The notes beneath the pieces are model-generated. The model did not search any database. It saw only the letters and a list, made by a program, of their open reading frames with translations, and was not told the origin of the DNA. The position numbers and the translations under genes were made by a program. This document shows positions 1 through 64,000 of a stretch of 64,000 bases of DNA, one piece after another; position 1 is the stretch's first letter, and the number at the start of each line of letters is the position of its first letter. The DNA is taken from IMG/VR virus record IMGVR_UViG_3300042478_002320, positions 1-64,000 of that record. The stretch is one strand, 5' to 3'. This stretch comes from a virus.

Positions 1-2789
1 ACAGCTATTAAATTTCTATTTTCATCATATAATCCAATAGTAGTTATGTATGTAGTAGGTCTACTTATAAAATTAGTATTTATAACAGCAGTATTATCTA
101 AAATTTGGGAAGATGCTATCTGATTACTACCAACTCCATACTTTAATATATCAATACCATCTGTATTGTATATACTTGGATTATTTGAATAGTTAAATTC
201 TTTGTTCTTTACATGTATATAGTAGTAAAAAGATAACTCCTCTTTAGTAGATCTTGCCTTCATACCTAATTTATCCCCACTTATATCTGTGTATAAAGCA
301 GCACCTGAAATAGCTGTAAATAGTTTTAATTGATTCTTACCATCTATTTCACGAGTAGTTACAGTACCTAATGATGCAGATACATCAAGTTTATTAGCAT
401 CGAGTAATACTAATCCTAAACTTGGATACAGTTTGCCAAAATAATGAGGATTATTGCTATTGTAGACTCCATCTTCTATAGAACCTGATACTATATTATA
501 TTCTAATGGAGCTGATGGTGTTGCTCTACTCGGATTATTGTTTATTTTATAATCTGATATTAAACGTAAAACTTTGCCTCTACCCCCCAATCTAACATTA
601 GATCCCGTATGATATCTCATATTAGAACTACTTATAAATTCAGATCCTGATAAATGTGCTATGTTTAATTCTAAAGCATTATAATCAGCTCTTGTATCTC
701 TTCTGTCTTTCTGATAAGAAATAGCATAGAAATGCTTTGTAGGAGTACCTGATAGATTTATGGTATTGGAAGTATTTCCTACGATTATACTTCGGTACTG
801 TCCAAATATGGCTCTTGTAGGGGTATCGTTGTACTGACCTCCCTCATCATTTGATCCTGAACCTTCAGAGTGACCATAAGCTAAACTAAATTGTATAGAA
901 GATGTAGGATGGGCTATTCGTTCATGGTATACATGCGTATAGAAATTATCTAAAGAGTCTGATATACTTGATTTATAATATGATACCATATTAGCTATAC
1001 CATTTGAAAACATTCCTCTTGTTATAACAGAGTTATATTTCATTTGATCTATAGAATCTATTTTTTTTAACCAATAATTTGTTGGTAATGCTACTCCTGT
1101 GTAAGTCTCACTTATTTTTAGAGTGTCGCAAAGTCCTATGGTTATAGTTCTTTGTTTAGGAGTGATAAATATCATCCCCGCAACTTTTATAGGTTCGAAG
1201 TATAGGGTGTACTCTCCCGACTCTAATTGATAATCATTCACCGAACCTTCCCCAATCTGACCTATATTACTTATATAAATCTTTGGATTGAAGTTAACAC
1301 CTGCTATATTAGGTGATATATTTGTAACTACCGATAAACCACCTGTTATCTTTGCAAAAGAAGGCGTAAATAAACTCTCTATCCTCGTAGTTGCAGATGA
1401 TGCTACAAATGTAAAATTATTAGGACTACCATCACTAAATGTGAAATATGGATGAGATGGTTTTCTAAACTCTACAGTATATCTACTACCTATTTGTAAA
1501 GAAACACTTGCTGTACCTCTACCTATGGATTGTCCGTTCAAGAGGATTTCCCCCGGCACGAACAATCCCGGTTTATAATCATTACTTGAACAACGGGATC
1601 TGTAAGCAGACTGTAAATCAGGAGATATTAATCCACTAAATGTTGTGTATACATTCTCAGAAACAGGAGGAGGATCTATAATAATCTCACCATCACAATC
1701 CTTTGTATACGATACAGTTAAATCCTGAGTATCAGCAACAGAATTTAATGTAAATGTTAACGGACTCGGAGTATTATAATCAGCAATACTTGGAAAATTA
1801 ATAGTATATACTCCTGCTTTTGTAAATATTTCATCAATATTCTTATTATAAGAATTTGGAAATAGTACAGTATTATTTTTACCTAAATTTACAAATCCTA
1901 AAGGTATTGTTTTTATTTGAGATGAATTAGGCGTAATTACACTCAAACTGTTAGGTAGTAGATTAGAACTTAATGATTCCTCAATATTACAATTAACAAA
2001 TTTTAGATTTACACTTATGAGACCTGCTACAGGTCTTCTATCATCTTGACAATTAGTTCTTCCCGCAACTGTTTGTAAATTATTTACAAAATTTCTACCT
2101 TCTGTAGAGGTTAATCTAACAGTATTTCCATTATATGTGTAGAATATTCCTGTATCAACTTCTGAAAAATCAACATATAATTGATTTGTTTGCGGAACTT
2201 GTGTTGTTATTATATCTCCACTACCATTACAAGATGAAAGTACATAGTATGTACTCGTTGGTAGCGGTGTTGGTGTAGGTGTTACACTTGGTATACGAGT
2301 ACTTGTTGGTGTAATTCGTATAGTAGACGTAGGTGATATAGTAACAATAGTAGGTACAGGTGTAGGTGTAGGAAGTGTGAATGTAGGAATAAAACAAGTT
2401 AACGGAGGTGCTTCTTGATTTACTGCATATCTAAAAGGTATATTATTATTTACGTAAAAACTTACTGCATTTGAAACTTCCCTTTCTAAACTATTAGGTT
2501 CTGTGCTATTATATGTAATAGGAACACTTACTGTTCTTAAATTAATTAAATTTTCACAATAGTTAATATTAACAACTGCGGTTGATAGGGGGATTGTGCC
2601 CGTACCACCCACACTACCATCTGTAGATTGACTATCTTCATCGTTATTAGAAGAACCTCCTAATAAATATGCATTCAAATCTGCCCTAAATTGAATCCTA
2701 TCGCCTTCATTAGGAAATAATTGTTGCAAATATCTTTCTCGAAGTGATTCGGGAAGTGCTAAATAATTTTCAAATAATATAGGATTCAT
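1..2789 (-). CDS. Virion structural protein with Pro/Thr-rich linker (3' end outside window)
   Basis: The reading frame is open from an ATG at 2789 to the window edge, so at least 929 residues are present and the C-terminus is missing. A short N-terminal part is followed by a low-complexity linker of TPTPTP type (about 2230-2390), then Ig-like beta-rich segments. The C-terminal third (below about 1060) is paralogous to the next gene: both have a S(L/I)A(Y/F)GH..GSGS..EGGQ..DTP(T/S)RAI(F/Y).QYR motif and end with TTIGLYD. The motif recalls a structural-protein family of T4-like marine phages. It lies at the head of the baseplate block and is probably a tail or baseplate-associated protein. The exact role is inference. 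Confidence 0.65.
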   Translation of the reverse strand, partial: MNPILFENYLALPESLRERYLQQLFPNEGDRIQFRADLNAYLLGGSSNNDEDSQSTDGSVGGTGTIPLSTAVVNINYCENLINLRTVSVPITYNSTEPNSLEREVSNAVSFYVNNNIPFRYAVNQEAPPLTCFIPTFTLPTPTPVPTIVTISPTSTIRITPTSTRIPSVTPTPTPLPTSTYYVLSSCNGSGDIITTQVPQTNQLYVDFSEVDTGIFYTYNGNTVRLTSTEGRNFVNNLQTVAGRTNCQDDRRPVAGLISVNLKFVNCNIEESLSSNLLPNSLSVITPNSSQIKTIPLGFVNLGKNNTVLFPNSYNKNIDEIFTKAGVYTINFPSIADYNTPSPLTFTLNSVADTQDLTVSYTKDCDGEIIIDPPPVSENVYTTFSGLISPDLQSAYRSRCSSNDYKPGLFVPGEILLNGQSIGRGTASVSLQIGSRYTVEFRKPSHPYFTFSDGSPNNFTFVASSATTRIESLFTPSFAKITGGLSVVTNISPNIAGVNFNPKIYISNIGQIGEGSVNDYQLESGEYTLYFEPIKVAGMIFITPKQRTITIGLCDTLKISETYTGVALPTNYWLKKIDSIDQMKYNSVITRGMFSNGIANMVSYYKSSISDSLDNFYTHVYHERIAHPTSSIQFSLAYGHSEGSGSNDEGGQYNDTPTRAIFGQYRSIIVGNTSNTINLSGTPTKHFYAISYQKDRRDTRADYNALELNIAHLSGSEFISSSNMRYHTGSNVRLGGRGKVLRLISDYKINNNPSRATPSAPLEYNIVSGSIEDGVYNSNNPHYFGKLYPSLGLVLLDANKLDVSASLGTVTTREIDGKNQLKLFTAISGAALYTDISGDKLGMKARSTKEELSFYYYIHVKNKEFNYSNNPSIYNTDGIDILKYGVGSNQIASSQILDNTAVINTNFISRPTTYITTIGLYDENRNLIA

Positions 2790-2799
2790 TTAGTATTTT

Positions 2800-3882
2800 T
2801 TAATAATCTAACTTAACTTCAATTAGTGTTTCTTTTCTAAAAGATTTCTGTATAGGCTTACTTGATTTTGCTACAGCCAATAGATTTTTATTGTCATCAT
2901 ATAAACCTATAGTAGTAATATATACTTTAGGATCATTAATGAAATCTGATACGGCTAAATCTCCATCTGAACCTGTTACGAATGTAGGATTATTTGAGAA
3001 ATTAAATTGAGATGCTCTTGCTCTAACAAAGTAATGAGTAGATTTAACATATTCTTTGCTTCTTGCCGACAATCCTAAAACATCACCACTTAAATCAGTA
3101 AGTCTTGCTGCCGATCCTGACAATGATTTATACAATTTGTAAGCATTATCTCCTGCAATATCAGAACCTGTAACAGTACCGAATGATGCAGATAAGTCTA
3201 ACTTTACTCCATCTAAAACAACTACACCTAATCTTGGAAATAATTTACCATAATATTTAGGTGATGCTGAATTGAAAACTCCATTTTCAATAGAACCTGA
3301 TACAATATTATATACCTCTCCTGCTGATGTCATTGTTGCAGATGATATTTTACTATCATCTATCAATCTTAAAGCTCTTGGAGCTCCTAAAGTTACGTTA
3401 GAACCTGTGTGAGTTCTATTATGCCCCGGGCCGTTTATGAACTGAGATCCTGATAAATGATGTAGATTTATTTCAATATTACCTTCATCAATGCCATCTT
3501 TAAGTCTTGACCTATTAAAATTCAAAACATATATAAAGTTAGAATTAACTCCACTATTTGTAAATGATTTAATTCCCGCATCTAAACATAATTGTCTATA
3601 CTGAGAATATATAGCTCTTGATGGAGTATCATCCACTTGACCACCCTCACTTTCAGATCCTGAACCAAATCGATGTCCAAATGCAATAGAGAATTGAGCT
3701 TCCGCAGTTGGTGCGTTTGATGCACTATTAAACAATTCGTAGTAATACGTTTTTTGAGCTGCTGTTTGAGCAGAGGATGTGAAGAATGTAGTTAAATTAC
3801 CTACATTATTCGAGAACATTGCTCTTGTAACAGTTTCCTGTTGATTTGGAACAACATCATCAGCTTGAAATCTAACGAACAT
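2800..3882 (-). CDS. Virion structural protein, paralogue of the C-terminal domain of the adjacent gene
   Basis: 360 residues, beginning MFVRFQADDVV. It carries the AFGHRFGSGS motif, then TPSRAIYSQYRQ, and a C-terminal YITTIGLYDDNKN segment, all shared with the C-terminal part of the larger downstream gene at 1-2789. The two are therefore a single-domain and a multidomain version of one structural family. It lies between two structural genes with 10-11 nt gaps, so it is probably one operon. Family assignment rests on remembered similarity to T4-like marine phage structural proteins; the precise position in the virion cannot be told. Confidence 0.6.
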   Translation of the reverse strand: MFVRFQADDVVPNQQETVTRAMFSNNVGNLTTFFTSSAQTAAQKTYYYELFNSASNAPTAEAQFSIAFGHRFGSGSESEGGQVDDTPSRAIYSQYRQLCLDAGIKSFTNSGVNSNFIYVLNFNRSRLKDGIDEGNIEINLHHLSGSQFINGPGHNRTHTGSNVTLGAPRALRLIDDSKISSATMTSAGEVYNIVSGSIENGVFNSASPKYYGKLFPRLGVVVLDGVKLDLSASFGTVTGSDIAGDNAYKLYKSLSGSAARLTDLSGDVLGLSARSKEYVKSTHYFVRARASQFNFSNNPTFVTGSDGDLAVSDFINDPKVYITTIGLYDDNKNLLAVAKSSKPIQKSFRKETLIEVKLDY

Positions 3883-3893
3883 ATTTTATATTT

Positions 3894-4580
3894 TTAAATT
3901 GTGATGTTTGCAGCAGAAGAATTAGTTTGAGTTAATCTATTAATTGTTAATTCAATAGTTACTCTGCCTCCTGTCTCATTTCCAATTATGGTTAAAGTTG
4001 CTTTTTTAGATCTAATTGTAGAGAACTTACCTGAAAGAGTAAATGACGTTCCACTTACCGATACTGTTTGTGATGATTCTAAATCACTAATAGCAAGTGG
4101 TGTACTACTCGCAGTATCTTGACCCGCTGACTGTGCAGGTGATGGTGTCACACTAACAAAAGTTGCTGCATCACTATCACTAAGTACAGCAGTGTACCCT
4201 AATGCAATGTTTCCACTTGGAAAATTCACAGTATTTGGAGTAATCGTTATTCTATCTGTTGGTGATTTAAATGTATATGAATTTTGTGCAACTGATACTA
4301 CAGGTATTCTTATAGTATTCTTAGGAAGTGTTACTAATGGGTATTTCATAACCTGAGTTTCATCAGTTACAGCTTCAGTAATTGGTAGATTTTCGATGGT
4401 TCTACCATAGTAAGCACTGCCTAAAGGGTGGTCACTATTCCATAAACTATAATCTATCTCATCATCAGCTAATGCAAAATAAGCTACTCTAAATTCATTT
4501 TGTCCTCTTGCCAACAATTCTCTACCCTTCTTAGTAAGAACTGCATCGATAACAATTGAGGAATTGTTTAAATATCCCAT
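3894..4580 (-). CDS. Virion structural protein (T4-like marine phage family)
   Basis: 228 residues. The N-terminus MGYLNNSSIVIDAVLTKKG followed by ALADDEIDYSLWN and HPLGSAYYG is a strongly recognisable start of a structural protein found beside baseplate genes in T4-like marine phages (recalled, not searched). The C-terminal half is an Ig-like Thr/Ser-rich beta domain. A TATTTATA box lies 16 nt upstream of the ATG, so this may be the first gene of a late transcript that also covers the two structural genes downstream. Confidence 0.6.
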   Translation of the reverse strand: MGYLNNSSIVIDAVLTKKGRELLARGQNEFRVAYFALADDEIDYSLWNSDHPLGSAYYGRTIENLPITEAVTDETQVMKYPLVTLPKNTIRIPVVSVAQNSYTFKSPTDRITITPNTVNFPSGNIALGYTAVLSDSDAATFVSVTPSPAQSAGQDTASSTPLAISDLESSQTVSVSGTSFTLSGKFSTIRSKKATLTIIGNETGGRVTIELTINRLTQTNSSAANITI

Positions 4581-4596
4581 ATTTAAGTTTTTTTAT

Positions 4597-4604
4597 TATA
4601 AATA
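4597..4604 (-). promoter_or_regulatory. Candidate late promoter box TATTTATA
   Basis: Read on the minus strand, TATTTATA followed by an A-rich stretch ends 16 nt before the ATG at 4580. The same box occurs at a similar distance before at least seven other genes in this window. Confidence 0.45.
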
Positions 4605-4651
4605 TACATTATACTTTAAATTATTGAACAATATGTACATTTTTTAAAATT

Positions 4652-7600
4652 TTATTGAACTATAATTTCGTTTTCATTTACAATTTTAACAGATACCACA
4701 GGGCCTCCATATACTGTTTCTGTCGAATCAATATTAATACCTGCCCCTGAAATCTTTGATCCTCTAAATCTAACTCTCATAATACTACTATCCTCTACAT
4801 ATTGATAATTAGAATATTCAATAGATGATGAGTAGTATGCTTTATATTCTTTATTTATTTTATAATTTAACTCTCTGCTGTAGTCACTTAATTTTCCTGA
4901 TATGCCTGACAGATATACAGGAGACTTCAACATATTTGGAGAAGTTTGACCTAATATAAAATTGCCCGAACTTGAGAAATGATATTTAACTTTCTTATAA
5001 AAGTTATTAATAGATGAACCACTTATGTGCTGATTTATAATTCCTCCACCATCAGGATTTCTATATATAGTATTATCCTTATTATATATTGAATATTTAT
5101 ATTTATTCAAAAATTCTCTGAATAATAATCCTGTTAGATTTCTTTCTGAACTAATGTTAGGTTGCACTGTTTTGAAATAAAATTTAAAATTAGAACTACT
5201 CAGCTGTGATTCGTTGAATTCTACAATATTTAGTGAATTATCTCTAACATAGAATGAACCTACAGCATATTCATTTTTATTTAATACATTATTTTTATAT
5301 AAATTTCTTTCAGTTACATCTGCCTCAATAGTAAATGGCTTATATACATAATCACTCGATGATTTTTGTTTCAAAACTCCATTGCTATCTTTATATGTAT
5401 AATTTATATATTGTAATATAACATCTGCATTTGATAAAGGTTGTATATTTTTAAAATAAGAATTAGTTACCTTTATGGAAGAGTTTGGAGTATTAGCACT
5501 ATTATATCTATCTAAAACTATATTAGTTTCATTATTTGACTTTATAAAATTATTATAATAATCTTTTAAACTAACTTCAGTATTCATTGATGAAACTCTA
5601 CCTACTGAATCAGTTATCAAATTACTATTTGATACATTATTATCTATAGATACTAAATTCATACTTTGAATAACTTTATATTTATTCATTTCTACTTCAA
5701 CATCTACAACTACATTACATTCTGATTTTAGCTTATCTCTTTCAAGTTCTATTTTAGGTGAATACTTTATATTAGTTTTCTCTTTGGATCTTTCAATTTC
5801 TATCTCTAAAGAATAATCAAGAACTCCTATATTATTAGGTACTAAATTAGATTCTATATCCATTACAGCACCCTTTAATAAAGTTTCTTGCTTTGGGTAA
5901 CTGACTATTGGAAACTTTCTCTCTATTTTAGATCTCTCTAATAATGATGGTTCTATTAATACACCCGTTATTAGATTTGCTCTTGCAGGTACTAATTGTT
6001 TTACTTGCTCAAATACTGAATAGTCGTATAAACTAAATATTTCTATGAATTTTCCTATGTCGTTGCTTCTCGCAAACTTTTTAAAGTACTCGTTTCGAGC
6101 ATAATCTAATGATTTATAACTGTTAGACGTAGAATCTTTAGGATCTCCTACAAAATTTTCAAAGTTATAGGCTCCAAATTGATTGGATATATCCTTATTT
6201 AATTGGTCTGTAGGTGAAAATACTATAGATAATCTATTACTATCTCTCTGTTCCTTATCATATCTACTAACAGTAGCCCTTCTATCAGGAGCTAAATTAT
6301 TATCTAATTTCGTAGATTCGAATCTAATCTTATTTGATTTAGGATTATTCGCACCTAATGAAGGAAACTGCCTGTAATGTGTTTCTACTTTTGATGTATA
6401 CTGACTTTCTTGAGTTCCTGTAAAGTTTTTGAATGTTGCAGGATTGTCACCATAAAACTTCTGATTTGGATGACTTGAACTAACATAGTAGTATACCGAA
6501 TGATTATCTCTAATATTATCTATTCCTATAGGATAGTATCTAAATAATTCATCATATGATGACGTATACGAATTAGCATTATAACTTGATGGATTTAGAA
6601 CGTGAGCATCAAAAACTCTTTTGCTATACCATCCCATATATTCTCTATAGGATTGTAAAGATCCACTAAATCTAACAGAATTACTGCCTGTAGTTCCTCC
6701 TAAAACAGCTTTATGACCACTTGGAAGTATATTAGAGGTTGCTCCTAAAGAATATAATAAAGAGTTTGGATTTGCTGATATGCTGAAACTTGAGGATATA
6801 GATATCCTATTGTCTACAAAATCACTTGATTTAGCACAATCTATATTTATAGTTCCGTTGAATGGAGAACCATTGTATACAGGATGGTTACTATACATTC
6901 TGACAGTCCAAATATCATTATCGAATAATGGCATTAAACTACTTGTAGATCTTATAGCTTTTAAATTGCCTAAAGATCCTGTCTTTACAGTGTACTTTAA
7001 ATATCCATAAGTTCTTTTACCGTATAGTGACGAAGTATAATGTACTAATTCTAAATTTTGTAGAACATTATTTCTATTTGAACTTTCTTCAACAGCCCAT
7101 AAACTCATGCTTACACTTCCTGTGTAATCTGTTCTAAATCTAAACTCTGTTGTTTGTGGAACTTTTGATATGTTATCTAATGAAGACGTATATAATCTTC
7201 TTGGAATTTCAATATACTGATTTCGTTTAAAATTCAATAAATATTGAAACTTATCTTCGGATAGTAATGGAGGATTGTCTTCATCTATTTGAGGGCCGCC
7301 ATATTCCTTTACACTAATTAAAGTAAAAGGTATTCCATATATAGAAAACAGAGCTCTTACGGATTTTGTAGATCCTTTAGTTTTAAGTAAATATGGTAGA
7401 TTATTTACAATTCTTCTCCATATTTGGTGGGTTAAATTCTCATATGATTTACTCAGCAACTCACCTGATGCTTCAGAATAACTTCCTGTTGAATCAGTTC
7501 CTAATTTATATAACCATAGATCACTTAAATTTCTCGTATTCTGAATTTTCCATCCTAAAGATTTTGCATAATATGGTAAAAGTTCATTAGGTATACCTCT

Positions 7601-9049
7601 CTCAGGATGTTCATCTCTTTGATGTATACTTGTTAACTTTTTTATAAATCCATAAGTATTATCAAAATGTTGCCCAACCATGTGTAGAAATAGAACATAT
7701 TGACTATTTCTCTCATCTCTTAGTATGTGGTCAGGTGTGTTATAATATAGGCTTGTATAATTAGTCCTATCGTATTCAGTAGCAACATTTAAATGACTAC
7801 TATACCAATTTAAATACTGAGAACTTGTTGTTGGGTAGTTTACATATCTATTATTTGCAATATATTTTGGACTCGGAACAACACTTCCCGAAATATCATA
7901 ACTAAATAAACTTCCTGTTTTTGTATAAAGAAATGACTCAAATCTATCAAAACTATCTACTATTTTCTTTATTCTCTCAGTATAATTACTTGCTGATTTT
8001 ACTGAATATAGTGAACCTGATACAGTATTATCAGCTTGTATGTACTGACTATTTAAATACTCTATTAGTTTTAACTTATAATCATAATTTTTTATGCGTT
8101 CTGCTGCTGATCCGTAGTATATAAAATTATTAAAATCAGTATAATCTATATTTAATTCTACATCTTGAGAGCCTGAGAATATCCTCCTTATTATAGAATT
8201 AGAAGTATCAGCATCTGTATCTAATAATGAATTCCAATTCTTTATATCAGTCTCATTACTTACATCAGTTTCAGAACATGTAGTATAACTTGCATTACTA
8301 AGTATTTTTACTGAATTTGGATACTTTGATAGTGCTGAATCTGTATCTAAATTGGATGATCTTACATTAAATATATCTACATAATCTTCTAATACTTTAT
8401 AAGCTATGTGACATATGTCATTCTCAACTATACTACTTAAAAGTGGAGAATATAATTTTATATATAATACTATTCTATCCCTACAATCAACTTTTATATT
8501 TACAATTGGAACTATTTTATTTTCATTAAAATTTAAAACTAAGTTAGTTAGTAAGTTTTTTACTTTTAAGCTTCCCGCAAAATTTTTAAATAACTCTACT
8601 TCAGATACTATATTAAAGTTTTTTGATATATAAGAATCTTTTACTGTTAACTTTAATTCTGTTCTGTCAGGACTTATTTCTTCTAAATAAAATGGATTAT
8701 CATCATAATTTCCCAATAAATTTACAAGAAATGACATACTAAGTTTAAAATTTCCATATAGTAGATTACTACTATCAAACACCTTGGCTATGTCAAATGT
8801 AAAATCAGAATATTTTATAGAATGTTTATATTCTGTATTATAATTAGATGATATATAATCTCCATTTGAATTATATATGTGAGCTTCTACGCTTATTGTA
8901 TACTTAGAATTTGCTTTAGGAGTAAATTCAGATAATACAGCAATATCTTGATTTAAAGTATTTATATCATTTTTAGAAAGAACAAACCCTTCCAATCTAT
9001 TCTTCGTATTTAATATTTCAGTATTGTTAGTATATCTTTCTAATGACAT
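4652..9049 (-). CDS. Giant baseplate/tail protein with tail-protein-I-like middle region
   Basis: 1465 residues. The middle region (about residues 440-580) has the signature LFLHMVGQHFDNTYGFIKKL, then a segment rich in W and Y, then LPYLLKTKGSTKSVRALFS and YGIPFTLISVKEYGG. This pattern is typical of P2 gpI-like tail/baseplate proteins and of large wedge proteins in T4-like marine phages. The C-terminal half is beta-rich and Ser/Tyr/Asn-rich, with repeated ELE/EIERS segments around 5700-5850. Its size is compatible with a gp7-like wedge protein or a gp10/gp12-like multidomain protein. It lies in the baseplate operon between two structural genes. Confidence 0.6.
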   Translation of the reverse strand: MSLERYTNNTEILNTKNRLEGFVLSKNDINTLNQDIAVLSEFTPKANSKYTISVEAHIYNSNGDYISSNYNTEYKHSIKYSDFTFDIAKVFDSSNLLYGNFKLSMSFLVNLLGNYDDNPFYLEEISPDRTELKLTVKDSYISKNFNIVSEVELFKNFAGSLKVKNLLTNLVLNFNENKIVPIVNIKVDCRDRIVLYIKLYSPLLSSIVENDICHIAYKVLEDYVDIFNVRSSNLDTDSALSKYPNSVKILSNASYTTCSETDVSNETDIKNWNSLLDTDADTSNSIIRRIFSGSQDVELNIDYTDFNNFIYYGSAAERIKNYDYKLKLIEYLNSQYIQADNTVSGSLYSVKSASNYTERIKKIVDSFDRFESFLYTKTGSLFSYDISGSVVPSPKYIANNRYVNYPTTSSQYLNWYSSHLNVATEYDRTNYTSLYYNTPDHILRDERNSQYVLFLHMVGQHFDNTYGFIKKLTSIHQRDEHPERGIPNELLPYYAKSLGWKIQNTRNLSDLWLYKLGTDSTGSYSEASGELLSKSYENLTHQIWRRIVNNLPYLLKTKGSTKSVRALFSIYGIPFTLISVKEYGGPQIDEDNPPLLSEDKFQYLLNFKRNQYIEIPRRLYTSSLDNISKVPQTTEFRFRTDYTGSVSMSLWAVEESSNRNNVLQNLELVHYTSSLYGKRTYGYLKYTVKTGSLGNLKAIRSTSSLMPLFDNDIWTVRMYSNHPVYNGSPFNGTINIDCAKSSDFVDNRISISSSFSISANPNSLLYSLGATSNILPSGHKAVLGGTTGSNSVRFSGSLQSYREYMGWYSKRVFDAHVLNPSSYNANSYTSSYDELFRYYPIGIDNIRDNHSVYYYVSSSHPNQKFYGDNPATFKNFTGTQESQYTSKVETHYRQFPSLGANNPKSNKIRFESTKLDNNLAPDRRATVSRYDKEQRDSNRLSIVFSPTDQLNKDISNQFGAYNFENFVGDPKDSTSNSYKSLDYARNEYFKKFARSNDIGKFIEIFSLYDYSVFEQVKQLVPARANLITGVLIEPSLLERSKIERKFPIVSYPKQETLLKGAVMDIESNLVPNNIGVLDYSLEIEIERSKEKTNIKYSPKIELERDKLKSECNVVVDVEVEMNKYKVIQSMNLVSIDNNVSNSNLITDSVGRVSSMNTEVSLKDYYNNFIKSNNETNIVLDRYNSANTPNSSIKVTNSYFKNIQPLSNADVILQYINYTYKDSNGVLKQKSSSDYVYKPFTIEADVTERNLYKNNVLNKNEYAVGSFYVRDNSLNIVEFNESQLSSSNFKFYFKTVQPNISSERNLTGLLFREFLNKYKYSIYNKDNTIYRNPDGGGIINQHISGSSINNFYKKVKYHFSSSGNFILGQTSPNMLKSPVYLSGISGKLSDYSRELNYKINKEYKAYYSSSIEYSNYQYVEDSSIMRVRFRGSKISGAGINIDSTETVYGGPVVSVKIVNENEIIVQ

Positions 9050-9063
9050 GTTAGTATTGTATA

Positions 9064-11352
9064 TTATCTAAAATTATCTATCCTTAACTCATTTGGCGGT
9101 AGTACATCCGAAGTATTTCCATTATCACCTGACGTTGTTCCTATGCCTACTCCTATTGTAGGAAATATTTCAGGATTTTGAGGTGTGTTGGGATCATATA
9201 AACCTCCACAAGAACAATTTTCTGATAATTGTACCGATGTTATATTTGAAGAATATGGTTTTTGAATATTAAAACATATTGAATTATTTACTTCTCTTCC
9301 TATAGAATTTGTTATTTTATTGCCATAACAATCTTCATAGAAAAATCCTGAATCATCTGTAATATATCCATCATAACACTCACAATTTACAATACCTACG
9401 GGAGATGTCGGTATTGGTGTAGGTGTAGGAGTTGGAGTAGGTCTTGGTGTAATAGGAGGTCTTGAAGTTGTTACCATAGGATTACATTCCATACATGTGC
9501 TATAACTCGCTATTACTCTTAAAGTAGGTGGTTGTGATGAAGTACCCGATGATACTGTGTAGCATTTACCATTTGACGTTTTTATAACTTCTCCACCATT
9601 GTAAGTACCTGTATATACGATTCTCTCATTTGATGTAATATTGGTTCCACATAAAAATAAATTATATGATAACTTAGATTCTGTTATAGTAGTAGGAGTA
9701 GGTTGCGGAGGTGGAGTTGTAGGATTTGCTATATCTGAATTAGAGCAGTATTGCTTTCCACTAACAATTTGGATACTTCCATTATAGGATGTAGGTTGTT
9801 GAAGTAGAGGTGGAGCACCTGTGTATGTATATATAATTCCCGTTAACGGATTTATGTATCTTTGACCAACTCCCATTGTAGGATCGATAGTTGTATATGC
9901 ATATTCAGTATTACTACATCCTGACAGCTCATAATATTTTATTAAGTTTACAGGTAAAGTTGGAGTCGGGGTAATAGGAGTCGGAGTAGTTGAAGTACCT
10001 GTACTACTACAAGAACAATTATTAGATATTTGGAATGCAACTATATTTGACGAATATGGTTTTTTAACATTGAAACATATAGGATCATTTCCTCCCACAT
10101 TTCCCAAAGTATTTGTTACTACATTTCCTAAACAATCTTCGTAGAAGAAACCTGATGCATTTACAATATATCCATCATAACATTCACAATTTACTACATC
10201 GGGTGTTAATGTTGGTCTTGCCGTAATTACAAATGTTGGTGTTGGTGTTGGTGTTAGACGAGGTATTCGAGTTGTTGTTGGTGTAATTTGTATTGTAGAT
10301 GTAGGTGATATAGTTAAAATAGTAGGCGTAGGTGTAGGTGCAGGTGTTGGACAATTTGGACATACCCCATCGTTACCATCATTACCATCATTACCATCTT
10401 TACCATCTTTACCATCTTTACCATCCTTACCTGAAGATCCTGCTGCTCCCGCTGCTCCTGCTGATCCTGCTGATCCTGCTGCTCCTGCTGCTCCTTGAAT
10501 AACATCGGGTAATTTTGGTATTTGAATTCTATCTAAAGCACTTAAATCAATTTCTAAATCAGGAGTCTTACATCCTGAATCTATTTCAAATCTCGGAATC
10601 CATTCAGATGTTCTATCTAAACATGATTCTAATACTTCAAAATAAGTAAATTCTGATTGTTCTATAACAAATACACTTTGTATGACTTTTCCCCTTTCTA
10701 TAAGCATAACTTGTAAAGTCTGCTTATTAGGTATAGGACATATACAATTTCCATTTGTAACAAAATAAATCTGTTGATCACAAGGAGAACTGACTGAAAC
10801 TCCGTTAGCTACTCTGAAGAATGTTCCTATAGGATATACTATTTCAGGATTTCCAAAATCAGTATCTACGAAATATGAAAAATCACAATCAATATTAGAA
10901 CATAATTCATTATCTAATATAATTCTCTTTTCAGGCAATATTCTATAAAAGTTTGGAATTAATTCTAATGAACTATCTTGCAACTTTTTGTAATTTAAAT
11001 TTATTACATTAGTTCCTAAATTATTTTTATCTATGAATACTTTATCCATGTAATACAAATCCTCATCAGAGTAGGTATCCCCAATATTATCATACTCTAA
11101 TATAATATTAGACGCATTCTTTTGATTTGTATTGTTTAATTTATTCCTATATTGTAAATCATTACTATAAAATGTTTCTTTTTTATATGCTATATTTTTA
11201 ATATATATGTACTTTAAATCAAAATCTAAAGAAGGCATAAGAGGCATTGGTCTATAAGATGTATCTATAGGTAGCATTGATGAATCATTGTTAGAAGCAT
11301 TTACTCCACAATTAATACAATTATCCAATATTTCCAAATTATCCTTATCCAT
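9064..11352 (-). CDS. Collagen-like, Thr/Pro-linked adhesin or tail fibre protein
   Basis: 762 residues. The N-terminal about 270 residues form a probable virion-anchoring domain. A collagen-like G-x-y stretch follows (GAAGAAGSAGSAG, then GKDGKDGKDGNDG; 10375-10497), then TPTPTPT linkers. Two copies of a Cys-containing module (CECYDGYI...FFYEDC.GN...ICFN..KPYSSNI......NCSC) lie at about 10000-10200 and 9195-9390, with two other Cys-containing domains between them. Collagen-like and TP-rich linkers are typical of fibres and adhesins exposed on phage particles. A host-surface-binding role is likely but unproven. The cysteine pairs suggest disulphides or metal binding. Confidence 0.65.
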   Translation of the reverse strand: MDKDNLEILDNCINCGVNASNNDSSMLPIDTSYRPMPLMPSLDFDLKYIYIKNIAYKKETFYSNDLQYRNKLNNTNQKNASNIILEYDNIGDTYSDEDLYYMDKVFIDKNNLGTNVINLNYKKLQDSSLELIPNFYRILPEKRIILDNELCSNIDCDFSYFVDTDFGNPEIVYPIGTFFRVANGVSVSSPCDQQIYFVTNGNCICPIPNKQTLQVMLIERGKVIQSVFVIEQSEFTYFEVLESCLDRTSEWIPRFEIDSGCKTPDLEIDLSALDRIQIPKLPDVIQGAAGAAGSAGSAGAAGAAGSSGKDGKDGKDGKDGNDGNDGNDGVCPNCPTPAPTPTPTILTISPTSTIQITPTTTRIPRLTPTPTPTFVITARPTLTPDVVNCECYDGYIVNASGFFYEDCLGNVVTNTLGNVGGNDPICFNVKKPYSSNIVAFQISNNCSCSSTGTSTTPTPITPTPTLPVNLIKYYELSGCSNTEYAYTTIDPTMGVGQRYINPLTGIIYTYTGAPPLLQQPTSYNGSIQIVSGKQYCSNSDIANPTTPPPQPTPTTITESKLSYNLFLCGTNITSNERIVYTGTYNGGEVIKTSNGKCYTVSSGTSSQPPTLRVIASYSTCMECNPMVTTSRPPITPRPTPTPTPTPIPTSPVGIVNCECYDGYITDDSGFFYEDCYGNKITNSIGREVNNSICFNIQKPYSSNITSVQLSENCSCGGLYDPNTPQNPEIFPTIGVGIGTTSGDNGNTSDVLPPNELRIDNFR

Positions 11353-11353
11353 G

Positions 11354-12481
11354 TTATCTAATCACTTTGAAATAAAATCCATCATCTATTATATGTTCGG
11401 TGAATCCACCATCTTTCTGCACTTTAAAAACTATTTTATAAAATCTTTCAGGTAAAAAACTGTTCATATTTATATTAAAATAATTACCTTCAGAATCTAT
11501 ACTTAATCGAGTTGATCCCGTATCAAATGGTACAATATAATCTTCTGTAACAGAATCTTGAATTGCATAATATGAAGATGTTGGTAGCCTCTTAAAATTT
11601 AAATAATTATTAGTCGTAGTATAATCTAAAGTTGGATATCTATCTCTACTTTTTACTCTGAATTTATACTTTGAATTTGTTTTATAGTTTTTATTAATAT
11701 TGCTTACAAATAATTGAAAATCGTCAGATACTTCAGGTAAACTTCCACTCATTGATATATTACTGTCATCCCAAACTATTTCTAATTTTGGAATATATAT
11801 CGTATGTGTATCTGTACTAAAAAATCTTATAGTTCCTTTAAAATCTGTAGAAAACTCATCTTGAGATGTTCTCTTTACAATAAAACCATTATTGGGTATA
11901 CTGCCACTTAACCATCTATGAATTATATTAGAAACATTTATTCTTATATCAGGATTTTTAACATAGTTAAAATTTTGTGTAGCATAATATTGAGAACTTG
12001 TATACCAAGTACCACCACCTGAATTAGTTGAAAATGATCCTGTCGTTCTTGTAGAGAACATATTATTTATCCATTGTAAACCATTTCCATCGTAGTAACC
12101 ATTTCTGTAAGTCCAACTTGCTCCTGTAGTAATTTCAGGATAATCATTATAATGACCTACACCATTGTCCCAAGATTGTGATACGGCAAAAACATCAATA
12201 TTATAATCTAACGGCAAATCTGAAGCATCTGTTGCTCTTAAAGATAGAAAGTATTTTGATGTTCTTGATACTGTCTTAGATGATATTAAATTGCTTAAAT
12301 GATCTATATCAAACTTTATTAGTATTCTTGAATTATAAGTGCCATCGTAGTAAAAACCATTTTCATCAGGAACACTTTCTACATACTTTAGTAGTTCTAA
12401 TACTTGGTCAATACCCGCATTTCTACGAGGATTTTTCTCATATAAAGTAGTGTCTCTTGTTGCGTATATAGCGTGATACAT
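11354..12481 (-). CDS. Baseplate-adjacent structural protein (DNRLRE-like beta domain)
   Basis: 375 residues, starting MYHAIYATRDTTLYEKNP, with RILIKFDID, a W-containing core and V.NIIHRWLSGSIPNNGFIVK. The order of strands (D.TLYE...., LIKFD, YNIDVFAVSQSW, NGFIVK) resembles a DNRLRE-type beta-sandwich of surface proteins. It sits directly between the gp6-like wedge gene (3-nt gap) and the collagen-like fibre, so a structural tail/baseplate function is inferred from context. No catalytic motif is seen. Confidence 0.55.
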   Translation of the reverse strand: MYHAIYATRDTTLYEKNPRRNAGIDQVLELLKYVESVPDENGFYYDGTYNSRILIKFDIDHLSNLISSKTVSRTSKYFLSLRATDASDLPLDYNIDVFAVSQSWDNGVGHYNDYPEITTGASWTYRNGYYDGNGLQWINNMFSTRTTGSFSTNSGGGTWYTSSQYYATQNFNYVKNPDIRINVSNIIHRWLSGSIPNNGFIVKRTSQDEFSTDFKGTIRFFSTDTHTIYIPKLEIVWDDSNISMSGSLPEVSDDFQLFVSNINKNYKTNSKYKFRVKSRDRYPTLDYTTTNNYLNFKRLPTSSYYAIQDSVTEDYIVPFDTGSTRLSIDSEGNYFNINMNSFLPERFYKIVFKVQKDGGFTEHIIDDGFYFKVIR

Positions 12482-12483
12482 AG

Positions 12484-14373
12484 TTAATAGTTTATTACTC
12501 TTCCTCTAATATCTTTATTTGGGTATTTAATCTCAAAAATTGATTGATCTATAGAAGTATATATAATACTCCTTTTAGTTGCCGATTCTATATCATATAC
12601 ATTACCTGAATATCCTAAACTTGTATCATATAAATTAAATATACTCATATTTGTAGCAGATATTACTCCCTCAACTTGCAAAATTTCTTTCAATACTGTA
12701 TTTTTGAAAATAGGTTTTCCGATACCCATCTTTTCTATATCAAAATAATTTTTTAAAGCTTGTATGCATCGTAATAAAACTTCATTACTATTATAAACTT
12801 CGTCAACAACTATTTCAAAATCTATTCCTATATTAATTATAAAAGCATCTCGTATACTAACAGAGTCAGTCATCATTCTATACTCTTTCATATAGTTTAG
12901 TAGGTTGAATTTAACTGCATCATTTAATGGTGTTAAATTCTTATTCTCATCATAACCTAAGCAATATAAATTAATTCCAAAATAATTTACATTTTGAAAA
13001 TCAGTTGAACTATCTAAATATTGATCATCTAATTCTACGCATACTTTTGCTATAGCTCCATATTTAACAGGCATACTATAAGCTCTTACAATATAATCAT
13101 CTTTAGTTACAGCTCTATTTTGAGCTGCAAAGTTAGCTAAAGCCTCTCTTCTAACATCTTCCACATTTCTTCTCGATAATCCTCCTCTTGCAGGTTTGGG
13201 ATTATTAACGGCTACGCTATTCACTATAGTGTTAAATAATGCTGAATTTAAATTTGATTGTGGAGTAGTTATGTTTGAAGTTACTATATTTGATATACTA
13301 TTTGCCCCAACATTATCTTCAACTCCTCCCCCAATAGTATATCGTACTGTTAATGTTGTATTTGATGGTGCTTTTCCATAAGTTTTAGTATATAAAAAAT
13401 TCTTTGGATCAATACTTAAATCAACAACTCTTTCAAAGTAGTCTAAACCAAATCCAACATTAAAAGGATTAGGTACGATTTCTTCATCATACTCTGAACT
13501 TACTCCTGAGCCAAACTGTATTTCATATCTATTATCCTCTCTCAGCCTTGTTACAAATCTAAGTTCTGATTGTTTAAACTGCATTAAATTTGGTGCTGTA
13601 GATCTAAATTTAGATAGATGTGGATCATTGTATGGCAAATTTGGAACAGATATAGGTATTAAATCTTGAGCTAAGTAAGGTGTTTCATACCATCTATTAT
13701 TATCAGAATCGTATATATCTACTACTTCTAAAACATCATCCTGTGGTAGTACTATTTTATCATATGGTTTAGGAGAATCGAATACATAGCTTTGTGATAC
13801 AATTTCTCCTGAAACGGCTCTAACATTTTTTCTTAATAAGAAATAATCTACTTCTCCTGTATTATCTAAAGAATATACAGTAATTTCTGTCGGATCAAAT
13901 GAAGAACTATATGAAAAATCTACGCTATCTACAGTTCTAAAATTTTTGTTAGAATCCGAACTAACAATCATGTTTGAATCAATTTGCAAACAATATCTAA
14001 AGTCAGGAACTACAGATGAACCATTATTTATAGATGGCACTAATTGAAATATATCTAAATCTACAGATGCAGGAGTTCTAAATTTTGGTGTGTATCCTAA
14101 AGAATGGGCAATATTATATAAATTTATATTTTCTTCAACTGTCAGTAATAAAGATTCTCGTAATTGTATGTCAGTGTAGAAGGATAGAATGTCTCCTGTG
14201 GCAGCAACTAATTCCATGAACATCATGCCGGGAGATGATTCATTGAAATCATTATAAGTATCAGGAAAATAGTTCTTTGTATAATCTATTAACTGCTGTC
14301 GTATCTCCCCAAAATCTTTATTTAGATACTTTATATCCTTTCTAATATTATTATTTAATAATTTTGAACTCAT
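12484..14373 (-). CDS. Baseplate wedge subunit, gp6-like (baseplate J family)
   Basis: 629 residues. The N-terminus (KYLNKDFGEIRQQLIDYTK, NYFPDTYNDFNESSPGMMF, ELVAATGDILSFYTD) is characteristic of T4 gp6-type wedge proteins of marine T4-like phages. The middle has the beta-barrel RFGSG/IQFGSG segment, and the C-terminal part has the baseplate-J motif NRAVTKDDYIVRAYSMPVKYGAIAK-like (about residues 410-440), followed by the domain that meets its partner at the wedge vertices. Length is close to T4 gp6 (660 aa). It overlaps nothing and lies 1 nt from the gp25-like gene, the conserved gp25-gp6 order. Confidence 0.85.
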   Translation of the reverse strand: MSSKLLNNNIRKDIKYLNKDFGEIRQQLIDYTKNYFPDTYNDFNESSPGMMFMELVAATGDILSFYTDIQLRESLLLTVEENINLYNIAHSLGYTPKFRTPASVDLDIFQLVPSINNGSSVVPDFRYCLQIDSNMIVSSDSNKNFRTVDSVDFSYSSSFDPTEITVYSLDNTGEVDYFLLRKNVRAVSGEIVSQSYVFDSPKPYDKIVLPQDDVLEVVDIYDSDNNRWYETPYLAQDLIPISVPNLPYNDPHLSKFRSTAPNLMQFKQSELRFVTRLREDNRYEIQFGSGVSSEYDEEIVPNPFNVGFGLDYFERVVDLSIDPKNFLYTKTYGKAPSNTTLTVRYTIGGGVEDNVGANSISNIVTSNITTPQSNLNSALFNTIVNSVAVNNPKPARGGLSRRNVEDVRREALANFAAQNRAVTKDDYIVRAYSMPVKYGAIAKVCVELDDQYLDSSTDFQNVNYFGINLYCLGYDENKNLTPLNDAVKFNLLNYMKEYRMMTDSVSIRDAFIINIGIDFEIVVDEVYNSNEVLLRCIQALKNYFDIEKMGIGKPIFKNTVLKEILQVEGVISATNMSIFNLYDTSLGYSGNVYDIESATKRSIIYTSIDQSIFEIKYPNKDIRGRVINY

Positions 14374-14374
14374 A

Positions 14375-14890
14375 TTACTCTATTTCAAAGTTAACAACAC
14401 CTGAATCTAAAAATAGTATTATATTTCTATTAGCACCTACATTAGTTACCCTAAATGATATTTTAATTTGAACATTATGTTCTGAATAACTATTTGAGAA
14501 AGCAATATCAGTCTCTGCTGTAACTTGAACTGAATCTAATAAAATATAGGGTAACCAAAATTCAATATCATCTATAACAGATAATCTAAGAGAATTTCTG
14601 TTTTCTTCACTATTTAATTCGAATAAATAATCAGGTATCTTTGAACCGAAATTAGGTTGCATTAATCTCTCACCCTTCCTTGTTAGTAGTAAATTAACTA
14701 AATTAGTTATGGCTTGTTCCTCCGTAGAATATGAAAGTCTAAATGTCTTTACATCTCCTCTCCTATTTATTTCTTTTGGATACTTTATGTCAACTAATAC
14801 AGCATCTCCATTCATAGGTAATAGAACACCAACTGCTCTATCATTATATAAATTTGTCTCATAAGATCTAAATACTGTACGTGTTGCCAT
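14375..14890 (-). CDS. Baseplate wedge subunit, gp25-like (GPW/gp25 family)
   Basis: 171 residues. The segment EEQAITNLVNLLLTRKGER followed by LMQPNFGSKIPDYLFE is the hallmark of GPW/gp25 proteins, and VQIKISFRV is in the expected C-terminal position. It is slightly longer than T4 gp25 (132 aa) because of an N-terminal extension (MATRTVFRSYETNLYNDRAVGV). It sits directly upstream of the gp6-like gene in the same operon. Gp25 family members start sheath polymerisation at the baseplate; despite an old name they need no lysozyme activity. Confidence 0.88.
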   Translation of the reverse strand: MATRTVFRSYETNLYNDRAVGVLLPMNGDAVLVDIKYPKEINRRGDVKTFRLSYSTEEQAITNLVNLLLTRKGERLMQPNFGSKIPDYLFELNSEENRNSLRLSVIDDIEFWLPYILLDSVQVTAETDIAFSNSYSEHNVQIKISFRVTNVGANRNIILFLDSGVVNFEIE

Positions 14891-14895
14891 TTATA

Positions 14896-15282
14896 TTATT
14901 TCTTATCCATTTTTTTTAACAAAGCAGAATAATCTTTAGTCAATGCTTTATAAACTGCTTGAGTTTTTGGATTGTGTTCTAAGCTATCCAAAGCTCTTGA
15001 ATCTAAAATTGATCTTTCAGTCTCTTCTTCAGGATACTCCATATCTTCAGTAATTATTTCCATTAAACCACTAAATTTTTTTCTGAAATCTTTTCTTTCA
15101 GATTCTACTTTAGTACTAATAGGCTTCTCCGCAAATTTTTTTGGGGAAGGGCTACTATGATTCTCAGAAATACTTTTAGACTTAGATTCAGTTAATCTTG
15201 ATTCTAATCTATCAAAATAATAATCTAATTCTTCTCTTATTATTTTTCTAAGTTTTGACTCAATTGAAATTTTATCCATCAT
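14896..15282 (-). CDS. Small charged protein with IIREE-type N-terminal peptide
   Basis: 128 residues with no recognised domain. The N-terminus MMDKISIESKLRKIIREELD is a short amphipathic helix ending in the I-x-E/E-L pattern seen at the start of several unrelated proteins in this phage. The rest is Lys/Ser/Glu-rich and probably disordered until a helical C-terminus. A TATTTATA box lies 9 nt before the ATG. It could be a scaffold, internal head protein or baseplate assembly protein. Confidence 0.6.
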   Translation of the reverse strand: MMDKISIESKLRKIIREELDYYFDRLESRLTESKSKSISENHSSPSPKKFAEKPISTKVESERKDFRKKFSGLMEIITEDMEYPEEETERSILDSRALDSLEHNPKTQAVYKALTKDYSALLKKMDKK

Positions 15283-15291
15283 AACGTTTTA

Positions 15292-15299
15292 TATAAATA
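15292..15299 (-). promoter_or_regulatory. Candidate late promoter box TATTTATA
   Basis: Minus-strand CTATTTATATAAAA ends just before the ATG at 15282. It has the same sequence and spacing as other boxes in this window. Confidence 0.5.
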
Positions 15300-15305
15300 G
15301 ATTAT

Positions 15306-17138
15306 TTAATTAAATTTTACTTCATTAGTTAATTTTTTTATACTATAATCCAATAATATATCTCCCTTAGAACATTTACTGCTCAATATTAATTGAGATA
15401 TACATGAATTATCAGCTAATATATCAGGAGTCAGAAGCGAATTATCAGTTATATTATAGTTATTATCAACACTATCATTCAATAAATACCATCCTCTACA
15501 GAATGTGTCATTTCCTATCAATAAAAGTAAATTATAATTTACTTTCTCTGTTATTCCTGTTGCCGAGTTGAATTTATTCGCAGTCATTTTATAAATATAT
15601 CCTTTACATTCTGCATCTGAATTTACTAACTTAATATTAAAATCTTTCTTATCTAATTTATTAGCATTTGAATCATCTTTACTCGAATCTTCTTTATTAG
15701 TAAGTCCATCTCCATCAGATTTTAATACATTTCCGTTAGAATCAACTAATACTCCGCATCCTGACAATGGTAATCCACAATCTATGTTTATAAATTCAGG
15801 CAAGTCTTTATTAGGATCATAATCTAATTCAATATCTTTTGAATTAAGAGTATTTAATAAATTTATGGAGTCTTTTCGAGTTTGGATACCTGAAGAGTCT
15901 TGTCCTCCTACAGATTCGTTGCCACTTCCTCCTCCGTTCGAACCTAATAATCTTCTTGATATAGCATATGGAACTATATTGTTAATACCAAAATCATGAT
16001 TATCTAATCTTGGCTCAGGAGGTGGTATAAATGCATTAGGTGGTAGTAACTCAAATCTCATTGATAATATAAAAGTTCTCAAAACTTCTAATAAGTTTGT
16101 AGCAGGGCCTGTAGGGCCAAATGGCGTAGCAAAAACAGCCATAGCCGATGTTAAGTCTTTTAATTGTTTTGCTAACTCCTGAACTCTGTTAACTAATTCA
16201 TCAAAATCAACATCATGTTCATCTGTAGTTATGTAAAACTTTCTTGCTTCTAATACTACTTTATCTTTCGCTATTACAAATATATTATCTTTTTTAGCAT
16301 TCAAAACTATTCTTGACGTATCTATTAATATTTGAGGGTTATCAAAATTAGGCACTCCTTTGGTCTCAAATCTTCTTGCCCTACCTAATCTAACTTTAGA
16401 ATATTTTTGACTTACTCCTCCAAATATACCTGTTATATTATTAGATACATTCTCTACTCTATATTTTTGACTTTTAGTATTTTTAGATTGATTTTTATTT
16501 CCCGACATATCGGAAACATCTTCATTTATTGGTCTTTTTTTAGGAGATGCTGATGGTTCTAATGTCATAGCAAACGTAGGATCTCCTAATTTAGTATCTT
16601 TATGATGTTGTGGTTTCTTATAATATTGAGAATCATCTGAAGTTCCTATACCAAGTCTTATAGCGGATCCTCCTCTGTTTTGGATGATTAAATCACCTTC
16701 ATATGGTTGAAGAGGTGCTAAAGGTCTACAGGGGAATGGAAATGTTTTGCCGGGCTCAAAGGGATTGTCCATAACCAAACCATTACTTTCCTTAGAAGTA
16801 GTTCTCTGAGTTATAGTATGCATTTGATTAATTACCGAATCATCCGTTGAATTCAAAGGATATGGTAAATAATAATACGTTATATTTTTGTGTTTTGGCT
16901 GTAACTCATCCTTAGATGGAGCTCTTATTAGCATAACTAATTCTCCATTTAAAGGAGTAAACATATAATTTAATGTGATTGGTCTTGCATATATATCTTT
17001 TAAATTTTCTACATCTGAATTTGCAATTAACCTAACTTTTATACTCCCTATAGGTAGTATATTTCCTTCATTATTTTTTGGATTATCATTATATGTTAGT
17101 TTACCTGTTTGTACTACCTCTCCTAATATTATTGACAT
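15306..17138 (-). CDS. Baseplate hub/spike-type protein with OB-fold N-terminus (gp5-like)
   Basis: 610 residues. The N-terminal part (MSIILGEVVQTG, then LPIGSIKVRLI and PLNGELVMLIRAP) looks like the OB-fold start of baseplate hub/spike proteins. The middle has YEGDLIIQNRGGSAIRLG and alternating short strands (ILIDTSRIVLNAKKDNIF), as in gp5-like beta-helix regions. A coiled segment (VDFDELVNRVQELAKQLKDL) follows, then a long Ser/Asn-rich C-terminus with three or four cysteines. No lysozyme domain is visible. Assignment to the gp5-like hub is by pattern and by position upstream of gp25/gp6. Confidence 0.55.
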   Translation of the reverse strand: MSIILGEVVQTGKLTYNDNPKNNEGNILPIGSIKVRLIANSDVENLKDIYARPITLNYMFTPLNGELVMLIRAPSKDELQPKHKNITYYYLPYPLNSTDDSVINQMHTITQRTTSKESNGLVMDNPFEPGKTFPFPCRPLAPLQPYEGDLIIQNRGGSAIRLGIGTSDDSQYYKKPQHHKDTKLGDPTFAMTLEPSASPKKRPINEDVSDMSGNKNQSKNTKSQKYRVENVSNNITGIFGGVSQKYSKVRLGRARRFETKGVPNFDNPQILIDTSRIVLNAKKDNIFVIAKDKVVLEARKFYITTDEHDVDFDELVNRVQELAKQLKDLTSAMAVFATPFGPTGPATNLLEVLRTFILSMRFELLPPNAFIPPPEPRLDNHDFGINNIVPYAISRRLLGSNGGGSGNESVGGQDSSGIQTRKDSINLLNTLNSKDIELDYDPNKDLPEFINIDCGLPLSGCGVLVDSNGNVLKSDGDGLTNKEDSSKDDSNANKLDKKDFNIKLVNSDAECKGYIYKMTANKFNSATGITEKVNYNLLLLIGNDTFCRGWYLLNDSVDNNYNITDNSLLTPDILADNSCISQLILSSKCSKGDILLDYSIKKLTNEVKFN

Positions 17139-17144
17139 TAGTAT

Positions 17145-17492
17145 TTATTTTAAAAAATTATTCGGATGATAATCTACAAGTAATTGTTTCTTTTCTTCAT
17201 CAGAAAGTATATACATTTCTGTAGTCTTTGAAGATTTTTGTGAATTTGCCATGGATCTCTGAACAATACCTGCCATCTTAATCAAATGATCATCATTCTT
17301 TATAGATAAATCAATGTAATCTCTTAGAACAGGCCCTAAAGAAGCAGCATCTTCAGGACTATTAATCATTCCCTCTATGTTATCAACCAATTTGGAAATC
17401 ATTTGATCCTTTGCTTTAGTAGTTATGTAGATATCTTTCATTAAATCTGAAAAAGACATCTTATCAAAAACTAAAGAATCATCATTAGACAT
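17145..17492 (-). CDS. Conserved small helical phage protein
   Basis: 115 residues, mostly helical: MSFSDLMKDIYITTKAKDQM followed by VDNIEGMINSPEDAASLGPV and DYIDLSIKNDDHLIKMAGIV. It resembles a family that occurs beside baseplate genes in T4-like marine phages, but I cannot name it with certainty; a small terminase-like or assembly role is possible. A TATTTATA box lies 13 nt upstream of its ATG. Confidence 0.55.
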   Translation of the reverse strand: MSNDDSLVFDKMSFSDLMKDIYITTKAKDQMISKLVDNIEGMINSPEDAASLGPVLRDYIDLSIKNDDHLIKMAGIVQRSMANSQKSSKTTEMYILSDEEKKQLLVDYHPNNFLK

Positions 17493-17505
17493 ACTCTACT
17501 TTTTA

Positions 17506-17513
17506 TATAAATA
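17506..17513 (-). promoter_or_regulatory. Candidate late promoter box TATTTATA
   Basis: Minus-strand TGTATTTATATAAAAAGT lies just before the ATG at 17492, matching the other candidate late boxes. Confidence 0.5.
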
Positions 17514-17523
17514 CAATATAATA

Positions 17524-18207
17524 TTACTTTTTAAAATATTCATTCATAGAATTATTAAAATATCTCTTTAATACATTTATAACTTTAGTTATTTTTTGTG
17601 TTTTTATACCTGTTCTCTCTCTGACTATAAAATAAATAGCTTTCTTATTGAAAGCATCTATCATATTACGTATCTTAAACAATTCTAAAACTGAATCAGC
17701 AATTGCTATCTCATCTTCATTTTTAAAAATATTATAGATTTTTAAGTACATATCATCTACCCACCTATCTACGAAAATGTTTAAGTCCTCTCTATAGTCA
17801 TCTCTATAGACTTCCGAGATGACATCCCTCTCTTCATCTACGTCATCTAAATCTACTATCTGTTTTATCTGCTTTCTATTTCTATAGTTTTTAGTATTTA
17901 AAGCAATTAGATAATTCCTACCTGCAACTGTGTAATAGGAATATGCTTTACCCGCTGATTGAGAAAAATTTGGTAGCTTCTCTGTAATAAAAGATACCAA
18001 ATCATTCTTCAAATCATCAAATTCTAAATCTATGTAAGGACATTTATATGTATTGATTAAGTTTTCAGCTAACTTATCTAAAGATGGATATATTTCTTTA
18101 CTATATATAAAGTTTCTTTCTTTTATATTTTCTGATAAATTATATCTTATTATAGCATTATCTACATCTAAAGTAAAATAATCTTTATTCGAGTTCTTCT
18201 TCGGCAT
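17524..18207 (-). CDS. Late-transcription sigma factor, gp55-like
   Basis: 227 residues. The N-terminus NKDYFTLDVDNAIIRYNLSE and the following EIYPSLDKLAENLINTYK, KAYSYYTVAGRNYLIALN and the acidic IVDLDDVDEERDVI linker match, by pattern, the gp55-type late sigma factors of T4-like marine phages. The segment around residues 80-115 would be the region-2-like core that contacts RNA polymerase and the promoter. In T4, gp55 reads late promoters together with the sliding clamp. The repeated TATTTATA boxes upstream of virion genes are its likely targets here. The gene overlaps the upstream small gene by 23 nt. Confidence 0.65.
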   Translation of the reverse strand: MPKKNSNKDYFTLDVDNAIIRYNLSENIKERNFIYSKEIYPSLDKLAENLINTYKCPYIDLEFDDLKNDLVSFITEKLPNFSQSAGKAYSYYTVAGRNYLIALNTKNYRNRKQIKQIVDLDDVDEERDVISEVYRDDYREDLNIFVDRWVDDMYLKIYNIFKNEDEIAIADSVLELFKIRNMIDAFNKKAIYFIVRERTGIKTQKITKVINVLKRYFNNSMNEYFKK

Positions 18208-18517
18208 TATCTTCTATTGTGTTCAAAAATTCATTTACAATTTTGTAAGAATCTTCAATAATACCTTTAATTGTATTGAACACAAAACCAACTTCATCAT
18301 CAGACTCGAAAGAACCTCTTCGATCTATTTCTTTTAAGTGACTGAAATCTGTATGAAGTCTAACATTTAAACTACTAATAAAATTTATTAACTTTTCATT
18401 ATCCTCATCTAACTTAGCTAAAGCTTCTTCTAAATTACTTAATTTTTTTGAATTTAGAATAATTAGATAAATGCATATTAAAATTATACAAATACATATT
18501 AACAACAAAATAAACAT
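18185..18517 (-). CDS. Small membrane-anchored protein
   Basis: 110 residues. An N-terminal hydrophobic helix (MFILLLICICIILICIYLII) is followed by a charged, coiled-coil-like region (LEEALAKLDEDNEKLINFI). It is probably a single-pass membrane protein with a cytoplasmic coiled coil, perhaps a spanin or superinfection-type protein. No family is recognised. Confidence 0.55.
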   Translation of the reverse strand: MFILLLICICIILICIYLIILNSKKLSNLEEALAKLDEDNEKLINFISSLNVRLHTDFSHLKEIDRRGSFESDDEVGFVFNTIKGIIEDSYKIVNEFLNTIEDNAEEELE

Positions 18518-18522
18518 AACTG

Positions 18523-19254
18523 TTATTTTTTAGGATTATCAAACATTTGTTTAAAATCATTTAAAGCACTATCAGATTCTTTTTTAATTTCATTTATAGT
18601 ATTAATTTTATTTTTTGAATTTTTCCAAATTTTATACTCCTGTTTAGAAGCCATTAAATCTGCCATATGGATTATGTAAGCTAAATTTGTTCTTAGAGAA
18701 GCTGATTCAGATCTTGCTATATAATATGGTTTATTACCATCCTCATATAATCCATCATGTATTTTAATTGCTATAAACTCTTCCCAAGAAATTTTAACAC
18801 TAAATTTCTGTAGAGTATATATGCTCAAATCAGGAACTAATGCGAAAGGTATATTATCATTAGTCTTGTATACTTTTCCCATATTCTTTCTGTGCCATTC
18901 GCTATCATTAGGAATATACTTATCATTACCTTCCCCAATAAATCCTAACTTACCTAAATCATGGTGCATAGCAACAAATACTAAATTAGATTTAGTAAAT
19001 CCTGAAAGATCCATGTTCATCTGTTCGTAAAATTCATACAATTTAATGGATGTATCAATAACTCTAAGCACATGATCAATATAACCGCCTACAAAAGCAT
19101 TATGATAATAATCAATAGAACTTGCAGGTGCTAAAACCAATCTATTTCCAAATGAATCGTACATGTTTTTCAACTCTACTTTTCTATCAGAAAGATAAAC
19201 TTCAATATAGTTTAAAAATTCACCATACTGTTTTTCAAGAACGCTAACTTCCAT
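18523..19254 (-). CDS. HD-domain phosphohydrolase
   Basis: 243 residues. Metal ligands of an HD domain can be read in order: H51 in YYHNAFVGGYIDH, H98-D99 in VAMHHDLGKLGFIG, and a later H in KIHDGLYED. The D-L-G-K after HD is classical. Proteins of this type in phages hydrolyse nucleotides or cyclic nucleotides, but the substrate cannot be read from sequence. It lies in the same minus-strand run as the late sigma factor. Confidence 0.75.
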   Translation of the reverse strand: MEVSVLEKQYGEFLNYIEVYLSDRKVELKNMYDSFGNRLVLAPASSIDYYHNAFVGGYIDHVLRVIDTSIKLYEFYEQMNMDLSGFTKSNLVFVAMHHDLGKLGFIGEGNDKYIPNDSEWHRKNMGKVYKTNDNIPFALVPDLSIYTLQKFSVKISWEEFIAIKIHDGLYEDGNKPYYIARSESASLRTNLAYIIHMADLMASKQEYKIWKNSKNKINTINEIKKESDSALNDFKQMFDNPKK

Positions 19255-19257
19255 AAC

Positions 19258-19560
19258 TTATAATTTTGTTTTTGTTTTATTATACCAATCCTTTATCTCC
19301 TCATCAGTCATACTACTGAACTCATCAGGAGTTAATAACGCATAACCTTGCTTATTGTTTCCTGTATCTATAGAATTATAATAAATAGGTTCCACAACTA
19401 ACTCTTCAACATTCTCTTTTGTTAATACTTTATTTCCATTATCAACTATTTTAAAAATAGGTTTAGGCTTTGTTACAACAGATATTTTATAATTTTTTAT
19501 ATTAGGATCTTGATCAATAAAGTCATTTTGCACAATAAAGTTATTAGGTTTATTGTGCAA
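19258..19560 (-). CDS. Hypothetical protein
   Basis: 100 residues, no recognised family. Begins MHNKPNNFIVQNDFIDQDP and ends with an acidic/aromatic helix (SSMTDEEIKDWYNKTK). It is 3 nt from the HD gene and 8 nt from the membrane protein gene, so it is co-transcribed with them. Confidence 0.5.
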   Translation of the reverse strand: MHNKPNNFIVQNDFIDQDPNIKNYKISVVTKPKPIFKIVDNGNKVLTKENVEELVVEPIYYNSIDTGNNKQGYALLTPDEFSSMTDEEIKDWYNKTKTKL

Positions 19561-19568
19561 TTTACGGT

Positions 19569-20561
19569 TTACTGTGTTTTTTTTTTGGGTTCGGAATCTT
19601 TAGAAGCTTTTGGCTTTCTTCCCATAATTTTACTGCCTTTTTTCGTTTTATTATCTAAAACAACTTGATCGTAGGTATCGCTTATATCCGTAGGTTCATC
19701 TTTTAATAAGTCTAATACATCTGAATTTTTCTTAATAAAATCTTCCTTTTTAGTTGATTTGGATATGTTATTAACTAAATAACTTACGGTAATAACTAAA
19801 GTTATGGCAAGAGGATCAAATACGAATATTATCATAAGAATAAAATAATTCATTAGATTATCCATAGGTACTTCAGTAACTTTACTTAGATAAATTATCG
19901 GCCCTAACTCTGCTGCTGCATCATTGTTAGATTCCATTGATAATACTTCTATTTTATAGTTATCTATACTTGAAGATATGTTTTCTATATCATTTGATAC
20001 TTTATCTCTTCTTTCTACAGCATCTTTTAATTGATATTCTAATGATTTTCGAGTTTCTGAAGATGATGATACTATCTTCTCCCCCGATTTTTTATCAATA
20101 GTAGATGTCATTGTTCCATTAGATAACCCATTTCTAAGTTCAGCTATATCTTTAACTATAGATTGTTTCTCCTCTTGCAAGGATTTTAACCTATCTGATA
20201 GATTATCAGATTTGGCTCTAACAATATTTATTTTATTTTCTGCTATATTGTTTCTATTAGATGTTATCTGATAAGCATTAGATAAAAATCCATAAATACC
20301 TGCTGAAGTTATCAACATCAGAACTACTATAGCTACCGATAAGTAAATCTTTAATGAATTTGGCAATACATCTTTATTCTGATGCAATGAATATGCTGCT
20401 ACTAACTTAGATCCTTCTAATACAGAAGCCATTATTATAACAGATATACCTGCTCCCGCAAATACTTTACTCAATCCGTAAACTGAGAAAAAAGCTGCGG
20501 AAGCAGATAATAATAGAGCTGATAAAGCTACTAAGAATAATACGAATTTTTCCTTTACCAT
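19569..20561 (-). CDS. Multispanning membrane protein with coiled-coil loop
   Basis: 330 residues with about four membrane helices: residues 6-26, 33-52 and 72-92 at the N-terminus, and one near residues 235-260. They flank a long periplasmic or cytoplasmic coiled coil (NKINIVRAKSDNLSDRLKSL and following, residues 105-215). The C-terminus is basic. This architecture is common as a conserved hypothetical in T4-like marine phages; a role at the host membrane during late infection is plausible. Confidence 0.6.
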   Translation of the reverse strand: MVKEKFVLFLVALSALLLSASAAFFSVYGLSKVFAGAGISVIIMASVLEGSKLVAAYSLHQNKDVLPNSLKIYLSVAIVVLMLITSAGIYGFLSNAYQITSNRNNIAENKINIVRAKSDNLSDRLKSLQEEKQSIVKDIAELRNGLSNGTMTSTIDKKSGEKIVSSSSETRKSLEYQLKDAVERRDKVSNDIENISSSIDNYKIEVLSMESNNDAAAELGPIIYLSKVTEVPMDNLMNYFILMIIFVFDPLAITLVITVSYLVNNISKSTKKEDFIKKNSDVLDLLKDEPTDISDTYDQVVLDNKTKKGSKIMGRKPKASKDSEPKKKTQ

Positions 20562-20734
20562 AATGACATAAAAAATAATGATTGTTTTAAGTCCTTTTCC
20601 ATAGTTTCTAATAACTCTAATAACTTGGACTCATTCATTTGCTTGTTATGAATACTTCTTTTGATGTTAGAAATCATATCTGAAACTTCAAGTATTTTAG
20701 CTTCAGCATTTCCTTTATAAGTTTCCTTAATCAT
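20555..20734 (-). CDS. Small hypothetical protein, 59 aa
   Basis: An ATG at 20734 opens a 59-residue frame, MIKETYKGNAEAKILEVSDM to ...SLFFMSLW, overlapping the membrane protein start by 7 nt. It is mostly helical and charged. The overlap suggests translational coupling. A TATTTATA box (20796-20803) lies further upstream. Confidence 0.5.
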   Translation of the reverse strand: MIKETYKGNAEAKILEVSDMISNIKRSIHNKQMNESKLLELLETMEKDLKQSLFFMSLW

Positions 20735-20835
20735 ATTAAAAAATATTTAAACTCATATATAATACATTTTATTTTTGTAATTGTTTCTAATACTCTATAA
20801 ATATATTTCAGTAATATTATATAAAATTATACTAT

Positions 20836-21516
20836 CTATGCTTTTTTAGATTCTTCAGCATCATTAGGAGTCATTTTCGTGATATTCTTACTATTCATAT
20901 AACCAAGTACTCTACGTATTTTTTTACCATACTCACTATTCCTATGCCACACTTTAACTGCATCTTCAATAGTCATCATAGTAACCTTAGTTACAAATGA
21001 ACCTATCTCAGGGTCATCAAAATCTTTCATATTTTCAATCGTAATTGGCTGTTCTTGATTTAATTCATTGTCATTCGCAGGTATCCATTTACCTTTTACT
21101 ATGTCCCAAACTGAAAATTCAGTTCTTTTTATTGTAGGGATATCTCTATTATAATTTACGACAATTTTTGATTTAATAATAGAACCTCCAACTACTTCTT
21201 TATATTCTTTTGAAAATGGTATCTTAGTTCTAATATCTCCTCCTGAATATAGAAATGCTTGTAAATCAAGATTAGGTTCATAATCCATACTTGCAGTTAT
21301 GCCATAAATCTCAAATGGGTTTTTAGTTATACCCAATTTAGCAAGTAGATTTTTAAGTAATTTTCCTTGCTGACTTGAACCTTTCATACGAGATACTATA
21401 TCATCTAAAAATCCTTCATTTATATTCTCAGAAGATTTTACATATTTACCTTCTTTGATAATTCCTGCCAATTTTTGAATTCTTAGAATTTCCTCATTTA
21501 CTAATTTCTTTTTCAT
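20836..21516 (-). CDS. Protein with N-terminal packaging-type peptide (QKLAGIIKE)
   Basis: 226 residues. The N-terminal MKKKLVNEEILRIQKLAGII-KEG is a charged amphipathic helix with an L-A-G-I-x-x-E end, closely matching that of the gene at 30720-30977 (MQQLAGILTE). A second candidate boundary lies at about residue 34 (NINEGFLDD). The remainder is an unrecognised alpha/beta domain. The helix plus (L/I)xxE pattern resembles T4 capsid-targeting peptides removed by the prohead protease. A TATTTATA box is upstream. The function of the mature protein is unknown. Confidence 0.6.
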   Translation of the reverse strand: MKKKLVNEEILRIQKLAGIIKEGKYVKSSENINEGFLDDIVSRMKGSSQQGKLLKNLLAKLGITKNPFEIYGITASMDYEPNLDLQAFLYSGGDIRTKIPFSKEYKEVVGGSIIKSKIVVNYNRDIPTIKRTEFSVWDIVKGKWIPANDNELNQEQPITIENMKDFDDPEIGSFVTKVTMMTIEDAVKVWHRNSEYGKKIRRVLGYMNSKNITKMTPNDAEESKKA

Positions 21517-21534
21517 AATTTTTATTTATTATTT

Positions 21535-21645
21535 ATATATAAATATAGTATAGTATTATATTATTATATATTATATATTATATATTATATATTATTTTTT
21601 ATATTATATAGTATTATATATTTATATATATATATATTTTCAAAG
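21535..21645. repeat. AT-only divergent intergenic region with TATATTA repeats
   Basis: About 110 nt made almost only of A and T, with repeated tatattatatatta units. It lies between the divergent genes at 21516 (minus) and 21705 (plus) and is probably a melting/promoter region for both directions. Confidence 0.6.
21538..21545 (-). promoter_or_regulatory. Candidate late promoter box TATTTATA
   Basis: Minus-strand ATATTTATATATAAATAATAA lies upstream of the ATG at 21516. The area is AT-only, so chance matching is easier here than at other sites. Confidence 0.35.
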
Positions 21646-21683
21646 TTACAGATTTTTTTTCTAAAAACAATACTTTTTATAAA

Positions 21684-21703
21684 ACATTAACAAAACATTA
21701 ACA
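21684..21703 (+). promoter_or_regulatory. Upstream box ACATTAACA-AAACATTAACA
   Basis: Two ACATTAACA half-sites 11 nt apart end 1 nt before the ATG at 21705. The same paired motif precedes promoters at 35150, 38390, 43738, 55805 and 56963. Here no clear -33/-7 pair lies between it and the gene, so its role may differ. Confidence 0.4.
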
Positions 21704-21704
21704 T

Positions 21705-21980
21705 ATGAGAGTGATATTCAATAATCCTATAACAAAAATATATGAAGTTGGTATAATTGTAAAAAAATATACCATAAACAAAAGACAAAAGTTTGATGTT
21801 ATTTCAGAAAAAGGATCCATGTATTTAGCATTATCTACAAATGTACAAAAAAGTGGTCATATAAATGAAACTTTATCAAAAAAGTTTGCAGACAGCATCA
21901 ATACAAACTTAACCAAACTAAATCAGTCTAATTATAGAAATCCTGAATATATACCTAATATTTTAAAAGTAAATATATAA
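21705..21980 (+). CDS. Small hypothetical protein
   Basis: 91 residues, MRVIFNNPITKIYEVGIIVK..., basic, beta-rich N-terminus and helical C-terminus. No family recognised. It is followed after one base by the next gene, so the two are co-transcribed. Confidence 0.5.
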   Translation: MRVIFNNPITKIYEVGIIVKKYTINKRQKFDVISEKGSMYLALSTNVQKSGHINETLSKKFADSINTNLTKLNQSNYRNPEYIPNILKVNI

Positions 21981-21981
21981 T

Positions 21982-22470
21982 ATGGAAAAATCTGAGGATT
22001 ACAATAGAATCTTAGAATATTATAAGCAACTAACAAAAGAATCAAAGTTAGATTTTACTAATACTCTTTTCAACATAGGATTAGATAAAGTAAATGTAAT
22101 ATTAGAAGATTCTTTAATGTCTGATGATGATTATGATTTGTTTTCAGAAAATATTAGTCACATATCGGATGAATTAGATGAGGATGATTTCATTGAATAT
22201 TCACCTGATGATGCTGATAGTATCTTAGACTTGAAGAGAGTAGATGATGATGTAAACAATGATATGTATGTCGTAATAGACATAGATAATAATATAATTC
22301 ATATATACTCTAATGATTTAAAAGATATTGAAAACTACAAATATGAAAATATATTTTTAAGAGGTATGTTTTTTGTAATAGATAAGGAATACATAAATAA
22401 TAAAGAATACAAATATTATGAGTGTGCTAAAATAATTGGTCAATTGGAACAAGATATTTGTTACAATTAG
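21982..22470 (+). CDS. Acidic hypothetical protein
   Basis: 162 residues, very acidic in the middle (DELDEDDFIEYSPDDADSIL). No family recognised. The composition resembles DNA-mimic or regulatory proteins of phages, but nothing specific supports this. Confidence 0.5.
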   Translation: MEKSEDYNRILEYYKQLTKESKLDFTNTLFNIGLDKVNVILEDSLMSDDDYDLFSENISHISDELDEDDFIEYSPDDADSILDLKRVDDDVNNDMYVVIDIDNNIIHIYSNDLKDIENYKYENIFLRGMFFVIDKEYINNKEYKYYECAKIIGQLEQDICYN

Positions 22471-22473
22471 ATA

Positions 22474-22481
22474 TATTTATA
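22474..22481 (+). promoter_or_regulatory. Candidate late promoter box TATTTATA
   Basis: ATATTTATATATAAAAAC lies 14 nt before the ATG at 22496, here on the plus strand, in the same orientation relative to the gene as the minus-strand examples. Confidence 0.45.
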
Positions 22482-22495
22482 TATAAAAACAAATT

Positions 22496-22849
22496 ATGAG
22501 TAAAGAACTTCGAGAAATGATTGACAGAGTACGAAACTATAAAAAGTCTGTTAATGAATCCTATGATTTGGTTTCTCAATTTAAAGGAAATCATCATGGA
22601 AATCCAATGCCAAAAAATAAATATTTAAATTCATTAGGTTTAGATGAAGAAGGTATAGAAACTATTCAAATATGGATTAATCTTATGCAAGATGATAAAT
22701 CTTGGTTTAGTAAAACATATCCGAAAGGTTCGGCAGATTATGTGGACTTAATTTCATATATTTCAGAAAAAGTAAAAGATTTAAAATCATTTGTTAAAAA
22801 ATACAAATCAGTAAATCCTATAAAAGTCGTTAATTTTTTGAAGGACTAA
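22496..22849 (+). CDS. Small hypothetical protein with helical N-terminus
   Basis: 117 residues. The start MSKELREMIDRVRNYKKSVNE is an amphipathic helix ending S-V-N-E, loosely like the packaging-type peptides of other genes here. The rest is helical and Lys-rich (ISEKVKDLKSFVKKYKS), with a DDKSWFSKTYPKG motif. No family recognised. It has its own TATTTATA box. Confidence 0.5.
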   Translation: MSKELREMIDRVRNYKKSVNESYDLVSQFKGNHHGNPMPKNKYLNSLGLDEEGIETIQIWINLMQDDKSWFSKTYPKGSADYVDLISYISEKVKDLKSFVKKYKSVNPIKVVNFLKD

Positions 22850-22903
22850 ATTATTATAAATAGTATTTAGTAATTATAGATTAGTATACTTATAGTATAT
22901 AAT

Positions 22904-22914
22904 GATAGCCGAGC
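22904..22914 (+). repeat. Left arm of 11-bp inverted repeat flanking hsp20 (GATAGCCGAGC)
   Basis: Exact reverse complement of GCTCGGCTATC at 23388-23398. The two arms enclose only the hsp20 gene and its leader, which includes a CCGCC..GGAGG hairpin and a rare Shine-Dalgarno-like GGAGG. Confidence 0.7.
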
Positions 22915-22957
22915 ATTTTTATAACCGCCATCTTAGGAGGCACAAAACTAAAACAAA

Positions 22958-23380
22958 ATGATTAGAAAAGTTAATGAAATTCCATACAGCTCTATGGATG
23001 TCTTTTTAAAAAACTATTTTGATTCTAAAGATGATTTCTTTTCTGTAAAAGACAGTAAGATAAACTATCCTTTAGATTTAATCCAATCAGATGATGGATT
23101 ATTATTGCAAATAGCTTGTGTTGGTGCTGATCTTCAGGATATAAGCATAACAACAACTCTTGATACTCTCAGGATTAAATATGATAGACCTAAATTAGAT
23201 GATAACTACAATTATTTGATAAAATCAATAACACAAAAATCATTTGATTTGGGATATAAGGTTTCAGCTAAATATGATTTAGAGAAAATAGAAGCAAAAC
23301 TATCAAAAGGATTGCTAACTATTATGATACATTATAAAGAAAGTCAACAACCCAAATCAATAAATATTATTTCAGAATAA
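22958..23380 (+). CDS. Small heat-shock protein, Hsp20/alpha-crystallin family
   Basis: 140 residues. The C-terminal 95 residues form an alpha-crystallin domain: YPLDLIQSDDGLLLQIACVG, then LQDISITTTLDTLRIKYDR, and the final YDLEKIEAKLSKGLLTIMI with the A-x-L-x-x-G-L-L-T/I-I signature. Hsp20 genes are known in T4-like cyanophages, where they are thought to help fold or assemble virion proteins. The leader contains TTAGGAGGCAC before the ATG, one of few Shine-Dalgarno-like sites in this window, and the gene is bracketed by an 11-bp inverted repeat. Confidence 0.85.
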   Translation: MIRKVNEIPYSSMDVFLKNYFDSKDDFFSVKDSKINYPLDLIQSDDGLLLQIACVGADLQDISITTTLDTLRIKYDRPKLDDNYNYLIKSITQKSFDLGYKVSAKYDLEKIEAKLSKGLLTIMIHYKESQQPKSINIISE

Positions 23381-23387
23381 ACTAAAA

Positions 23388-23398
23388 GCTCGGCTATC
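23388..23398 (+). repeat. Right arm of inverted repeat flanking hsp20 (GCTCGGCTATC)
   Basis: Begins 8 nt after the hsp20 stop and pairs perfectly with 22904-22914. It could form a long-range mRNA stem, act as a processing signal or mark a cassette edge. Confidence 0.7.
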
Positions 23399-23402
23399 TA
23401 TT

Positions 23403-25436
23403 ATGAAAACAAATACATTTATATTAAAATGCATTCAAAATGCTATACTTTCAGAAAAGTTAAACAAAACATCTAAAATTATAAAATTAATAGAAATATC
23501 TGAAAATCCTGAAAATAATATTAGTCCTAAAAAGAAATTTTGGATTAATACTCTATTAAGAATAGTGGCAGATGAATCTTATTATAAAGACATAAAAATA
23601 ACTAATATTAAGTGGGATGATGTTTTTAAATTGTATGATGATGATTATTCTCCACAAGAAGCATCAGCTATGTTAATACAAATGGATGAATCTATAAAAT
23701 CAAAATCTAAAAATATGTTAAATGAAAAAGATACGAATGAATACGAACCTATTGATATATCTTTTGACCTTAGCAAATTAAATACTAAAAGATATACTGA
23801 CTTTGAATTTTCTGATTTAATAGATTCTATAAACAGTACACGTGGTCTTAGTAAGAATATAGAAAAAAGATCAGATGGTACTTATGGATTTGTAGATATG
23901 ATTCATAAAAATAGTAAAGATGAGGAACTAAGAATACCTCGTATGCTATTGACACCTGATGCTACAAAGAGAAAAGATAGGGAAGGTGTTAATTTTGAAC
24001 CATCAAAATGGGATATAGTTATAGGTAGTAATATATTCAATACTAAAGCAGCTGCCGAAGATGCTCGTTCTAAAGCAATACTAAAAAGAAAAGACATTGC
24101 TCCTTATATTCATAATGATACAATTAAAAGTATTTCTGTATATGATGAGAAAGGTAATTTAATGAATGGAGAAATACTTGATGCAAGTGGTACTCCTTAT
24201 AATTTAGATAAATTAAGGTCTTTAATTATGAAAAGACCTGAAACATTGTTAAGTTTTAATGAGAAGTCAGAACATTCTACAGGAGGTACTGAGAAAGTAT
24301 TTAACTTAGGTTTACCTGCTTTGACAGGTTTGATTGTTGATGAGAGTGATCCTGAAAAGTCTTTCCATATCGTAAATACATGCCCAATGGCAGGAAGTTG
24401 TAAAGCTCACTGTTTTGCGATGAAAGGAGGTTATGTTCAGTTTGAATCACCTGCATTAAAGATGGTTCAGAAACTTAATTTTCTTATGAATGATCCTAAA
24501 GGTTTTCAAGCTAAATTAGTTAGTGAAATAAAATCTGAATACACCAAAATGAAATCAGATTTTAAAGATTCCACATGGCATTTATTGGTTAGATTTCATG
24601 ATTCAGGAGATTTTTTCAGTGATGATTATTCTAATTTAGCTTTAAATGTTTGTAGAATTTTTAGGGAAGGTACCTATAAAGAAAATCCTGTGTTATTCTA
24701 TGCTTATACAAAACAATTAGATGCTAAAGGTAAATTAGAAAAAGAGCCTAACTTTGTTATAAATTTCTCATTAGGTTCAAAACAAGGTTCTAAGATTGAC
24801 CCTAAAATCACAAAATTAGCAGCTGTAGTAGATGATTTACGATTGAATAAGATTACTCCTGATTTAAAAAATAAAATTGTATCATTTCTAAAAGATAATC
24901 CAAAAACAAGTAAGTATGTTATAGATTATATGAAAAATACTGCTAAATTACCTGATAAAGATAGAGTATCTAAGATTACAACATTATTAAATTCTATTAA
25001 GAGTAAAGATGCTAAAAGTTTAAAGAAATTATATGAAAGAGAAGTTGTTAATGTAAAAGATACTGCTTGGTTAAAATATGTTAAAAGGGTAAAGACAGGT
25101 AATTTAATTAAACAGTATGAAAAGAAAGATGGTAAGAAAGTGAAAGATAGTCAAGGAAATTATATTTCCAATATGGTAGATGAATACAAATGGGAATTTA
25201 TTTCAGATAGAGCTTGGAAACTCTTCCAAGACAGACTATATAATAGTTATAAAGATACATATGGTATAACTAAAGATAGTATCATAAAGTATTCAGATTG
25301 GGTTGAATTACCGAGAAGTGAATGGGCAGGGAAAGAGAATGTTGGTGTTTGGAACGTTGTCATCTTGCCCGGAATTGATGGTGACTTAGCTGCATCAAGA
25401 AGTGATGTACATATATCATTTTTATTAGTACATTAA
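23403..25436 (+). CDS. GP88-type cysteine-rich phage protein with N-terminal packaging-type peptide
   Basis: 677 residues. Around residues 325-345 is N-T-C-P-M-A-G-S-C-K-A-H-C-F-A-M, and about 60 residues later LLVRFHDSGDFFSDDYSNLA. This pairing is the signature of the 'gene product 88' family, whose clustered cysteines suggest a metal or iron-sulphur centre. The C-terminus has DGDLAASRSDVHISFLLVH, also family-like. The first 20 residues (MKTNTFILKCIQNAILSEKL) form a helix ending L-S-E, as in the putative head-targeting peptides here. An extra basic region (residues 470-600) separates the two halves of the family domain. Biochemical function is unknown. Confidence 0.65.
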   Translation: MKTNTFILKCIQNAILSEKLNKTSKIIKLIEISENPENNISPKKKFWINTLLRIVADESYYKDIKITNIKWDDVFKLYDDDYSPQEASAMLIQMDESIKSKSKNMLNEKDTNEYEPIDISFDLSKLNTKRYTDFEFSDLIDSINSTRGLSKNIEKRSDGTYGFVDMIHKNSKDEELRIPRMLLTPDATKRKDREGVNFEPSKWDIVIGSNIFNTKAAAEDARSKAILKRKDIAPYIHNDTIKSISVYDEKGNLMNGEILDASGTPYNLDKLRSLIMKRPETLLSFNEKSEHSTGGTEKVFNLGLPALTGLIVDESDPEKSFHIVNTCPMAGSCKAHCFAMKGGYVQFESPALKMVQKLNFLMNDPKGFQAKLVSEIKSEYTKMKSDFKDSTWHLLVRFHDSGDFFSDDYSNLALNVCRIFREGTYKENPVLFYAYTKQLDAKGKLEKEPNFVINFSLGSKQGSKIDPKITKLAAVVDDLRLNKITPDLKNKIVSFLKDNPKTSKYVIDYMKNTAKLPDKDRVSKITTLLNSIKSKDAKSLKKLYEREVVNVKDTAWLKYVKRVKTGNLIKQYEKKDGKKVKDSQGNYISNMVDEYKWEFISDRAWKLFQDRLYNSYKDTYGITKDSIIKYSDWVELPRSEWAGKENVGVWNVVILPGIDGDLAASRSDVHISFLLVH

Positions 25437-25525
25437 TATTGCTATATTAAACATAAATTCTATATCTTTAATAAATACACATAAAATAATTAATTAATTT
25501 TTAGTATCTTTACTAAAAAATTAAT

Positions 25526-26398
25526 ATGGCAATCGTATACGAACATTTAAGAAATGATACCAATGAGGTGTTTTATGTAGGTATTGGAAAAAATGACAAG
25601 AGAGCATATTCTAAATGTAATAGAAATCTGTATTGGCATAACACTGTAAATAAACATGGTTATACTATTAATATAATTCACAGAGATATCTCTTGGGAAG
25701 ATGCTTGTGAAATAGAAAAAGAATTAATAGCAAAATATGGAAGAAAAAACTTAGGATTAGGCAATCTTGTTAATCGTACTGATGGGGGGGATGGTATTTT
25801 GGGTCTTGTACATTCAGAAGAAACAAAACAGAAAATGAGTGAAGCAAAAAAGGGTGAAAAAAATTATTTGTTTGGTAAAACTCATTCAGAAGAAACAAGA
25901 CAGAAAATAAGTGAAGCACAAAAAGGTGATAAACATCATATGTTTGGTAAAACTCATTCAGAAGAAACAAGAAAGAAGTTAAGTGAAGCAAAAAAGGGTG
26001 AAAAACATTATATGTTTGGTAAAACTCGTTCAGAAGAAACAAGACAGAAAATAAGTGAATCACTAAAGGGTAAAACTCATTCAGAAGAAACAAAACAGAA
26101 AATGAGTGAAGCAAAAAAGGGTGAAAAAAATTATTTGTTTGGTAAAAATCTTTCAGAAGAAACAAGACAGAAAATAAGTGAATCACTAAAGGGTAAAATT
26201 CATTCAGAAGAATCAATACAGAGAATGAGTGAAGCAAGAAAGGGTGAAAAAAATCATATGTTTGGTAAAACTCATTCAGAAGGAACAAGACAGAGAATGA
26301 GTGAAGCAAGAATAAAATTTTTAGGACAAAAAAGATATACCTCGGCTCTTGCAAAACCGAAGAAGAAGCAGCTAAAGCATACCAAGATGCAAAATTGA
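25526..26398 (+). CDS. GIY-YIG-like homing endonuclease with multiple NUMOD3 repeats
   Basis: 290 residues. The N-terminal 80 residues (YEHLRNDTNEVFYVGIGKND, WEDACEIEKELIAKYGRK) are a GIY-YIG-type nuclease of the VYE/FYVGIG variant. After NRTDGGDGILG come about eight NUMOD3-like repeats of the form HSEETRQKISEAKKGEK.NYLFGKT, which bind DNA. Most family members have two to four repeats, so the domain is expanded here. The DNA repeats are nearly identical and may expand or shrink by recombination. It is a free-standing, probably selfish gene between the plus and minus blocks. Confidence 0.8.
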   Translation: MAIVYEHLRNDTNEVFYVGIGKNDKRAYSKCNRNLYWHNTVNKHGYTINIIHRDISWEDACEIEKELIAKYGRKNLGLGNLVNRTDGGDGILGLVHSEETKQKMSEAKKGEKNYLFGKTHSEETRQKISEAQKGDKHHMFGKTHSEETRKKLSEAKKGEKHYMFGKTRSEETRQKISESLKGKTHSEETKQKMSEAKKGEKNYLFGKNLSEETRQKISESLKGKIHSEESIQRMSEARKGEKNHMFGKTHSEGTRQRMSEARIKFLGQKRYTSALAKPKKKQLKHTKMQN

Positions 26399-26432
26399 TA
26401 TATCATAAATAAATTGTATTATTTTTTGAAAG

Positions 26433-26981
26433 CTATAAATTCTTTACTTTACGTAAAGCACGATACAATTCTTTAGGATTATTTATATCCATTAAAACAT
26501 TGTCATCATATTCATCACCAATTAATTCTCTTTTAAGAACATTTAATTCATCATCTCCCAAGTATATAAAAGTTCCAACAAATTTATCATTTGTTTTTAC
26601 ATTCCAAACATAAGCACCTCCCCAATCAGCATTATTAGAAAATGGTTCTTTTTTTAAATGTTTAGATATAACTCTCATTAATTTATCTCTATTATATAAT
26701 AAGTCTTCATCATCTTCAAACTCATCATATAATAATTTATTACCATTATTATCAAAAGTAGAATCATCGTTACTTAACAACCAATTTTCTAAATCTTTGT
26801 CAATAGTATTAGTGCTTTTTTGTTTTAGATATATGTTCTCATCAGGAGTTAGACTTTGTTTACCACTCTTGGTAATTTTATCTAATAAGGTATCAACTAA
26901 TTCATTATTTTCTTTTAAAATATTATGTTTTATAAAAAATTCATTTATAACTTTTTTATGTATTTGATTATAATATTTCAT
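26433..26981 (-). CDS. Hypothetical protein with DUF6576-like segment
   Basis: 182 residues. The N-terminal helix MKYYNQIHKKVINEFFIKHN-ILKEN has the (I/L)xxE pattern. LLDKITKSGKQSLTPDENIYL is like the short 'SGxxSLTxxEKxfL' motif found at the ends of Bacteroidota membrane and other proteins. The C-terminal half is an unrecognised alpha/beta domain with W residues (NADWGGAYVWNVK). Its neighbour is the endolysin gene, 25 nt downstream. Confidence 0.5.
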   Translation of the reverse strand: MKYYNQIHKKVINEFFIKHNILKENNELVDTLLDKITKSGKQSLTPDENIYLKQKSTNTIDKDLENWLLSNDDSTFDNNGNKLLYDEFEDDEDLLYNRDKLMRVISKHLKKEPFSNNADWGGAYVWNVKTNDKFVGTFIYLGDDELNVLKRELIGDEYDDNVLMDINNPKELYRALRKVKNL

Positions 26982-27006
26982 ATTAGTATATGTTTTTCAT
27001 AATTAC

Positions 27007-27897
27007 CTAAACATTCCTTAGCATCTCCACCATCTTTGGATGCGGATAAATATCTGATTTATCTTTTCTCACATTAGTATGAGTTAGCATACCTCTAATT
27101 TTACCTTCCACAGCATCATTAAAGAAATCAAAAGCTATAGCGGGATCAAACTTTTTTAAAGTTTCTTTAATACCTTTAGTAATATCTATATTATCTCTTT
27201 CTTGAATATATTTTATTAATCTTCTACAAGATTCTATCTGTGCATCTGAATAACTGTGGTAGTATCTTGTTCCTCTAAAATTATATCCTAAATCTGTTAC
27301 ATACTTAGGATCTACTTTACCACCATATACTGTAAAGAAGTCATTTCCTTTTTTTGTAAGAAATCCATAATTACATATTTCAATACCTACAGAATGACTT
27401 TGCATAAATCTGTTTACATTTCCTAAATGAAATGCCCAATTACCTTCAGGATATGCTTGAACTATCTCTCCATTATATTTAGTATCTCCTGTCAGAGATA
27501 CTCCTCCTATGACAAATTCTGTGGCTATTCTACCTCTATCATCCCTACTCCATATATCTATAGTGTTGTATGGATTATGGGAACCCGCTGTATGATGTAG
27601 GAAAAGATATTTCTTTTCAGTTATTTGATTTACGTATTGTTTTTTAGGAATCCAAAACTTTATGATATTTAAATCATCATTTCTATTTTCTCTTAAATCT
27701 GTGCTATAGTCATCATCCAACAATTTATTAAATAAATCAGGAGTTACTACTCCATCAGGATGCATACCTACTTTAATTTGATAGTTTTTTACAGCAGCTT
27801 CTGTCATTCTACCATAGATCCCATCTACAGGGGTTAGGTCTAATGCAATTTGTATTTTTCTTACCTCATCTCCTTTTGATCCAAAACGATAGTACAT
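27007..27897 (-). CDS. Endolysin: peptidoglycan-binding domain plus N-acetylmuramoyl-L-alanine amidase
   Basis: 296 residues. Residues 1-65 are a PG_binding_1 repeat domain (FGSKGDEVRKIQIALDLTPVDG, MTEAAVKNYQ). Residues about 90-240 are a type-2 amidase domain, with zinc ligands expected in YLFLHHTAG and a later His, and the substrate-side motif NWAFHLGN, then SVGIEICNYG. Such enzymes cut the bond between MurNAc and L-Ala and release progeny at lysis. No signal peptide is seen, so a holin is required; it is not evident next to it. A TATTTATA box lies 16 nt upstream of the ATG, consistent with late expression. Confidence 0.88.
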   Translation of the reverse strand: MYYRFGSKGDEVRKIQIALDLTPVDGIYGRMTEAAVKNYQIKVGMHPDGVVTPDLFNKLLDDDYSTDLRENRNDDLNIIKFWIPKKQYVNQITEKKYLFLHHTAGSHNPYNTIDIWSRDDRGRIATEFVIGGVSLTGDTKYNGEIVQAYPEGNWAFHLGNVNRFMQSHSVGIEICNYGFLTKKGNDFFTVYGGKVDPKYVTDLGYNFRGTRYYHSYSDAQIESCRRLIKYIQERDNIDITKGIKETLKKFDPAIAFDFFNDAVEGKIRGMLTHTNVRKDKSDIYPHPKMVEMLRNV

Positions 27898-27913
27898 AGT
27901 TATTGTTTTTTAT

Positions 27914-27921
27914 TATAAATA
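27914..27921 (-). promoter_or_regulatory. Candidate late promoter box TATTTATA
   Basis: Minus-strand ATATTTATAATAAAA lies 16 nt before the endolysin ATG. Confidence 0.5.
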
Positions 27922-28731
27922 TTAGAACTTACCTAAAAATTCATTACTTAGATTATTTACAGCTCCCAAAACTTTTTGATCTGCATCACTTGAAGGATTT
28001 CTTAAATCTATATTTCTAAAATCAACTCCATAAATATTGGGTATGCTATTAGCCATATCAAATAAATCAGGAGTCAGTATGGATGAGTAGGTATCGGAAT
28101 ATGCATCTATCATAAAGTTTAGCATAGACGAATCTCCTTGATATACTATTGCACTCATTAAACTTATTTGTGATTTTATGACACTGTTTAGAGAGTTCAT
28201 AAAAGATGCAGCATTTATTCCTGAGTCCAAACTTTTGAATAAAAATCCTGACCATGGGGTTACTAAATAAGGTGGAGTTTTACTTATTCGTATTCCTATT
28301 ACGGTTGTTTTTTGTAGATACATGGATAGTGAAACGGCATCTACCCAAACTCTTGCTCCGTATCCAAAATTTGGGAAGAAGAATATATTCGTCCATATAC
28401 CGGGAAAGACAGTCACAATCGTAGCCAAAGGACTATCAATCACTCTCCCTGTCCAAAACAAAGTATGATCAATCGCCAATTGACTTGACAACAAATTACT
28501 CTCCGCATTAAAATTAAATCTATTCTGTGATGAGAATACAACAGATACAGCTTCGAAGATTTTTGGAATATCAGGTCTACCAATCAATCTACCTCCCGAA
28601 GATATATCAAAATGTAACTTGTATAAATTCTCAGCATATCTACCATGCCTACCTACTTTAACTAAATCAGCAAAATTATAAGTAGTTGGAGTATACTCAG
28701 CAATTAATTGTGCTTTGAATAAATTCCACAT
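27922..28731 (-). CDS. Hypothetical hydrophobic beta/alpha protein, possible head cargo
   Basis: 269 residues. Starts MWNLFKAQLIAEYTPTTYNF; the I-A-E at residues 10-12 resembles T4 internal-protein targeting ends. The rest has many aromatic and aliphatic residues (FPGIWTNIFFFPNFGYGARV) but no clear membrane helix. It lies 3 nt from the next upstream gene. No known family recognised; likely a virion component by position between late genes. Confidence 0.5.
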   Translation of the reverse strand: MWNLFKAQLIAEYTPTTYNFADLVKVGRHGRYAENLYKLHFDISSGGRLIGRPDIPKIFEAVSVVFSSQNRFNFNAESNLLSSQLAIDHTLFWTGRVIDSPLATIVTVFPGIWTNIFFFPNFGYGARVWVDAVSLSMYLQKTTVIGIRISKTPPYLVTPWSGFLFKSLDSGINAASFMNSLNSVIKSQISLMSAIVYQGDSSMLNFMIDAYSDTYSSILTPDLFDMANSIPNIYGVDFRNIDLRNPSSDADQKVLGAVNNLSNEFLGKF

Positions 28732-28733
28732 TA

Positions 28734-29303
28734 TTAAATTTTACGAGTAACAAATTCTAACAGTTTATTTACAATTTTAATTCTATCAGATTTATCAGCT
28801 TCAAATATAACCTTTTCAAAAGCTTCTTTCATTTTAGCTTTCTTAGCTTTACTTATTTCAATAGCAGCTAATTGTTTAAGTGCTTTATCTTTAGTATCAT
28901 GTGTACCCAAAACTTCATCACCTGATGAACTTAGCACTACCCAATTATTACCTTTCTTTTGTATTTTTTCAGAGATAGTCATAATTTTATTAGTAGTCGT
29001 AAAATTAGGTTTTTTTATAATTGTCTTTGCCGTAACTCCTTTTATCTTAGTACGTGTATCTGCCATAAATGGAACATGAATATTAGATTTTTTATCTCTT
29101 ACAACTATCTCAAAGTATTTCTTTAGAAAATCTAAGAATACATTCTTTTTTTCTCCTAATTTATCAAAAAAGGTAATAATTTCATCTTCATCTATACCTC
29201 TTTCTTTAGCTTGATCAAAGAAATGTTTTTCCATAGAAACATTAATAGGATCTAAATCTTCAGATGCTTTGTTCTTAATATTATTTTTATTTAATTCAGC
29301 CAT
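28734..29303 (-). CDS. Phage protein with KGNNWVVLSSSGD repeat motif
   Basis: 189 residues. Residues 120-155 contain KKGNNWVVLSSSGDEVLG-THDTKDKALKQLAAIE, a small motif common in phage and marine proteins in which a damaged or disordered region precedes. The N-terminal portion mentions DQAKERGIDEDEIITFFDKLG, helical. The C-terminus is helical and charged. A TATTTATA box lies 11 nt upstream of the ATG. Function unknown. Confidence 0.5.
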   Translation of the reverse strand: MAELNKNNIKNKASEDLDPINVSMEKHFFDQAKERGIDEDEIITFFDKLGEKKNVFLDFLKKYFEIVVRDKKSNIHVPFMADTRTKIKGVTAKTIIKKPNFTTTNKIMTISEKIQKKGNNWVVLSSSGDEVLGTHDTKDKALKQLAAIEISKAKKAKMKEAFEKVIFEADKSDRIKIVNKLLEFVTRKI

Positions 29304-29314
29304 GGTATTTTATA

Positions 29315-29322
29315 TATAAATA
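29315..29322 (-). promoter_or_regulatory. Candidate late promoter box TATTTATA
   Basis: Minus-strand CTATTTATATATAAAAT ends 11 nt before the ATG at 29303. Confidence 0.5.
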
Positions 29323-29340
29323 GTTTTAAATATTATTATT

Positions 29341-29997
29341 TTAAGAATGATAGGAGAAGTAGTTAGCATCTCCAAATCTTTTTGAATCTTCGTGAGTAGT
29401 CCTTGATGGATTATCTAAATCATTATATACTCTTAACCAATTTGCAGGTTCCAATTCAGATGGACTCAAGCTACTATCAATCCACTTTATCTTATTGTTA
29501 GGAGCACAACATAAAACTCCTGTAACTTCATCAAAGAAGTAATTCTTAGTCTTATGCTCATTCCATACTTCAGATTGTGAGTAGTTTATATTCTGATTAA
29601 AATTTTGAGGATCACAAGTCCATAGATAAGTTCCTGATAGTAATTTTCCACTTCTATTAGTCATTTCTACTTTTATGTTTTTAATAACATTGAAAGTAAT
29701 TAATTGCCAATCATTACCAATACAATCCCACCAAGCTACATCAGATTGTTTTATCTCTTCAAAATCGCTATATTTGAAATCTAAGGAAGGTTTATTAAAA
29801 ATGGCACATTGGTCTATCTTATCGTAAACAGCTCCCACAGAGGGGATATATGCTATGTACAGAGGGCTTCTATGAGATATAAATCTAATTCCTATTAATA
29901 CTCCAAAAATCAAATCATCTTTAGAATTATATACAGGATCTCCTGATAAATGTGATTTCCTAATATATACTTCCGTATATGGTGTATTTACTATCAT
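29341..29997 (-). CDS. Hypothetical protein, probable secreted or virion beta protein
   Basis: 218 residues, no catalytic motif recognised. Rich in W, Y and D/N (VAWWDCIGNDWQLITFN, GTYLWTCDPQNFNQN). It lies directly downstream of the GH16-like glycanase gene, so it could be a carbohydrate-binding or cell-surface-acting companion. This is context only. Confidence 0.5.
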   Translation of the reverse strand: MIVNTPYTEVYIRKSHLSGDPVYNSKDDLIFGVLIGIRFISHRSPLYIAYIPSVGAVYDKIDQCAIFNKPSLDFKYSDFEEIKQSDVAWWDCIGNDWQLITFNVIKNIKVEMTNRSGKLLSGTYLWTCDPQNFNQNINYSQSEVWNEHKTKNYFFDEVTGVLCCAPNNKIKWIDSSLSPSELEPANWLRVYNDLDNPSRTTHEDSKRFGDANYFSYHS

Positions 29998-30006
29998 TTA
30001 TTCTGT

Positions 30007-30723
30007 TTAGTTTAATTCAGTGTATCTAAAATTTCGAATAGTCATAGTACCTTCGTATATCTTATGGAGGATATGTTTATTGTATAAACTATTATTAATT
30101 ATGACATTCATCTTATGATTTTCAAATTTAGATAGAGTTAATTCATCATCCATAACTCGTATTAATGTATCATTTATATAGAATTTTATGCTATCATATA
30201 GCCAAACTACTGAATATTTGTTGAAATCTGTTATTGGGTTATTAGTAATAACATTAGGTATTCTTAGGGCATTGTCTAACTTTACTCCATTATTTCTAAT
30301 ATGTACATTAGTTTCTAATCTGTGTCTCTGTCCTTTTATAATTCTATTCCATAATGAAGTATTATACTTACCGTTAGCATCTGAATATCCTTCGAATACG
30401 TCTATTTCGGGAGGCCAATCAGACCAAGACCACATCCAAAATGCAGGCCAACTATATGGTAAGTCAGGTAGTTTTACTTCTAAATCAAATTTACCATAAC
30501 CAAATTGATGGGTACAGGATATTAGTCCTATACCCATCTGAGATTCTTCATCTAACTCTTCAAAATACTTAGGAGAATACTTACTTAGTAATACTACTTC
30601 GTTATCATTGTTTTGAACTACGCAAGTTTTATCATACCAAACATAAAATTTTTCAGGATGAACAGCTCCCCACCTTTCTTCAGTAATCCATTCATATCCG
30701 CAAAATTTTATATTTTCCATCAA
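30007..30723 (-). CDS. Glycoside hydrolase family 16-like endo-glucanase/galactanase
   Basis: 238 residues. SWPAFWMWSWSDWPPEIDVFEG carries the GH16 catalytic motif E-x-D-x-x-E (E106, D108, E111), with E106 as expected nucleophile and E111 as acid/base. FGYGKFDLEVKLP before it and VVWLYDSIKFYINDTLIRV after it are the usual flanking strands. GH16 enzymes cut beta-1,3/1,4 glucans or galactans such as laminarin, agar or carrageenan. There is no signal peptide, so it may be virion-bound or released at lysis. Its place near the endolysin suggests attack on host capsule or surrounding algal-type polysaccharide. The gene overlaps its upstream neighbour by 4 nt. Confidence 0.78.
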   Translation of the reverse strand: MMENIKFCGYEWITEERWGAVHPEKFYVWYDKTCVVQNNDNEVVLLSKYSPKYFEELDEESQMGIGLISCTHQFGYGKFDLEVKLPDLPYSWPAFWMWSWSDWPPEIDVFEGYSDANGKYNTSLWNRIIKGQRHRLETNVHIRNNGVKLDNALRIPNVITNNPITDFNKYSVVWLYDSIKFYINDTLIRVMDDELTLSKFENHKMNVIINNSLYNKHILHKIYEGTMTIRNFRYTELN

Positions 30724-30977
30724 TCTACAAATTCTTTAGCAAAATATTGTTTTAACTCCTCTAAATCTTTTAATTTATTACGCCATTGAGCGTCTTGTGT
30801 CGAGTATGTACCATCAGAATTCTTAACTACATTATCACTTTTTCTCCATTTATCAAAATCTTTTTGAATTTTAGGTGTCCATTTTTTTATATCCTTAACC
30901 TCAGTCAGAATACCTGCTAATTGCTGCATTCGTCTAACCTCGTTTAAGGTTACTTGTAATTTTTGTATTTTTTTCAT
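30720..30977 (-). CDS. Small protein with N-terminal packaging-type peptide (QQLAGILTE)
   Basis: 85 residues. MKKIQKLQVTLNEVRRMQQL-AGILTE is a helix closing with L-T-E. The remainder (residues 27-85) is a charged helical domain with three W residues. The opening is very similar to that of 20836-21516 although the rest is not, which is what a transferable targeting peptide would look like. A TATTTATA box lies 15 nt upstream. Confidence 0.6.
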   Translation of the reverse strand: MKKIQKLQVTLNEVRRMQQLAGILTEVKDIKKWTPKIQKDFDKWRKSDNVVKNSDGTYSTQDAQWRNKLKDLEELKQYFAKEFVD

Positions 30978-30992
30978 AATATTTTTGTTTTA

Positions 30993-31000
30993 TATAAATA
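30993..31000 (-). promoter_or_regulatory. Candidate late promoter box TATTTATA
   Basis: Minus-strand CTATTTATATAAAAC ends 15 nt before the ATG at 30977. Confidence 0.5.
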
Positions 31001-31005
31001 GTTTA

Positions 31006-31482
31006 TTAATTATAAATAATGTTATCAAATTCAGAATTTGTTGGTTTTTCATAGCTATCTATAAAGCTATCTACAACATGTAGTGGAATACTTTTACCTG
31101 TTTCCACTTCTCTCTTTTTCAATCTACGTAATAATTCAGGTTTTGGAACATTGAATACTACGGCATTCTTTGTATATACATTAGGTATTTTACTTAATAT
31201 CATAGATCTTGAACGTCTATTCATATTAGTCATATCAACTACTATATCTTTATAGGATTGTATTGATTTAGCTATATGATTATTAAGTGCTACATTTACT
31301 TTTTTTTGTAACTCTGAGTTTGCAAATGATTCTGAATAGGATAGATTATACTCTTTACGCATATCGTCTAATATGTTATCTCTTGAGATTACTATTTCAT
31401 CTCCCACATTTTTTGAAACCCATGTACTCTTACCCGATGCAGGTGGGCCAACAAGGAATGTTATGGTTGGTCTTAAATTCAT
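31006..31482 (-). CDS. P-loop polynucleotide kinase-like protein
   Basis: 158 residues. A Walker A motif GPPASGKST is at residues 12-20. ISRDNILDDMRKEYNLSY and the later DIVVDMTNMNRRSRSMIL match the kinase domain of T4 Pnk and related AAA_33 proteins, where the D-x-T-N/H-x-x-x-x-x-R segment binds the acceptor. The phosphatase half of T4 Pnk is absent. It could 5'-phosphorylate RNA or DNA ends, for instance after host anticodon-nuclease damage, which is of interest near the tRNA-like genes. Confidence 0.78.
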   Translation of the reverse strand: MNLRPTITFLVGPPASGKSTWVSKNVGDEIVISRDNILDDMRKEYNLSYSESFANSELQKKVNVALNNHIAKSIQSYKDIVVDMTNMNRRSRSMILSKIPNVYTKNAVVFNVPKPELLRRLKKREVETGKSIPLHVVDSFIDSYEKPTNSEFDNIIYN

Positions 31483-31488
31483 AATTAA

Positions 31489-32127
31489 TTAACTGTAATA
31501 ATTTTTAAATACATCCGTTGTCAAACCATAGTCTATAATAGCTAATTGTTCTTTACCATTTACTTTGATTAATCCGTATGAGTTTATGCGTCTCATATCA
31601 CTTGATGGTATATCAAAGTTTGCTATATAATCATAAACTCCACTTGTAAATTCGTTGTTCATAACTTCTTCTACTAAGTCTTGGTCAACTTTAAATTGAG
31701 GGCCTTTATTTCGATATGTTGAATCAGCTGATGTTAATACTTCTCCAAAGTCATCGAAGTCAATTCCTGTAATACGTTTAAAATCAGATTTTTTAACTTT
31801 TTTAGCTAAAGCCATTTCTAACCAAAGGAAATTCTCATGATAATCATATACAGGAGCTACAATATCAGTTAACATATAATCATCGCTATAATCAATTTCT
31901 ACTTCATTTTGAGCTAATCCTTTCTTATTTTTTGCAAGTTTTAATACTTTTTCATTGTCTATGAAATATACAATCCTCGATGAGCCTTGTGCTATTTTTT
32001 TAAGATGTTCATCGCAGTACTTTTTCCTACTTGCAAATGATTGTAATGTTTTAAAAAATTTCATATCAAAAGATTGTGGATAATCCTCAGATACTACACT
32101 TTCATAAATATTGGTTAATTTAATCAT
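31489..32127 (-). CDS. Protein-kinase-fold phage protein with packaging-type N-terminus
   Basis: 212 residues. After MIKLTNIYESVVSEDYPQS (helix ending V-S-E) comes IAQGSSRIVYFIDNEKVLKL-AKN, a glycine-rich loop plus lysine pattern. Near the C-terminus is QLAIIDYGLTTDVF, which resembles the D-F/Y-G region of kinase folds. Similar short kinase-like proteins occur in many T4-like phages. Activity is uncertain because the catalytic HxD loop is not obvious. If it is head-packaged it could modify host proteins early. Confidence 0.5.
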   Translation of the reverse strand: MIKLTNIYESVVSEDYPQSFDMKFFKTLQSFASRKKYCDEHLKKIAQGSSRIVYFIDNEKVLKLAKNKKGLAQNEVEIDYSDDYMLTDIVAPVYDYHENFLWLEMALAKKVKKSDFKRITGIDFDDFGEVLTSADSTYRNKGPQFKVDQDLVEEVMNNEFTSGVYDYIANFDIPSSDMRRINSYGLIKVNGKEQLAIIDYGLTTDVFKNYYS

Positions 32128-32130
32128 ATG

Positions 32131-32496
32131 CTATACATTCAATCTATCTGATTCCTTTGATATTATAGAATTGCTTATAATGGAGTATAATTCTTTAAAT
32201 ACTTTAACTTTGTTATTATTAGGAATTTCATTTAGATACTCAGGATATTTATTAGATACTAATACTCTTCTTATCCATTTTTTTAATGGTTTTTCGTATT
32301 CTCCTGTATAAGCATCATTGTCTAATACTATTTCAGAATAAGCTTCATCTGATAGGCTATCTAAGTTTGTTTGTTTTTCTCTGAAGTCATCTCCTACTAA
32401 ATATAGTTCTAAATATTTAGTTACGTCAAACCAATCTTTTCTTATATCTATTTTTTCTAAAATAAGTTTCTTAGCTAATGTATTTAACTTAATCAT
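32131..32496 (-). CDS. Small hypothetical protein with LILE-type N-terminus
   Basis: 121 residues. The start MIKLNTLAKKLILEKIDI is a basic amphipathic helix ending L-I-L-E, as in other putative head-targeted proteins in this cluster. The rest is helical and unrecognised. It sits 3 nt from the kinase-like gene and overlaps its upstream neighbour by 8 nt. Confidence 0.5.
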   Translation of the reverse strand: MIKLNTLAKKLILEKIDIRKDWFDVTKYLELYLVGDDFREKQTNLDSLSDEAYSEIVLDNDAYTGEYEKPLKKWIRRVLVSNKYPEYLNEIPNNNKVKVFKELYSIISNSIISKESDRLNV

Positions 32497-32749
32497 GTTC
32501 TACTCCTTTAAAATAATCATTTACTGTTGTAATATAATCAGCTGCCAAAGTTATTTTGGATTGAACCCAAGATGGTAGTTCGTCAGTGCTTTGTAGTTTT
32601 TTATAGATCTCATATGAGTTTTGTACTACACTCTTGATTTGAGATTTTGCCATTTCGGATTCGTAGTCATCTTCCAAAAAATTTGAAACATCTTCGGTAT
32701 CTGTATAGAAGTTTTTTAAGTTTGAAAGTATATACTCTTCTAATTTCAT
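32489..32749 (-). CDS. Small acidic hypothetical protein
   Basis: 86 residues, helical and acidic (MKLEEYILSNLKNFYTDTED). It overlaps the upstream gene by 4 nt (ATGA) and the downstream gene by 8 nt, so translation is coupled. No family recognised. Confidence 0.5.
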   Translation of the reverse strand: MKLEEYILSNLKNFYTDTEDVSNFLEDDYESEMAKSQIKSVVQNSYEIYKKLQSTDELPSWVQSKITLAADYITTVNDYFKGVEHD

Positions 32750-33303
32750 ATTGTTTGTTTTTTTAATAGTTTTCTATTCTTTAAAAGTTTTAATAAATTC
32801 AATAATATAGAAATTATAGTAACAGCAGTAACTACATATTGAGCTATACCTCCTGTAAATTGCTCATCAGCTGCATTTGATGCTAAATCTTGTAAATATT
32901 GTTTTATTACATATTTTACAATTGTCATAACTTTAGTATTTCTAATACCTAATAGAAATACTACTTTATATATAACTTTATCAAGAATGTTATTAGCTTC
33001 TAAAAGCTCTATCTCATTTATATCAATATCAATGTCTTTTAATAAGTCACTTGATATTTTCTCTATCTTGCTAAAATCAATCTTGTTACTTGATAGTTCT
33101 TCATCTAACGATATTACTTTACCGAATTTACTATTTAACTTGGAAACAATATTAGGTTCATTTTGTAACAAATCATATGCAAGACCTATAAATTTCTTAT
33201 CATTTAATAGATTGTCCGTTAATTTTTCCAAACCACTCTGAACATCTGAATCTATCTTAATATTTTCAGATAATATTATTTTTGCAATATTAGATAGTTT
33301 CAT
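32746..33303 (-). CDS. Hypothetical protein with packaging-type N-terminus and C-terminal membrane helix
   Basis: 185 residues. The start MKLSNIAKIILSENIKID has the I-x-x-E pattern. The middle is helical and acidic. Residues about 155-180 (IAQYVVTAVTIISILLNLLK) form one hydrophobic helix followed by a basic tail (LLKNRKLLKKQ). A TATAAATACT sequence (T4-late-like orientation) lies directly upstream of the ATG. A membrane-active late protein is possible, for example a holin-like one, but this is speculative. Confidence 0.5.
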   Translation of the reverse strand: MKLSNIAKIILSENIKIDSDVQSGLEKLTDNLLNDKKFIGLAYDLLQNEPNIVSKLNSKFGKVISLDEELSSNKIDFSKIEKISSDLLKDIDIDINEIELLEANNILDKVIYKVVFLLGIRNTKVMTIVKYVIKQYLQDLASNAADEQFTGGIAQYVVTAVTIISILLNLLKLLKNRKLLKKQTI

Positions 33304-33314
33304 ATATTCAGTAT

Positions 33315-33800
33315 TTATAAAACTTTAAAAGATTTACCATTCAACATAGTATTTATGCTAATTTTAGAATTTGGATTAATTTCTTTAACTATTGAAAGCA
33401 GCAGCATTACACCACTTTTATCAGTACCTACAAATTCATAATCAGTATCTTTCCAATTATATGGATCCAAAGTATAATAATCATTTTTGAAACTATAGAC
33501 AAAAGCTCTAACCTCAGATATGTATATTGGTTTTGTTCTTAGAGATACTACTAAATCACCTTTAGGATCTAAATATAATGCTCCTACTTTATGAATTACT
33601 TTTTCATTTTCTAAAGTTTGTTTAGATCTATTTGGTCTTAATCTATTTGTTTTTATGTTGAAGTATAGATTTATTTCATCTCCCAAAAATTTATATAATT
33701 TCTTCTTAACTTCATCCTTGGTTACATTTTCTACAATACGATTGTATCCTAAGTTATTCTTAATATTTTGTAATACTGTTGTTATAATTTTGTTGTTCAT
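33315..33800 (-). CDS. Hypothetical protein with IVE-type N-terminus
   Basis: 161 residues. The start MNNKIITTVLQNIKNNLGYN-RIVEN may be a packaging-type helix. The remaining domain has alternating strands (VGALYLDPKGDLVVSLRTK, FVGTDKSGVMLLLSIV) and is not recognised. It is in the same run of small late-type genes. Confidence 0.5.
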   Translation of the reverse strand: MNNKIITTVLQNIKNNLGYNRIVENVTKDEVKKKLYKFLGDEINLYFNIKTNRLRPNRSKQTLENEKVIHKVGALYLDPKGDLVVSLRTKPIYISEVRAFVYSFKNDYYTLDPYNWKDTDYEFVGTDKSGVMLLLSIVKEINPNSKISINTMLNGKSFKVL

Positions 33801-33809
33801 ATATTTGTT

Positions 33810-34577
33810 TTAATTTTTTAATCTACCTCGTAAAGATCTACCAATACTTTTCAATCTACTTCTAAAAGATGATATTGCTTTAGCAACTCCTGATTTAGGT
33901 TTTGACGTTTGTGTAGGTTCTATTATTTTTTTAGCACTCGAAGATAATCTAAATTTAGATTCTTTTTCTTTCTTAATACTTTCTGATGTAAATGTTTTTT
34001 TCTTTTTAAGTTCTTTTATAGCTTTTTCTTTTCGTTCGTCTGAAATCTTTTTTAAGTCTATTCTTTGCTGTTCTTTCAATCTCTCTTCACGTTTCAATTC
34101 AAAAATAGTTTTAGAGTTTTCCGCAACTGACTTCGGAGTTATGAATAGAAGAGTTCTTACAAAGGTATCATCAGGGCCACCTCCATTATACTTAGGAATT
34201 GACAATGAGAAATTCTTATCTTTTAATACTTTTATGTCTCTCATCCTACTCAACATAAAAGTTCTCCAACCATGCTTCGAGAATCCTTTTCTTGATACAG
34301 ATGGTGGTTCAACATGTATTCTTATGAGTAAGTTACCTCTTTTGGATATACCTATGGCAACAGGCTTCCCTTTTACTCTTTTACCTGCTTTAACAGGTTC
34401 TCTAACATAAGGTCTATCTGTTGGATTCCTACCTGTTCTTGGAGGAATAGTGCTGTACTTTTTAGGCCCTGAGTATAGAAATTCTATAATATTCAGATTC
34501 TGAATTGCGTCTATTATCGGAATAGCTTGTTTTGTTTTAAGTAACAACGGATCTAAACCTTTTCTATTGATAGCCAT
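33810..34577 (-). CDS. WYL-like domain protein with basic C-terminal tail
   Basis: 255 residues. Residues 20-135 follow a WYL-type pattern: LNIIEFLYSG, VAIGISKRGNLLIRIHVEPP and HGWRTFMLSRMRDIKVL, i.e. F-Y, G-x-S-x-x-G-N-L-x-I-R and W-R-x-F-x-L-x-R. WYL domains usually bind nucleic-acid or nucleotide ligands and act as regulators; similar proteins are frequent in T4-like phages. Residues 165-255 are a long Lys/Arg/Ser-rich tail likely to bind DNA. It is the first gene of the minus cluster, with a TATTTATT-type box upstream. Confidence 0.5.
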   Translation of the reverse strand: MAINRKGLDPLLLKTKQAIPIIDAIQNLNIIEFLYSGPKKYSTIPPRTGRNPTDRPYVREPVKAGKRVKGKPVAIGISKRGNLLIRIHVEPPSVSRKGFSKHGWRTFMLSRMRDIKVLKDKNFSLSIPKYNGGGPDDTFVRTLLFITPKSVAENSKTIFELKREERLKEQQRIDLKKISDERKEKAIKELKKKKTFTSESIKKEKESKFRLSSSAKKIIEPTQTSKPKSGVAKAISSFRSRLKSIGRSLRGRLKN

Positions 34578-34701
34578 ATTATATAGTATGCATTTTATAA
34601 TAAATAGATATAATTTACTTAAATAAACTACATTTTATAGTAAGTAAGTAAATAATTTTAAAGGTTTTATAATAACTATCAAAAAAAATACAAGAATAAT
34701 T

Positions 34702-34731
34702 TGGATTTGTAAAAGTGTTGTATTAGTTTTG
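34702..34731 (+). promoter_or_regulatory. Bacteroidota-type promoter (TTG-N19-TAGTTTTG)
   Basis: TTG at 34702-34704, 19-nt spacer, TAGTTTTG at 34724-34731. It lies 18 nt before the small gene at 34749 and fits the Bacteroidota primary-sigma consensus TTG...TAnnTTTG. The surrounding 34578-34748 holds no gene. Confidence 0.6.
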
Positions 34732-34748
34732 TATAAAATTACAGTTAT

Positions 34749-34886
34749 ATGATACAGGATAGATTGGATAGTTATAATCAAGATCATTGTTGGCAGTATG
34801 ATATTAGATTAAATAACTTTGATGATGACTTAAAAACATGTGGATTAACTAAAGACTATATCCAAAAAAAAGAGGTTCTTAATTAA
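34749..34886 (+). CDS. Small hypothetical protein, 45 aa
   Basis: ATG at 34749 opens MIQDRLDSYNQDHCWQYDIR...KKEVLN, ending at TAA 34884-34886. It directly follows a strong promoter and is followed 12 nt later by the next gene, which supports translation. Acidic, no family recognised. Confidence 0.5.
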   Translation: MIQDRLDSYNQDHCWQYDIRLNNFDDDLKTCGLTKDYIQKKEVLN

Positions 34887-34898
34887 AATAAATAAACT

Positions 34899-35156
34899 AT
34901 GTTTGATTACAATGATTTAACACCAAAGCCTATATCAATTGATAGTCTAAATGATTCTTATATAGGTAAGAAAGTATTTTATAAAACCGATTGGAAAACT
35001 ATAGGTGTTCCTTATGAGAAAGGCATTATAACATCTTTTAACTCAAAGTATGTATTTGTTGATTTCACAGGTAATGGACATGGAGTGGCTTGTAGAGCTC
35101 AAGATCTATTGCTAACTCCAAAAGCTCAAGATTTTGATTTACCCCAAAAACATTAA
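34899..35156 (+). CDS. Small phage protein with SH3-like beta domain
   Basis: 85 residues. IGKKVFYKTDWKTIGVPYEK, GIITSFNSKYVFVDFTGNG and GVACRAQDLLL resemble small beta-barrel (KOW/SH3-like) phage proteins of unknown function. It is the second gene behind the 34702 promoter. Confidence 0.55.
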   Translation: MFDYNDLTPKPISIDSLNDSYIGKKVFYKTDWKTIGVPYEKGIITSFNSKYVFVDFTGNGHGVACRAQDLLLTPKAQDFDLPQKH

Positions 35157-35169
35157 CAAATTATTAACA
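35150..35169 (+). promoter_or_regulatory. Paired upstream box ACATTAACA / ATTAACA
   Basis: ACATTAACAAATTATTAACA lies 9 nt upstream of the -33 TTG of the 35179 promoter, in the same relation as the other copies of this box. Confidence 0.5.
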
Positions 35170-35178
35170 TTAGTATGT

Positions 35179-35208
35179 TTGTAATGTTTGTATTATTTAT
35201 TAATTTTG
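35179..35208 (+). promoter_or_regulatory. Bacteroidota-type promoter (TTG-N19-TAATTTTG)
   Basis: TTG 35179-35181, 19-nt spacer, TAATTTTG 35201-35208, 22 nt before the ATG at 35231. Confidence 0.6.
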
Positions 35209-35230
35209 TTTTATTAAATTTCAAAAAGTT

Positions 35231-36010
35231 ATGGAAAGTTTATTTAGTTCGTATAAACAAGCATTAAAACTTAAAGAATTAGGTTTTGATGAACCTTGTC
35301 TATATCAATATGTTAGAGATGCTGATAATAATGGGGAATTGATACCTATTATATCAGAAACAAATTACCCTATTGTTAGAGATAATAATCAAGTTTTTAT
35401 TTGTAGCGGAGGAGATTGTTTTGCAGCACCACTAAACTCACAAGCTTTTAGTTGGATTAGAGAGAACTATGGATTGTGTCATTTTATTAATTTTAGTGGA
35501 AAGAATTACTGTAGTGGGTGGGAAGATAGAGATTTCAATGAGTTTGGATATAAAATCTATAATACATATCAAGAAGCAGAATCTCAATGTTTAACTAAGT
35601 TACTAAAATTTGTGAAGAAGATTCAAAAAGAATCTTCAAAAAATATTGACATTGCAGATTCTGAAGATTTAGATTTTAATAAACTAAATAGTACAGATAA
35701 GAATATTATTATTGATTCTAAACTTACCAAAAAGATAGATTTGACTAAAGATGAATTTCAATATCTATCAAATGATAAGAAAGCTGAGTATATTAATGAC
35801 TTTTCTAAATCAGGATTTCATATGCAAAAGTGGTTGTGGAACCAAGCATCAGATAGTCAAAAATCTATGTATATACAATGTAGAATTGATAAGCAATACA
35901 AACTACAAGATTACGAATTCTATTACGCCTCAGAATCTCAGAAAGATACTTATATAGGTAATAGAATTAAGAATGGGTATAATTGGAAGGAATCTTCTCA
36001 AACAATTTAG
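35231..36010 (+). CDS. Hypothetical protein, two regions; N-terminal domain shared with 37843-38184
   Basis: 259 residues. Residues 7-120 (YKQALKLKELGFDEPCLYQY, SQAFSWIRENYGL, YNTYQEAESQCLTKLL) are homologous to the single-domain protein at 37843-38184. This family of short W/Y-rich proteins is frequent in Bacteroidota phages. The C-terminal half is a run of helical repeats (FQYLSNDKKAEYINDFSKSG, YYASESQKDTYIGN). Function unknown. A tRNA-like gene begins 8 nt after the stop. Confidence 0.55.
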   Translation: MESLFSSYKQALKLKELGFDEPCLYQYVRDADNNGELIPIISETNYPIVRDNNQVFICSGGDCFAAPLNSQAFSWIRENYGLCHFINFSGKNYCSGWEDRDFNEFGYKIYNTYQEAESQCLTKLLKFVKKIQKESSKNIDIADSEDLDFNKLNSTDKNIIIDSKLTKKIDLTKDEFQYLSNDKKAEYINDFSKSGFHMQKWLWNQASDSQKSMYIQCRIDKQYKLQDYEFYYASESQKDTYIGNRIKNGYNWKESSQTI

Positions 36011-36018
36011 TACGGAAC

Positions 36019-36142
36019 AGTCAGGTGGTGGAATGGAAGACACTGAAAAACTGTAATGAGGTTTGCCAATCCTCACGTTAAACAAAAAAGGTATCAGCGC
36101 AGAAGTGCGGAAGCATTGCAGGTTCAAATCCTGTCCTGACTA
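36019..36142 (+). tRNA. tRNA-like gene 1 (Leu-like D arm, enlarged anticodon/variable region)
   Basis: Acceptor stem AGTCAGG (36019-36025) pairs perfectly with CCTGACT (36135-36141), discriminator A36142, no encoded CCA. D arm TGGTGGAATGGAAGACAC looks like tRNA-Leu. T arm GCAGG-TTCAAAT-CCTGT is canonical. Between D and T arms are 74 nt instead of about 25-40, with hairpins TGAGG..CCTCA and CGC..GCG, but no regular anticodon stem could be drawn, so the anticodon is not assigned. It could be an intron-bearing tRNA, or a tRNA-like decoy. Confidence 0.55.
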
Positions 36143-36154
36143 CTAAAAACATAT

Positions 36155-36185
36155 TTGGAATTCTAAAAACTTTGTTCTATATTTG
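36155..36185 (+). promoter_or_regulatory. Bacteroidota-type promoter (TTG-N20-TATATTTG)
   Basis: TTG 36155-36157, 20-nt spacer, TATATTTG 36178-36185, 32 nt before the ATG at 36218. Confidence 0.6.
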
Positions 36186-36217
36186 TAATATAGTTAACAG
36201 CAAAAAAAAACAAAAGT

Positions 36218-36604
36218 ATGGAAAATATTTTTAAAATTGCAAAATATGAAGCTACGGAAATCGGCTTCAACCATATTGGTTATGACGATTACAAAATCAC
36301 ATATCATAAAGGTAAAAAATCACATCAAATCAGAATAGTTGTTGATGGTTTTATAACAAATCGAGTTATAAATTTAATTGATGGTAATTCGGGTTATAGA
36401 AATCAAATACTATCAGCAATTAGTGATGTCAAAAATGCTAAAATCGATTTAACGCAAAAACAATCCGAAAAAAATAAAGTAACATTACGTTACATTGAAA
36501 CATTTTATAATAAACTAATTGTTAACAATGTTAAGAGCTATTTAATAGGAATTAGCAAAGAGGAAAGCAGAGACATACTAACGATACATAAATTAATATC
36601 TTAA
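36218..36604 (+). CDS. Hypothetical protein
   Basis: 128 residues, MENIFKIAKYEATEIGFNHI..., basic alpha/beta with a TYHKGKKSHQIRIVVDGF segment. No family recognised. It has its own promoter and lies between tRNA-like genes. Confidence 0.5.
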   Translation: MENIFKIAKYEATEIGFNHIGYDDYKITYHKGKKSHQIRIVVDGFITNRVINLIDGNSGYRNQILSAISDVKNAKIDLTQKQSEKNKVTLRYIETFYNKLIVNNVKSYLIGISKEESRDILTIHKLIS

Positions 36605-36633
36605 AAAAAGCTACTAACAAAATTATATAAAAA

Positions 36634-36957
36634 ATGGTATTTCAAAAACTAAAAAGAGTGTGGTCTCATAATGATATGAACTACATACCTAAATTCAGTG
36701 AAACTTTTCCTGAGTTAAACAAATTATCATACGAAGAAATGTGTGAGAGGTGGAAATCACTTGGAATTAAGTTTTACTCAGAAGAGAAAACAGAAATTAG
36801 TGTATGGATAAGATTTACATTACCTTTTGCATTTATCCTTTTTTTACTAATGTTTTTCTCTTTACCTTTAGTATTTATGATCAGAGGAAAATGGAGCTAT
36901 CCTCATGGCAAAAATAATTTAATACTAAATTGGTTTCGTTCTTTAGGATTAGAGTGA
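36634..36957 (+). CDS. Small membrane protein
   Basis: 107 residues. Starts MVFQKLKRVWSHNDMNY. One strong hydrophobic helix lies at residues 55-82 (WIRFTLPFAFILFLLMFFSL). The C-terminus is basic (MIRGKWSYPHGKNN). A one-pass inner-membrane protein is likely. Function unknown. Confidence 0.5.
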   Translation: MVFQKLKRVWSHNDMNYIPKFSETFPELNKLSYEEMCERWKSLGIKFYSEEKTEISVWIRFTLPFAFILFLLMFFSLPLVFMIRGKWSYPHGKNNLILNWFRSLGLE

Positions 36958-36973
36958 GTTGAAAATAATATAT

Positions 36974-37050
36974 GGTCAGGTGGGCGTAATGAGGAACGGT
37001 TCCGAGTCCATTTAATGGTTGCTTATCAGGTTCGAATCCTGCCCTGACTA
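36974..37050 (+). tRNA. tRNA-like gene 2 (77 nt)
   Basis: Acceptor GGTCAGG (36974-36980) pairs with CCTGACT (37043-37049) with one G-T pair; discriminator A. T arm TCAGG-TTCGAAT-CCTGC has one mismatch. D arm CGT/ACG encloses AATGAGGA. The length is normal, but the central domain folds poorly. One possible 7-nt loop (37010-37016, ATTTAAT) would present TTA, complementary to stop codon UAA, but its stem has mismatches. A suppressor reading is only a possibility. Confidence 0.5.
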
Positions 37051-37143
37051 CAAATGTGTTGTTCCCTTGAGAAAGGAATCTCGTAAGTTCAAAAAAAAAG
37101 TCCGTAATGTAACTCAACACAGAGGGGTTCTCTCCCTCAAAAT

Positions 37144-37258
37144 AGTCAGGTGGCGGAATGGTAACGCAGGGGAAACCCGAGGGGATGTCACAGATGAGTG
37201 TTAAGATGAGTTTGAATCTCAGCTTCTCCTATTACAGGTTCGAATCCTGTCCTGACTA
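37144..37258 (+). tRNA. tRNA-like gene 3 with about 44-nt anticodon-loop insertion
   Basis: Acceptor AGTCAGG/CCTGACT is perfect (37144-37150 with 37251-37257), discriminator A. D arm GCG..CGC encloses GAATGGTAA. T arm ACAGG-TTCGAAT-CCTGT is canonical. An anticodon stem GGGGA (37169-37173) pairs with TCTCC (37225-37229), leaving the usual 4-nt variable region, but the loop is 51 nt instead of 7. So either a short intron or a special domain sits in the anticodon loop. The anticodon cannot be assigned. Confidence 0.6.
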
Positions 37259-37321
37259 CGCAAAAAACATAAGATGGAGTTTCCTTGCCTTGTAAAAGGT
37301 GGGTTTTAAAAATCTAAAGAC

Positions 37322-37394
37322 AGTCAGGTAGCTCAATGGTAGAGCGGGTGCGTAATAGTAGTTGCCGTAGCAGGTTCGATTCCTGTCCTGACCA
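37322..37394 (+). tRNA. tRNA-like gene 4 (73 nt, near-canonical outside the anticodon arm)
   Basis: Acceptor AGTCAGG with CCTGACC (37387-37393; first pair A-C), D arm GCTC-AATGGTA-GAGC perfect, T arm GCAGG-TTCGATT-CCTGT good. The length is standard. The anticodon stem is weak: GGTG can pair with TGCC (two wobbles), giving a loop enlarged to about 10-12 nt around GTAATAGTAG. Reading by position only would give anticodon AAT, which I do not trust. Confidence 0.6.
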
Positions 37395-37415
37395 CTAAAC
37401 TAAAAACCAAAAATA

Positions 37416-37652
37416 ATGTTAGGAAAATTAATCATTGTTACACTTTATGTCTATGTATGTATTCCTCTTTCAAATGGAGGTAAGGAAGAGTATATAGAAA
37501 GGGCAGGAAGAGCCTCTTTTGAAGTACGAGGTACATTCACTAATACTGACTCTCTAATAATGGAGACTGTCAAAAAGTATGGAGTTGATCTCCAATATAA
37601 CTCAGTTAAGACTGAGATAGAGACATTAAGGATTAAATGTGAATGTAATTAA
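37416..37652 (+). CDS. Small exported or lipoprotein-like protein
   Basis: 78 residues. MLGKLIIVTLYVYVCIPLSN-G is a plausible signal peptide (two Cys-free turns before a cleavage site near residue 21). The mature part is acidic (KYGVDLQYNSVKTEIETLRI) and ends KCECN. No family recognised. Confidence 0.45.
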   Translation: MLGKLIIVTLYVYVCIPLSNGGKEEYIERAGRASFEVRGTFTNTDSLIMETVKKYGVDLQYNSVKTEIETLRIKCECN

Positions 37653-37669
37653 AAGTAATTATATTGTAT

Positions 37670-37797
37670 GGCAAGGTGGCGTGGCGGGAGGACGCAGGAG
37701 CACTATACGTTGGGTCGAGACTAACCTACTGAAAAGTAGTAATTTAAGAGATAAAAATGGGTTCTGTCTGTGGGTTCGAATCCCACCCTTGCTGCCA
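37670..37797 (+). tRNA. tRNA-like gene 5 with encoded CCA and about 52-nt anticodon-loop insertion
   Basis: Acceptor GGCAAGG (37670-37676) pairs with CCTTGCT (37787-37793), discriminator G37794, then encoded CCA 37795-37797. D arm GCGT/ACGC and T arm GTGGG-TTCGAAT-CCCAC are perfect. Anticodon stem GGAGC (37697-37701) pairs with GTTCT (37761-37765), followed by a 4-nt variable region. The anticodon loop is 59 nt and contains a CTACT-GAAA-AGTAG hairpin. Unlike genes 1-4 it has another acceptor sequence and carries CCA. Confidence 0.65.
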
Positions 37798-37842
37798 TAT
37801 AGTAATCAAAATCAAAATAAATGAACAAAAAAACATTAAATC

Positions 37843-38184
37843 ATGAAAAATGAATTCATTCCATACGAACAAGCGTTGGAACTAAAAGAACTTGGATTTG
37901 ATGAACCCTGTTTTGGTAAATTTTACTATAGTCATTTAGAAATTGGAGGAAATTGGCGTAATGATGATTTTAAAGAAGACCCTGATATTTTTATTTCGGC
38001 ACCACTATACCAACAAGTTTTTCGTTGGTTTAGAGAGAAGTATGGTGTTTATTTTCACCCACAAAAATTCGATGAAAGTAGATGGTGGATTCAATGGGGT
38101 TATTGGAATAGTTCTGTTTTCGAAACCTATGAAGAGGCTGAACTTGAATGTGTTAACAAATTAATAGAAATAGCGAAACTATGA
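37843..38184 (+). CDS. Hypothetical protein, single-domain homologue of 35231-36010
   Basis: 113 residues. YEQALELKELGFDEPCFGKF, YQQVFRWFREKYGVYF and SVFETYEEAELECVNKLIEI define the family shared with 35231-36010. Such proteins are common in Bacteroidota phages and some hosts; function unknown. Its TGA overlaps the next ATG by 4 nt. Confidence 0.6.
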   Translation: MKNEFIPYEQALELKELGFDEPCFGKFYYSHLEIGGNWRNDDFKEDPDIFISAPLYQQVFRWFREKYGVYFHPQKFDESRWWIQWGYWNSSVFETYEEAELECVNKLIEIAKL

Positions 38185-38327
38185 ACATAGAAATAAGTTG
38201 GAATCATTTAGGAGGCAGTTGGTGGTTTGAATTAGGCATAGGTTGTCAGACAACAGAATATCATCCCAATAAGAAAATGGTATTTACGATATCTTTAGGT
38301 ATTGCTACTATTTATGTTAGATGGTAA
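38181..38327 (+). CDS. Small hypothetical protein, 48 aa
   Basis: Starts inside the ATGA overlap with the previous gene: MNIEISWNHLGGSWWFELGI...ATIYVRW, stop 38325-38327. Trp- and Gly-rich, probably a small beta protein. The coupling and family-like motif (SWWFELGI) support translation. Confidence 0.5.
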   Translation: MNIEISWNHLGGSWWFELGIGCQTTEYHPNKKMVFTISLGIATIYVRW

Positions 38328-38389
38328 AATCACAACATATTTGAATAACGGTGATAATCACTGTAGAATACTAAAATTTCAGACAAAAA

Positions 38390-38409
38390 ACATTAACATA
38401 ACATTAACA
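38390..38409 (+). promoter_or_regulatory. Paired upstream box ACATTAACATAACATTAACA
   Basis: Two ACATTAACA half-sites 11 nt apart lie 9 nt upstream of the -33 TTG of the next promoter. It is the best copy of this recurring box and a candidate activator or UP-like site. Confidence 0.55.
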
Positions 38410-38418
38410 AAATTAAAA

Positions 38419-38449
38419 TTGACTATTTATAAAAAATAGATCATCTTTG
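38419..38449 (+). promoter_or_regulatory. Bacteroidota-type promoter of the DUF6745-like gene
   Basis: TTG 38419-38421, 20-nt spacer, CATCTTTGC (38442-38450; one mismatch to TAnnTTTG). It lies 35 nt before the ATG at 38485 and may drive the following pair and the mini-gene array. Confidence 0.55.
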
Positions 38450-38484
38450 CAGAGTCAAATTTTTTGAGTTACAAATCAACAAAC

Positions 38485-39438
38485 ATGAGTAAAATTGAAA
38501 AACTAACTCCTGAACAGGAGTCCAAATTAGAGTCTCACAGAGATAAGTGGTTGAGCAAGGTATTTAATTACGAATACTATAATAACCATGATGCTGCTAA
38601 AACAGAAGTTTCTATTAAGAAACTTTACAAATTCTGCGGGTTGTCAGAACCTGAAGTAATGCTTTTAGACAGCCCGATGGCTTGTCAAGTAAAAGTCAAT
38701 GAGTTATTAGGAAATGAAACTATGGTTTACGAACCGTTCTCATCCTACATCAACGTTGATGACATTTCTTGGCTATCCTTTTACAGCTTTTTTATGGACA
38801 ATTTTGATATCTTAGATGAGTTCAAAAAAGATTTCAACTTAATATCAGAATGTGTTGAGAACAGTTACCTTCAAATCCAAATGGATACTGTATGTTTAGT
38901 GTCTAAATATCCAAAGATAATAAACAGAAATGCCAACAAAGATTTACATTGTACAACAGGATACGCAATTGAGTTTGCAGATGGATATGGACAACACTAT
39001 GTAAACGGAAGATTTATTGAAGAGTCTGTATTCAATGAATGTATGACCTTAGAGAATGCTACGATTTTATTTCATACTCAGACTAATGAAGACATCAAAG
39101 CAGGAATTATTACAATAATCAAAGAGAATTTCGGTAACGAAGGTTTACTCAAGATGTTAGATGCTACTTTAGTTGATGAGAAGACTATTAAGCATGAAAA
39201 TGACTACGAGGAGATTGTTAGAATTTATAAGAGTAATAAATCTTATTCATTCTTACAGAATAGTAAAGGAGAGATGGATCAGCCATATGCATGGATTGAA
39301 TTCACTTGTCCGAGTACTAAATCTACTTATCTTATTGACACCTGCCCAACTTTTTCGGATGCAGTAGAATGTGCCAAATGGCATAGACCAAACAATGTAC
39401 CAAGTAGCCTTAGTTATATTTGGAGTTCAGCAAATTAA
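38485..39438 (+). CDS. DUF6745-like protein (repeat-less version)
   Basis: 317 residues from the ATG at 38485; an upstream TTG would fall in the transcript leader. LTPEQESKLESHRDKWL, a W-L-S-F-Y-S-F-F core, CTTGYAIEFADGYGQHYVNG and a C-terminal WIEFTCPSTKSTYLI fit my memory of DUF6745-type proteins. In bacterial relatives (mainly actinobacteria) I recall a long (D/A)-Q-V-W/R tetrapeptide-repeat tract just before the WL-FYDFF core. That tract is absent here, whereas the genes directly downstream encode such repeats as separate proteins. Function unknown. The gene is 14 nt upstream of its partner. Confidence 0.6.
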   Translation: MSKIEKLTPEQESKLESHRDKWLSKVFNYEYYNNHDAAKTEVSIKKLYKFCGLSEPEVMLLDSPMACQVKVNELLGNETMVYEPFSSYINVDDISWLSFYSFFMDNFDILDEFKKDFNLISECVENSYLQIQMDTVCLVSKYPKIINRNANKDLHCTTGYAIEFADGYGQHYVNGRFIEESVFNECMTLENATILFHTQTNEDIKAGIITIIKENFGNEGLLKMLDATLVDEKTIKHENDYEEIVRIYKSNKSYSFLQNSKGEMDQPYAWIEFTCPSTKSTYLIDTCPTFSDAVECAKWHRPNNVPSSLSYIWSSAN

Positions 39439-39452
39439 AATTAAAAAAAATT

Positions 39453-39842
39453 ATGAAAAGTAAGTTAAATTTCGACAAGAAGTCCTTTCACCAAGGAGAT
39501 GTTCAATTTTTCCAATTGAATAAACTACCGAAAGGCATTAAGAAGATTGAGAAGCAATTTATTGCTGCATCGGAAAGATCAGGAAGCTTTCATGCCCTAT
39601 TCGGAAATTATGACATCTACGAATTTGAGGATGGAGGATTCGTAATCGATGCTCACGAAGAATGCATCTTGAATCATTCATTACAATCAGAGCTAAGGGG
39701 TTTAGGCGTTAGTTTAGACAAAGCTATGATTACAGCTAAAAAAGACCATAGGCACACTGTTGTCCCTCCGGGTAAATACTTCGTTGGTATTCAAACAAGG
39801 TTTGATCCTTTAGAGAATGCAAAGAAGAATGTAACTGACTAA
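39453..39842 (+). CDS. Partner protein of the DUF6745-like gene
   Basis: 129 residues from ATG 39453 (MKSKLNFDKKSFHQGDVQFF). It has the G-D-V-x-x-x-x-x-x-x-L-P opening, GGFVIDAHEECILNH in the middle and DHRHTVVPPGKYFVGIQTRF near the end. This GDV...H..H..(V/L)PPG.Y.V..Q pattern is, from memory, that of the small protein encoded beside DUF6745 genes in bacteria. It is probably a small beta-barrel. The conserved pairing suggests the two act together. Confidence 0.6.
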   Translation: MKSKLNFDKKSFHQGDVQFFQLNKLPKGIKKIEKQFIAASERSGSFHALFGNYDIYEFEDGGFVIDAHEECILNHSLQSELRGLGVSLDKAMITAKKDHRHTVVPPGKYFVGIQTRFDPLENAKKNVTD

Positions 39843-39869
39843 ATTTTAATTTGTTTGTTGTAAGTGTAA

Positions 39870-39900
39870 GGGGCATATATTGTATTAACATATATGCTCC
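39870..39900 (+). terminator. Hairpin before the mini-gene array
   Basis: GGGGCATATA pairs with TATATGCTCC around a TGTATTAACA loop, followed by TTCAC. Without a long U tract it may be a weak terminator, attenuator or RNase-protecting stem between the DUF6745 pair and the array. Confidence 0.4.
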
Positions 39901-39921
39901 TTCACATAAAAGCACATAGTT

Positions 39922-40140
39922 ATGGAAAATATAAATGATATTCTATTATCGCATATTCATAAAGTTAGAGATAAGCTATATGTTATAATAGGCACTCCTC
40001 AATCAGATGGAAATTATTTTAATGATACCATTGAAACAGATTTAGATATAAATTCTGATAATTTTGATACTATGAGTAATCAATTATGGGGAGATGTTGG
40101 TGATAATCTTAGGAGGTCTTTTCTCAAAAATACTAAATAG
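39922..40140 (+). CDS. Array mini-protein A1 (72 aa)
   Basis: First member of the tandem mini-gene array. MENINDILLSHIHKVRDKLY opens it, and the later QLWGDVGDNLR shows the family W/V spacing, but no regular tetrapeptide repeat is left. The gene starts at AGTTATGG, the array's shared start context, and is followed 2 nt later by A2. Function unknown. Confidence 0.55.
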   Translation: MENINDILLSHIHKVRDKLYVIIGTPQSDGNYFNDTIETDLDINSDNFDTMSNQLWGDVGDNLRRSFLKNTK

Positions 40141-40142
40141 TT

Positions 40143-40343
40143 ATGAAAAATTTGCGAGAGGACATTCACGAAATCTTAGTCTACACCATTTTAAAAGAAA
40201 TGTGGGAAGAATCTAATACTAAAATAGTATTCTTTAAGATAGTAGAAGTTGAATATCATATCAAAGATAAAGTATCAGATCAATTATATCATAATATAGC
40301 TCTAAACCTAAGTGATGAAATCGATAAAAGATATAATCTTTAA
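40143..40343 (+). CDS. Array mini-protein A2 (66 aa)
   Basis: MKNLREDIHEILVYTILKEM-WEES, with VEYHIKDKVSDQLYHN showing degenerate family repeats. Starts at TAGTTATGAAAAAT, the shared array start. The final 29 nt overlap A3 in another frame. Confidence 0.55.
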   Translation: MKNLREDIHEILVYTILKEMWEESNTKIVFFKIVEVEYHIKDKVSDQLYHNIALNLSDEIDKRYNL

Positions 40344-40563
40344 AAAATTAAGGAGTGGTATTATAGAGAATATTGATAATTCATTGAATACAGATATTCT
40401 ATCAGGAAGTGTAAAAGTTATCGTAATCATTACACTAATGCATAAAATTAAGGATGAGATGTGGATACACTATAGTATAGAAATCCAAATTAATTCAGCA
40501 TTAAATCGTGTTTTATATCCTCAAGGAAATCTTTTTAATCAATATCTACGAAAACCTGTATGA
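40315..40563 (+). CDS. Array mini-protein A3 (82 aa)
   Basis: Begins MKSIKDIIFKKLRSG, like other members (MKS/MKN). The ATG at 40315 is preferred to an upstream GTG because it gives the family start. Degenerate repeats include KIKDEMWIHYSIEIQINSAL. Its TGA overlaps the A4 ATG. Confidence 0.5.
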   Translation: MKSIKDIIFKKLRSGIIENIDNSLNTDILSGSVKVIVIITLMHKIKDEMWIHYSIEIQINSALNRVLYPQGNLFNQYLRKPV

Positions 40564-40745
40564 ATAAAATAGAAGACTACAGTGATATTATATGTAAAAA
40601 ATTTACTAATCCTATGAATGAGGCTTTAGTTAGTAGAGTATCAATTAAAGCTCAATCTTTAATTAGTTTCTATACATCTAAACCTACTATGAATCAGATT
40701 TGGAGTCAACTGTTTTTTACGGTTAAGCAGAATGTAAAACTATGA
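40560..40745 (+). CDS. Array mini-protein A4 (61 aa)
   Basis: MNKIEDYSDIICKKFTNPMN, then MNQIWSQLFFTVKQNVKL: W at the family position and the canonical C-terminus QNVKL. Coupled to A3 by ATGA. Confidence 0.6.
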   Translation: MNKIEDYSDIICKKFTNPMNEALVSRVSIKAQSLISFYTSKPTMNQIWSQLFFTVKQNVKL

Positions 40746-40749
40746 AAAT

Positions 40750-40977
40750 ATGAAAAACATAAGTAGTAGAATTAGAATTAGATGTTATGAATCACTTCAT
40801 AGTCTTATAAAAAAAATTGATAATAATGTAAAATCAAAAGCAAAAGACAAAGTGACTGATGATGTAGAGGTAGAAATTAACTCTCAGATATGGGAAAAAT
40901 TGCTTGATGGATCTTTTCATGGAATAGCTAATGATTCCTATACTTTAAATCACAAAGTAAAAATTGACAATGACTAA
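40750..40977 (+). CDS. Array mini-protein A5 (75 aa)
   Basis: MKNISSRIRIRCYESLHSLI, then KSKAKDKVTDDVEVEINSQI-WEKL. Family start, alternating V/I with polar residues every four positions, single W near the end. Overlaps A6 by 8 nt. Confidence 0.55.
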   Translation: MKNISSRIRIRCYESLHSLIKKIDNNVKSKAKDKVTDDVEVEINSQIWEKLLDGSFHGIANDSYTLNHKVKIDND

Positions 40978-41164
40978 AATTATAAACGTTTCAAGTAAAC
41001 TAAGTGAATTTACAAATAAAGTAATTCGAGACAAAGGAACAATACCTATCCGAAACAATGTTGCTTTACGTACATATGATAGAACCTTAGTATATATGTG
41101 GGGTTATGTAAATTTCAATATGTCTGTAAGAAATAATATTAGGTGGTTTATAAACAAAGAATGA
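40970..41164 (+). CDS. Array mini-protein A6 (64 aa)
   Basis: MTKIINVSSKLSEFTNKVIR, then IPIRNNVALRTYDRTLVYMW. Diverged member; ATG 40970 chosen over an upstream TTG. Followed 4 nt later by A7. Confidence 0.5.
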   Translation: MTKIINVSSKLSEFTNKVIRDKGTIPIRNNVALRTYDRTLVYMWGYVNFNMSVRNNIRWFINKE

Positions 41165-41168
41165 AGTT

Positions 41169-41372
41169 ATGAAAAATATAGGCGCACAATTAGCAAGTCA
41201 CATAGATAGCAAAACTTATTCTTCACTTATTCATAATAAATTGAAGAATCATTCGAGTTCTATAATATGGGTACATATTTGGAATGCTATAAGGAGTCCT
41301 ATAGATAATGAAATATCATTAAGGATATGTGCAGAAATATTTCATAGAATACGAAAAGATATAGATTTATGA
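41169..41372 (+). CDS. Array mini-protein A7 (67 aa)
   Basis: MKNIGAQLASHIDSKTYSSL, then SSIIWVHIWNAIRSPIDNEI and C-terminus RKDIDL, a variant of QNIKL. Starts at GAAGTTATGAAAAAT. TGA overlaps the A8 ATG. Confidence 0.55.
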   Translation: MKNIGAQLASHIDSKTYSSLIHNKLKNHSSSIIWVHIWNAIRSPIDNEISLRICAEIFHRIRKDIDL

Positions 41373-41533
41373 TAAATATAGAGCATATCCTATGGGATAA
41401 AATACTTGAACATTTCTCAGATAACATACTTAATCAAGTACATTCTGAAGTTCAGACTTATATACAGAATGAGATAGGAAATCCATTGTGGACTCAAATA
41501 GATGATAGAATAGGAATAATTATGAAGTCATGA
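41369..41533 (+). CDS. Array mini-protein A8 (54 aa)
   Basis: MINIEHILWDKILEHFSDNI-LNQVHSEVQTYIQNEIGN, then PLWTQIDDRIG. Clear tetrapeptide phase (LNQV HSEV QTYI QNEI). ATGA overlap at the start and at the end, where the last codons of A8 contain the A9 ATG. Confidence 0.6.
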   Translation: MINIEHILWDKILEHFSDNILNQVHSEVQTYIQNEIGNPLWTQIDDRIGIIMKS

Positions 41534-41730
41534 AAAGCGTAAGTAACAAGATATTAGATAGATTGTCTGAGATTGAACTAACTACATTTTGGAATAAATC
41601 AGTTGAAATGACAAATTCTAAGGTATGGCATCAAGTGAGGATGAACCTAAAATCTCCTGTACAAAATGAACTAAATATTCAGCTATGGACTCAAATAGAA
41701 CGTGCAGTAAAGAGAAAAGTTAGTTTATGA
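41530..41730 (+). CDS. Array mini-protein A9 (66 aa)
   Basis: MKSVSNKILDRLSEIELTTF, KVWHQVRMNLKSPVQNELNI-QLWTQIERAV and C-terminus KRKVSL. ATGA overlaps on both sides. Confidence 0.6.
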   Translation: MKSVSNKILDRLSEIELTTFWNKSVEMTNSKVWHQVRMNLKSPVQNELNIQLWTQIERAVKRKVSL

Positions 41731-41912
41731 AAAATATTAGAGGTTATTTACGGATTCGTATATGGTATAAGAGGAACAACTTTAGTTCCATAGCACAAAT
41801 TAAAGTCTTGAATACAGAAGAGAATGTAATAGGTCGTATTCTATGGGATCCTATAGTAGATCAAGTAGAGAGCCGGGTAAGTAGTCCATTAGAAATAAAT
41901 ATGAAATTATGA
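41727..41912 (+). CDS. Array mini-protein A10 (61 aa)
   Basis: MKNIRGYLRIRIWYKRNNFS, then ILWDPIVDQVESRVSSPLEI and C-terminus NMKL. Starts in the ATGA overlap with A9. Confidence 0.6.
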   Translation: MKNIRGYLRIRIWYKRNNFSSIAQIKVLNTEENVIGRILWDPIVDQVESRVSSPLEINMKL

Positions 41913-41915
41913 GTT

Positions 41916-42140
41916 ATGAATAGTGTAGATACTACAGTAATGCGTATAGTAAAAAATCAACTATTGTATAAGATACTTGATGCAGTAAAATATCGAGTAG
42001 ATTATCAAGTAAAGAATGATGTAAAAGATGAGACAGTTAATAAAATATGGGATCAGATAGATAGTACATTATATTTTGAAGTAAAGGAACAATTAGGAAA
42101 ACAAGTATACTTACATAATTCTGTAAAACAAAATATATAG
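41916..42140 (+). CDS. Array mini-protein A11 (74 aa)
   Basis: MNSVDTTVMRIVKNQLLYKI-LDAVKYRVDYQVKNDVKDE, then TVNKIWDQIDSTLYFEVKEQ and C-terminus SVKQNI. Regular four-residue phase (YRVD YQVK NDVK DETV NKIW DQID). Confidence 0.65.
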   Translation: MNSVDTTVMRIVKNQLLYKILDAVKYRVDYQVKNDVKDETVNKIWDQIDSTLYFEVKEQLGKQVYLHNSVKQNI

Positions 42141-42142
42141 TT

Positions 42143-42328
42143 ATGAAAAATATTGAAAATGAGTTAGTAAAATTTGATCGTGATACAATGTGGTTTATAT
42201 TATATGGTAATTTACATTTTCGTATAATTAATCAAGTAACTAATCAAATTTTACATCCTATAGGAAATACTCAAAGACATATGTCTCCTGTCACAGATGT
42301 TATTAAAATGAAAATATCGTTTAAATAG
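42143..42328 (+). CDS. Array mini-protein A12 (61 aa)
   Basis: MKNIENELVKFDRDTMWFIL, then FRIINQVTNQILHPIGN. Partly degenerate repeats. Starts at TAGTTATGAAAAAT. Followed by a 35-nt gap. Confidence 0.55.
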   Translation: MKNIENELVKFDRDTMWFILYGNLHFRIINQVTNQILHPIGNTQRHMSPVTDVIKMKISFK

Positions 42329-42363
42329 CCGATACGTAACAGAACTCAAACAATCATTAAATT

Positions 42364-42573
42364 ATGAAAACTACTAACTTAATAAATATCGATACATTGA
42401 TGAGTAACCATATAATAGATAACTATAGTATGCTATTATATAAAAAATTAAAGGTATCTATGGATATGAGTTTCAAAAATCTCGATAAACTATGGAGACT
42501 CGAAGAGGAAATTGGCGCACAGCTCATAGTTCAGATACGGGATAGAGTTGTTGTAAATTTAAAAATAAAATAA
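42364..42573 (+). CDS. Array mini-protein A13 (69 aa)
   Basis: MKTTNLINIDTLMSNHIIDN, then LDKLWRLEEEIGAQLIVQIR and C-terminus VNLKIK. Starts after AAATTATGAAAA. Diverged member. Confidence 0.5.
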   Translation: MKTTNLINIDTLMSNHIIDNYSMLLYKKLKVSMDMSFKNLDKLWRLEEEIGAQLIVQIRDRVVVNLKIK

Positions 42574-42575
42574 AG

Positions 42576-42806
42576 ATGAATAATGTAAGAGCTATAATAC
42601 GAGATAAGATACCTCAAAAATTTAATTTAGAAACTATAACATCTAAATTTAGCACATCGGTAACTTCTACTGTAGAAGATTTTACAATTATTCCAATATT
42701 TGGAAAATTAACTTTTAGAGTAAGTGTTACAGTAAAGACTGTATTACTCGATACTGTGGGTGGGAAAATAGTTGGGGAGCTGCTCCCAAAATTTTTTAAA
42801 GCATAA
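42576..42806 (+). CDS. Array mini-protein A14 (76 aa)
   Basis: MNNVRAIIRDKIPQKFNLET, then FGKLTFRVSVTVKTVLLDTV. Family start; no W and little QV, so it is among the most diverged. Ends LPKFFKA. Confidence 0.45.
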   Translation: MNNVRAIIRDKIPQKFNLETITSKFSTSVTSTVEDFTIIPIFGKLTFRVSVTVKTVLLDTVGGKIVGELLPKFFKA

Positions 42807-42818
42807 AAAACTAAAACT

Positions 42819-43016
42819 ATGCATAACGTAAAAGAAACTTTTAAGTCTAAAACAAAATTCTTCTACGAAAGGTTAAGTAAAACTCTAAGACATAAAGCAT
42901 CTGTTATTACGAGATTAACTGTAAAAATAAAATTTATTGATCTCATTTCTTCACCTGTATCTAAATTAAGTTCTGATACTGCTTTAAACTTAGAAAAAAC
43001 TAATATAAAAGAATAG
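42819..43016 (+). CDS. Array mini-protein A15 (65 aa)
   Basis: MHNVKETFKSKTKFFYERLS, basic and diverged (ASVITRLTVKIKFIDLISSP). The last gene of the first array segment, 4 nt before the nuclease-like gene. Confidence 0.45.
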   Translation: MHNVKETFKSKTKFFYERLSKTLRHKASVITRLTVKIKFIDLISSPVSKLSSDTALNLEKTNIKE

Positions 43017-43020
43017 TAAT

Positions 43021-43737
43021 ATGAATTCAGATATTATTAAAATACTTCTATCTGAAGAAGAGATTAAGTATATACTATCAAAATCTATGTGTAGTATAAA
43101 TATATCTCAATATAATCCTCTGAGATATAGAAAACCTATAACTCAATTAGATAGTTTATTTAGAGGATACTTAGGAGAATATGCTTTTTTTAAATATATG
43201 CTTGAAAAGGATATTACATTCTCTAAGATTAACTATAAAAAAGATGGAGAAAAGATAGATATGGACTTGTGTTACAAAGGTCTTAATGTCGAAATAAAAA
43301 CATCTATGATTCCTGATATAGATGACTGTATGTATAAAACTATTAATACAAGAGACATAAAACTTATTAGAAGAGAGAATAGCAGTATCGAAGATTTGCA
43401 AGGAGATATTCATATACAGATATTATTTAATACAAAAAGACATGAACATGATGAATGGATTTTGAGTAAAGATTTCAATATATCAAATCATGATGTAAAC
43501 TCTTTGTATAAATTTCTAAACGCTGAAATGTATAGAGATTGCATAAATTTTGTGGGTTGGGTAGATAAGAAAACTTTAGTTCAGCATATAAACAAACTAC
43601 CTGAAGAGGATAGATGTTGGTCATTCAGGAATTCAAAACATTCTATTTTTGAAAACTCAAAAAGATATTTTTGGAATTTTAAAATAAAGGATTCCCATAA
43701 ACCCTCTCTAATCATACCCTATTTAAAAAGTTTGTAA
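43021..43737 (+). CDS. PD-(D/E)XK nuclease-like protein inside the array
   Basis: 238 residues. G-x-L-G-E-Y at E53, then D80/D82 in KIDMDLCYKG, and V-E-I-K-T-S (E91, K93) reproduce the alpha-beta core and catalytic D...ExK of PD-(D/E)XK nucleases. The later region (DIHIQILFNTKRHEHDEWI) is a family-like strand and helix. The closest analogues are restriction-like or uncharacterised phage endonucleases. It sits between the two array segments, so it may be a passenger gene, or part of the system. Confidence 0.6.
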   Translation: MNSDIIKILLSEEEIKYILSKSMCSINISQYNPLRYRKPITQLDSLFRGYLGEYAFFKYMLEKDITFSKINYKKDGEKIDMDLCYKGLNVEIKTSMIPDIDDCMYKTINTRDIKLIRRENSSIEDLQGDIHIQILFNTKRHEHDEWILSKDFNISNHDVNSLYKFLNAEMYRDCINFVGWVDKKTLVQHINKLPEEDRCWSFRNSKHSIFENSKRYFWNFKIKDSHKPSLIIPYLKSL

Positions 43738-43757
43738 ACATTAACATAATTTTAACA
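43738..43757 (+). promoter_or_regulatory. Paired upstream box ACATTAACATAATTTTAACA
   Basis: Lies 8 nt upstream of the -33 TTG of the promoter below, in the same arrangement as at 38390. Confidence 0.5.
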
Positions 43758-43765
43758 AACACCTA

Positions 43766-43796
43766 TTGATTTGCAAGAGAAGTATTATTATCTTTG
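43766..43796 (+). promoter_or_regulatory. Bacteroidota-type promoter (TTG-N20-TATCTTTG)
   Basis: TTG 43766-43768, 20-nt spacer, TATCTTTG 43789-43796. Transcription would begin around 43803, so a TTG start at 43771 cannot be used and the next in-frame ATG (43834) is chosen for the gene. Confidence 0.65.
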
Positions 43797-43833
43797 CGAT
43801 GTTAATTATTCTAAACCACATAATCACATTGCC

Positions 43834-44301
43834 ATGATTAATATCCTATCTTCAGTTTACAATCTTACTAAGACCAATAATGGTATGTTCAAATCTGAGA
43901 AACAAGCTAATTTCTTGATTTCTCAATTTAAAGCATATGATGACTTTGTAGGCTTCTCTCCAAACGGAAAACCTATATTCGTAGAATACGATGATAAGGG
44001 TATTATAAAGATGTACAAAGATTTAGCATCAAACAAAACTGATATTGTATTTGAAAGAGTCGTTGAAGGATCTCTCAACTCTGTTGAGTTGAAGACTCTT
44101 AAATGGTATAAAAGTAAGGTTAAGAAAATTCAAAAGAATTTAGATGAATCTATTGCATTCGCAGAAAAAAAAGGATTATCTAACTATTCTGAATTTGAAT
44201 TGGAGGTATATCACAGAAGTAGAGAAAGTGATAGAACTCGTATAGCCGAGCTTATGGAGTTAATCGATGGTTTAGAAAGTAAAACAAACAAATTATTATG
44301 A
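43834..44301 (+). CDS. Hypothetical protein with charged coiled-coil C-terminus
   Basis: 155 residues from ATG 43834 (MINILSSVYNLTKTNNG). FLISQFKAYDDFVGFSPNGK, then a helical charged end (KWYKSKVKKIQKNLDESIAF). No family recognised. It has its own promoter and its stop overlaps the next start by ATGA. It may be a member of a phage nucleic-acid-associated family, but nothing specific supports it. Confidence 0.55.
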   Translation: MINILSSVYNLTKTNNGMFKSEKQANFLISQFKAYDDFVGFSPNGKPIFVEYDDKGIIKMYKDLASNKTDIVFERVVEGSLNSVELKTLKWYKSKVKKIQKNLDESIAFAEKKGLSNYSEFELEVYHRSRESDRTRIAELMELIDGLESKTNKLL

Positions 44302-44459
44302 TAAAGTATAAGATTGTAGATTGGATGAGTAATCATCTGTTCATTGATAAAGTATTTGACTCCTTTGAGGAGGGGTGGGATTTCCTGTATGAGCAGTTTC
44401 CTGATGAGGATAATTTTGATGACTATTATGTGGTACCTATTGAAAATGACGTATTATGA
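44298..44459 (+). CDS. Small acidic hypothetical protein, 53 aa
   Basis: MIKYKIVDWMSNHLFIDKVF, then DEDNFDDYYVVPIENDVL. Acidic and aromatic. It is coupled by ATGA overlaps to the gene before and to array gene B1 after it, so it belongs to the same polycistronic unit. Confidence 0.55.
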   Translation: MIKYKIVDWMSNHLFIDKVFDSFEEGWDFLYEQFPDEDNFDDYYVVPIENDVL

Positions 44460-44701
44460 AGGAAGTAGTAAATAATATAGTAAGTAGTCAAGTGGGTGAA
44501 GAAGTGTGGGATCAATTATATTACCAAGTAATCTTTCAGGTAGATGTTAAAGTATGGAATACAGTGAAGAGTCAAGTAGATAATCAAATACTTAATTTAG
44601 TAAATCCTCAAATAGGGAGGCAAGTACGCATTCGGTTACAGGATAAACTAATGGAGCAATTAGCGAATCAAGTAGAAAATAATTTAGAACAAAATATGTA
44701 G
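44456..44701 (+). CDS. Array mini-protein B1 (81 aa)
   Basis: MKEVVNNIVSSQVGEEVWDQ-LYYQVIFQVDVKVWNTVKS-QVDNQILN. Strong four-residue phase with V every fourth residue and W after V. C-terminus NLEQNM. First member of the second array segment. Confidence 0.7.
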   Translation: MKEVVNNIVSSQVGEEVWDQLYYQVIFQVDVKVWNTVKSQVDNQILNLVNPQIGRQVRIRLQDKLMEQLANQVENNLEQNM

Positions 44702-44704
44702 TCT

Positions 44705-44911
44705 ATGAATAACATAGGAAGTGACACAGGAAAGATAGTATGCGAACAAGTAGATACCGCAGTAAGATTTAAAATTCGTAATGGCATAGTTAATAGCCCT
44801 GTTTTCTATAAACTATGTGGTCTACTAAGTAGTAAACTGAGTATCGAATTATGGAATCAAACAACAAGTAGAGTAGTGAGTCAATTAAGGATTTCAGTAA
44901 GAAACTTATAA
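44705..44911 (+). CDS. Array mini-protein B2 (68 aa)
   Basis: MNNIGSDTGKIVCEQVDTAV, then IELWNQTTSRVVSQLRISVR-NL. Partly degenerate. Starts 4 nt after the B1 stop. Confidence 0.6.
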   Translation: MNNIGSDTGKIVCEQVDTAVRFKIRNGIVNSPVFYKLCGLLSSKLSIELWNQTTSRVVSQLRISVRNL

Positions 44912-44915
44912 ATTT

Positions 44916-45104
44916 ATGAAGAATATAGATAAGATGGTAGGAGATGTATTATACGATCAAGTTAGAGATGAGCTGAGAGTAAACCAAAATAGTAAAGTAG
45001 ATGTTAGGTTAAGTTTTCATCTGAGTGATAAACTATGGAATGCTACAAGAGGTCAGGTAATTTTGCAATTAAACAATATGCTTAAACGGAACTTAAAATT
45101 ATGA
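44916..45104 (+). CDS. Array mini-protein B3 (62 aa)
   Basis: MKNIDKMVGDVLYDQVRDEL, then SFHLSDKLWNATRGQVILQL and C-terminus RNLKL. ATGA overlap with B4. Confidence 0.6.
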   Translation: MKNIDKMVGDVLYDQVRDELRVNQNSKVDVRLSFHLSDKLWNATRGQVILQLNNMLKRNLKL

Positions 45105-45295
45105 GTAATGTAAATATGCATCAAGTAAAAGATAAAATATGGATTGAAATACATTATACATTACGTAATCAACTACGGAGAGATGTAATGAATGTAGTTA
45201 AAAGTCATACTATATGGATTTATATATTGCATCAAGTACAGGATATAGTATGGGATCAAGTAAGAGATCGTATAGGACAAAACTTTAAATTATAA
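45101..45295 (+). CDS. Array mini-protein B4 (64 aa)
   Basis: MSNVNMHQVKDKIWIEIHYT, then YILHQVQDIVWDQVRDRIGQ-NFKL. QV/W tetrapeptide phase, canonical end. Confidence 0.6.
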   Translation: MSNVNMHQVKDKIWIEIHYTLRNQLRRDVMNVVKSHTIWIYILHQVQDIVWDQVRDRIGQNFKL

Positions 45296-45303
45296 AGAAT
45301 ATT

Positions 45304-45501
45304 ATGGTTGACCTGAGTAAGAAAATAAATGATGCAGTAAATCATATACCTAATAAATCTTATGATATATTATTTTTTAAAATGAAAGAAGAAGTATTAG
45401 TAAATACATGGAATATACTAAGAGTTCAAACAAGAGATCAATTACGAATTAAAATGAGACTTCGGATAACTTTTGAAGTATTTAAAAACATAAAAGTATG
45501 A
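45304..45501 (+). CDS. Array mini-protein B5 (65 aa)
   Basis: MVDLSKKINDAVNHIPNKSY, then LVNTWNILRVQTRDQLRIKM and C-terminus KNIKV. ATGA overlap into B6. Confidence 0.6.
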   Translation: MVDLSKKINDAVNHIPNKSYDILFFKMKEEVLVNTWNILRVQTRDQLRIKMRLRITFEVFKNIKV

Positions 45502-45668
45502 GAAATATAACTGAAAGAATAAATTACAGACTAAAATATTTGGGAGATGGATTTCTTATGGATTTATGGGAATTAATATCCAATAGATCATCAGATGACG
45601 TAAGGTTTAAGGTAAGAACTAAAGTATGTAATGTATACATAGATCAAGTAAAAAAGAATATGAAATGA
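45498..45668 (+). CDS. Array mini-protein B6 (56 aa)
   Basis: MRNITERINYRLKYLGDGFL, then DDVRFKVRTKVCNVYIDQVK-KNMK. Coupled by ATGA at both ends. Confidence 0.6.
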   Translation: MRNITERINYRLKYLGDGFLMDLWELISNRSSDDVRFKVRTKVCNVYIDQVKKNMK

Positions 45669-45802
45669 AAGGAGTTACTATTCATATATGGAGTAGAGTA
45701 TTAGATTTACGTAATAATTTACGAAAACCTATAGAAGATGAATTAAATGATCAGCTAAGTGCTCAGGTAGGAGTTCAACTTAGAAATTCCATAGTAGAAT
45801 GA
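45665..45802 (+). CDS. Array mini-protein B7 (45 aa)
   Basis: MKGVTIHIWSRVLDLRNNLR-KPIEDELNDQLSAQVGVQLR. The shortest member, with repeats DELN DQLS AQVG VQLR. ATGA overlaps at both ends. Confidence 0.6.
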   Translation: MKGVTIHIWSRVLDLRNNLRKPIEDELNDQLSAQVGVQLRNSIVE

Positions 45803-45987
45803 AGAATTTGAATATAAAAATTGATGTTAAAGTTTGGGATCGAGTATATAGTGAAATAGAAAATGAAACAAACTATAAAGTATCAGGTCAAGTATGCAAA
45901 CAAGTAGGTGACCAAATAACTTTTCCAATACTAAATCAAGTACGGTTTCAAGTACGGAATCAAGTATCACAAAACGTAGAATTATGA
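45799..45987 (+). CDS. Array mini-protein B8 (62 aa)
   Basis: MKNLNIKIDVKVWDRVYSEI, then KVSGQVCKQVGDQITFPILN-QVRFQVRNQV and end QNVEL. Very regular repeats. ATGA overlap into B9. Confidence 0.65.
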   Translation: MKNLNIKIDVKVWDRVYSEIENETNYKVSGQVCKQVGDQITFPILNQVRFQVRNQVSQNVEL

Positions 45988-46172
45988 AAAGAGTACAAAG
46001 TATTATGAATACTGAAACTATAAGTAAATTTTGGATTATTATAGAGCTTTCAGTATGTGAACAAGCAAGTAACGAAGTAAAGGTCAGAACGAGTGGTGAA
46101 TTAATTGATCCTATAAATAATGAATTAGGCACTCAATTGTGGAGTCAAATAAAACAAAACGTAAAGTTATGA
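45984..46172 (+). CDS. Array mini-protein B9 (62 aa)
   Basis: MKRVQSIMNTETISKFWIII, then NNELGTQLWSQIKQNVKL. Canonical C-terminus; ATGA at both ends. Confidence 0.65.
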   Translation: MKRVQSIMNTETISKFWIIIELSVCEQASNEVKVRTSGELIDPINNELGTQLWSQIKQNVKL

Positions 46173-46360
46173 AGAGTGTAAGAAATGTAGTAAGTAGTAG
46201 AATAAGAATCAAAGTAAAAGGTAAGATATGGAGTACTATAGGCATTCAAGCAAGGGACTTAGTAGAAGCTAAAATAGGAAGTAGTGTAAGAGGACAAATA
46301 TTTGATTCATTGTATATTGATGTGCAAGAAAACATAGACTATGAATATACTAAAAAATAG
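46169..46360 (+). CDS. Array mini-protein B10 (63 aa)
   Basis: MKSVRNVVSSRIRIKVKGKI-WSTIGIQARDLVEAKIG. The ATG in the ATGA overlap is preferred to an upstream in-frame ATG at 46139, since it gives the family start. Overlaps B11 by 20 nt and ends without the canonical KL. Confidence 0.6.
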   Translation: MKSVRNVVSSRIRIKVKGKIWSTIGIQARDLVEAKIGSSVRGQIFDSLYIDVQENIDYEYTKK

Positions 46361-46529
46361 AGTAAATACTCAAGTATGTATTCAGGTAGGGGATAACTGT
46401 AAGACACAGGCATCTCAAAAATTATGGGATCAAGTAAGTAGTCGAGTATGGGGTTGTGTAAAAAGAGAAGTGTGGGGTTGTGTAAGTAGAGAAGTACGAA
46501 TGCAGGTAAAACAAAACATAAAGTTATGA
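46341..46529 (+). CDS. Array mini-protein B11 (62 aa)
   Basis: MNILKNRVNTQVCIQVGDNC, then KLWDQVSSRVWGCVKREVWG-CVSREVRMQVKQNIKL. Two almost identical VWGCV units show recent duplication. ATGA into B12. Confidence 0.65.
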   Translation: MNILKNRVNTQVCIQVGDNCKTQASQKLWDQVSSRVWGCVKREVWGCVSREVRMQVKQNIKL

Positions 46530-46750
46530 AGAGCGTAAGTGAAGAAGTAAGCACTAAAGTGAATGATCAGATAACTGATGTAGTAAGCATTAAAGTAAGA
46601 AATAATCTATGGGGTCAAGAGGTGATTCATGTAGGTTTTGAAATACGCAATGAAGTATGGCATCAAGTTGGAAATAAAATACACAGTCAAGTACGCATTC
46701 AGGTATGTAATAGAGTAATGGTTCAATTACAACAAAACATAAAGTTATGA
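46526..46750 (+). CDS. Array mini-protein B12 (74 aa)
   Basis: MKSVSEEVSTKVNDQITDVV, then EVWHQVGNKIHSQVRIQVCN-RVMVQLQQNIKL. Regular phase, canonical end, ATGA both sides. Confidence 0.7.
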   Translation: MKSVSEEVSTKVNDQITDVVSIKVRNNLWGQEVIHVGFEIRNEVWHQVGNKIHSQVRIQVCNRVMVQLQQNIKL

Positions 46751-46971
46751 ATAATATAGAAAAAAAAGTATGGGATCAAGTAAGTAATCAAGTAAGGAAT
46801 CAGGTAAGTAATCAAGTAAGTGAGCAAACAACTATTTCAATATGGAATGAAATAAATAATCAAGTAAGTGGTCAAATATGGAATCAAGTAAATAATCAAG
46901 TAAGTGAAAAAGTGATAGATCAACTATGGAATGAATTTTTAAATAGATTTAAACAAAACATAAAGTTATGA
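46747..46971 (+). CDS. Array mini-protein B13 (74 aa), near-perfect repeats
   Basis: MNNIEKKVWDQVSNQVRNQV-SNQVSEQTTISIW, then NNQVSGQIWNQVNNQVSEKV and end QNIKL. At the DNA level it is a 12-bp repeat of the type AATCAAGTAAGT. One of the clearest members of the family. Confidence 0.75.
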   Translation: MNNIEKKVWDQVSNQVRNQVSNQVSEQTTISIWNEINNQVSGQIWNQVNNQVSEKVIDQLWNEFLNRFKQNIKL

Positions 46972-47162
46972 ATAATGTTAGTTATAAGGTTGGACAGAAA
47001 CAAGGACATGAAGTACTCAGTGGAGTAGGTGGAAAAATTTGGGAAGCTGATAAAGTATCAAAATCAGTAGTAGTTAAACTATATGTTCAAATAAATCAAC
47101 AATTAGTAACTGAGATGGGAGAGAAATTTGTGAGGCAACTATTACGAAACCTAAAGTTATGA
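46968..47162 (+). CDS. Array mini-protein B14 (64 aa)
   Basis: MNNVSYKVGQKQGHEVLSGV, then VVKLYVQINQQLVTEMGEKF and end RNLKL. Degenerate repeats; ATGA both sides. Confidence 0.6.
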   Translation: MNNVSYKVGQKQGHEVLSGVGGKIWEADKVSKSVVVKLYVQINQQLVTEMGEKFVRQLLRNLKL

Positions 47163-47326
47163 AGAGTGTAAAAGGTGGGGTAGAAGATAAAATACAAAAA
47201 CAATTACTATACCTAATGCAAGACAGAATAGGAAATCAAGCATGGAGTCAAACGAGGCAGCATCTAAGTATTCAGGTGACGATGCAATTGAGATGGAATC
47301 GAGTAGAACAAAACATAAAGTTATGA
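47159..47326 (+). CDS. Array mini-protein B15 (55 aa)
   Basis: MKSVKGGVEDKIQKQLLYLM, then NQAWSQTRQHLSIQVTMQLR and end VEQNIKL. Starts in ATGAAGAGTGTA, ends CATAAAGTTATGA. Confidence 0.65.
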   Translation: MKSVKGGVEDKIQKQLLYLMQDRIGNQAWSQTRQHLSIQVTMQLRWNRVEQNIKL

Positions 47327-47604
47327 AGAATATACAGAAACAAGTATCATTTCCATGTGATCAAGTATGGGTTAATTTAAGAGTTCGCATTCGAAGTACG
47401 TCAGGGAATGGAATAGAAAGAAAAGTGAGTGATGTAGTAAGTCATCAAGTGGTTAATTTAGTGACTAATAGAATGGTAGATCATGTACGGTATCATGTAC
47501 GGGATCATGTACGGTATCATGTACGGTATCATGTACGGGATTATGTACGGGATCATGTACGGGATTATGTACGGGATCATGTAGCACAAAATACTAATTT
47601 ATGA
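47323..47604 (+). CDS. Array mini-protein B16 (93 aa) with HVR tetrapeptides
   Basis: MKNIQKQVSFPCDQVWVNLR, then from residue about 52 a run of YHVR/DHVR/DYVR units (nine in a row, 47478-47583), encoded by 12-bp units of GATCATGTACGG type. The unit sequence changed from NQVW to DHVR while the four-residue phase was kept. An upstream in-frame ATG (47242) is inside B15, so the coupled start is used. Confidence 0.7.
   Translation: MKNIQKQVSFPCDQVWVNLRVRIRSTSGNGIERKVSDVVSHQVVNLVTNRMVDHVRYHVRDHVRYHVRYHVRDYVRDHVRDYVRDHVAQNTNL
47478..47583 (+). repeat. Perfect 12-bp tandem repeat (GATCATGTACGG units)
   Basis: About nine consecutive units differing only at the first and fourth bases of the codon pair (gat/tat, cat/tat). 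They contain the palindromes CATG and GTAC. Such near-identity implies recent slippage or unequal recombination. Confidence 0.8.
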
Positions 47605-47792
47605 AGAGTGTGAGGAGTCATATATGTAATCAAGTGGCTGATAAACTATGTAGTCAAACAAGTACTCAAGTAAGGTTTCATGTATCTAAAAAATTATGGG
47701 ATCAAACAAGACAGTATTTAAGTACTCAAGTGAGAATGCAAGTACGGGTTTACATACGTATGGAAATACCTATGCAGATAAAAAAAATATAA
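47601..47792 (+). CDS. Array mini-protein B17 (63 aa)
   Basis: MKSVRSHICNQVADKLCSQT-STQVRFHVSKKLWDQTRQY, then STQVRMQVRVYIRMEIPMQI. ATGA overlap with B16; ends KKI, followed 4 nt later by B18. Confidence 0.65.
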   Translation: MKSVRSHICNQVADKLCSQTSTQVRFHVSKKLWDQTRQYLSTQVRMQVRVYIRMEIPMQIKKI

Positions 47793-47796
47793 AGTT

Positions 47797-47973
47797 ATGA
47801 AGAATGTTAGGTACGAAGTATGGAGTAGATTATGGGGTAAAGTGGTAAGTCGCTTATGGAGTGAAAAAAATGGTATGGTGTATAATCAAGTATGGAATCA
47901 AGTTGGAGAGAGTATACATGAACAATTATCAAATCAAATTTCGGAACGAGTATCACAAAACATAAAGTTATGA
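47797..47973 (+). CDS. Array mini-protein B18 (58 aa)
   Basis: MKNVRYEVWSRLWGKVVSRL-WSEKN, then YNQVWNQVGESIHEQLSNQI and end QNIKL. Strong W-V pattern; ATGA into B19. Confidence 0.65.
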   Translation: MKNVRYEVWSRLWGKVVSRLWSEKNGMVYNQVWNQVGESIHEQLSNQISERVSQNIKL

Positions 47974-48188
47974 AGGATATGAGAAGTAAAGTAAGGGAGC
48001 AGATAGGAATTAGAATAGTGGATATAGTAGAAGTTAAAGTGTGGAATCAAGTATGGAGTACTATAGGCAATCAAGTATGGAACCAAGTAGTGAGGCAAGT
48101 ACTGACTCAAGCAAGAAATCAATTGAAACCTCAAGTAATTAACGATGTAAAACAAAATGTAAAATTATCAAAATTAAATTCACTTTAA
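47970..48188 (+). CDS. Array mini-protein B19 (72 aa)
   Basis: MKDMRSKVREQIGIRIVDIV, then EVKVWNQVWSTIGNQVWNQV-VRQVLTQARNQL. The usual KL end is followed by SKLNSL because the stop is lost. A segment coding for QVWNQVVRQV is identical in DNA to one in C3. Last member before the HD gene. Confidence 0.65.
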   Translation: MKDMRSKVREQIGIRIVDIVEVKVWNQVWSTIGNQVWNQVVRQVLTQARNQLKPQVINDVKQNVKLSKLNSL

Positions 48189-48354
48189 TGTATTTTGTAA
48201 AACCATAGTTATGAAAGACCTGTACCCTTGAGAAACTCGTATTAGATATCATAAGTTAGGTATTGAGATAAGCAGGTCATCTCCGATATAAAAGGGTATT
48301 AGAATAAGGAGATATTTTATAATAAAGTAATTAAAAAAATTTTGGGAGCAGAAC
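48189..48354 (+). other. Intergenic gap with possible structured RNA
   Basis: There is no open frame. GACCTG (from 48216) can pair with CAGGTC (from 48273), enclosing CCCTTGAGAAACTCG. The short phrase CCCTTGAGAAA also occurs between tRNA-like genes 2 and 3 (about 37063). No known RNA family recognised. Confidence 0.3.
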
Positions 48355-48385
48355 TTGACATTTCCAACATAACTCAGTATATTTG
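48355..48385 (+). promoter_or_regulatory. Bacteroidota-type promoter (TTGACA-N..-TATATTTG)
   Basis: TTG 48355-48357 and TATATTTG 48378-48385 with 20-nt spacing, 17 nt before ATG 48403. The best promoter match in the window. Confidence 0.7.
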
Positions 48386-48402
48386 CAAAAACAAAAAAAC
48401 AT

Positions 48403-48900
48403 ATGTCAAACATACCCACCTCCCCACAATCCTTAATCAGGTCATTACCTGATTCTCTAAAAGAATTACTGTTTAAGCAATGGAATGCTAAACAGAATCC
48501 AACATGGCATCCTGAAGGAAATACCTTAAAGCATATCATTGTAGTTTTGAAGAGAGCATACCACAAGTATACAGATGATCCTAATATGATTATGGCAGCA
48601 TTGTTCCATGACTTAGGTAAGATGGATACTTATGCTATAAATCCTAAAACAGGACAACCTACTGCATATGGACATGAGCATAAGTCAGCTGATTATGTTA
48701 TTCAGTATCAAGATTGGATTTTAGCTTATGATGGAACTGACATAGAAACTATACACTTTATAGTTAAGAATCATATGTTGGTGAAATATCCTAATGCAAT
48801 AATTGAATCTATGAGACTATCTAAGCGTATACCTATAGAGAATCATAAATCATTTGATAAACTAATATTCTTTTCTACGATTGATAAGGGTGGTATATAA
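48403..48900 (+). CDS. HD-domain phosphohydrolase (CCA-enzyme HD type)
   Basis: 165 residues. H36 in WHPEGNTLKHIIVVL, H69-D70 in AALFHDLGKMDTYAIN, GHEHKSADYV and VKNHMLVKYP lie in the order and spacing of the HD domain that accompanies bacterial CCA-adding nucleotidyltransferases. The stand-alone form may act on RNA 3' ends or on nucleotides. It has its own strong promoter and interrupts the mini-gene array, so it may be an independent passenger. Confidence 0.75.
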   Translation: MSNIPTSPQSLIRSLPDSLKELLFKQWNAKQNPTWHPEGNTLKHIIVVLKRAYHKYTDDPNMIMAALFHDLGKMDTYAINPKTGQPTAYGHEHKSADYVIQYQDWILAYDGTDIETIHFIVKNHMLVKYPNAIIESMRLSKRIPIENHKSFDKLIFFSTIDKGGI

Positions 48901-48925
48901 GTGTTAAAAACTAAAACATAAAGTT

Positions 48926-49078
48926 ATGAAGAATGTAGGCAAACAAGTATGGAAGCAATTAAGTAATCAAGTAAGGAATCAGGTAAGTAATCAAGTATGG
49001 AGTCAAGTGAGGAATCAAGTATGGGATCGAGTATGGGAGCAAGTAGAGAATCAAGTAAAACAAAATATAAAGTTATGA
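48926..49078 (+). CDS. Array mini-protein C1 (50 aa), near-perfect repeats
   Basis: MKNVGKQVWKQLSNQVRNQV-SNQVWSQVRNQVWDRVWEQV, then ENQVKQNIKL. Almost pure tetrapeptide repeat. The DNA run AAGTAATCAAGTAAGGAATC is also in B13. Starts after ACATAAAGTTATGAAGAATG. Confidence 0.75.
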   Translation: MKNVGKQVWKQLSNQVRNQVSNQVWSQVRNQVWDRVWEQVENQVKQNIKL

Positions 49079-49275
49079 AGGATGTAAGTGAAAAAATAAG
49101 TGATAAAATAGGTGGTAAAATAAGTAGTAAAGTATGGAAAGATGTATGGAACCAAGTATCGAAGGAAGTACAGAGTCAAGTAAAAGATAAAGTACGTATT
49201 CTATTAGGGGAGCAAGTAGAGAATCAAGTATGGGATCAAATAAGTACTATAGTAAGTAATAATGTAATGTTATGA
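49075..49275 (+). CDS. Array mini-protein C2 (66 aa)
   Basis: MKDVSEKISDKIGGKISSKV-WKDVWNQVSKEVQSQVKDKV, then EQVENQVWDQISTIV. The coupled ATG (49075) is preferred to an ATG within C1. Opens with DKIG GKIS SKVW units. Confidence 0.7.
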   Translation: MKDVSEKISDKIGGKISSKVWKDVWNQVSKEVQSQVKDKVRILLGEQVENQVWDQISTIVSNNVML

Positions 49276-49514
49276 AAAATGTAAAAGGACAAGTATGGAA
49301 TCAATTAACTGATCAAGTATATAATCAAGTACAGAATCAAGTATGGAACCAAGTAGTGAGGCAAGTATGGTATCAAGTAGAAATTCAAGTATGGGATCAA
49401 GTAAGTAATCAAGTAGATGATCAAGTAAGTGATCAAGTAGAGATTCAAGTAGATGATCAAGTATGGGCACAAATAAGTGATGAAGTACGTAACCAACTAA
49501 AACAAACATATTAA
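49272..49514 (+). CDS. Array mini-protein C3 (80 aa), most regular member
   Basis: MKNVKGQVWNQLTDQVYNQV-QNQVWNQVVRQVWYQVEIQV-WDQVSNQVDDQVSDQVEIQV. About 15 tetrapeptides in a row, each x-Q-V-x. The minus strand also stays open through this region, only because of repeat composition. Confidence 0.75.
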   Translation: MKNVKGQVWNQLTDQVYNQVQNQVWNQVVRQVWYQVEIQVWDQVSNQVDDQVSDQVEIQVDDQVWAQISDEVRNQLKQTY

Positions 49515-49515
49515 T

Positions 49516-49788
49516 ATGAAATCACTAAATAACCAAGTACGTGACCAACTATTAAATCAAATACGTGGTCAATTAAATAAACATGTATTTGATAACGTAA
49601 TTGTTCATCTACATCTTCAAATAAGTAATAAATTATGGGCACAAATAAGTGATGAGGTAAATGTTCAATTAAAACGTAATATTACTGACCAATTACGTGT
49701 TAATTTACATGAACAAATATGGAATCGAGTAAGTGGTCAAGTGATTAATCAAGTATATAATCAAGTAAAACAAAACATAAAGTTATGA
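49516..49788 (+). CDS. Array mini-protein C4 (90 aa)
   Basis: MKSLNNQVRDQLLNQIRGQL, then NKLWAQISDEVNVQLKRNIT and NRVSGQVINQVYNQVKQNIK-L. Canonical end and ATGA into C5. Uses CAACTA/AATTAC codons more variably than C3. Confidence 0.7.
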   Translation: MKSLNNQVRDQLLNQIRGQLNKHVFDNVIVHLHLQISNKLWAQISDEVNVQLKRNITDQLRVNLHEQIWNRVSGQVINQVYNQVKQNIKL

Positions 49789-50006
49789 AAAACGAAAACA
49801 CCGATATAAGGTCTATTGTACGCAATGACATCATAGATTGTTTATGGGAAACTTTAGGAGAACGAATGGATGCAGATGATTCAGACAAAGCTTCCTTAAC
49901 TATAGTTAACAATGAACGTATGCGTATGAGGTTTGATCAATTGAAAAATTCTATTAGTTTTCAAATTAACCTTAAAATATCTGAAAGCAAATCAAAAATT
50001 CAGTAA
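49785..50006 (+). CDS. Array-end protein C5 (73 aa), diverged
   Basis: MKNENTDIRSIVRNDIIDCL-WETLGERMDADDSDKASLT. It keeps the MKN start and the ATGA coupling but has lost the repeats. It could be a capping member of the family or an unrelated gene that uses the same start signal. Confidence 0.5.
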   Translation: MKNENTDIRSIVRNDIIDCLWETLGERMDADDSDKASLTIVNNERMRMRFDQLKNSISFQINLKISESKSKIQ

Positions 50007-50024
50007 ACAACAAAACATAAAGTT

Positions 50025-50288
50025 ATGAAAAATCAAAATCAGGTAGGATCCATTTACCTAAACGGTACAGTAGACGTAGCTGTAGACATTGACAACAGTT
50101 ATATCAAAATTCATATTGTAAACAATAAAACTAAAGAACTTATTGAAGGCTGCCACTTTCACTATAGTTCAGATAAGCTGAATAGGGATCTAAAAAACGA
50201 TATAAGGAAATACCTTATCGACACAACTTCGAGTAATAGCTATGCTGATACTATTATACATAATATAGTAAATCAGCTTAAAAAATAA
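50025..50288 (+). CDS. Small hypothetical protein at the end of the array
   Basis: 87 residues. MKNQNQVGSIYLNGTVDVAV, a beta-rich domain, then SYADTIIHNIVNQLKK. The start context ACATAAAGTTATGAAAAAT is copied from the array. No family recognised. The operon ends at the terminator that follows. Confidence 0.55.
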   Translation: MKNQNQVGSIYLNGTVDVAVDIDNSYIKIHIVNNKTKELIEGCHFHYSSDKLNRDLKNDIRKYLIDTTSSNSYADTIIHNIVNQLKK

Positions 50289-50310
50289 TTATATCATCGG
50301 TTTTCTTAGG

Positions 50311-50339
50311 GTGGGGGAGTCAGCTTCCCCACTTTTTTT
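50311..50339 (+). terminator. Intrinsic terminator of the plus-strand array
   Basis: GTGGGG...CCCCAC stem followed by seven T, 22 nt after the last stop codon. Confidence 0.85.
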
Positions 50340-50405
50340 ATTTATTATTTGAGTATTCCGTATAAATCAACAAGTTTTATTTTTATCCCTATACACAAAT
50401 ATAAA

Positions 50406-50948
50406 TTAATATGGGTCATATTTAATTTCTTCAATAGTTATAGAATCATCATTAAATAATATATAATCATTTACACTACTTTTTAACCCATCTATACCAT
50501 TATTAAATAAAAATGAAGATGCTTTTTTATCACTACCTAAAATTCTTGATAAAGTTTTATAAAATATAAAACCCGTATAAGAAAATTCAACAACTTCATC
50601 AGATTTTTTATTATAGTCATTAAGTGCTTCTACAATTTTATTAACTATATATTCTTCAACAGGTTCCTTTAGATCTAATAAAAAGTATTCTTTTTTATTA
50701 TTAAAAAGTTTTACTTTATATATGTAATCACCATACTGTTTATTTGGTATATTTTCTGAAAAATAAAGTCCATATCCATATCTTTGCCTATTACCATCAG
50801 CACTAATATTTGATATATTAAACTTATTAAACATTTTTGGACTTCTATGATAAGCTATTATTTCTTCCGTAAATTGATTGGTTTTCTCATTCAAATATTC
50901 TCGGATTGTTTCATTTGTAATTGTTTCAAGAATGGTTTTGAGTTTCAT
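50406..50948 (-). CDS. ADP-ribosyltransferase-like protein (ART-PolyVal type)
   Basis: 180 residues. AYHRSPKMFNKFNI, then QRYGYGLYFSENIPNKQYGD-YIYKVKLF, DL.EPVEEY and near the C-terminus NNGIDGL....NDYILFNDDSITI follow the order of polyvalent/phage ADP-ribosyltransferase-like domains (H-R-S, G-x-G-x-Y-F, D-G-L, Y-I-L-F). The N-terminus MKLKTILETITNETIREYLNE is an amphipathic helix ending in L-N-E, like the putative head-targeting peptides. T4 packages the ART Alt in its head, so an Alt-like role is attractive. Catalytic Glu is not certain. Confidence 0.55.
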   Translation of the reverse strand: MKLKTILETITNETIREYLNEKTNQFTEEIIAYHRSPKMFNKFNISNISADGNRQRYGYGLYFSENIPNKQYGDYIYKVKLFNNKKEYFLLDLKEPVEEYIVNKIVEALNDYNKKSDEVVEFSYTGFIFYKTLSRILGSDKKASSFLFNNGIDGLKSSVNDYILFNDDSITIEEIKYDPY

Positions 50949-50979
50949 ATAGAGGTATATATACTTTAATAATCTAAAA

Positions 50980-51288
50980 CTACTTCATTGTAGTTGTTTT
51001 CTTACTAAAATCTGTCTTGTATATAGTATTTAAAATATCATCAATATCTAATTTATTTTCTCCCGATAAATATTTTACACTTATGTCCCTCTTATTATAC
51101 TTGTATTTGAATGGAGCATCTTTCGTAGATTTAATAGAAACGTCAGATGTGAGCCCTCCTGATCCCATATCATAGTCCATAGAAGGTTTAGATATATTGA
51201 TATCTATAAATTTCTTAAAAGTTTCAAAATCATATTCTGATAACTTTCTCTCTGTTAACACACTTGCTAATCCTGCTAATCTTATCAT
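50980..51288 (-). CDS. Small protein with N-terminal packaging-type peptide (LASVLTE)
   Basis: 102 residues. MIRLAGLASVLTERKLSEYD has a helix followed by L-T-E-R. The rest is mixed, with DMGSGGLTSDVSIKSTKD and a basic middle. A TATTTATA box lies 14 nt upstream of the ATG. It is probably co-transcribed with the ART-like gene 31 nt downstream. Confidence 0.6.
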   Translation of the reverse strand: MIRLAGLASVLTERKLSEYDFETFKKFIDINISKPSMDYDMGSGGLTSDVSIKSTKDAPFKYKYNKRDISVKYLSGENKLDIDDILNTIYKTDFSKKTTTMK

Positions 51289-51302
51289 TTTTTTTGTTTT
51301 AC

Positions 51303-51310
51303 TATAAATA
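51303..51310 (-). promoter_or_regulatory. Candidate late promoter box TATTTATA
   Basis: Minus-strand ATATTTATAGTAAAA ends 14 nt before the ATG at 51288. It stands 14 kb or more from the virion block, so a repeat-composition explanation is less likely. Confidence 0.5.
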
Positions 51311-51790
51311 TCAAATTATATAATAAAAAGTTAAGTATGCTGAACATTTATGCATAATTAAAATATAAAGAATATAATTGCAAATCAGGAGAAGGTAGAG
51401 ATGGGATGGAGGAAATGAGGAGGGGGGAGGGTAGGCTTAACATACTTTTGAAAGTGTCTGTCTAACACCCTAATCCCCCAATAAAAAAAATTGACCTCGA
51501 TATGAAAACGTATCTGCCCAAGATCCGGCCCTGCCCCCCTCCCTATAACCACGAAACCCCCCTACCTCCCCCTATTTTTAAACGTCGGATCCCTTGCTGC
51601 CATTGAGTCCTATCGTTTAAAAATTAAATCTGTATTTTTAAATATTGGTATATTTAAATATTGATTTCTTAAATATTGAATTCTTAAATATTCATTTTTT
51701 AAATATAGCATTCTTAAATATTGTATTTTTAAATATTGGTAATTTCATAGTTAGGACAGACAGATATACTCAAGGTGTAATTTGTCCCAT
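51311..51790. other. Gene-free region with purine tract, C tracts and iterons
   Basis: No coding frame is supported. It holds a G/A-rich stretch (51389-51440, e.g. GGAGGAAATGAGGAGGGGG), runs of C (51534-51581) and the iteron block (51631-51740). It separates the end of the array region from the minus-strand units. It may be a replication or regulatory region. Confidence 0.5.
51631..51740. repeat. Iteron block: seven copies of TTAAATATTG-type unit
   Basis: Units at about 51631, 51648, 51664, 51679, 51694, 51709 and 51724 share (T/C)TTAAATATT(G/C/A), spaced 15-17 bp. This regular spacing (about 1.5 turns) is like replication-initiator or repressor-binding iterons. Confidence 0.65.
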
Positions 51791-51900
51791 ATTTTGATTC
51801 TAACGAATGATTAAGTCCTGACTAATGTTGTACCCTACTTTATAATAAAAGTCTCTCAGATTCAAAATATGGACTTTGTATGGTATTGTATGGACATAAA
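51791..51900. repeat. Intergenic repeat element type 1, copy 1
   Basis: Begins ATTTTGATTCTAACGAATGA and contains AAGTCTCTCAGATTCAAAATAT. Copies 2 and 3 are at 52588 and 53486. ATATTTTGATTCT and AGATTCAAAATAT can pair (one mismatch). Lies left of its terminator, between it and the iteron block. Confidence 0.75.
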
Positions 51901-51901
51901 A

Positions 51902-51926
51902 AAAGGTAACCTTTTGGGTTACCTTT
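51902..51926 (-). terminator. Intrinsic terminator (AAAGGTAACC stem, minus strand)
   Basis: AAAGGTAACC pairs with GGTTACCTTT around TTTTG; on the minus strand it is followed by a T run. The same stem occurs at 52699, 53597 and 54129. Confidence 0.8.
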
Positions 51927-51949
51927 ATTCTCCGGGTAGTGGTGGTAGA

Positions 51950-52477
51950 TTAATAAAATAGTTCTTCTTCAAGTCTACGTTTCTCACTATAAACAGAACA
52001 ATACTTGTCAATCATATGTACTTTAAGAACATCAGCACCTAATTCTAATACCTGTGCTACTGATTCTAAAGGATACGCATCATTTCTGTAATGTTCTCTC
52101 CAATGTTTCATAATATTTACCTTACCTTTGAAATCATAGGATAGTTTTCTACTACCCTCTTCTAAAGAAAGTTTAAACCAAATAGTTATACTCGCCCTCC
52201 CGTGGCCGAAATAATAACTACAATCTATTCCCTTTGTGTTTCTAAAATATGTAAGTTGAGTTTTAATAGATGGCTGATTTTGTATAAGACCTAATTCTTT
52301 TATGTAAGAATTCAACTTAGTTTCGTAATCTAATACTAAATCTCTGAATTTGAAGTAAACTTTATAGTTATACTCCTCGATGTCTGCGGATTCATTATTT
52401 GATTCGCTAATTATCTTCTTTAGATAATCGAATTTAGATAAATCTACGTTTCCGTCGTTTGCTCTGATAGTGTACAT
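51950..52477 (-). CDS. Hypothetical protein, single-gene unit
   Basis: 175 residues, starting MYTIRANDGNVDLSKFDYL. Has a W/Y/H pattern with CSYYFGHGRASITIWFKLSL and a C-terminal LGADVLKVHMIDKYCSVYSE. No family recognised. It has its own promoter (52514-52546) and terminator (51902-51926). Confidence 0.6.
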   Translation of the reverse strand: MYTIRANDGNVDLSKFDYLKKIISESNNESADIEEYNYKVYFKFRDLVLDYETKLNSYIKELGLIQNQPSIKTQLTYFRNTKGIDCSYYFGHGRASITIWFKLSLEEGSRKLSYDFKGKVNIMKHWREHYRNDAYPLESVAQVLELGADVLKVHMIDKYCSVYSEKRRLEEELFY

Positions 52478-52513
52478 AATATTTAGTAGTTTAGTGGTTA
52501 AAAAAAGTTCGCT

Positions 52514-52546
52514 GCAAAGATAATAACATTGTTTTCAAAAAGTCAA
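52514..52546 (-). promoter_or_regulatory. Bacteroidota-type promoter (TTG-N21-TATCTTTG)
   Basis: Minus-strand TTG complement 52544-52546 and TATCTTTGC complement 52514-52522, 37 nt upstream of ATG 52477. The same -7 sequence recurs in three neighbouring units. Confidence 0.65.
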
Positions 52547-52587
52547 GTCCTTTCCCAAAATTTTTTTAAAATATTTTTTAGCCATAT

Positions 52588-52698
52588 ATTTTGATTCTAA
52601 CGAATGATTAAGTCCTGACCAATGTCCAATACCAAAAATATATAAAAGTCTCTCAGATTCAAAATATAGGCTTTATACGGTTAGTATAGGCACAAAAA
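52588..52698. repeat. Intergenic repeat element type 1, copy 2
   Basis: ATTTTGATTCTAACGAATGA, then ATTAAGTCCTGAC and AAGTCTCTCAGATTC. Close to copy 1, with changes in the middle. Confidence 0.75.
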
Positions 52699-52723
52699 AA
52701 AGGTAACCTTTTGGGTTACCTTT
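52699..52723 (-). terminator. Intrinsic terminator (AAAGGTAACC stem, minus strand)
   Basis: Identical stem to the terminator at 51902, downstream of gene 52740-53057. Confidence 0.8.
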
Positions 52724-52739
52724 ATTCTCCGGGTAGTGG

Positions 52740-53057
52740 TTAGTTAGTTCCTATTTCTCTCAAAAGATAATCTATATCAACTATATCCGAGAATTCATAA
52801 CTATATTCATCGTAATCAATTGGATTATGGATTTCAAAATGTATGTCCATACCCTCAGGGGAAAACACAATGCATCCATATATATCATCGTCTTTATCAA
52901 AAATATCATTTCTCATAGACAAATCATACATATCTAAAGTTTCCTTTATGAGATATGCCGTTCTGTCTTGATTGACTGAAATTGTGTTTCCATTCAGAAC
53001 AAAGTTTATATTACAGTAAACATTGTCTTTAACTTGAAAATTTAATAGTGCTAACAT
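52740..53057 (-). CDS. Hypothetical protein
   Basis: 105 residues, MLALLNFQVKDNVYCNINFV..., acidic C-terminus (DIVDIDYLLREIG). No family recognised. It is the second gene of a two-gene unit; the stop is 17 nt before the terminator. Confidence 0.55.
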   Translation of the reverse strand: MLALLNFQVKDNVYCNINFVLNGNTISVNQDRTAYLIKETLDMYDLSMRNDIFDKDDDIYGCIVFSPEGMDIHFEIHNPIDYDEYSYEFSDIVDIDYLLREIGTN

Positions 53058-53078
53058 ATTTTTTTGATTTAGTGGTTT

Positions 53079-53396
53079 TTAATTACCGCTTAATAAATAT
53101 TCTAATACACTATCAGCAAAGTGTATTTCCTCTCCTTCTATAATATCTAAAATAACTCTCAAAAGTAAATCTATTGGAATATAATTCCAATTTAGATGAA
53201 TATCTTTTAGGGTTATCACCTTTCCGCTATAGGTTACAGTTACGTTTTTTTTGTTTATCAACTTGAAAAAGTTTTCTTCATCAACTTGTTCACCGTTTGA
53301 TGACTCAAGGTAGTTAATAACATCCCTTGAATAGGATAGTAAATTAGATACTACTTGATTTTTTTCTTTTCTGTTCATTGAGATATCTATTCTCAT
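53079..53396 (-). CDS. Hypothetical protein
   Basis: 105 residues. MRIDISMNRKEKNQVVSNLL, then SYSRDVINYLESSNGEQVDE and IDLLLRVILDIIEGEEIHFA. Helical, acidic. First gene of a two-gene unit with promoter 53422-53454. Confidence 0.55.
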   Translation of the reverse strand: MRIDISMNRKEKNQVVSNLLSYSRDVINYLESSNGEQVDEENFFKLINKKNVTVTYSGKVITLKDIHLNWNYIPIDLLLRVILDIIEGEEIHFADSVLEYLLSGN

Positions 53397-53421
53397 AATT
53401 GTTTAGTGGTTTTGATTCGCT

Positions 53422-53454
53422 GCAAAGATAACAACATTATTTTGATATATGCAA
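53422..53454 (-). promoter_or_regulatory. Bacteroidota-type promoter (TTG-N21-TATCTTTG)
   Basis: Minus-strand -33 complement at 53452-53454, -7 complement at 53422-53430, about 26 nt before ATG 53396. Confidence 0.65.
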
Positions 53455-53485
53455 GTCATTTCCCAAACTTTTTTTTTATCCGTAT

Positions 53486-53596
53486 ATTTCGATTCTAACG
53501 AATGATTATATTCTGACTAATGTCTGATACTATAAGTATATAAAAGTCTCTCAGATTCAAAATATGAGCTTTTTATGGTATTGTATGGACATAAAA
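53486..53596. repeat. Intergenic repeat element type 1, copy 3
   Basis: ATTTCGATTCTAACGAATGA, then AAGTCTCTCAGATTCAAAAT. The third copy of the element. Confidence 0.75.
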
Positions 53597-53621
53597 AAAG
53601 GTAACCTTTTGGGTTACCTTT
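53597..53621 (-). terminator. Intrinsic terminator (AAAGGTAACC stem, minus strand)
   Basis: Same stem and loop as at 51902; downstream of gene 53644-53904. Confidence 0.8.
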
Positions 53622-53643
53622 ATTTGTGGTGATGGGGGGGGGA

Positions 53644-53904
53644 CTATTTGTTAAATATTATATCAGACATACGCTTTCGATTATTGATTTCGTCTGATGC
53701 AATAGCATCTATCAATTGTCCAAGTAGTTCAACAGTTCTAAAACTATATATATTTTTATCGGATTCCCTATGGTTTGCAACACAATGGTTTGCAACACAT
53801 CTTAATGAATCCAAAATACAAGGATTTCCCCCGTGTAACTTTACTGATGCAATTGCAAAATCTAAAAAATTAGATGTTTCGTTTTCTAAAGAATCTACTG
53901 TCAT
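53644..53904 (-). CDS. Hypothetical protein
   Basis: 86 residues, MTVDSLENETSNFLDFAIAS..., with a duplicated VANH stretch. A plus-strand frame over the same DNA is rejected because the minus frame has a promoter (53929-53961) and a terminator. No family recognised. Confidence 0.55.
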   Translation of the reverse strand: MTVDSLENETSNFLDFAIASVKLHGGNPCILDSLRCVANHCVANHRESDKNIYSFRTVELLGQLIDAIASDEINNRKRMSDIIFNK

Positions 53905-53928
53905 TTTTTTGTGGTTTTAATAATTTTA

Positions 53929-53961
53929 GCAAAGATAACAACATTGTTCTGAGAAAATCAA
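53929..53961 (-). promoter_or_regulatory. Bacteroidota-type promoter (TTG-N21-TATCTTTG)
   Basis: Minus-strand -33 complement at 53959-53961, -7 complement at 53929-53937, about 25 nt before ATG 53904. Confidence 0.65.
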
Positions 53962-54083
53962 TATTCTCTTTAGTTAAAATTTTGTTAAGGTATTGTGGAA
54001 TTTCCTATACCTAACTTTAGGTATGAGGGTAGTACCTAAGATCAGGTAGGGATCCATAGGCCGGATCCGCAGCAGCAACCACA

Positions 54084-54123
54084 ACACGCAATTATCTCAT
54101 TTGTGGAAATACCTTATAGGTAA
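54084..54123. repeat. Intergenic repeat element type 2, copy 1
   Basis: ACACGCAATTATCTCATTT, then ACCTTATAGGT hairpin. Three further copies at 55073, 55892 and 57051, each next to a terminator. Confidence 0.75.
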
Positions 54124-54128
54124 TAAAA

Positions 54129-54153
54129 AAAGGTAACCTTTTGGGTTACCTTT
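54129..54153 (-). terminator. Intrinsic terminator (AAAGGTAACC stem, minus strand)
   Basis: Fourth copy of the same stem; downstream of gene 54179-54586. Confidence 0.8.
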
Positions 54154-54178
54154 ATTCTCCGGGTATGTGGGCAGACTT

Positions 54179-54586
54179 TTAACCGTATACCACCTTACCA
54201 AAAAATACAGTTTGCAAAATAACATCTCCTGTAACTGCATCATCTTCTTCATTTATCATTTGCAGAAGATATTCAGAAGGTGAGTGCTGAACCTTTTTAT
54301 GGATATCTTCTAAGGTTATAACTAATATTACAGAATCTTCTACCTCACTACAATCTTCTTCAATCGTTATGATATTACCATCTTTGAGAATCTGCAATAG
54401 TACATCTTCATAGCATACACTTGTATCTTTTAATTTTGATTTAGCACTCTCATAATCGTCTGTATGGTATCCTATTGATAATCCATAACTCGTACATATG
54501 TATGTTAGAGAGTTGCATAAAGCATTGAAGAATATCTCCTCACTTAGTTCAGGAGTTAATGAGATTTGTAAACCTTGCTTGTTCAT
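54179..54586 (-). CDS. Hypothetical protein
   Basis: 135 residues. MNKQGLQISLTPELSEEIFF and an acidic C-terminus (SEYLLQMINEEDDAVTGDVI). No family recognised. Second gene of the unit that begins at 54908. Confidence 0.55.
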   Translation of the reverse strand: MNKQGLQISLTPELSEEIFFNALCNSLTYICTSYGLSIGYHTDDYESAKSKLKDTSVCYEDVLLQILKDGNIITIEEDCSEVEDSVILVITLEDIHKKVQHSPSEYLLQMINEEDDAVTGDVILQTVFFGKVVYG

Positions 54587-54617
54587 AATATTATTAGTTT
54601 ATGTGGTTTAATGGTGA

Positions 54618-54908
54618 TTACTTTTTTACAAAAACACTATATGTATATCTATTCCTATGATTATTGGCAACATAGGGAGTTTCATAAACACATTGGGTTT
54701 CCTCATCCCATTCCTGAAATCCGAAATCATAGTTCAGATTGAACTCTTCGAATAGGTTTAGGACAGACATAAGCCTATCTTCTTCCCACATATAAAAGTA
54801 CATATCTGTTTCTACTTGAGGTGGTTTTGCGCTATCATCACATTTGATGTAATAACCGAATTTTAAATCTAATTTGGACTCTAAGGTCTCTACGAATTCT
54901 TTTGTCAT
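54618..54908 (-). CDS. Hypothetical protein, 96 aa (start corrected)
   Basis: The first in-frame start, at 54968, lies inside the promoter (54936-54968), so the next ATG at 54908 (MTKEFVETLESKLDLKFGYY) is chosen. It is W/Y-rich and acidic with a FQEWDEETQCVYETPY segment. No family recognised. Confidence 0.6.
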   Translation of the reverse strand: MTKEFVETLESKLDLKFGYYIKCDDSAKPPQVETDMYFYMWEEDRLMSVLNLFEEFNLNYDFGFQEWDEETQCVYETPYVANNHRNRYTYSVFVKK

Positions 54909-54935
54909 AATAATATGGTTTAGTTTAAGTTCGCT

Positions 54936-54968
54936 GCAAAGATAACAACATTGTTCTGAGAAAATCAA
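54936..54968 (-). promoter_or_regulatory. Bacteroidota-type promoter (TTG-N21-TATCTTTG)
   Basis: Minus-strand -33 complement 54966-54968, -7 complement 54936-54944, 28 nt before ATG 54908. Confidence 0.65.
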
Positions 54969-55072
54969 TACCCTGTTTAGTTAAAATTTTGTTAAGGATC
55001 CGTTAAGGGTTTGTTAACGGTCTTGGGGGGGGGTGCCCCCCTCTTAGGGATCTAAATGCAGCAGTTACTGTA

Positions 55073-55112
55073 ACACGCAATTATCTCATTTGTCCAAGTA
55101 CCTTATAGGTAA
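55073..55112. repeat. Intergenic repeat element type 2, copy 2
   Basis: ACACGCAATTATCTCATTT, then TACCTTATAGGTAA. Preceded by TCTAAATGCAGCAGTTACTG, as in copy 3. Confidence 0.75.
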
Positions 55113-55119
55113 ATTACAA

Positions 55120-55143
55120 AAGGCAGCCTTTTAGACTGCCTTC
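55120..55143 (-). terminator. Intrinsic terminator (AGGCAG stem, minus strand)
   Basis: AGGCAGCC and GACTGCCT form a stem around TTTTA; T run on the minus strand. Downstream of gene 55175-55738. Confidence 0.7.
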
Positions 55144-55174
55144 CTTAGTTATGCGATTGGGTTCACCCGATTTT

Positions 55175-55738
55175 TTAGTTTTTGTGGTGAATATCAAATT
55201 TGTCTAATCTTATTTCAGTTATTGACTGTATCTTTGGGCAGATGACTTTTACATCGTGTTCAATACCCGCCAATTTTTGCTTGAGAGATTCACCCTTTGG
55301 TGGTAGTATTGAAACTATGTCCTTGTAGGCTATCTCTACATCGTTTACATAGTACTTAGTTTCTATAGTACTATTTTTTGAGAATGTGAATTGTGCGTAA
55401 TGTAAACCTGTAGGTGGGTAGTATTTAACAATGTCGCTGATCCGTACAGCACCTTTCCACAATGGTGATGACTGCCAAGTAGAGAAATCTAATCCCTCTT
55501 TACGCATAGTGGTCTCAATCGCTTTAAGGTAACTCCTATTTGCACAGAAGATATAATTTGCTACTTTTACAAGTTTACCCCCTAAAAGAGCTTGTGCTTT
55601 TTTGGATAGTTTCACCTCAGTCTTTAAGGTAACACCTGTAAATGGCATTCCTTGGATACTTTTTAGATAATTTACTAATTGGTCTTCATTCATTACGATG
55701 ACCTTTCTCTCAATGATGGTAGTAGTGGTAGTATTCAT
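55175..55738 (-). CDS. Hypothetical protein, single-gene unit
   Basis: 187 residues from ATG 55738; another start at residue 16 (MNEDQLVNYLKSIQGMPFTG) is also possible. GVTLKTEVKLSKKAQALLGG followed by LKAIETTMRKEGLDFSTWQS looks like a family of small phage proteins, but I cannot name it. It has a promoter (55765-55795), upstream box and terminator. Confidence 0.55.
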   Translation of the reverse strand: MNTTTTTIIERKVIVMNEDQLVNYLKSIQGMPFTGVTLKTEVKLSKKAQALLGGKLVKVANYIFCANRSYLKAIETTMRKEGLDFSTWQSSPLWKGAVRISDIVKYYPPTGLHYAQFTFSKNSTIETKYYVNDVEIAYKDIVSILPPKGESLKQKLAGIEHDVKVICPKIQSITEIRLDKFDIHHKN

Positions 55739-55764
55739 ATGGTTGTTTTGATTTTAATTCTCTG

Positions 55765-55795
55765 CAAATATCTATACTATTCTATTCAAATGCAA
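55765..55795 (-). promoter_or_regulatory. Bacteroidota-type promoter (TTG-N20-GATATTTG)
   Basis: Minus-strand -33 complement 55793-55795, -7 complement about 55765-55772. One mismatch to TAnnTTTG. Confidence 0.55.
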
Positions 55796-55804
55796 ATGTA
55801 CTTA

Positions 55805-55824
55805 TGTTAAGATTATGTTAATGT
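55805..55824 (-). promoter_or_regulatory. Paired upstream box ACATTAACATAATCTTAACA
   Basis: Reverse-complement copy of the box, 9 nt upstream of the -33 element of the unit at 55175. Confidence 0.55.
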
Positions 55825-55891
55825 TTAGATCCACCCCACCGGGGGGGGGGCAGGGCCGGATCTTAGGGATCTAAATGCAGCAGTTACTGTA

Positions 55892-55933
55892 ACACGCAAT
55901 TATCTCATTTCATCAAGTACCTTATAGGTAAAT
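55892..55933. repeat. Intergenic repeat element type 2, copy 3
   Basis: ACACGCAATTATCTCATTT, then AGTACCTTATAGGTAA. Directly left of the terminator at 55941. Confidence 0.75.
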
Positions 55934-55940
55934 CAAAAAT

Positions 55941-55959
55941 GGGAGACTAAGAGCCTCCC
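55941..55959 (-). terminator. Intrinsic terminator (GGGAG stem, minus strand)
   Basis: GGGAGACTAAGAGCCTCCC stem, T run on the minus strand. Downstream of gene 56042-56890. Confidence 0.7.
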
Positions 55960-56041
55960 ATCAAACTAAACCACTAAGTAATCAATCATATCTTTGGGGG
56001 ATGATGAGTTCACCAATCCCCCCTACGTAACTATATATAGA

Positions 56042-56890
56042 CTATAACAGTATCTCTGCTTCCTCAAACAACCTTCTGTTGATTGTCTGTAACTTGGTCA
56101 TATCCTGTAGTTTCTTAGCCTTACGGAATCTGATTCCATCTTCAGTACTTCTGTGGCTAAGGAATCCTCCCTCTACTACCTTCTCCTGAACTACATTTAA
56201 TACAGTCCATAAGTTGATACCTTCGTCCTCTCTTCTCTTAGTCCATAGCATGGAATCTAAAGTGAGGGATTCTACACTACCTATGTAATCTGCAACACCC
56301 TCTTCAGGTATGTTATTTCTGATGGCTAATGCCTTTGCTGCGAATGTCCTTGCCTCGGTGATGGTTAGAACCTTGTTCTGCATCTTGTGAATAGGCTCCA
56401 AGGAATCAACAATCTTAGACACCAACTTGAACATGGTCTCTCTCAAAGACTCCATGGTATAGTCAGTATGCTTAATCCTGAAGCCATCTGAGAATGACTC
56501 ATTATTAATTTTTACAGGTACAGACAGTCCGTTCTCACATACTAAGCGGAATAGACCCGCATAGAACCTGAAGGATGACTTTCCATCGTGTGAGTTGATG
56601 AATGTTACCTGTGGGTATATTACGTCATCTCTCATTCCCTCCTCTGTAGCTTTCTTAATAACGATAGGTTTGTTAATCCTGAACTCTACCTTATGCTGCC
56701 CGTATGGGTTAGTGGTCTTAGACCTCTTCTGCTTTGCAGCTACAGGTGTCCAACCCAACTGAATCATATCCTCTATTACTTGCATAGAAGATATGAATGT
56801 GTATCTTTTAGATACTGTAGATACGGCTCCCGCACTTTTGATGGCAGGTGCTAATGAGATTAAATTCTGTAAGTTTAGTTCGTTAATCAT
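56042..56890 (-). CDS. DUF932-family phage/plasmid protein
   Basis: 282 residues. SKRYTFISSMQVIEDMIQLG-WTPVAAKQ is the characteristic start, then HKVEFRINKPIV, FYAGLFRLVCENGLSV and later TLTEAR-type helices. DUF932 proteins (TIGR03299) are common in phages and plasmids, and their function is unknown. It is a single-gene unit with box (56963-56982), promoter (56922-56953) and terminator. Codon use is richer in GC than its neighbours. Confidence 0.7.
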   Translation of the reverse strand: MINELNLQNLISLAPAIKSAGAVSTVSKRYTFISSMQVIEDMIQLGWTPVAAKQKRSKTTNPYGQHKVEFRINKPIVIKKATEEGMRDDVIYPQVTFINSHDGKSSFRFYAGLFRLVCENGLSVPVKINNESFSDGFRIKHTDYTMESLRETMFKLVSKIVDSLEPIHKMQNKVLTITEARTFAAKALAIRNNIPEEGVADYIGSVESLTLDSMLWTKRREDEGINLWTVLNVVQEKVVEGGFLSHRSTEDGIRFRKAKKLQDMTKLQTINRRLFEEAEILL

Positions 56891-56921
56891 AACAATGTTT
56901 TTTTTTGGTTGATTGTTGATG

Positions 56922-56953
56922 CAAATCTACAACATTAGTTTGCACAATTGCAA
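56922..56953 (-). promoter_or_regulatory. Bacteroidota-type promoter (TTG-N21-TAGATTTG)
   Basis: Minus-strand -33 complement 56951-56953, TAGATTTG complement 56922-56929, 32 nt before ATG 56890. A full -7 match. Confidence 0.65.
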
Positions 56954-56962
56954 GTACCCATA

Positions 56963-56982
56963 TGTTAAGATTATGTTAATGT
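56963..56982 (-). promoter_or_regulatory. Paired upstream box ACATTAACATAATCTTAACA
   Basis: Same 20-mer as at 55805 in the same position relative to the promoter. Confidence 0.55.
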
Positions 56983-57050
56983 TTAGATCCACCCCACCGG
57001 GGAGGGGGGAGGGGAGGGGAGGATCCACTCCGAAAGTGTGCAAAGATTAA

Positions 57051-57093
57051 ACACGCAATTATATCATTTCATCAAGTACCTTATAGGTAAATC
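57051..57093. repeat. Intergenic repeat element type 2, copy 4
   Basis: ACACGCAATTATATCATTTC, then AGTACCTTATAGGTAA. Directly left of the terminator at 57099. Confidence 0.75.
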
Positions 57094-57098
57094 AAAAA

Positions 57099-57122
57099 TG
57101 GAGGATCATAAAGACCCTCCAT
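57099..57122 (-). terminator. Intrinsic terminator (ATGGAGG stem, minus strand)
   Basis: ATGGAGG and CCTCCAT form a stem, T run on the minus strand. Downstream of gene 57157-57480. Confidence 0.7.
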
Positions 57123-57156
57123 CAACACAATGACAACGAAAAAGCAAAGCACACAC

Positions 57157-57480
57157 TTAAACCACAAAAACATGTATATCGTAAAAGTCTAAACAATCTT
57201 TATCATTTATACTCCTCTTATTCTTTTGATATAGATCCCTCCCTATGATGTTAAGGAAGTATGCCTGATCATTTAAATACTCTAAATATTTTATACCATC
57301 AACCTTGGAAGATAATTTAAAAATAGAATCAGATTCATGATCATCCATATATTTTAAATTATCATTTTTAATTATACTTTTTAAAATATTAAAATCATTT
57401 TCATTTTTAATTTTATATTTTATTTCAAAGTAATTGTATTTTAAATTAACAGACTTGTTGTCAGTAAAGGGTTTCATCAT
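57157..57480 (-). CDS. Hypothetical protein
   Basis: 107 residues. MMKPFTDNKSVNLKYNYFEI, then FNILKSIIKNDNLKYMDDHE. Basic alpha/beta, no family recognised. Directly downstream (on the minus strand) of the candidate origin region. Confidence 0.5.
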   Translation of the reverse strand: MMKPFTDNKSVNLKYNYFEIKYKIKNENDFNILKSIIKNDNLKYMDDHESDSIFKLSSKVDGIKYLEYLNDQAYFLNIIGRDLYQKNKRSINDKDCLDFYDIHVFVV

Positions 57481-57624
57481 TTAAAATTTAAAATTTAAAA
57501 ATAGATTTCCTGTGAAAAAAAAGGGAGGGCGGGATGAAAACAGGGCAGATACACTCATTTTTTTCCATTGACATCCCCCTCCCTTAACACACACTTACAA
57601 GCATCAACCAAATAAACCTAAAAG

Positions 57625-57657
57625 TTATCCACATAGTTATCCACATAGTTATCCACA
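57625..57657 (+). repeat. Three tandem DnaA boxes (TTATCCACA)
   Basis: TTATCCACA at 57625-57633, 57637-57645 and 57649-57657, spaced exactly 12 bp (AGTTATCCACAT units). Each is an exact match to the bacterial DnaA-box consensus TTATNCACA, at 1.1-turn spacing. Confidence 0.8.
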
Positions 57658-57834
57658 TAATGTTAATAACATAACAAATACGTTAGTTATCAATTGTTTT
57701 GAGTTAATCCCCTCCCTCCTCACTACCCTCAGTATCTTAGACTCATATAATTTATTTGACACCACGATTAGTTTAATACACACTTTACTCTTTATACTCT
57801 TCATATTACTATATGGTTAAGTTTCCAATAAGCC

Positions 57835-57856
57835 CCCTCCCTTTGGTGGGGAGGGT
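57835..57856 (-). terminator. Possible terminator of gene 57877-58152
   Basis: CCCTCCC and GGGAGGG stem around TTTGGTG, 20-40 nt after the stop on the minus strand. The T tract is short, so the call is tentative. Confidence 0.4.
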
Positions 57857-57876
57857 GCTATACGATCTTAGTTTGT

Positions 57877-58152
57877 TTATTTCTTTATGTAGCAGATAGG
57901 GAATCCGTTCTGTGTTCTATGTGGATACTCTATTACGTTATTCTCTATAAGTACCTGTAGTATCCCTTCATTCTCTGAGTAGTCTTTTATAGCTACCTCT
58001 CCCTCCTGAAGATTCTCTATATACACTGTTGCCTTTGCTATAGGTGTATTGTCTTCTACATCTCTTAGTAGTATAGATTGTTTAGTACTGTCTGCTACAT
58101 AGGTACTCATCTCTACCTTACAGCTGAATGATTTGAATTGGATTGGGTTCAT
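57877..58152 (-). CDS. Hypothetical protein
   Basis: 91 residues. MNPIQFKSFSCKVEMSTYVA, TPIAKATVYIENLQEGEVAI and a C-terminal VIEYPHRTQNGFPICYIKK form a small alpha/beta domain. The same kind of protein is frequent in Bacteroidota phages; function unknown. Confidence 0.55.
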   Translation of the reverse strand: MNPIQFKSFSCKVEMSTYVADSTKQSILLRDVEDNTPIAKATVYIENLQEGEVAIKDYSENEGILQVLIENNVIEYPHRTQNGFPICYIKK

Positions 58153-58174
58153 CTCCGCAACTTTTTTTTGGTTT

Positions 58175-58390
58175 TTAATATAACTTGTTTCGTATCTTCT
58201 TTACCATATCGGAAAGTACTACATACAACATAGCAATTAATCCTAATACTATGAATATTCCGAATCTTATTAAGAGTGGTGATAGTACCCACCACCATGA
58301 CCAATCAATGGTATCAGTTAGTTTAAGTACTACAAATACTATGGTTAATACTATGATATAGTCTAACCCTTTTCCTGCATCTTTGTCCAT
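58175..58390 (-). CDS. Small membrane protein, two helices
   Basis: 71 residues. Hydrophobic helices at residues 9-27 (LDYIIVLTIVFVVLKL) and 39-62 (LIRFGIFIVLGLIAMLYVVL), separated by WSWWWV, with a basic C-terminus. Possible holin-like or superinfection protein. A strong promoter (58428-58458) precedes it. Confidence 0.55.
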   Translation of the reverse strand: MDKDAGKGLDYIIVLTIVFVVLKLTDTIDWSWWWVLSPLLIRFGIFIVLGLIAMLYVVLSDMVKKIRNKLY

Positions 58391-58427
58391 ATTTTGTTTT
58401 GTGATCAGTGATTATTTATAACAACAG

Positions 58428-58458
58428 CAAATATAATACAGTTTATTTAAAAAAACAA
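58428..58458 (-). promoter_or_regulatory. Bacteroidota-type promoter (TTG-N20-TATATTTG)
   Basis: Minus-strand -33 complement 58456-58458, TATATTTG complement 58428-58435, 37 nt before ATG 58390. Confidence 0.65.
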
Positions 58459-58481
58459 GTTTTTTAAAAAAAAATATAAAA

Positions 58482-58859
58482 TTATTTACTACGCCTTACC
58501 ATAGACTCTTTACTCCTGAAGTCTCTATCCCTCCCCTTGTTTGGTTTGAATCCAAAGGATCTATAGAACTTGTTTAGTTTATTCACATTACCTCCATAGG
58601 CTGCATCAGGTGTTACGAATAAGTCTTTATTATTCGTTTCACTATACTTTACTAACTCACTCATTACTACACTTCCTATACCTCTATTCCTATGTTCTTT
58701 AGGTACCACTATCTTCTTCAGTTCTATGTAGTCTTCATACTCATCTACTTCTACATCTATATTATATTTCTGAGAGAGGCTGCTCCCCAAGTTTTCTGTG
58801 ATGAAGTTCTTTAGAATGTTTACTAAAGAAGTATTCTCAGATATACTGTTTTGTTTCAT
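58482..58859 (-). CDS. GNAT-family N-acetyltransferase
   Basis: 125 residues. YIELKKIVVPKEHRNRGIGSVVM contains the acetyl-CoA-binding R/Q-x-x-G-x-G/A motif, and KLNKFYRSFGFKPNKGRDRD the closing strand and helix. The N-terminus MKQNSISENTSLVNILKNFI-TENLGSS differs from that of enzymes in cells and could be a targeting or regulatory tail (it ends I-T-E). Substrate is unknown. It shares the MKQNS start with its upstream neighbour. Confidence 0.75.
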   Translation of the reverse strand: MKQNSISENTSLVNILKNFITENLGSSLSQKYNIDVEVDEYEDYIELKKIVVPKEHRNRGIGSVVMSELVKYSETNNKDLFVTPDAAYGGNVNKLNKFYRSFGFKPNKGRDRDFRSKESMVRRSK

Positions 58860-58860
58860 A

Positions 58861-59862
58861 CTAATACTTTTTTAAATATTTTTTTATATACTCTTCATCA
58901 GAATACTTATTTAAGTTTTTCATTTTGAAAAGTTCTAATTTTAATGTAGAATCATCTTCTAACTCATCTATATAATTTACAGCCTTATCATAATCGGAAG
59001 CTAAAACATTCACTAAGTTTTTAGGATATTTAGATGCATATGTAAAGTTATAATGTAATTTCATAAGATACATTAACCATTCATCTAAACTGTTCCTACC
59101 CTCCGTTAAATCATATTCTTTACATAATTCAAAGAACTTATCTTCTATATTAAGTTCAAATGATTTTATCAAGGCAACTAAAATTATAAATGTATCTAAA
59201 CTTTCAATGTTTATTATAAATTTAGGATTAATTTTATAATTATACCTCGCTGCGAAAAGTAAAAGTCTTGAAGTAGTTCTTGGATCGATTTCTAAAGCAT
59301 TACTAATATTGTAACTACCATCAGAATACACATCTTTATATGATGATAACTTTGGATTTATCACTTTCTTAGATATATCTCTCAGAGCTCTCCGAGAGAA
59401 TATGAGTGCATCAGGTCTAAGCAAAACTTCATTAGCTGTAAAGTCTCTACTTGTAAGATACGATTCTATAGAACTAACTATTTCCATTCTATCCTCATAG
59501 GAATTATAAATCCAAAAATCTCTAACTTCTTTATAATCATCTCCATAATCTTTAGATATATACACATAATCCTTATCTCTTACAACCTCATACTTATACT
59601 CTATTTTATTATCATATAGTTGTAATGCTAATCTCGCAGCACCTCCTTTAGCATATATACCTTTAAACTTATATATGGGATCTTTAAGTTCAGAATCTAA
59701 ATTTTTATTCTGTTTTCTTAAACTATCTACGACATCCTTTCCAAGACTAACAATCTTACTGTATTGATTATCTTCAGATACTACAAAAGTATCTGAAAGT
59801 TTACTAATACTATTTGCCATCTCAGATAGTGATACTTTTTTAGAGGTACTGTTTTGTTTCAT
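58861..59862 (-). CDS. Nucleotidyltransferase-like protein (CCA/poly(A) polymerase head type)
   Basis: 333 residues from the ATG at 59862 (MKQNSTSKKVSLSEMANSIS); a longer start at 59913 overlaps the previous gene and lacks the shared MKQNS opening. YAKGGAARLAL resembles the G-G-x-x-R-x-x-L motif, SRDFTANEVLL the R-D-F-T-x-N motif, and DPRTTSRLLLFAARY the D-P-R-x-x-R-x-x-R-F-A-x motif of CCA-adding enzymes and poly(A) polymerases. The catalytic Asp pair is not certain. Four of the five tRNA-like genes lack CCA, so a 3'-end role is attractive. Confidence 0.5.
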   Translation of the reverse strand: MKQNSTSKKVSLSEMANSISKLSDTFVVSEDNQYSKIVSLGKDVVDSLRKQNKNLDSELKDPIYKFKGIYAKGGAARLALQLYDNKIEYKYEVVRDKDYVYISKDYGDDYKEVRDFWIYNSYEDRMEIVSSIESYLTSRDFTANEVLLRPDALIFSRRALRDISKKVINPKLSSYKDVYSDGSYNISNALEIDPRTTSRLLLFAARYNYKINPKFIINIESLDTFIILVALIKSFELNIEDKFFELCKEYDLTEGRNSLDEWLMYLMKLHYNFTYASKYPKNLVNVLASDYDKAVNYIDELEDDSTLKLELFKMKNLNKYSDEEYIKKYLKKY

Positions 59863-59867
59863 ATTAT

Positions 59868-60170
59868 TTAATTTACTATTCTTACTACTTTCATACGTTG
59901 TGCAAGAACCCAAGTACCTCCCTGACTTTCAGGTCTATTATACAATTCATAATCCTCTACATCTACTTCTATCCAAACTCTATTCTTCTTGGATAGGTGA
60001 GGTGCTTCCATAACTAATGTACAGTGCCATCCCTTCCTCTCTTTGAATCCTTTTGTTTTATGATTCTCTGCTTCTAACCATATACCTTTAGGTAGTCTTA
60101 GTTTCTTGTTTATAAATAGTGGAGATATGCTATTATCTTTTAGCCTTCTTACTAACTTATATGCTTTCAT
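59868..60170 (-). CDS. Conserved hypothetical phage protein
   Basis: 100 residues. MKAYKLVRRLKDNSISPLFI, KGWHCTLVMEAPHLSK and RVWIEVDVEDYELYNRPESQ match a widespread phage family I recognise but cannot assign a function. W, C and H in the middle suggest a small structural zinc-free beta domain. It overlaps its upstream neighbour by 4 nt. Confidence 0.65.
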   Translation of the reverse strand: MKAYKLVRRLKDNSISPLFINKKLRLPKGIWLEAENHKTKGFKERKGWHCTLVMEAPHLSKKNRVWIEVDVEDYELYNRPESQGGTWVLAQRMKVVRIVN

Positions 60171-60424
60171 TTGCTCCGCTTCCCAAAATTTTTATCTAAA
60201 ATTTCAGTTTTTAGATCCTCGTAATAAGTTATGATTCCATAATTACCATAGATTTCTAATAATGATAGAATCTCATCAATAGCTATAACAGCACATTCTT
60301 TAGCAGCTAAAAAATCTATCGTGTTCCCAAATATACAGGGATTGCCATCATCTAAACAACCTATGGTACTTACTTGCACATCTGTAAATTTATTAACAAA
60401 TTGTTCAGCACGTTCTTTTATCAT
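60167..60424 (-). CDS. Hypothetical protein
   Basis: 85 residues. MIKERAEQFVNKFTDVQVST, FGNTIDFLAAKECAVIAIDE and LLEIYGNYGIITYYEDLKTE. Helical, with a GNT..AAKEC.. segment also found in small phage-encoded proteins. No function known. Confidence 0.55.
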   Translation of the reverse strand: MIKERAEQFVNKFTDVQVSTIGCLDDGNPCIFGNTIDFLAAKECAVIAIDEILSLLEIYGNYGIITYYEDLKTEILDKNFGKRSK

Positions 60425-60435
60425 AATTTTAGTTT

Positions 60436-60612
60436 TTAATTGATTAATTCTAATTGACTTTCGTTAAAGATATGTAACAATCCGTAGTTGTCCATCTCAG
60501 CCACAACTCTAATATCACCTTTAGTAGTTTTAAATACTGAAATGATAGTGCATGGAAATGCATAACCTTTAGGTTTAAATGCCTTATCTCCAACTTTAAA
60601 ATTACTCTCCAT
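60436..60612 (-). CDS. Small conserved phage protein, 58 aa
   Basis: ATG 60612 to TAA 60436. MESNFKVGDKAFKPKGYAFP, then TIISVFKTTKGDIRVVAEMD and LLHIFNESQLELIN. It looks like a small beta-barrel family shared by many Bacteroidota phages (recalled). Confidence 0.6.
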   Translation of the reverse strand: MESNFKVGDKAFKPKGYAFPCTIISVFKTTKGDIRVVAEMDNYGLLHIFNESQLELIN

Positions 60613-60617
60613 AGTTA

Positions 60618-60857
60618 TTATTTTTGTTTGTTTATAAAAGTATCATAAGATTCCCAACTAACTTTACCATCATCGTCTCTCAATCCTACTAAGCATCTGC
60701 CATCTACATCTTTGGCTAATGCAACAAATCCAAATCCCTCACATATCATAGACTTATAGTATCCAATAGATAAGGTGTCGAACTCTTCTAAAATATCGAA
60801 GTCTCCCTCGAAACCCATATTATTCATTTCACAATATTGTTTGCTAAATTCTGCCAT
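60618..60857 (-). CDS. Hypothetical protein
   Basis: 79 residues, MAEFSKQYCEMNNMGFEGDF..., acidic, with EGFGFVALAKDVDGRCLVGL. It is 5 nt from its downstream neighbour and 9 nt from the methyltransferase-like gene upstream. No family recognised. Confidence 0.55.
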   Translation of the reverse strand: MAEFSKQYCEMNNMGFEGDFDILEEFDTLSIGYYKSMICEGFGFVALAKDVDGRCLVGLRDDDGKVSWESYDTFINKQK

Positions 60858-60866
60858 TGTTGTAAC

Positions 60867-61490
60867 TTATTTTAATGTTGAACGTAATACCTCATAACAC
60901 AACTCTTCAGGGATCATACTTCTATCATAAGAATCCTTTCTCCCTTGAGTACCTGTCTTAGAACCTCTTGGGGCAGGTGTATGATGACAATCCTTATTCC
61001 CATTATGACATATAGGCCTTGGAATCCAATTATTTGAATTTGTCCATATATCTGTAGGTTTAGCTCTATCATCTCCATATCTGCAATACCATACAGTATG
61101 TCTTTTAAACTCCTGCATCCAAGGCATTTTGCGTAACATACCTCTTGGATTTTCAATAAAGAATATCATATTTGGATTTATATCTAACCAACTTTTTATT
61201 AAAGATATAAAATGCTGATTAGTTATATCACATTGATTGGCATATTCACTTTTAGGATAAACACCATTTCTATGTTTCGATATCGCTGCTATTGTATATG
61301 TTGTACAATCAGGAGATGCCCAAACTACGTCAGGAATAAAAGGAATATCTTCAATTGCTAAATTAGAAACATCCTTACATAAGTCAATGTTCTCATATTT
61401 TTCCCAATCTACAGAAAACACATTCATTCCTAACTTGTTTCCAACTTTTCCTATTGATCTGCTTCCCGCAAATAATTCAAGCAAGTTCAT
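60867..61490 (-). CDS. Short C5-methyltransferase-like DNA methylase
   Basis: 207 residues. MNLLELFAGSRSIGKVGNKL is the SAM-binding motif I, VVWASPDCTTYTIAAISKHR stands in the place of the catalytic P-C motif (with S-P-D-C), and FFIENPRGMLRKMPW resembles motif VI (E-N-P/V). It lacks a target-recognition domain and is much shorter than its neighbours. The C-terminal HNGNKDCHHTPAPRGSK is probably a metal or DNA contact. A DNA-modifying role is likely. Confidence 0.7.
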   Translation of the reverse strand: MNLLELFAGSRSIGKVGNKLGMNVFSVDWEKYENIDLCKDVSNLAIEDIPFIPDVVWASPDCTTYTIAAISKHRNGVYPKSEYANQCDITNQHFISLIKSWLDINPNMIFFIENPRGMLRKMPWMQEFKRHTVWYCRYGDDRAKPTDIWTNSNNWIPRPICHNGNKDCHHTPAPRGSKTGTQGRKDSYDRSMIPEELCYEVLRSTLK

Positions 61491-62404
61491 ATATTATTTT
61501 TAAGTTCTTTAAAAATATGTGCAATAACATCTACTGTCCAACCGTTACCAATCAATTTTTTTGCTCTTGATTCTGAAACATTGTTAGTAAACCCTTCAGG
61601 AATTGTTTGAAGTCTTTCGTACTCTACTAATGAATAATACCTAAATGATAATTTATCTTTAAAGACATTTGCATATCTCCCAATGGGGAGGGAAGTTAAA
61701 ACATTATCTTTATCAACTGTTGTTAGACAATTACTCTTATCTATATTACTTGCTCTAACTTCTAAACATTGCGTATATGGGATTTTAGTGTTATAATCTT
61801 GCCTAACCCCAAACTCATTTAGCCTTCTACCAAGAATAGTTGCTTTATTTAATTGTCTTCCTCTAAATGCTGCGGGGTTACCGTTAAGATTAATTTCTAA
61901 TATGCTATCAAGAGTTATTCCCCTATCATCAGGAAGATTAACACCCGGAATATTAGTCCAATATAACCTAACCCTATTCTGTGCTGATACCAATGCACTA
62001 TTTATTTTTATAGGCTCAACTCCCAAACTTTTTGAGATTATATCTTGATATTCTTTCTTCATAACGACATTCTCCAATAAAAAATATTTAGGTTTACATT
62101 CATTTAGTATCCTAACAAATTCAAAAAAAAGTTTACTCCTTGGATCATTGAAATTAAGTTGTTTTCCTGCAAAGGAAAACCCTTGACAAGGACTCCCACC
62201 AATCAATAAGTCAATCTTTGGTAAAGCACTAACATCAATTTTTGTCACATCACCCAATTGAATTGTGTTGGGGTAATTATGCATAGTAACTTGTATAGCA
62301 TACTTGTCAATTTCAGATGCATAATAATTATCATATTGTATACCAACCCTATTCAATGCAATCTGACCGCAACTAATACCATCAAATAAACTTAATATGT
62401 TCAT
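61487..62404 (-). CDS. C5-cytosine DNA methyltransferase, copy 1
   Basis: 305 residues. Motif I LSLFDGISCGQIAL, motif IV GGSPCQGFSFAG (catalytic Cys), motif VI YFLLENVVMK, motif VIII VSAQNRVRLYW and the C-terminal motif X region KKLIGNGWTVDVIAHIFK are all present. It methylates cytosine in a specific sequence, probably protecting phage DNA from restriction. Overlaps both neighbours by 4 nt (ATGA). Confidence 0.9.
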   Translation of the reverse strand: MNILSLFDGISCGQIALNRVGIQYDNYYASEIDKYAIQVTMHNYPNTIQLGDVTKIDVSALPKIDLLIGGSPCQGFSFAGKQLNFNDPRSKLFFEFVRILNECKPKYFLLENVVMKKEYQDIISKSLGVEPIKINSALVSAQNRVRLYWTNIPGVNLPDDRGITLDSILEINLNGNPAAFRGRQLNKATILGRRLNEFGVRQDYNTKIPYTQCLEVRASNIDKSNCLTTVDKDNVLTSLPIGRYANVFKDKLSFRYYSLVEYERLQTIPEGFTNNVSESRAKKLIGNGWTVDVIAHIFKELKNNI

Positions 62405-63657
62405 AATTCAATATTTTTTAGTATATGAGCAATAACATCAACTGTCCAGCCATTCCCAAGCATTTTATACCTTTGAGTATTTGAAACCCCTTCTGTGTAA
62501 TTGTCAGGAACTGTTTGTAATCTTTCACACTCAATGGGAGTTAATCTGCGTATAAAATTTTTATTTATAATTTTAAAACCATTAGTTAAACTACTCCTAC
62601 TCATATGTTGAGTTATAGTACCAATCTTTTTATTATCTATAACTCTACAACTATAACCATCAATTATTTTAAAATCATCATTTTCAGAATTTAAATAAGT
62701 GTTGATATTATCTCTTACTTTTATTTCTCTAATACTATTATGATATACTAAATTGTCTTTATTTGGAGATGTTGTTAATGTATTCATTTTTTCAAAATCC
62801 AATCCTACAATTTCTTTTTTCTGAAATGGTGTATAATCCTTACCGTTCTTCATATTCTCTCTTCTGATTTGTTTAGCCTCTTCAGTTCTACCGTATCTGA
62901 TTGATGCATATTTATAATCAATACTAAAATTATCTGTAAATACATTATCATTTTCTTTATGAATCTGATTATTCTTGTTTAAGTAGTTTAATATTTTATT
63001 ACTTACATAGTATTTTTCATCTACATTATCATCCAAAATATCTTTTAATAAAATACCTTTATCTTGAGGCTGCTGAATAACACTTTCAAAATTTCCAAAT
63101 AATCCAATAGGTTTAATTCCTATATTTGTCCAATATAGTCTTCTTCTATTTTGAGCACTTACTAATGAACTATTAATCATTATAGGCTTAACACCTATTG
63201 CTTTATTTAATACCTCTTCCCAACTTTTTTTCATTTTAACATTCTCAAGTAAGAATTTAACGTTTCGATTAATAGTTCTAAGCTCATCTAAAATTCTCAT
63301 ATATTCCCAAAATAAATATGATTGTCCATCAAATTGGTATTCTTCTTCTTTAAGTTTTAAATATTGATCTAAATTATGTATTTCTATATTACTTTTAGTA
63401 GACATACCTTTCATTTTTCCTGCAAAGGAAAACCCTTGACAAGGACTCCCACCAATCAACAAATCAATCTTTGGTAAAGTAGTAGCATCTAATTTTGTCA
63501 CATCACCCAGTTGTTGGGTATTTGGATAATTTTTTTGTGCTGTCTGTATAGCATATTTATCAATTTCACAAGCAAAATAATTATTATACTTAATTCCCAA
63601 TTTATTCAAGGCAATTTGACCACAAGACATCCCATCAAATAAACTTAATACATTCAT
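62401..63657 (-). CDS. C5-cytosine DNA methyltransferase, copy 2
   Basis: 418 residues. All core motifs are as in copy 1 (LSLFDGMSCGQIAL, GGSPCQGFSFAGK, FLLENVKMK, SAQNRRRLYW, YKMLGNGWTVDVIAHILK). About 110 extra residues in the target-recognition region mean it probably recognises another site. The upstream copy is coupled by a 4-nt ATGA overlap, so the copies are translated together. Confidence 0.9.
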   Translation of the reverse strand: MNVLSLFDGMSCGQIALNKLGIKYNNYFACEIDKYAIQTAQKNYPNTQQLGDVTKLDATTLPKIDLLIGGSPCQGFSFAGKMKGMSTKSNIEIHNLDQYLKLKEEEYQFDGQSYLFWEYMRILDELRTINRNVKFLLENVKMKKSWEEVLNKAIGVKPIMINSSLVSAQNRRRLYWTNIGIKPIGLFGNFESVIQQPQDKGILLKDILDDNVDEKYYVSNKILNYLNKNNQIHKENDNVFTDNFSIDYKYASIRYGRTEEAKQIRRENMKNGKDYTPFQKKEIVGLDFEKMNTLTTSPNKDNLVYHNSIREIKVRDNINTYLNSENDDFKIIDGYSCRVIDNKKIGTITQHMSRSSLTNGFKIINKNFIRRLTPIECERLQTVPDNYTEGVSNTQRYKMLGNGWTVDVIAHILKNIEL

Positions 63658-64000
63658 ATTTCAATATTTTTAAATATATGTGCAATAACATCTACTGTCC
63701 ACCCATTCCCAAGCATTTTATACCTTTGAGTATTTGATACACTATCAGTATATCCAATAGGCACAGTTTGCAATCTCTCACAATGTTCTGATGTTAAAAA
63801 AAACATTTCATTTCCATCTGTAATTGTTTTTTTCTGCCCATAACCTGTACTTGTTGTAAGTGTTGGATGCTTTCCATCAATATGATAAATTCGTTTTGCC
63901 ATATCAAATGTATTGTTTTTTATTTCAAATTCTGTAACTGCCTTATCATATTTGCAATCTTCAATACCCAAACATTCTTTTAGTTTCTCCCAATATTCAA
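63654..64000 (-). CDS. C5-cytosine DNA methyltransferase, copy 3 (5' end outside window)
   Basis: The frame is open to the window edge (EYWEKLKECLGIEDCKYDKA), so only the C-terminal part is present. It ends in ERLQTVPIGYTDSVSNTQRY, then KMLGNGWTVDVIAHIFKNIE, almost the same as copies 1 and 2, so it is a third methyltransferase or a truncated relic. A TTG at 63971 is not needed as start. Confidence 0.75.
   Translation of the reverse strand, partial: EYWEKLKECLGIEDCKYDKAVTEFEIKNNTFDMAKRIYHIDGKHPTLTTSTGYGQKKTITDGNEMFFLTSEHCERLQTVPIGYTDSVSNTQRYKMLGNGWTVDVIAHIFKNIEI

Follow-up and report, generated by a model that had tools for sequence, protein, structure and literature searches.

The question raised by this locus is why a phage should carry, one after another, dozens of tiny related genes whose products are built from four-residue repeats. 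The window analyzed here is the whole stretch of 64,000 nucleotides (positions 1 to 64,000 of IMG/VR record IMGVR_UViG_3300042478_002320); between 39,922 and 50,006 it contains 39 mini-ORFs of 45-93 codons, all on the plus strand and covering 78% of that interval, some of their starts having been trimmed to an internal ATG. The plus strand of the interval has 43 ATG frames of at least 45 codons, as against a mean of 2.4 and a maximum of 6 in 100 dinucleotide shuffles, and the minus strand has 4. A preliminary description of this DNA had reported about 39 tandem plus-strand frames, many of them with a common leader, and both observations held: the window holds 28 copies of the leader CATAAAGTTATGA when up to 2 mismatches are allowed, compared with 6.9 expected, and the mini-gene array is confirmed as real. 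The overlaps reported between many neighbors were also found, with an exact 4-bp overlap (ATGA) at 20 of the 38 mini-gene junctions, but the array is not the consecutive run it had been taken for, being broken by three unrelated frames (43,021-44,459), a gap (48,189-48,402) and an HD-domain gene (Table 1). Family searches with the first of these frames (43021..43737) gave no match.

Table 1. Features of the array and of its surroundings in the window.
Feature	Coordinates	Strand	Evidence or remark
Putative DUF6745-family core protein, no repeat insert	38464..39438	+	PF20530 E 9.5e-4; likely start ATG 38485
"QGD" small partner protein	39453..39842	+	Alignment (QGDV...H...PGxYxVxxQ); beside DUF6745
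Array block A, 15 mini-genes	39922..43016	+	Mostly degenerate
Non-array ORF between members	43021..43737	+	Resembles a PD-(D/E)XK nuclease by eye only
Non-array ORF	43771..44301	+	
Non-array ORF	44298..44459	+	4-bp overlap with first gene of block B
Array block B, 19 mini-genes	44456..48188	+	Many coupled through ATGA overlaps
HD-domain protein within the array	48403..48900	+	PF01966 E 1e-3; phrog_6931 E 1.9e-8
Array block C, 5 mini-genes	48926..50006	+	Includes the most regular repeats
Last cistron, not a repeat protein	50025..50288	+	Same leader (CAAAACATAAAGTTATGAA)
Terminator-like hairpin closing the block	50308..50335	+	12 pairs, then a T-rich tail

The four-residue unit is detectable in most members, V, I, L or M recurring at every fourth residue in 28 of 39 (p<0.05), while the remaining 11 show no significant period. 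Likewise, the QN-I/V-KL end attributed to all members is exact in about 10 and loose in about 16 of them, and is not universal; start and end caps are similar within each phage. As had been described, members range from near-perfect to barely recognizable repeats, the former mainly at the right end of the array and the degenerate ones at the left, beside the DUF6745 and QGD genes. No family in Pfam, PHROG or NCBIfam matched the array members convincingly; weak matches to Trigger_C, DUF4816 and phrog_5189 look like low-complexity effects, and a match of one member to adiponectin was treated as compositional. PADLOC returned weak matches only.

The two genes immediately upstream were absent from the preliminary description and are the main clue to the locus. 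ORF 38464-39438 is described here only as a divergent relative of the DUF6745 family, since it scores 19.0 bits against Pfam PF20530, below the curated cut-off of 27 bits. That cut-off is exceeded by two relatives, L010 (113 bits) and L011 (31 bits), which align with the ORF over the full length, and its predicted structure matches the model of the LMM01 DUF6745 protein in BFVD (E 7e-15). It is moreover paired with a QGD gene, as are other DUF6745 members: both genes were found together in 12/12 phage loci and in 79/80 of the actinobacterial loci first examined, QGD not being seen near DUF6745 in 4/8 plasmid loci. Tetrapeptide-repeat DUF6745 proteins, usually with this partner, are common in phages. 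In array phages the two genes have omega values of about 0.04-0.15, which indicates strong purifying selection.

QGD itself belongs to no Pfam family, neither the DUF6745 nor the QGD profile matched the PDB, and Foldseek with the predicted DUF6745 structure gave no match at E<=0.001. Among 68 loci there was no conserved third gene, the only recurrent neighbors being array members, their antisense shadow and two proteins present in 5-6 loci. In cellular genomes, DUF6745 was detected in 7 of 247 sampled actinobacterial genomes; of two scans of genome contigs the first returned nothing and the second Actinobacteria only, thus the wider cellular range of the family is under-sampled. The actinobacterial chromosomal DUF6745 proteins examined showed no QV-type repeat. 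No paper naming the family turned up in the literature searched, and the available part of the Ma-LMM01 transcriptome paper holds nothing specific on gp174/gp175.

To relate the array to these genes we used viral loci seeded by the QV repeat alone. Among the best 80, DUF6745 was present in 74, a count that is not a population frequency as loci were ranked by similarity to the query, and in 69 of the 80 the repeat was inside the DUF6745 protein itself. In such cis loci (median 32 units) the repeat follows the N-terminal region and precedes the DUF6745 domain; the corresponding anchor-to-anchor stretch is 27-33 residues long in array phages, compared with 165 and 212 in MW202476 and prophiGD102-1, two named records with the repeat in cis. 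Separate repeat mini-genes were found in 0/67 cis loci by a strict count, whereas the five seeded loci with a repeat-free DUF6745 (L146, L190, L195, L203 and L220) each have several separate QV ORFs; L146 and L220 are the contigs of L010 and L020, and this exclusivity comes from few independent array lineages. Five QV-bearing records without a visible DUF6745 are possibly fragments. The cis-repeat phages and the window thus share the same kind of tetrapeptide unit and the same QGD partner gene, in one case with a single protein and in the other with a repeat-free core and about 39 separate repeat genes. Nine array members scanned did not match the DUF6745 domain, their resemblance being to the repeat insert only. 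Because the repeat is in cis in most relatives and mini-genes occur where DUF6745 lacks it, we regard the array as a detached and multiplied repeat arm: in this phage the rod of repeats was apparently released from DUF6745 and copied into many differing genes.

The variation of young units follows a definite pattern, clearest in locus L019, the window units being more diverged. Over 207 L019 units (CAA GTC NNG NNT), CAA is invariant, GTC nearly invariant and the codon ends nearly fixed, so that variation falls on bases one and two of a pair of neighboring codons, hence on two adjacent residues. Codon bias was discarded as the source of this silent uniformity, GTC making up 16% of the valines in other genes there, and so, on the pattern of variation, was a diversity-generating retroelement, both adenines of CAA being invariant where adenine-directed variation would be expected. 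Silent changes were below neutral in 8/8 loci (strongest P=2e-4), a deficit that could also come from constraint on the core motif as DNA, or from one recent expansion.

Members are also remodelled between phages. Blocks of units common to members exceed those in shuffles, and L142-L144 contain orthologous members, arranged differently. Between one window member and its L144 orthologue dS is 0.07, although for DUF6745 the window and L143 have reached saturation at silent sites; judged from these sequences, some members have apparently been exchanged between phages. The combinatorial or antigen-like set suggested in the preliminary description fits the similar end caps, hypervariable residue pairs, shuffled blocks and traded members. 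The same description took a dN/dS near 1 between members as the sign of unselected remnants, and the picture obtained is not so clean: omega between orthologous members is about 0.6-0.8, below neutral in 2/3 comparisons, and the hydrophobic register decays slower than in a neutral simulation (0.73 vs 0.54). With member omega near 0.7, part of the data, chiefly those of block A, is explained by decay under weak constraint.

Among known systems, gp54 of mycobacteriophage Tweety contains a 12-bp/tetrapeptide repeat in which two residues are invariant, two vary and most silent sites are fixed (PMC2884959), a unit pattern that we recomputed, and its repeat number tunes counter-defence against the Phrann or MichelleMyBell prophage defences (PMC9262239, PMC8549241). 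Array units, most clearly those of L019, are likewise 12 bp long and vary at codon positions one and two of a neighboring residue pair, although the unit is AA-X-Z in gp54 and QV-X-Z in the array, and gp54 is one gene that carries its repeat in cis. DUF6745 and QGD profiles had no significant match in gp54 or its neighbors. In the case of Rpn/RpnS, hypervariable four-residue repeats with one hydrophobic residue set pairing through their number (PMC10327210), and the array has repeats of this kind, likewise modelled as a helix, with the arm also made as a separate small protein. However, Rpn is a PD-(D/E)XK toxin, a catalytic domain for which Pfam gave no match in the DUF6745 ORF, and each locus makes one RpnS, from a start inside the Rpn gene itself, in contrast to dozens of genes here. 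EsaG-type tandem immunity paralogues are reported to be strings of non-identical small paralogues that recombine as well, but they are bacterial and have a known toxin partner (PMC9484751).

We propose that in phage conflict the mini-proteins work together with the DUF6745/QGD pair as specificity arms that can replace one another, a reading to which we give about an even chance. The repeat arm would have moved out of the DUF6745 core protein in this lineage and given rise, by multiplication, to a polycistronic array with translational coupling; the mini-proteins, having similar caps at both ends, could all pair with one partner, the simplest candidate being the DUF6745/QGD core, and the unit number together with the variable residue pair after each QV would set what it recognizes. 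Diversity could arise when 12-bp units are gained or lost, when unit blocks are shuffled among members and when phages exchange entire members at near-identical gene junctions. We infer the physical docking and the targets, and likewise the use in conflict, likely as a panel of counter-defence or exclusion specificities; the latter is drawn by analogy, because DUF6745 is a homologue of neither Tweety gp54 nor Rpn. More tentatively, and less likely than not, the locus may be a full recognition repertoire, with dozens of mini-proteins sharing docking caps, a hypervariable residue pair per four-residue unit and one DUF6745/QGD core, diversified by unit shuffling, traded as whole gene cassettes and matching varying defences or rivals. 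If the arms are specificity parts, this would be a gene-level repertoire in a phage, a varied set possibly serving to match many different opponents, and would link Tweety gp54 (repeat number, counter-defence) with Rpn/RpnS (repeat number, pairing). The natural split into a core and free arms makes function directly testable.

Instead of arms of their own core, the mini-proteins may be trans inhibitors similar to RpnS, an immunity or antitoxin panel pairing repeat-to-repeat with the cis-repeat DUF6745 of competing phages. Such targets are common in phages, the separately made Rpn repeat domain does block the full protein in a manner dependent on repeat number (PMC10327210), and arrays of diverse immunity paralogues such as EsaG are reported from elsewhere (PMC9484751); nonetheless we consider it rather unlikely, as DUF6745 is not known to be toxic and a role in immunity alone would need no purifying selection on the phage's own DUF6745/QGD. 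Also to be weighed is a 12-bp minisatellite in a small ORF, spread through slippage and gene duplication, most members being decaying passengers devoid of function. The member omega values, degenerate members, recent homogeneous expansions and unit shuffling agree with it, yet all 39 frames are open and mostly coupled, the register stays above and silent changes below neutral, diverged members still keep particular residues at particular sites (at one unit position, W in 103/105 cases) and the tie to DUF6745/QGD is strong, which makes it improbable.

The AlphaFold2 model of member 49516-49788, one continuous helix over residues 4-89 (pLDDT 93.6), together with the location of RpnS repeats within an oligomerizing helix (PMC10327210), would suit structural rods or filaments formed by mutual coiling, as assembly parts, inclusions or scaffolds. 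We judge this very unlikely, given that residues spaced at a strict period of 4 do not line up straight along a helix, an internal proline is present in 36 of 78 members, the modelled helix lacks tertiary contacts and the cis repeat is part of a two-gene module devoid of conserved structural neighbors. Finally, the uniform silent sites within each phage could reflect a function of the nucleic acid itself, DNA or RNA, in which a motif at regular spacing acts as a binding or recombination site with open frames incidental; this is very improbable, since silent codons differ between phages (CAA GTA, CAA GTC, CAG GTC, CAG GTT, CAG CTC) with the protein pattern kept, and the repeat runs in frame inside DUF6745 in 69 loci.

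The source virus is a tailed phage, as its tail-fibre and baseplate genes indicate, and the window is part of its 78,883-bp record. The preliminary description had claimed a tandem run of about 39 genes in the window; 39 plus-strand mini-ORFs of 45-93 codons were indeed found between 39,922 and 50,006, the run being broken twice by unrelated sequence (Table). On this strand, 43 frames opening with ATG reach 45 codons or more; 100 dinucleotide shuffles of the array stretch gave 2.4 on average and never more than 6. Every-fourth-residue V/I/L/M periodicity was detected at p<0.05 in 28/39 members. A 4-bp stop/start overlap, the usual mark of translational coupling, occurs at 20 of the 38 member junctions, and the leader CATAAAGTTATGA, which codes for a member's last residues and the first residues of the member after it, is enriched (28 versus 6.9 expected); a strong terminator-like hairpin lies at the end of the block. 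A 238-aa protein encoded inside the array showed no family match, and is PD-(D/E)XK nuclease-like by eye only (GYLGEYAFF...DMDLCYKGLNVEIKTS).

Table. Positions of features in the window and in compared loci.
Feature	Sequence	Positions	Strand
tRNA call without assigned amino acid (ARAGORN)	window	37322-37395	
DUF6745-like gene	window	38464-39438	+
QGD, small conserved gene	window	39453-39842	+
Array interruption, unrelated sequence	window	43,021-44,459	
238-aa protein	window	43021-43737	
Array interruption, unrelated sequence	window	48,189-48,900	
HD-domain protein	window	48403-48900	
Member with L144 orthologue	window	49,075-49,275	+
Member modelled by AlphaFold2	window	49,516-49,788	+
Terminator-like hairpin	window	50,308-50,335	
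phrog_116 pair	window	61487-63657	-
HD-domain protein	L142	10648-11169	
HD-domain protein	L143	12858-13361	
Cis repeat xSSL	L018	7323-8600	
Repeats in DUF6745 region	L025, Nocardia plasmid	573-1932	
DUF6745 and QGD with adjoining STM4011-4015-type genes	L030, Deinococcus plasmid	4060-10333	
DUF6745 with leucine-rich repeats	L030, Deinococcus plasmid	4368-5369	
DUF6745 and QGD with adjoining STM4013-4015-type genes	L028, Streptomyces plasmid	1-4594	

Upstream of the array lie QGD and a DUF6745-like gene scoring 19 bits in Pfam, below the 27-bit cut-off. The predicted structure of the latter product (pLDDT 82.6) matched that of Microcystis phage LMM01 DUF6745 (BFVD, E 7e-15) and nothing in PDB at E<=0.001; this core protein belongs with the catalogued DUF6745 family, of unknown function. 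In phages, profiles built from alignments A1 and A2 found DUF6745 and QGD together at 12/12 DUF6745 loci, which come from 11 distinct records, some of these records having served as profile seeds; the pair was also found in 79/80 actinobacterial loci, none used as seed, and in 4/8 plasmid loci. The STM401x-type genes beside two plasmid pairs make a functional link in cells possible. In the Deinococcus DUF6745, leucine-rich repeats replace the N-terminal region, so that a different type of repeat adjoins the core.

A tetrapeptide repeat (xSSL and xDQL) is built into the DUF6745 protein of phage MW202476 and of prophage prophiGD102-1, where it separates the N-terminal region from the DUF6745 domain. 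Independently of DUF6745, a scan of viral contigs used QV-repeat members as its sole queries: DUF6745 was encoded in 74 of the best 80 loci, and repeat and DUF6745 shared one ORF in 69 of these 80 (some truncated at a contig edge). A stricter count gave 67 such cis proteins; in the retrieved DNA of their loci there was no separate repeat mini-gene. The five loci with repeat-free DUF6745 held 2 to 17 QV ORFs each (some overlapping frames counted). The anchor-to-anchor stretch in DUF6745 measures 27-33 residues in array phages, 165 and 212 in the cis forms MW202476 and prophiGD102-1, and 95-161, of other sequence, in actinobacterial chromosomal proteins. From this distribution and these lengths, the window array is best read as the DUF6745 repeat arm, detached and multiplied. 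In the Nocardia plasmid the tetrapeptide repeats are open in different frames, which suggests a frame change within the repeat. The cis repeat of locus L018 is xSSL, and QV-type units read in other frames also yield xSSx-like repeats; different phages may read the 12-bp repeat in different frames.

The 207 units of locus L019 (same contig as L010) have the consensus CAA GTC NNG NNT; NNG and NNT vary at their first and second positions, and CAA and the last base of NNT are invariant. Codon bias was ruled out as the cause of this silent uniformity, since in other genes of the contig GTC makes up 25/155 valine and AGG 4/132 arginine codons. Silent changes, counted along minimum spanning trees that connect the units, were fewer than expected under neutrality in 8/8 loci (P 2e-4 in L019, ~0.03 in two, >0.05 in the other five). 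L019 members have six common blocks of four residue pairs, against 0.13 in shuffles. Published unit variation in Tweety gp54 is of the same kind, and was considered by its authors consistent with selection for variation (PMC2884959).

Four relatives (L142-L145), whose DUF6745 is 73-79% identical to that of the window, each carry their own array, upstream of DUF6745 in L142-L144 and downstream in L145; member orthologues are traceable, in a gene order differing from the window. An HD-domain protein is encoded in or near the arrays of the window, L142 and L143, and is absent among the ORFs listed for L144. By simple counting, omega is ~0.04-0.15 for DUF6745 and QGD and ~0.5 for members, or 0.6-0.8 for members against mutation-matched simulation; in two comparisons, 9/300 and 0/300 neutral simulations gave a nonsynonymous fraction as low as observed, and for window pairs 51/300 did. 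V-site hydrophobicity was 0.73 in the 36 window members retaining at most 60% of Q, versus 0.54 in simulated neutral decay, and tryptophan is kept at one unit position (103/105), diverged members included. Against its L144 orthologue one window member has a dS of only 0.07, although DUF6745 has reached silent-site saturation in the comparison of the window with L143, to which L144 is closely related; this suggests that single members are exchanged between phages.

AlphaFold2 predicted one member as a single long helix (residues 4-89, pLDDT 93.6). This model should be read with care, because residues recurring with a strict period of four do not line up straight along an alpha helix, and because proline occurs internally in 36/78 members. 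In members of clear register this proline falls mostly on the Q site, though one mutation is enough to turn CAA into CCA. The four-residue repeats of Rpn are located in a helix (PMC10327210).

By analogy with Tweety gp54 and RpnS, the array would provide a panel of arms differing in length and residue pairs. Such arms might dock on the cis-repeat DUF6745 of other phages or on the phage's own DUF6745/QGD; the latter is favoured, because array phages keep both genes under strong constraint. What is already known is the catalogued core family and two precedents for tetrapeptide tuning, both without demonstrated homology to DUF6745, in which repeat number sets specificity: escape mutants of Tweety gp54 gain or lose repeats, tuning it to one or other prophage defence (PMC9262239, PMC8549241), and RpnS counters RpnL only with a matching repeat number (PMC10327210). 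No description of the trans, multi-gene form was found in the open-licence papers searched.

Elsewhere in the window, two adjacent ORFs share a match to phrog_116 (DNA methyltransferase), starting in each at model position 208, and are duplicated or split genes.
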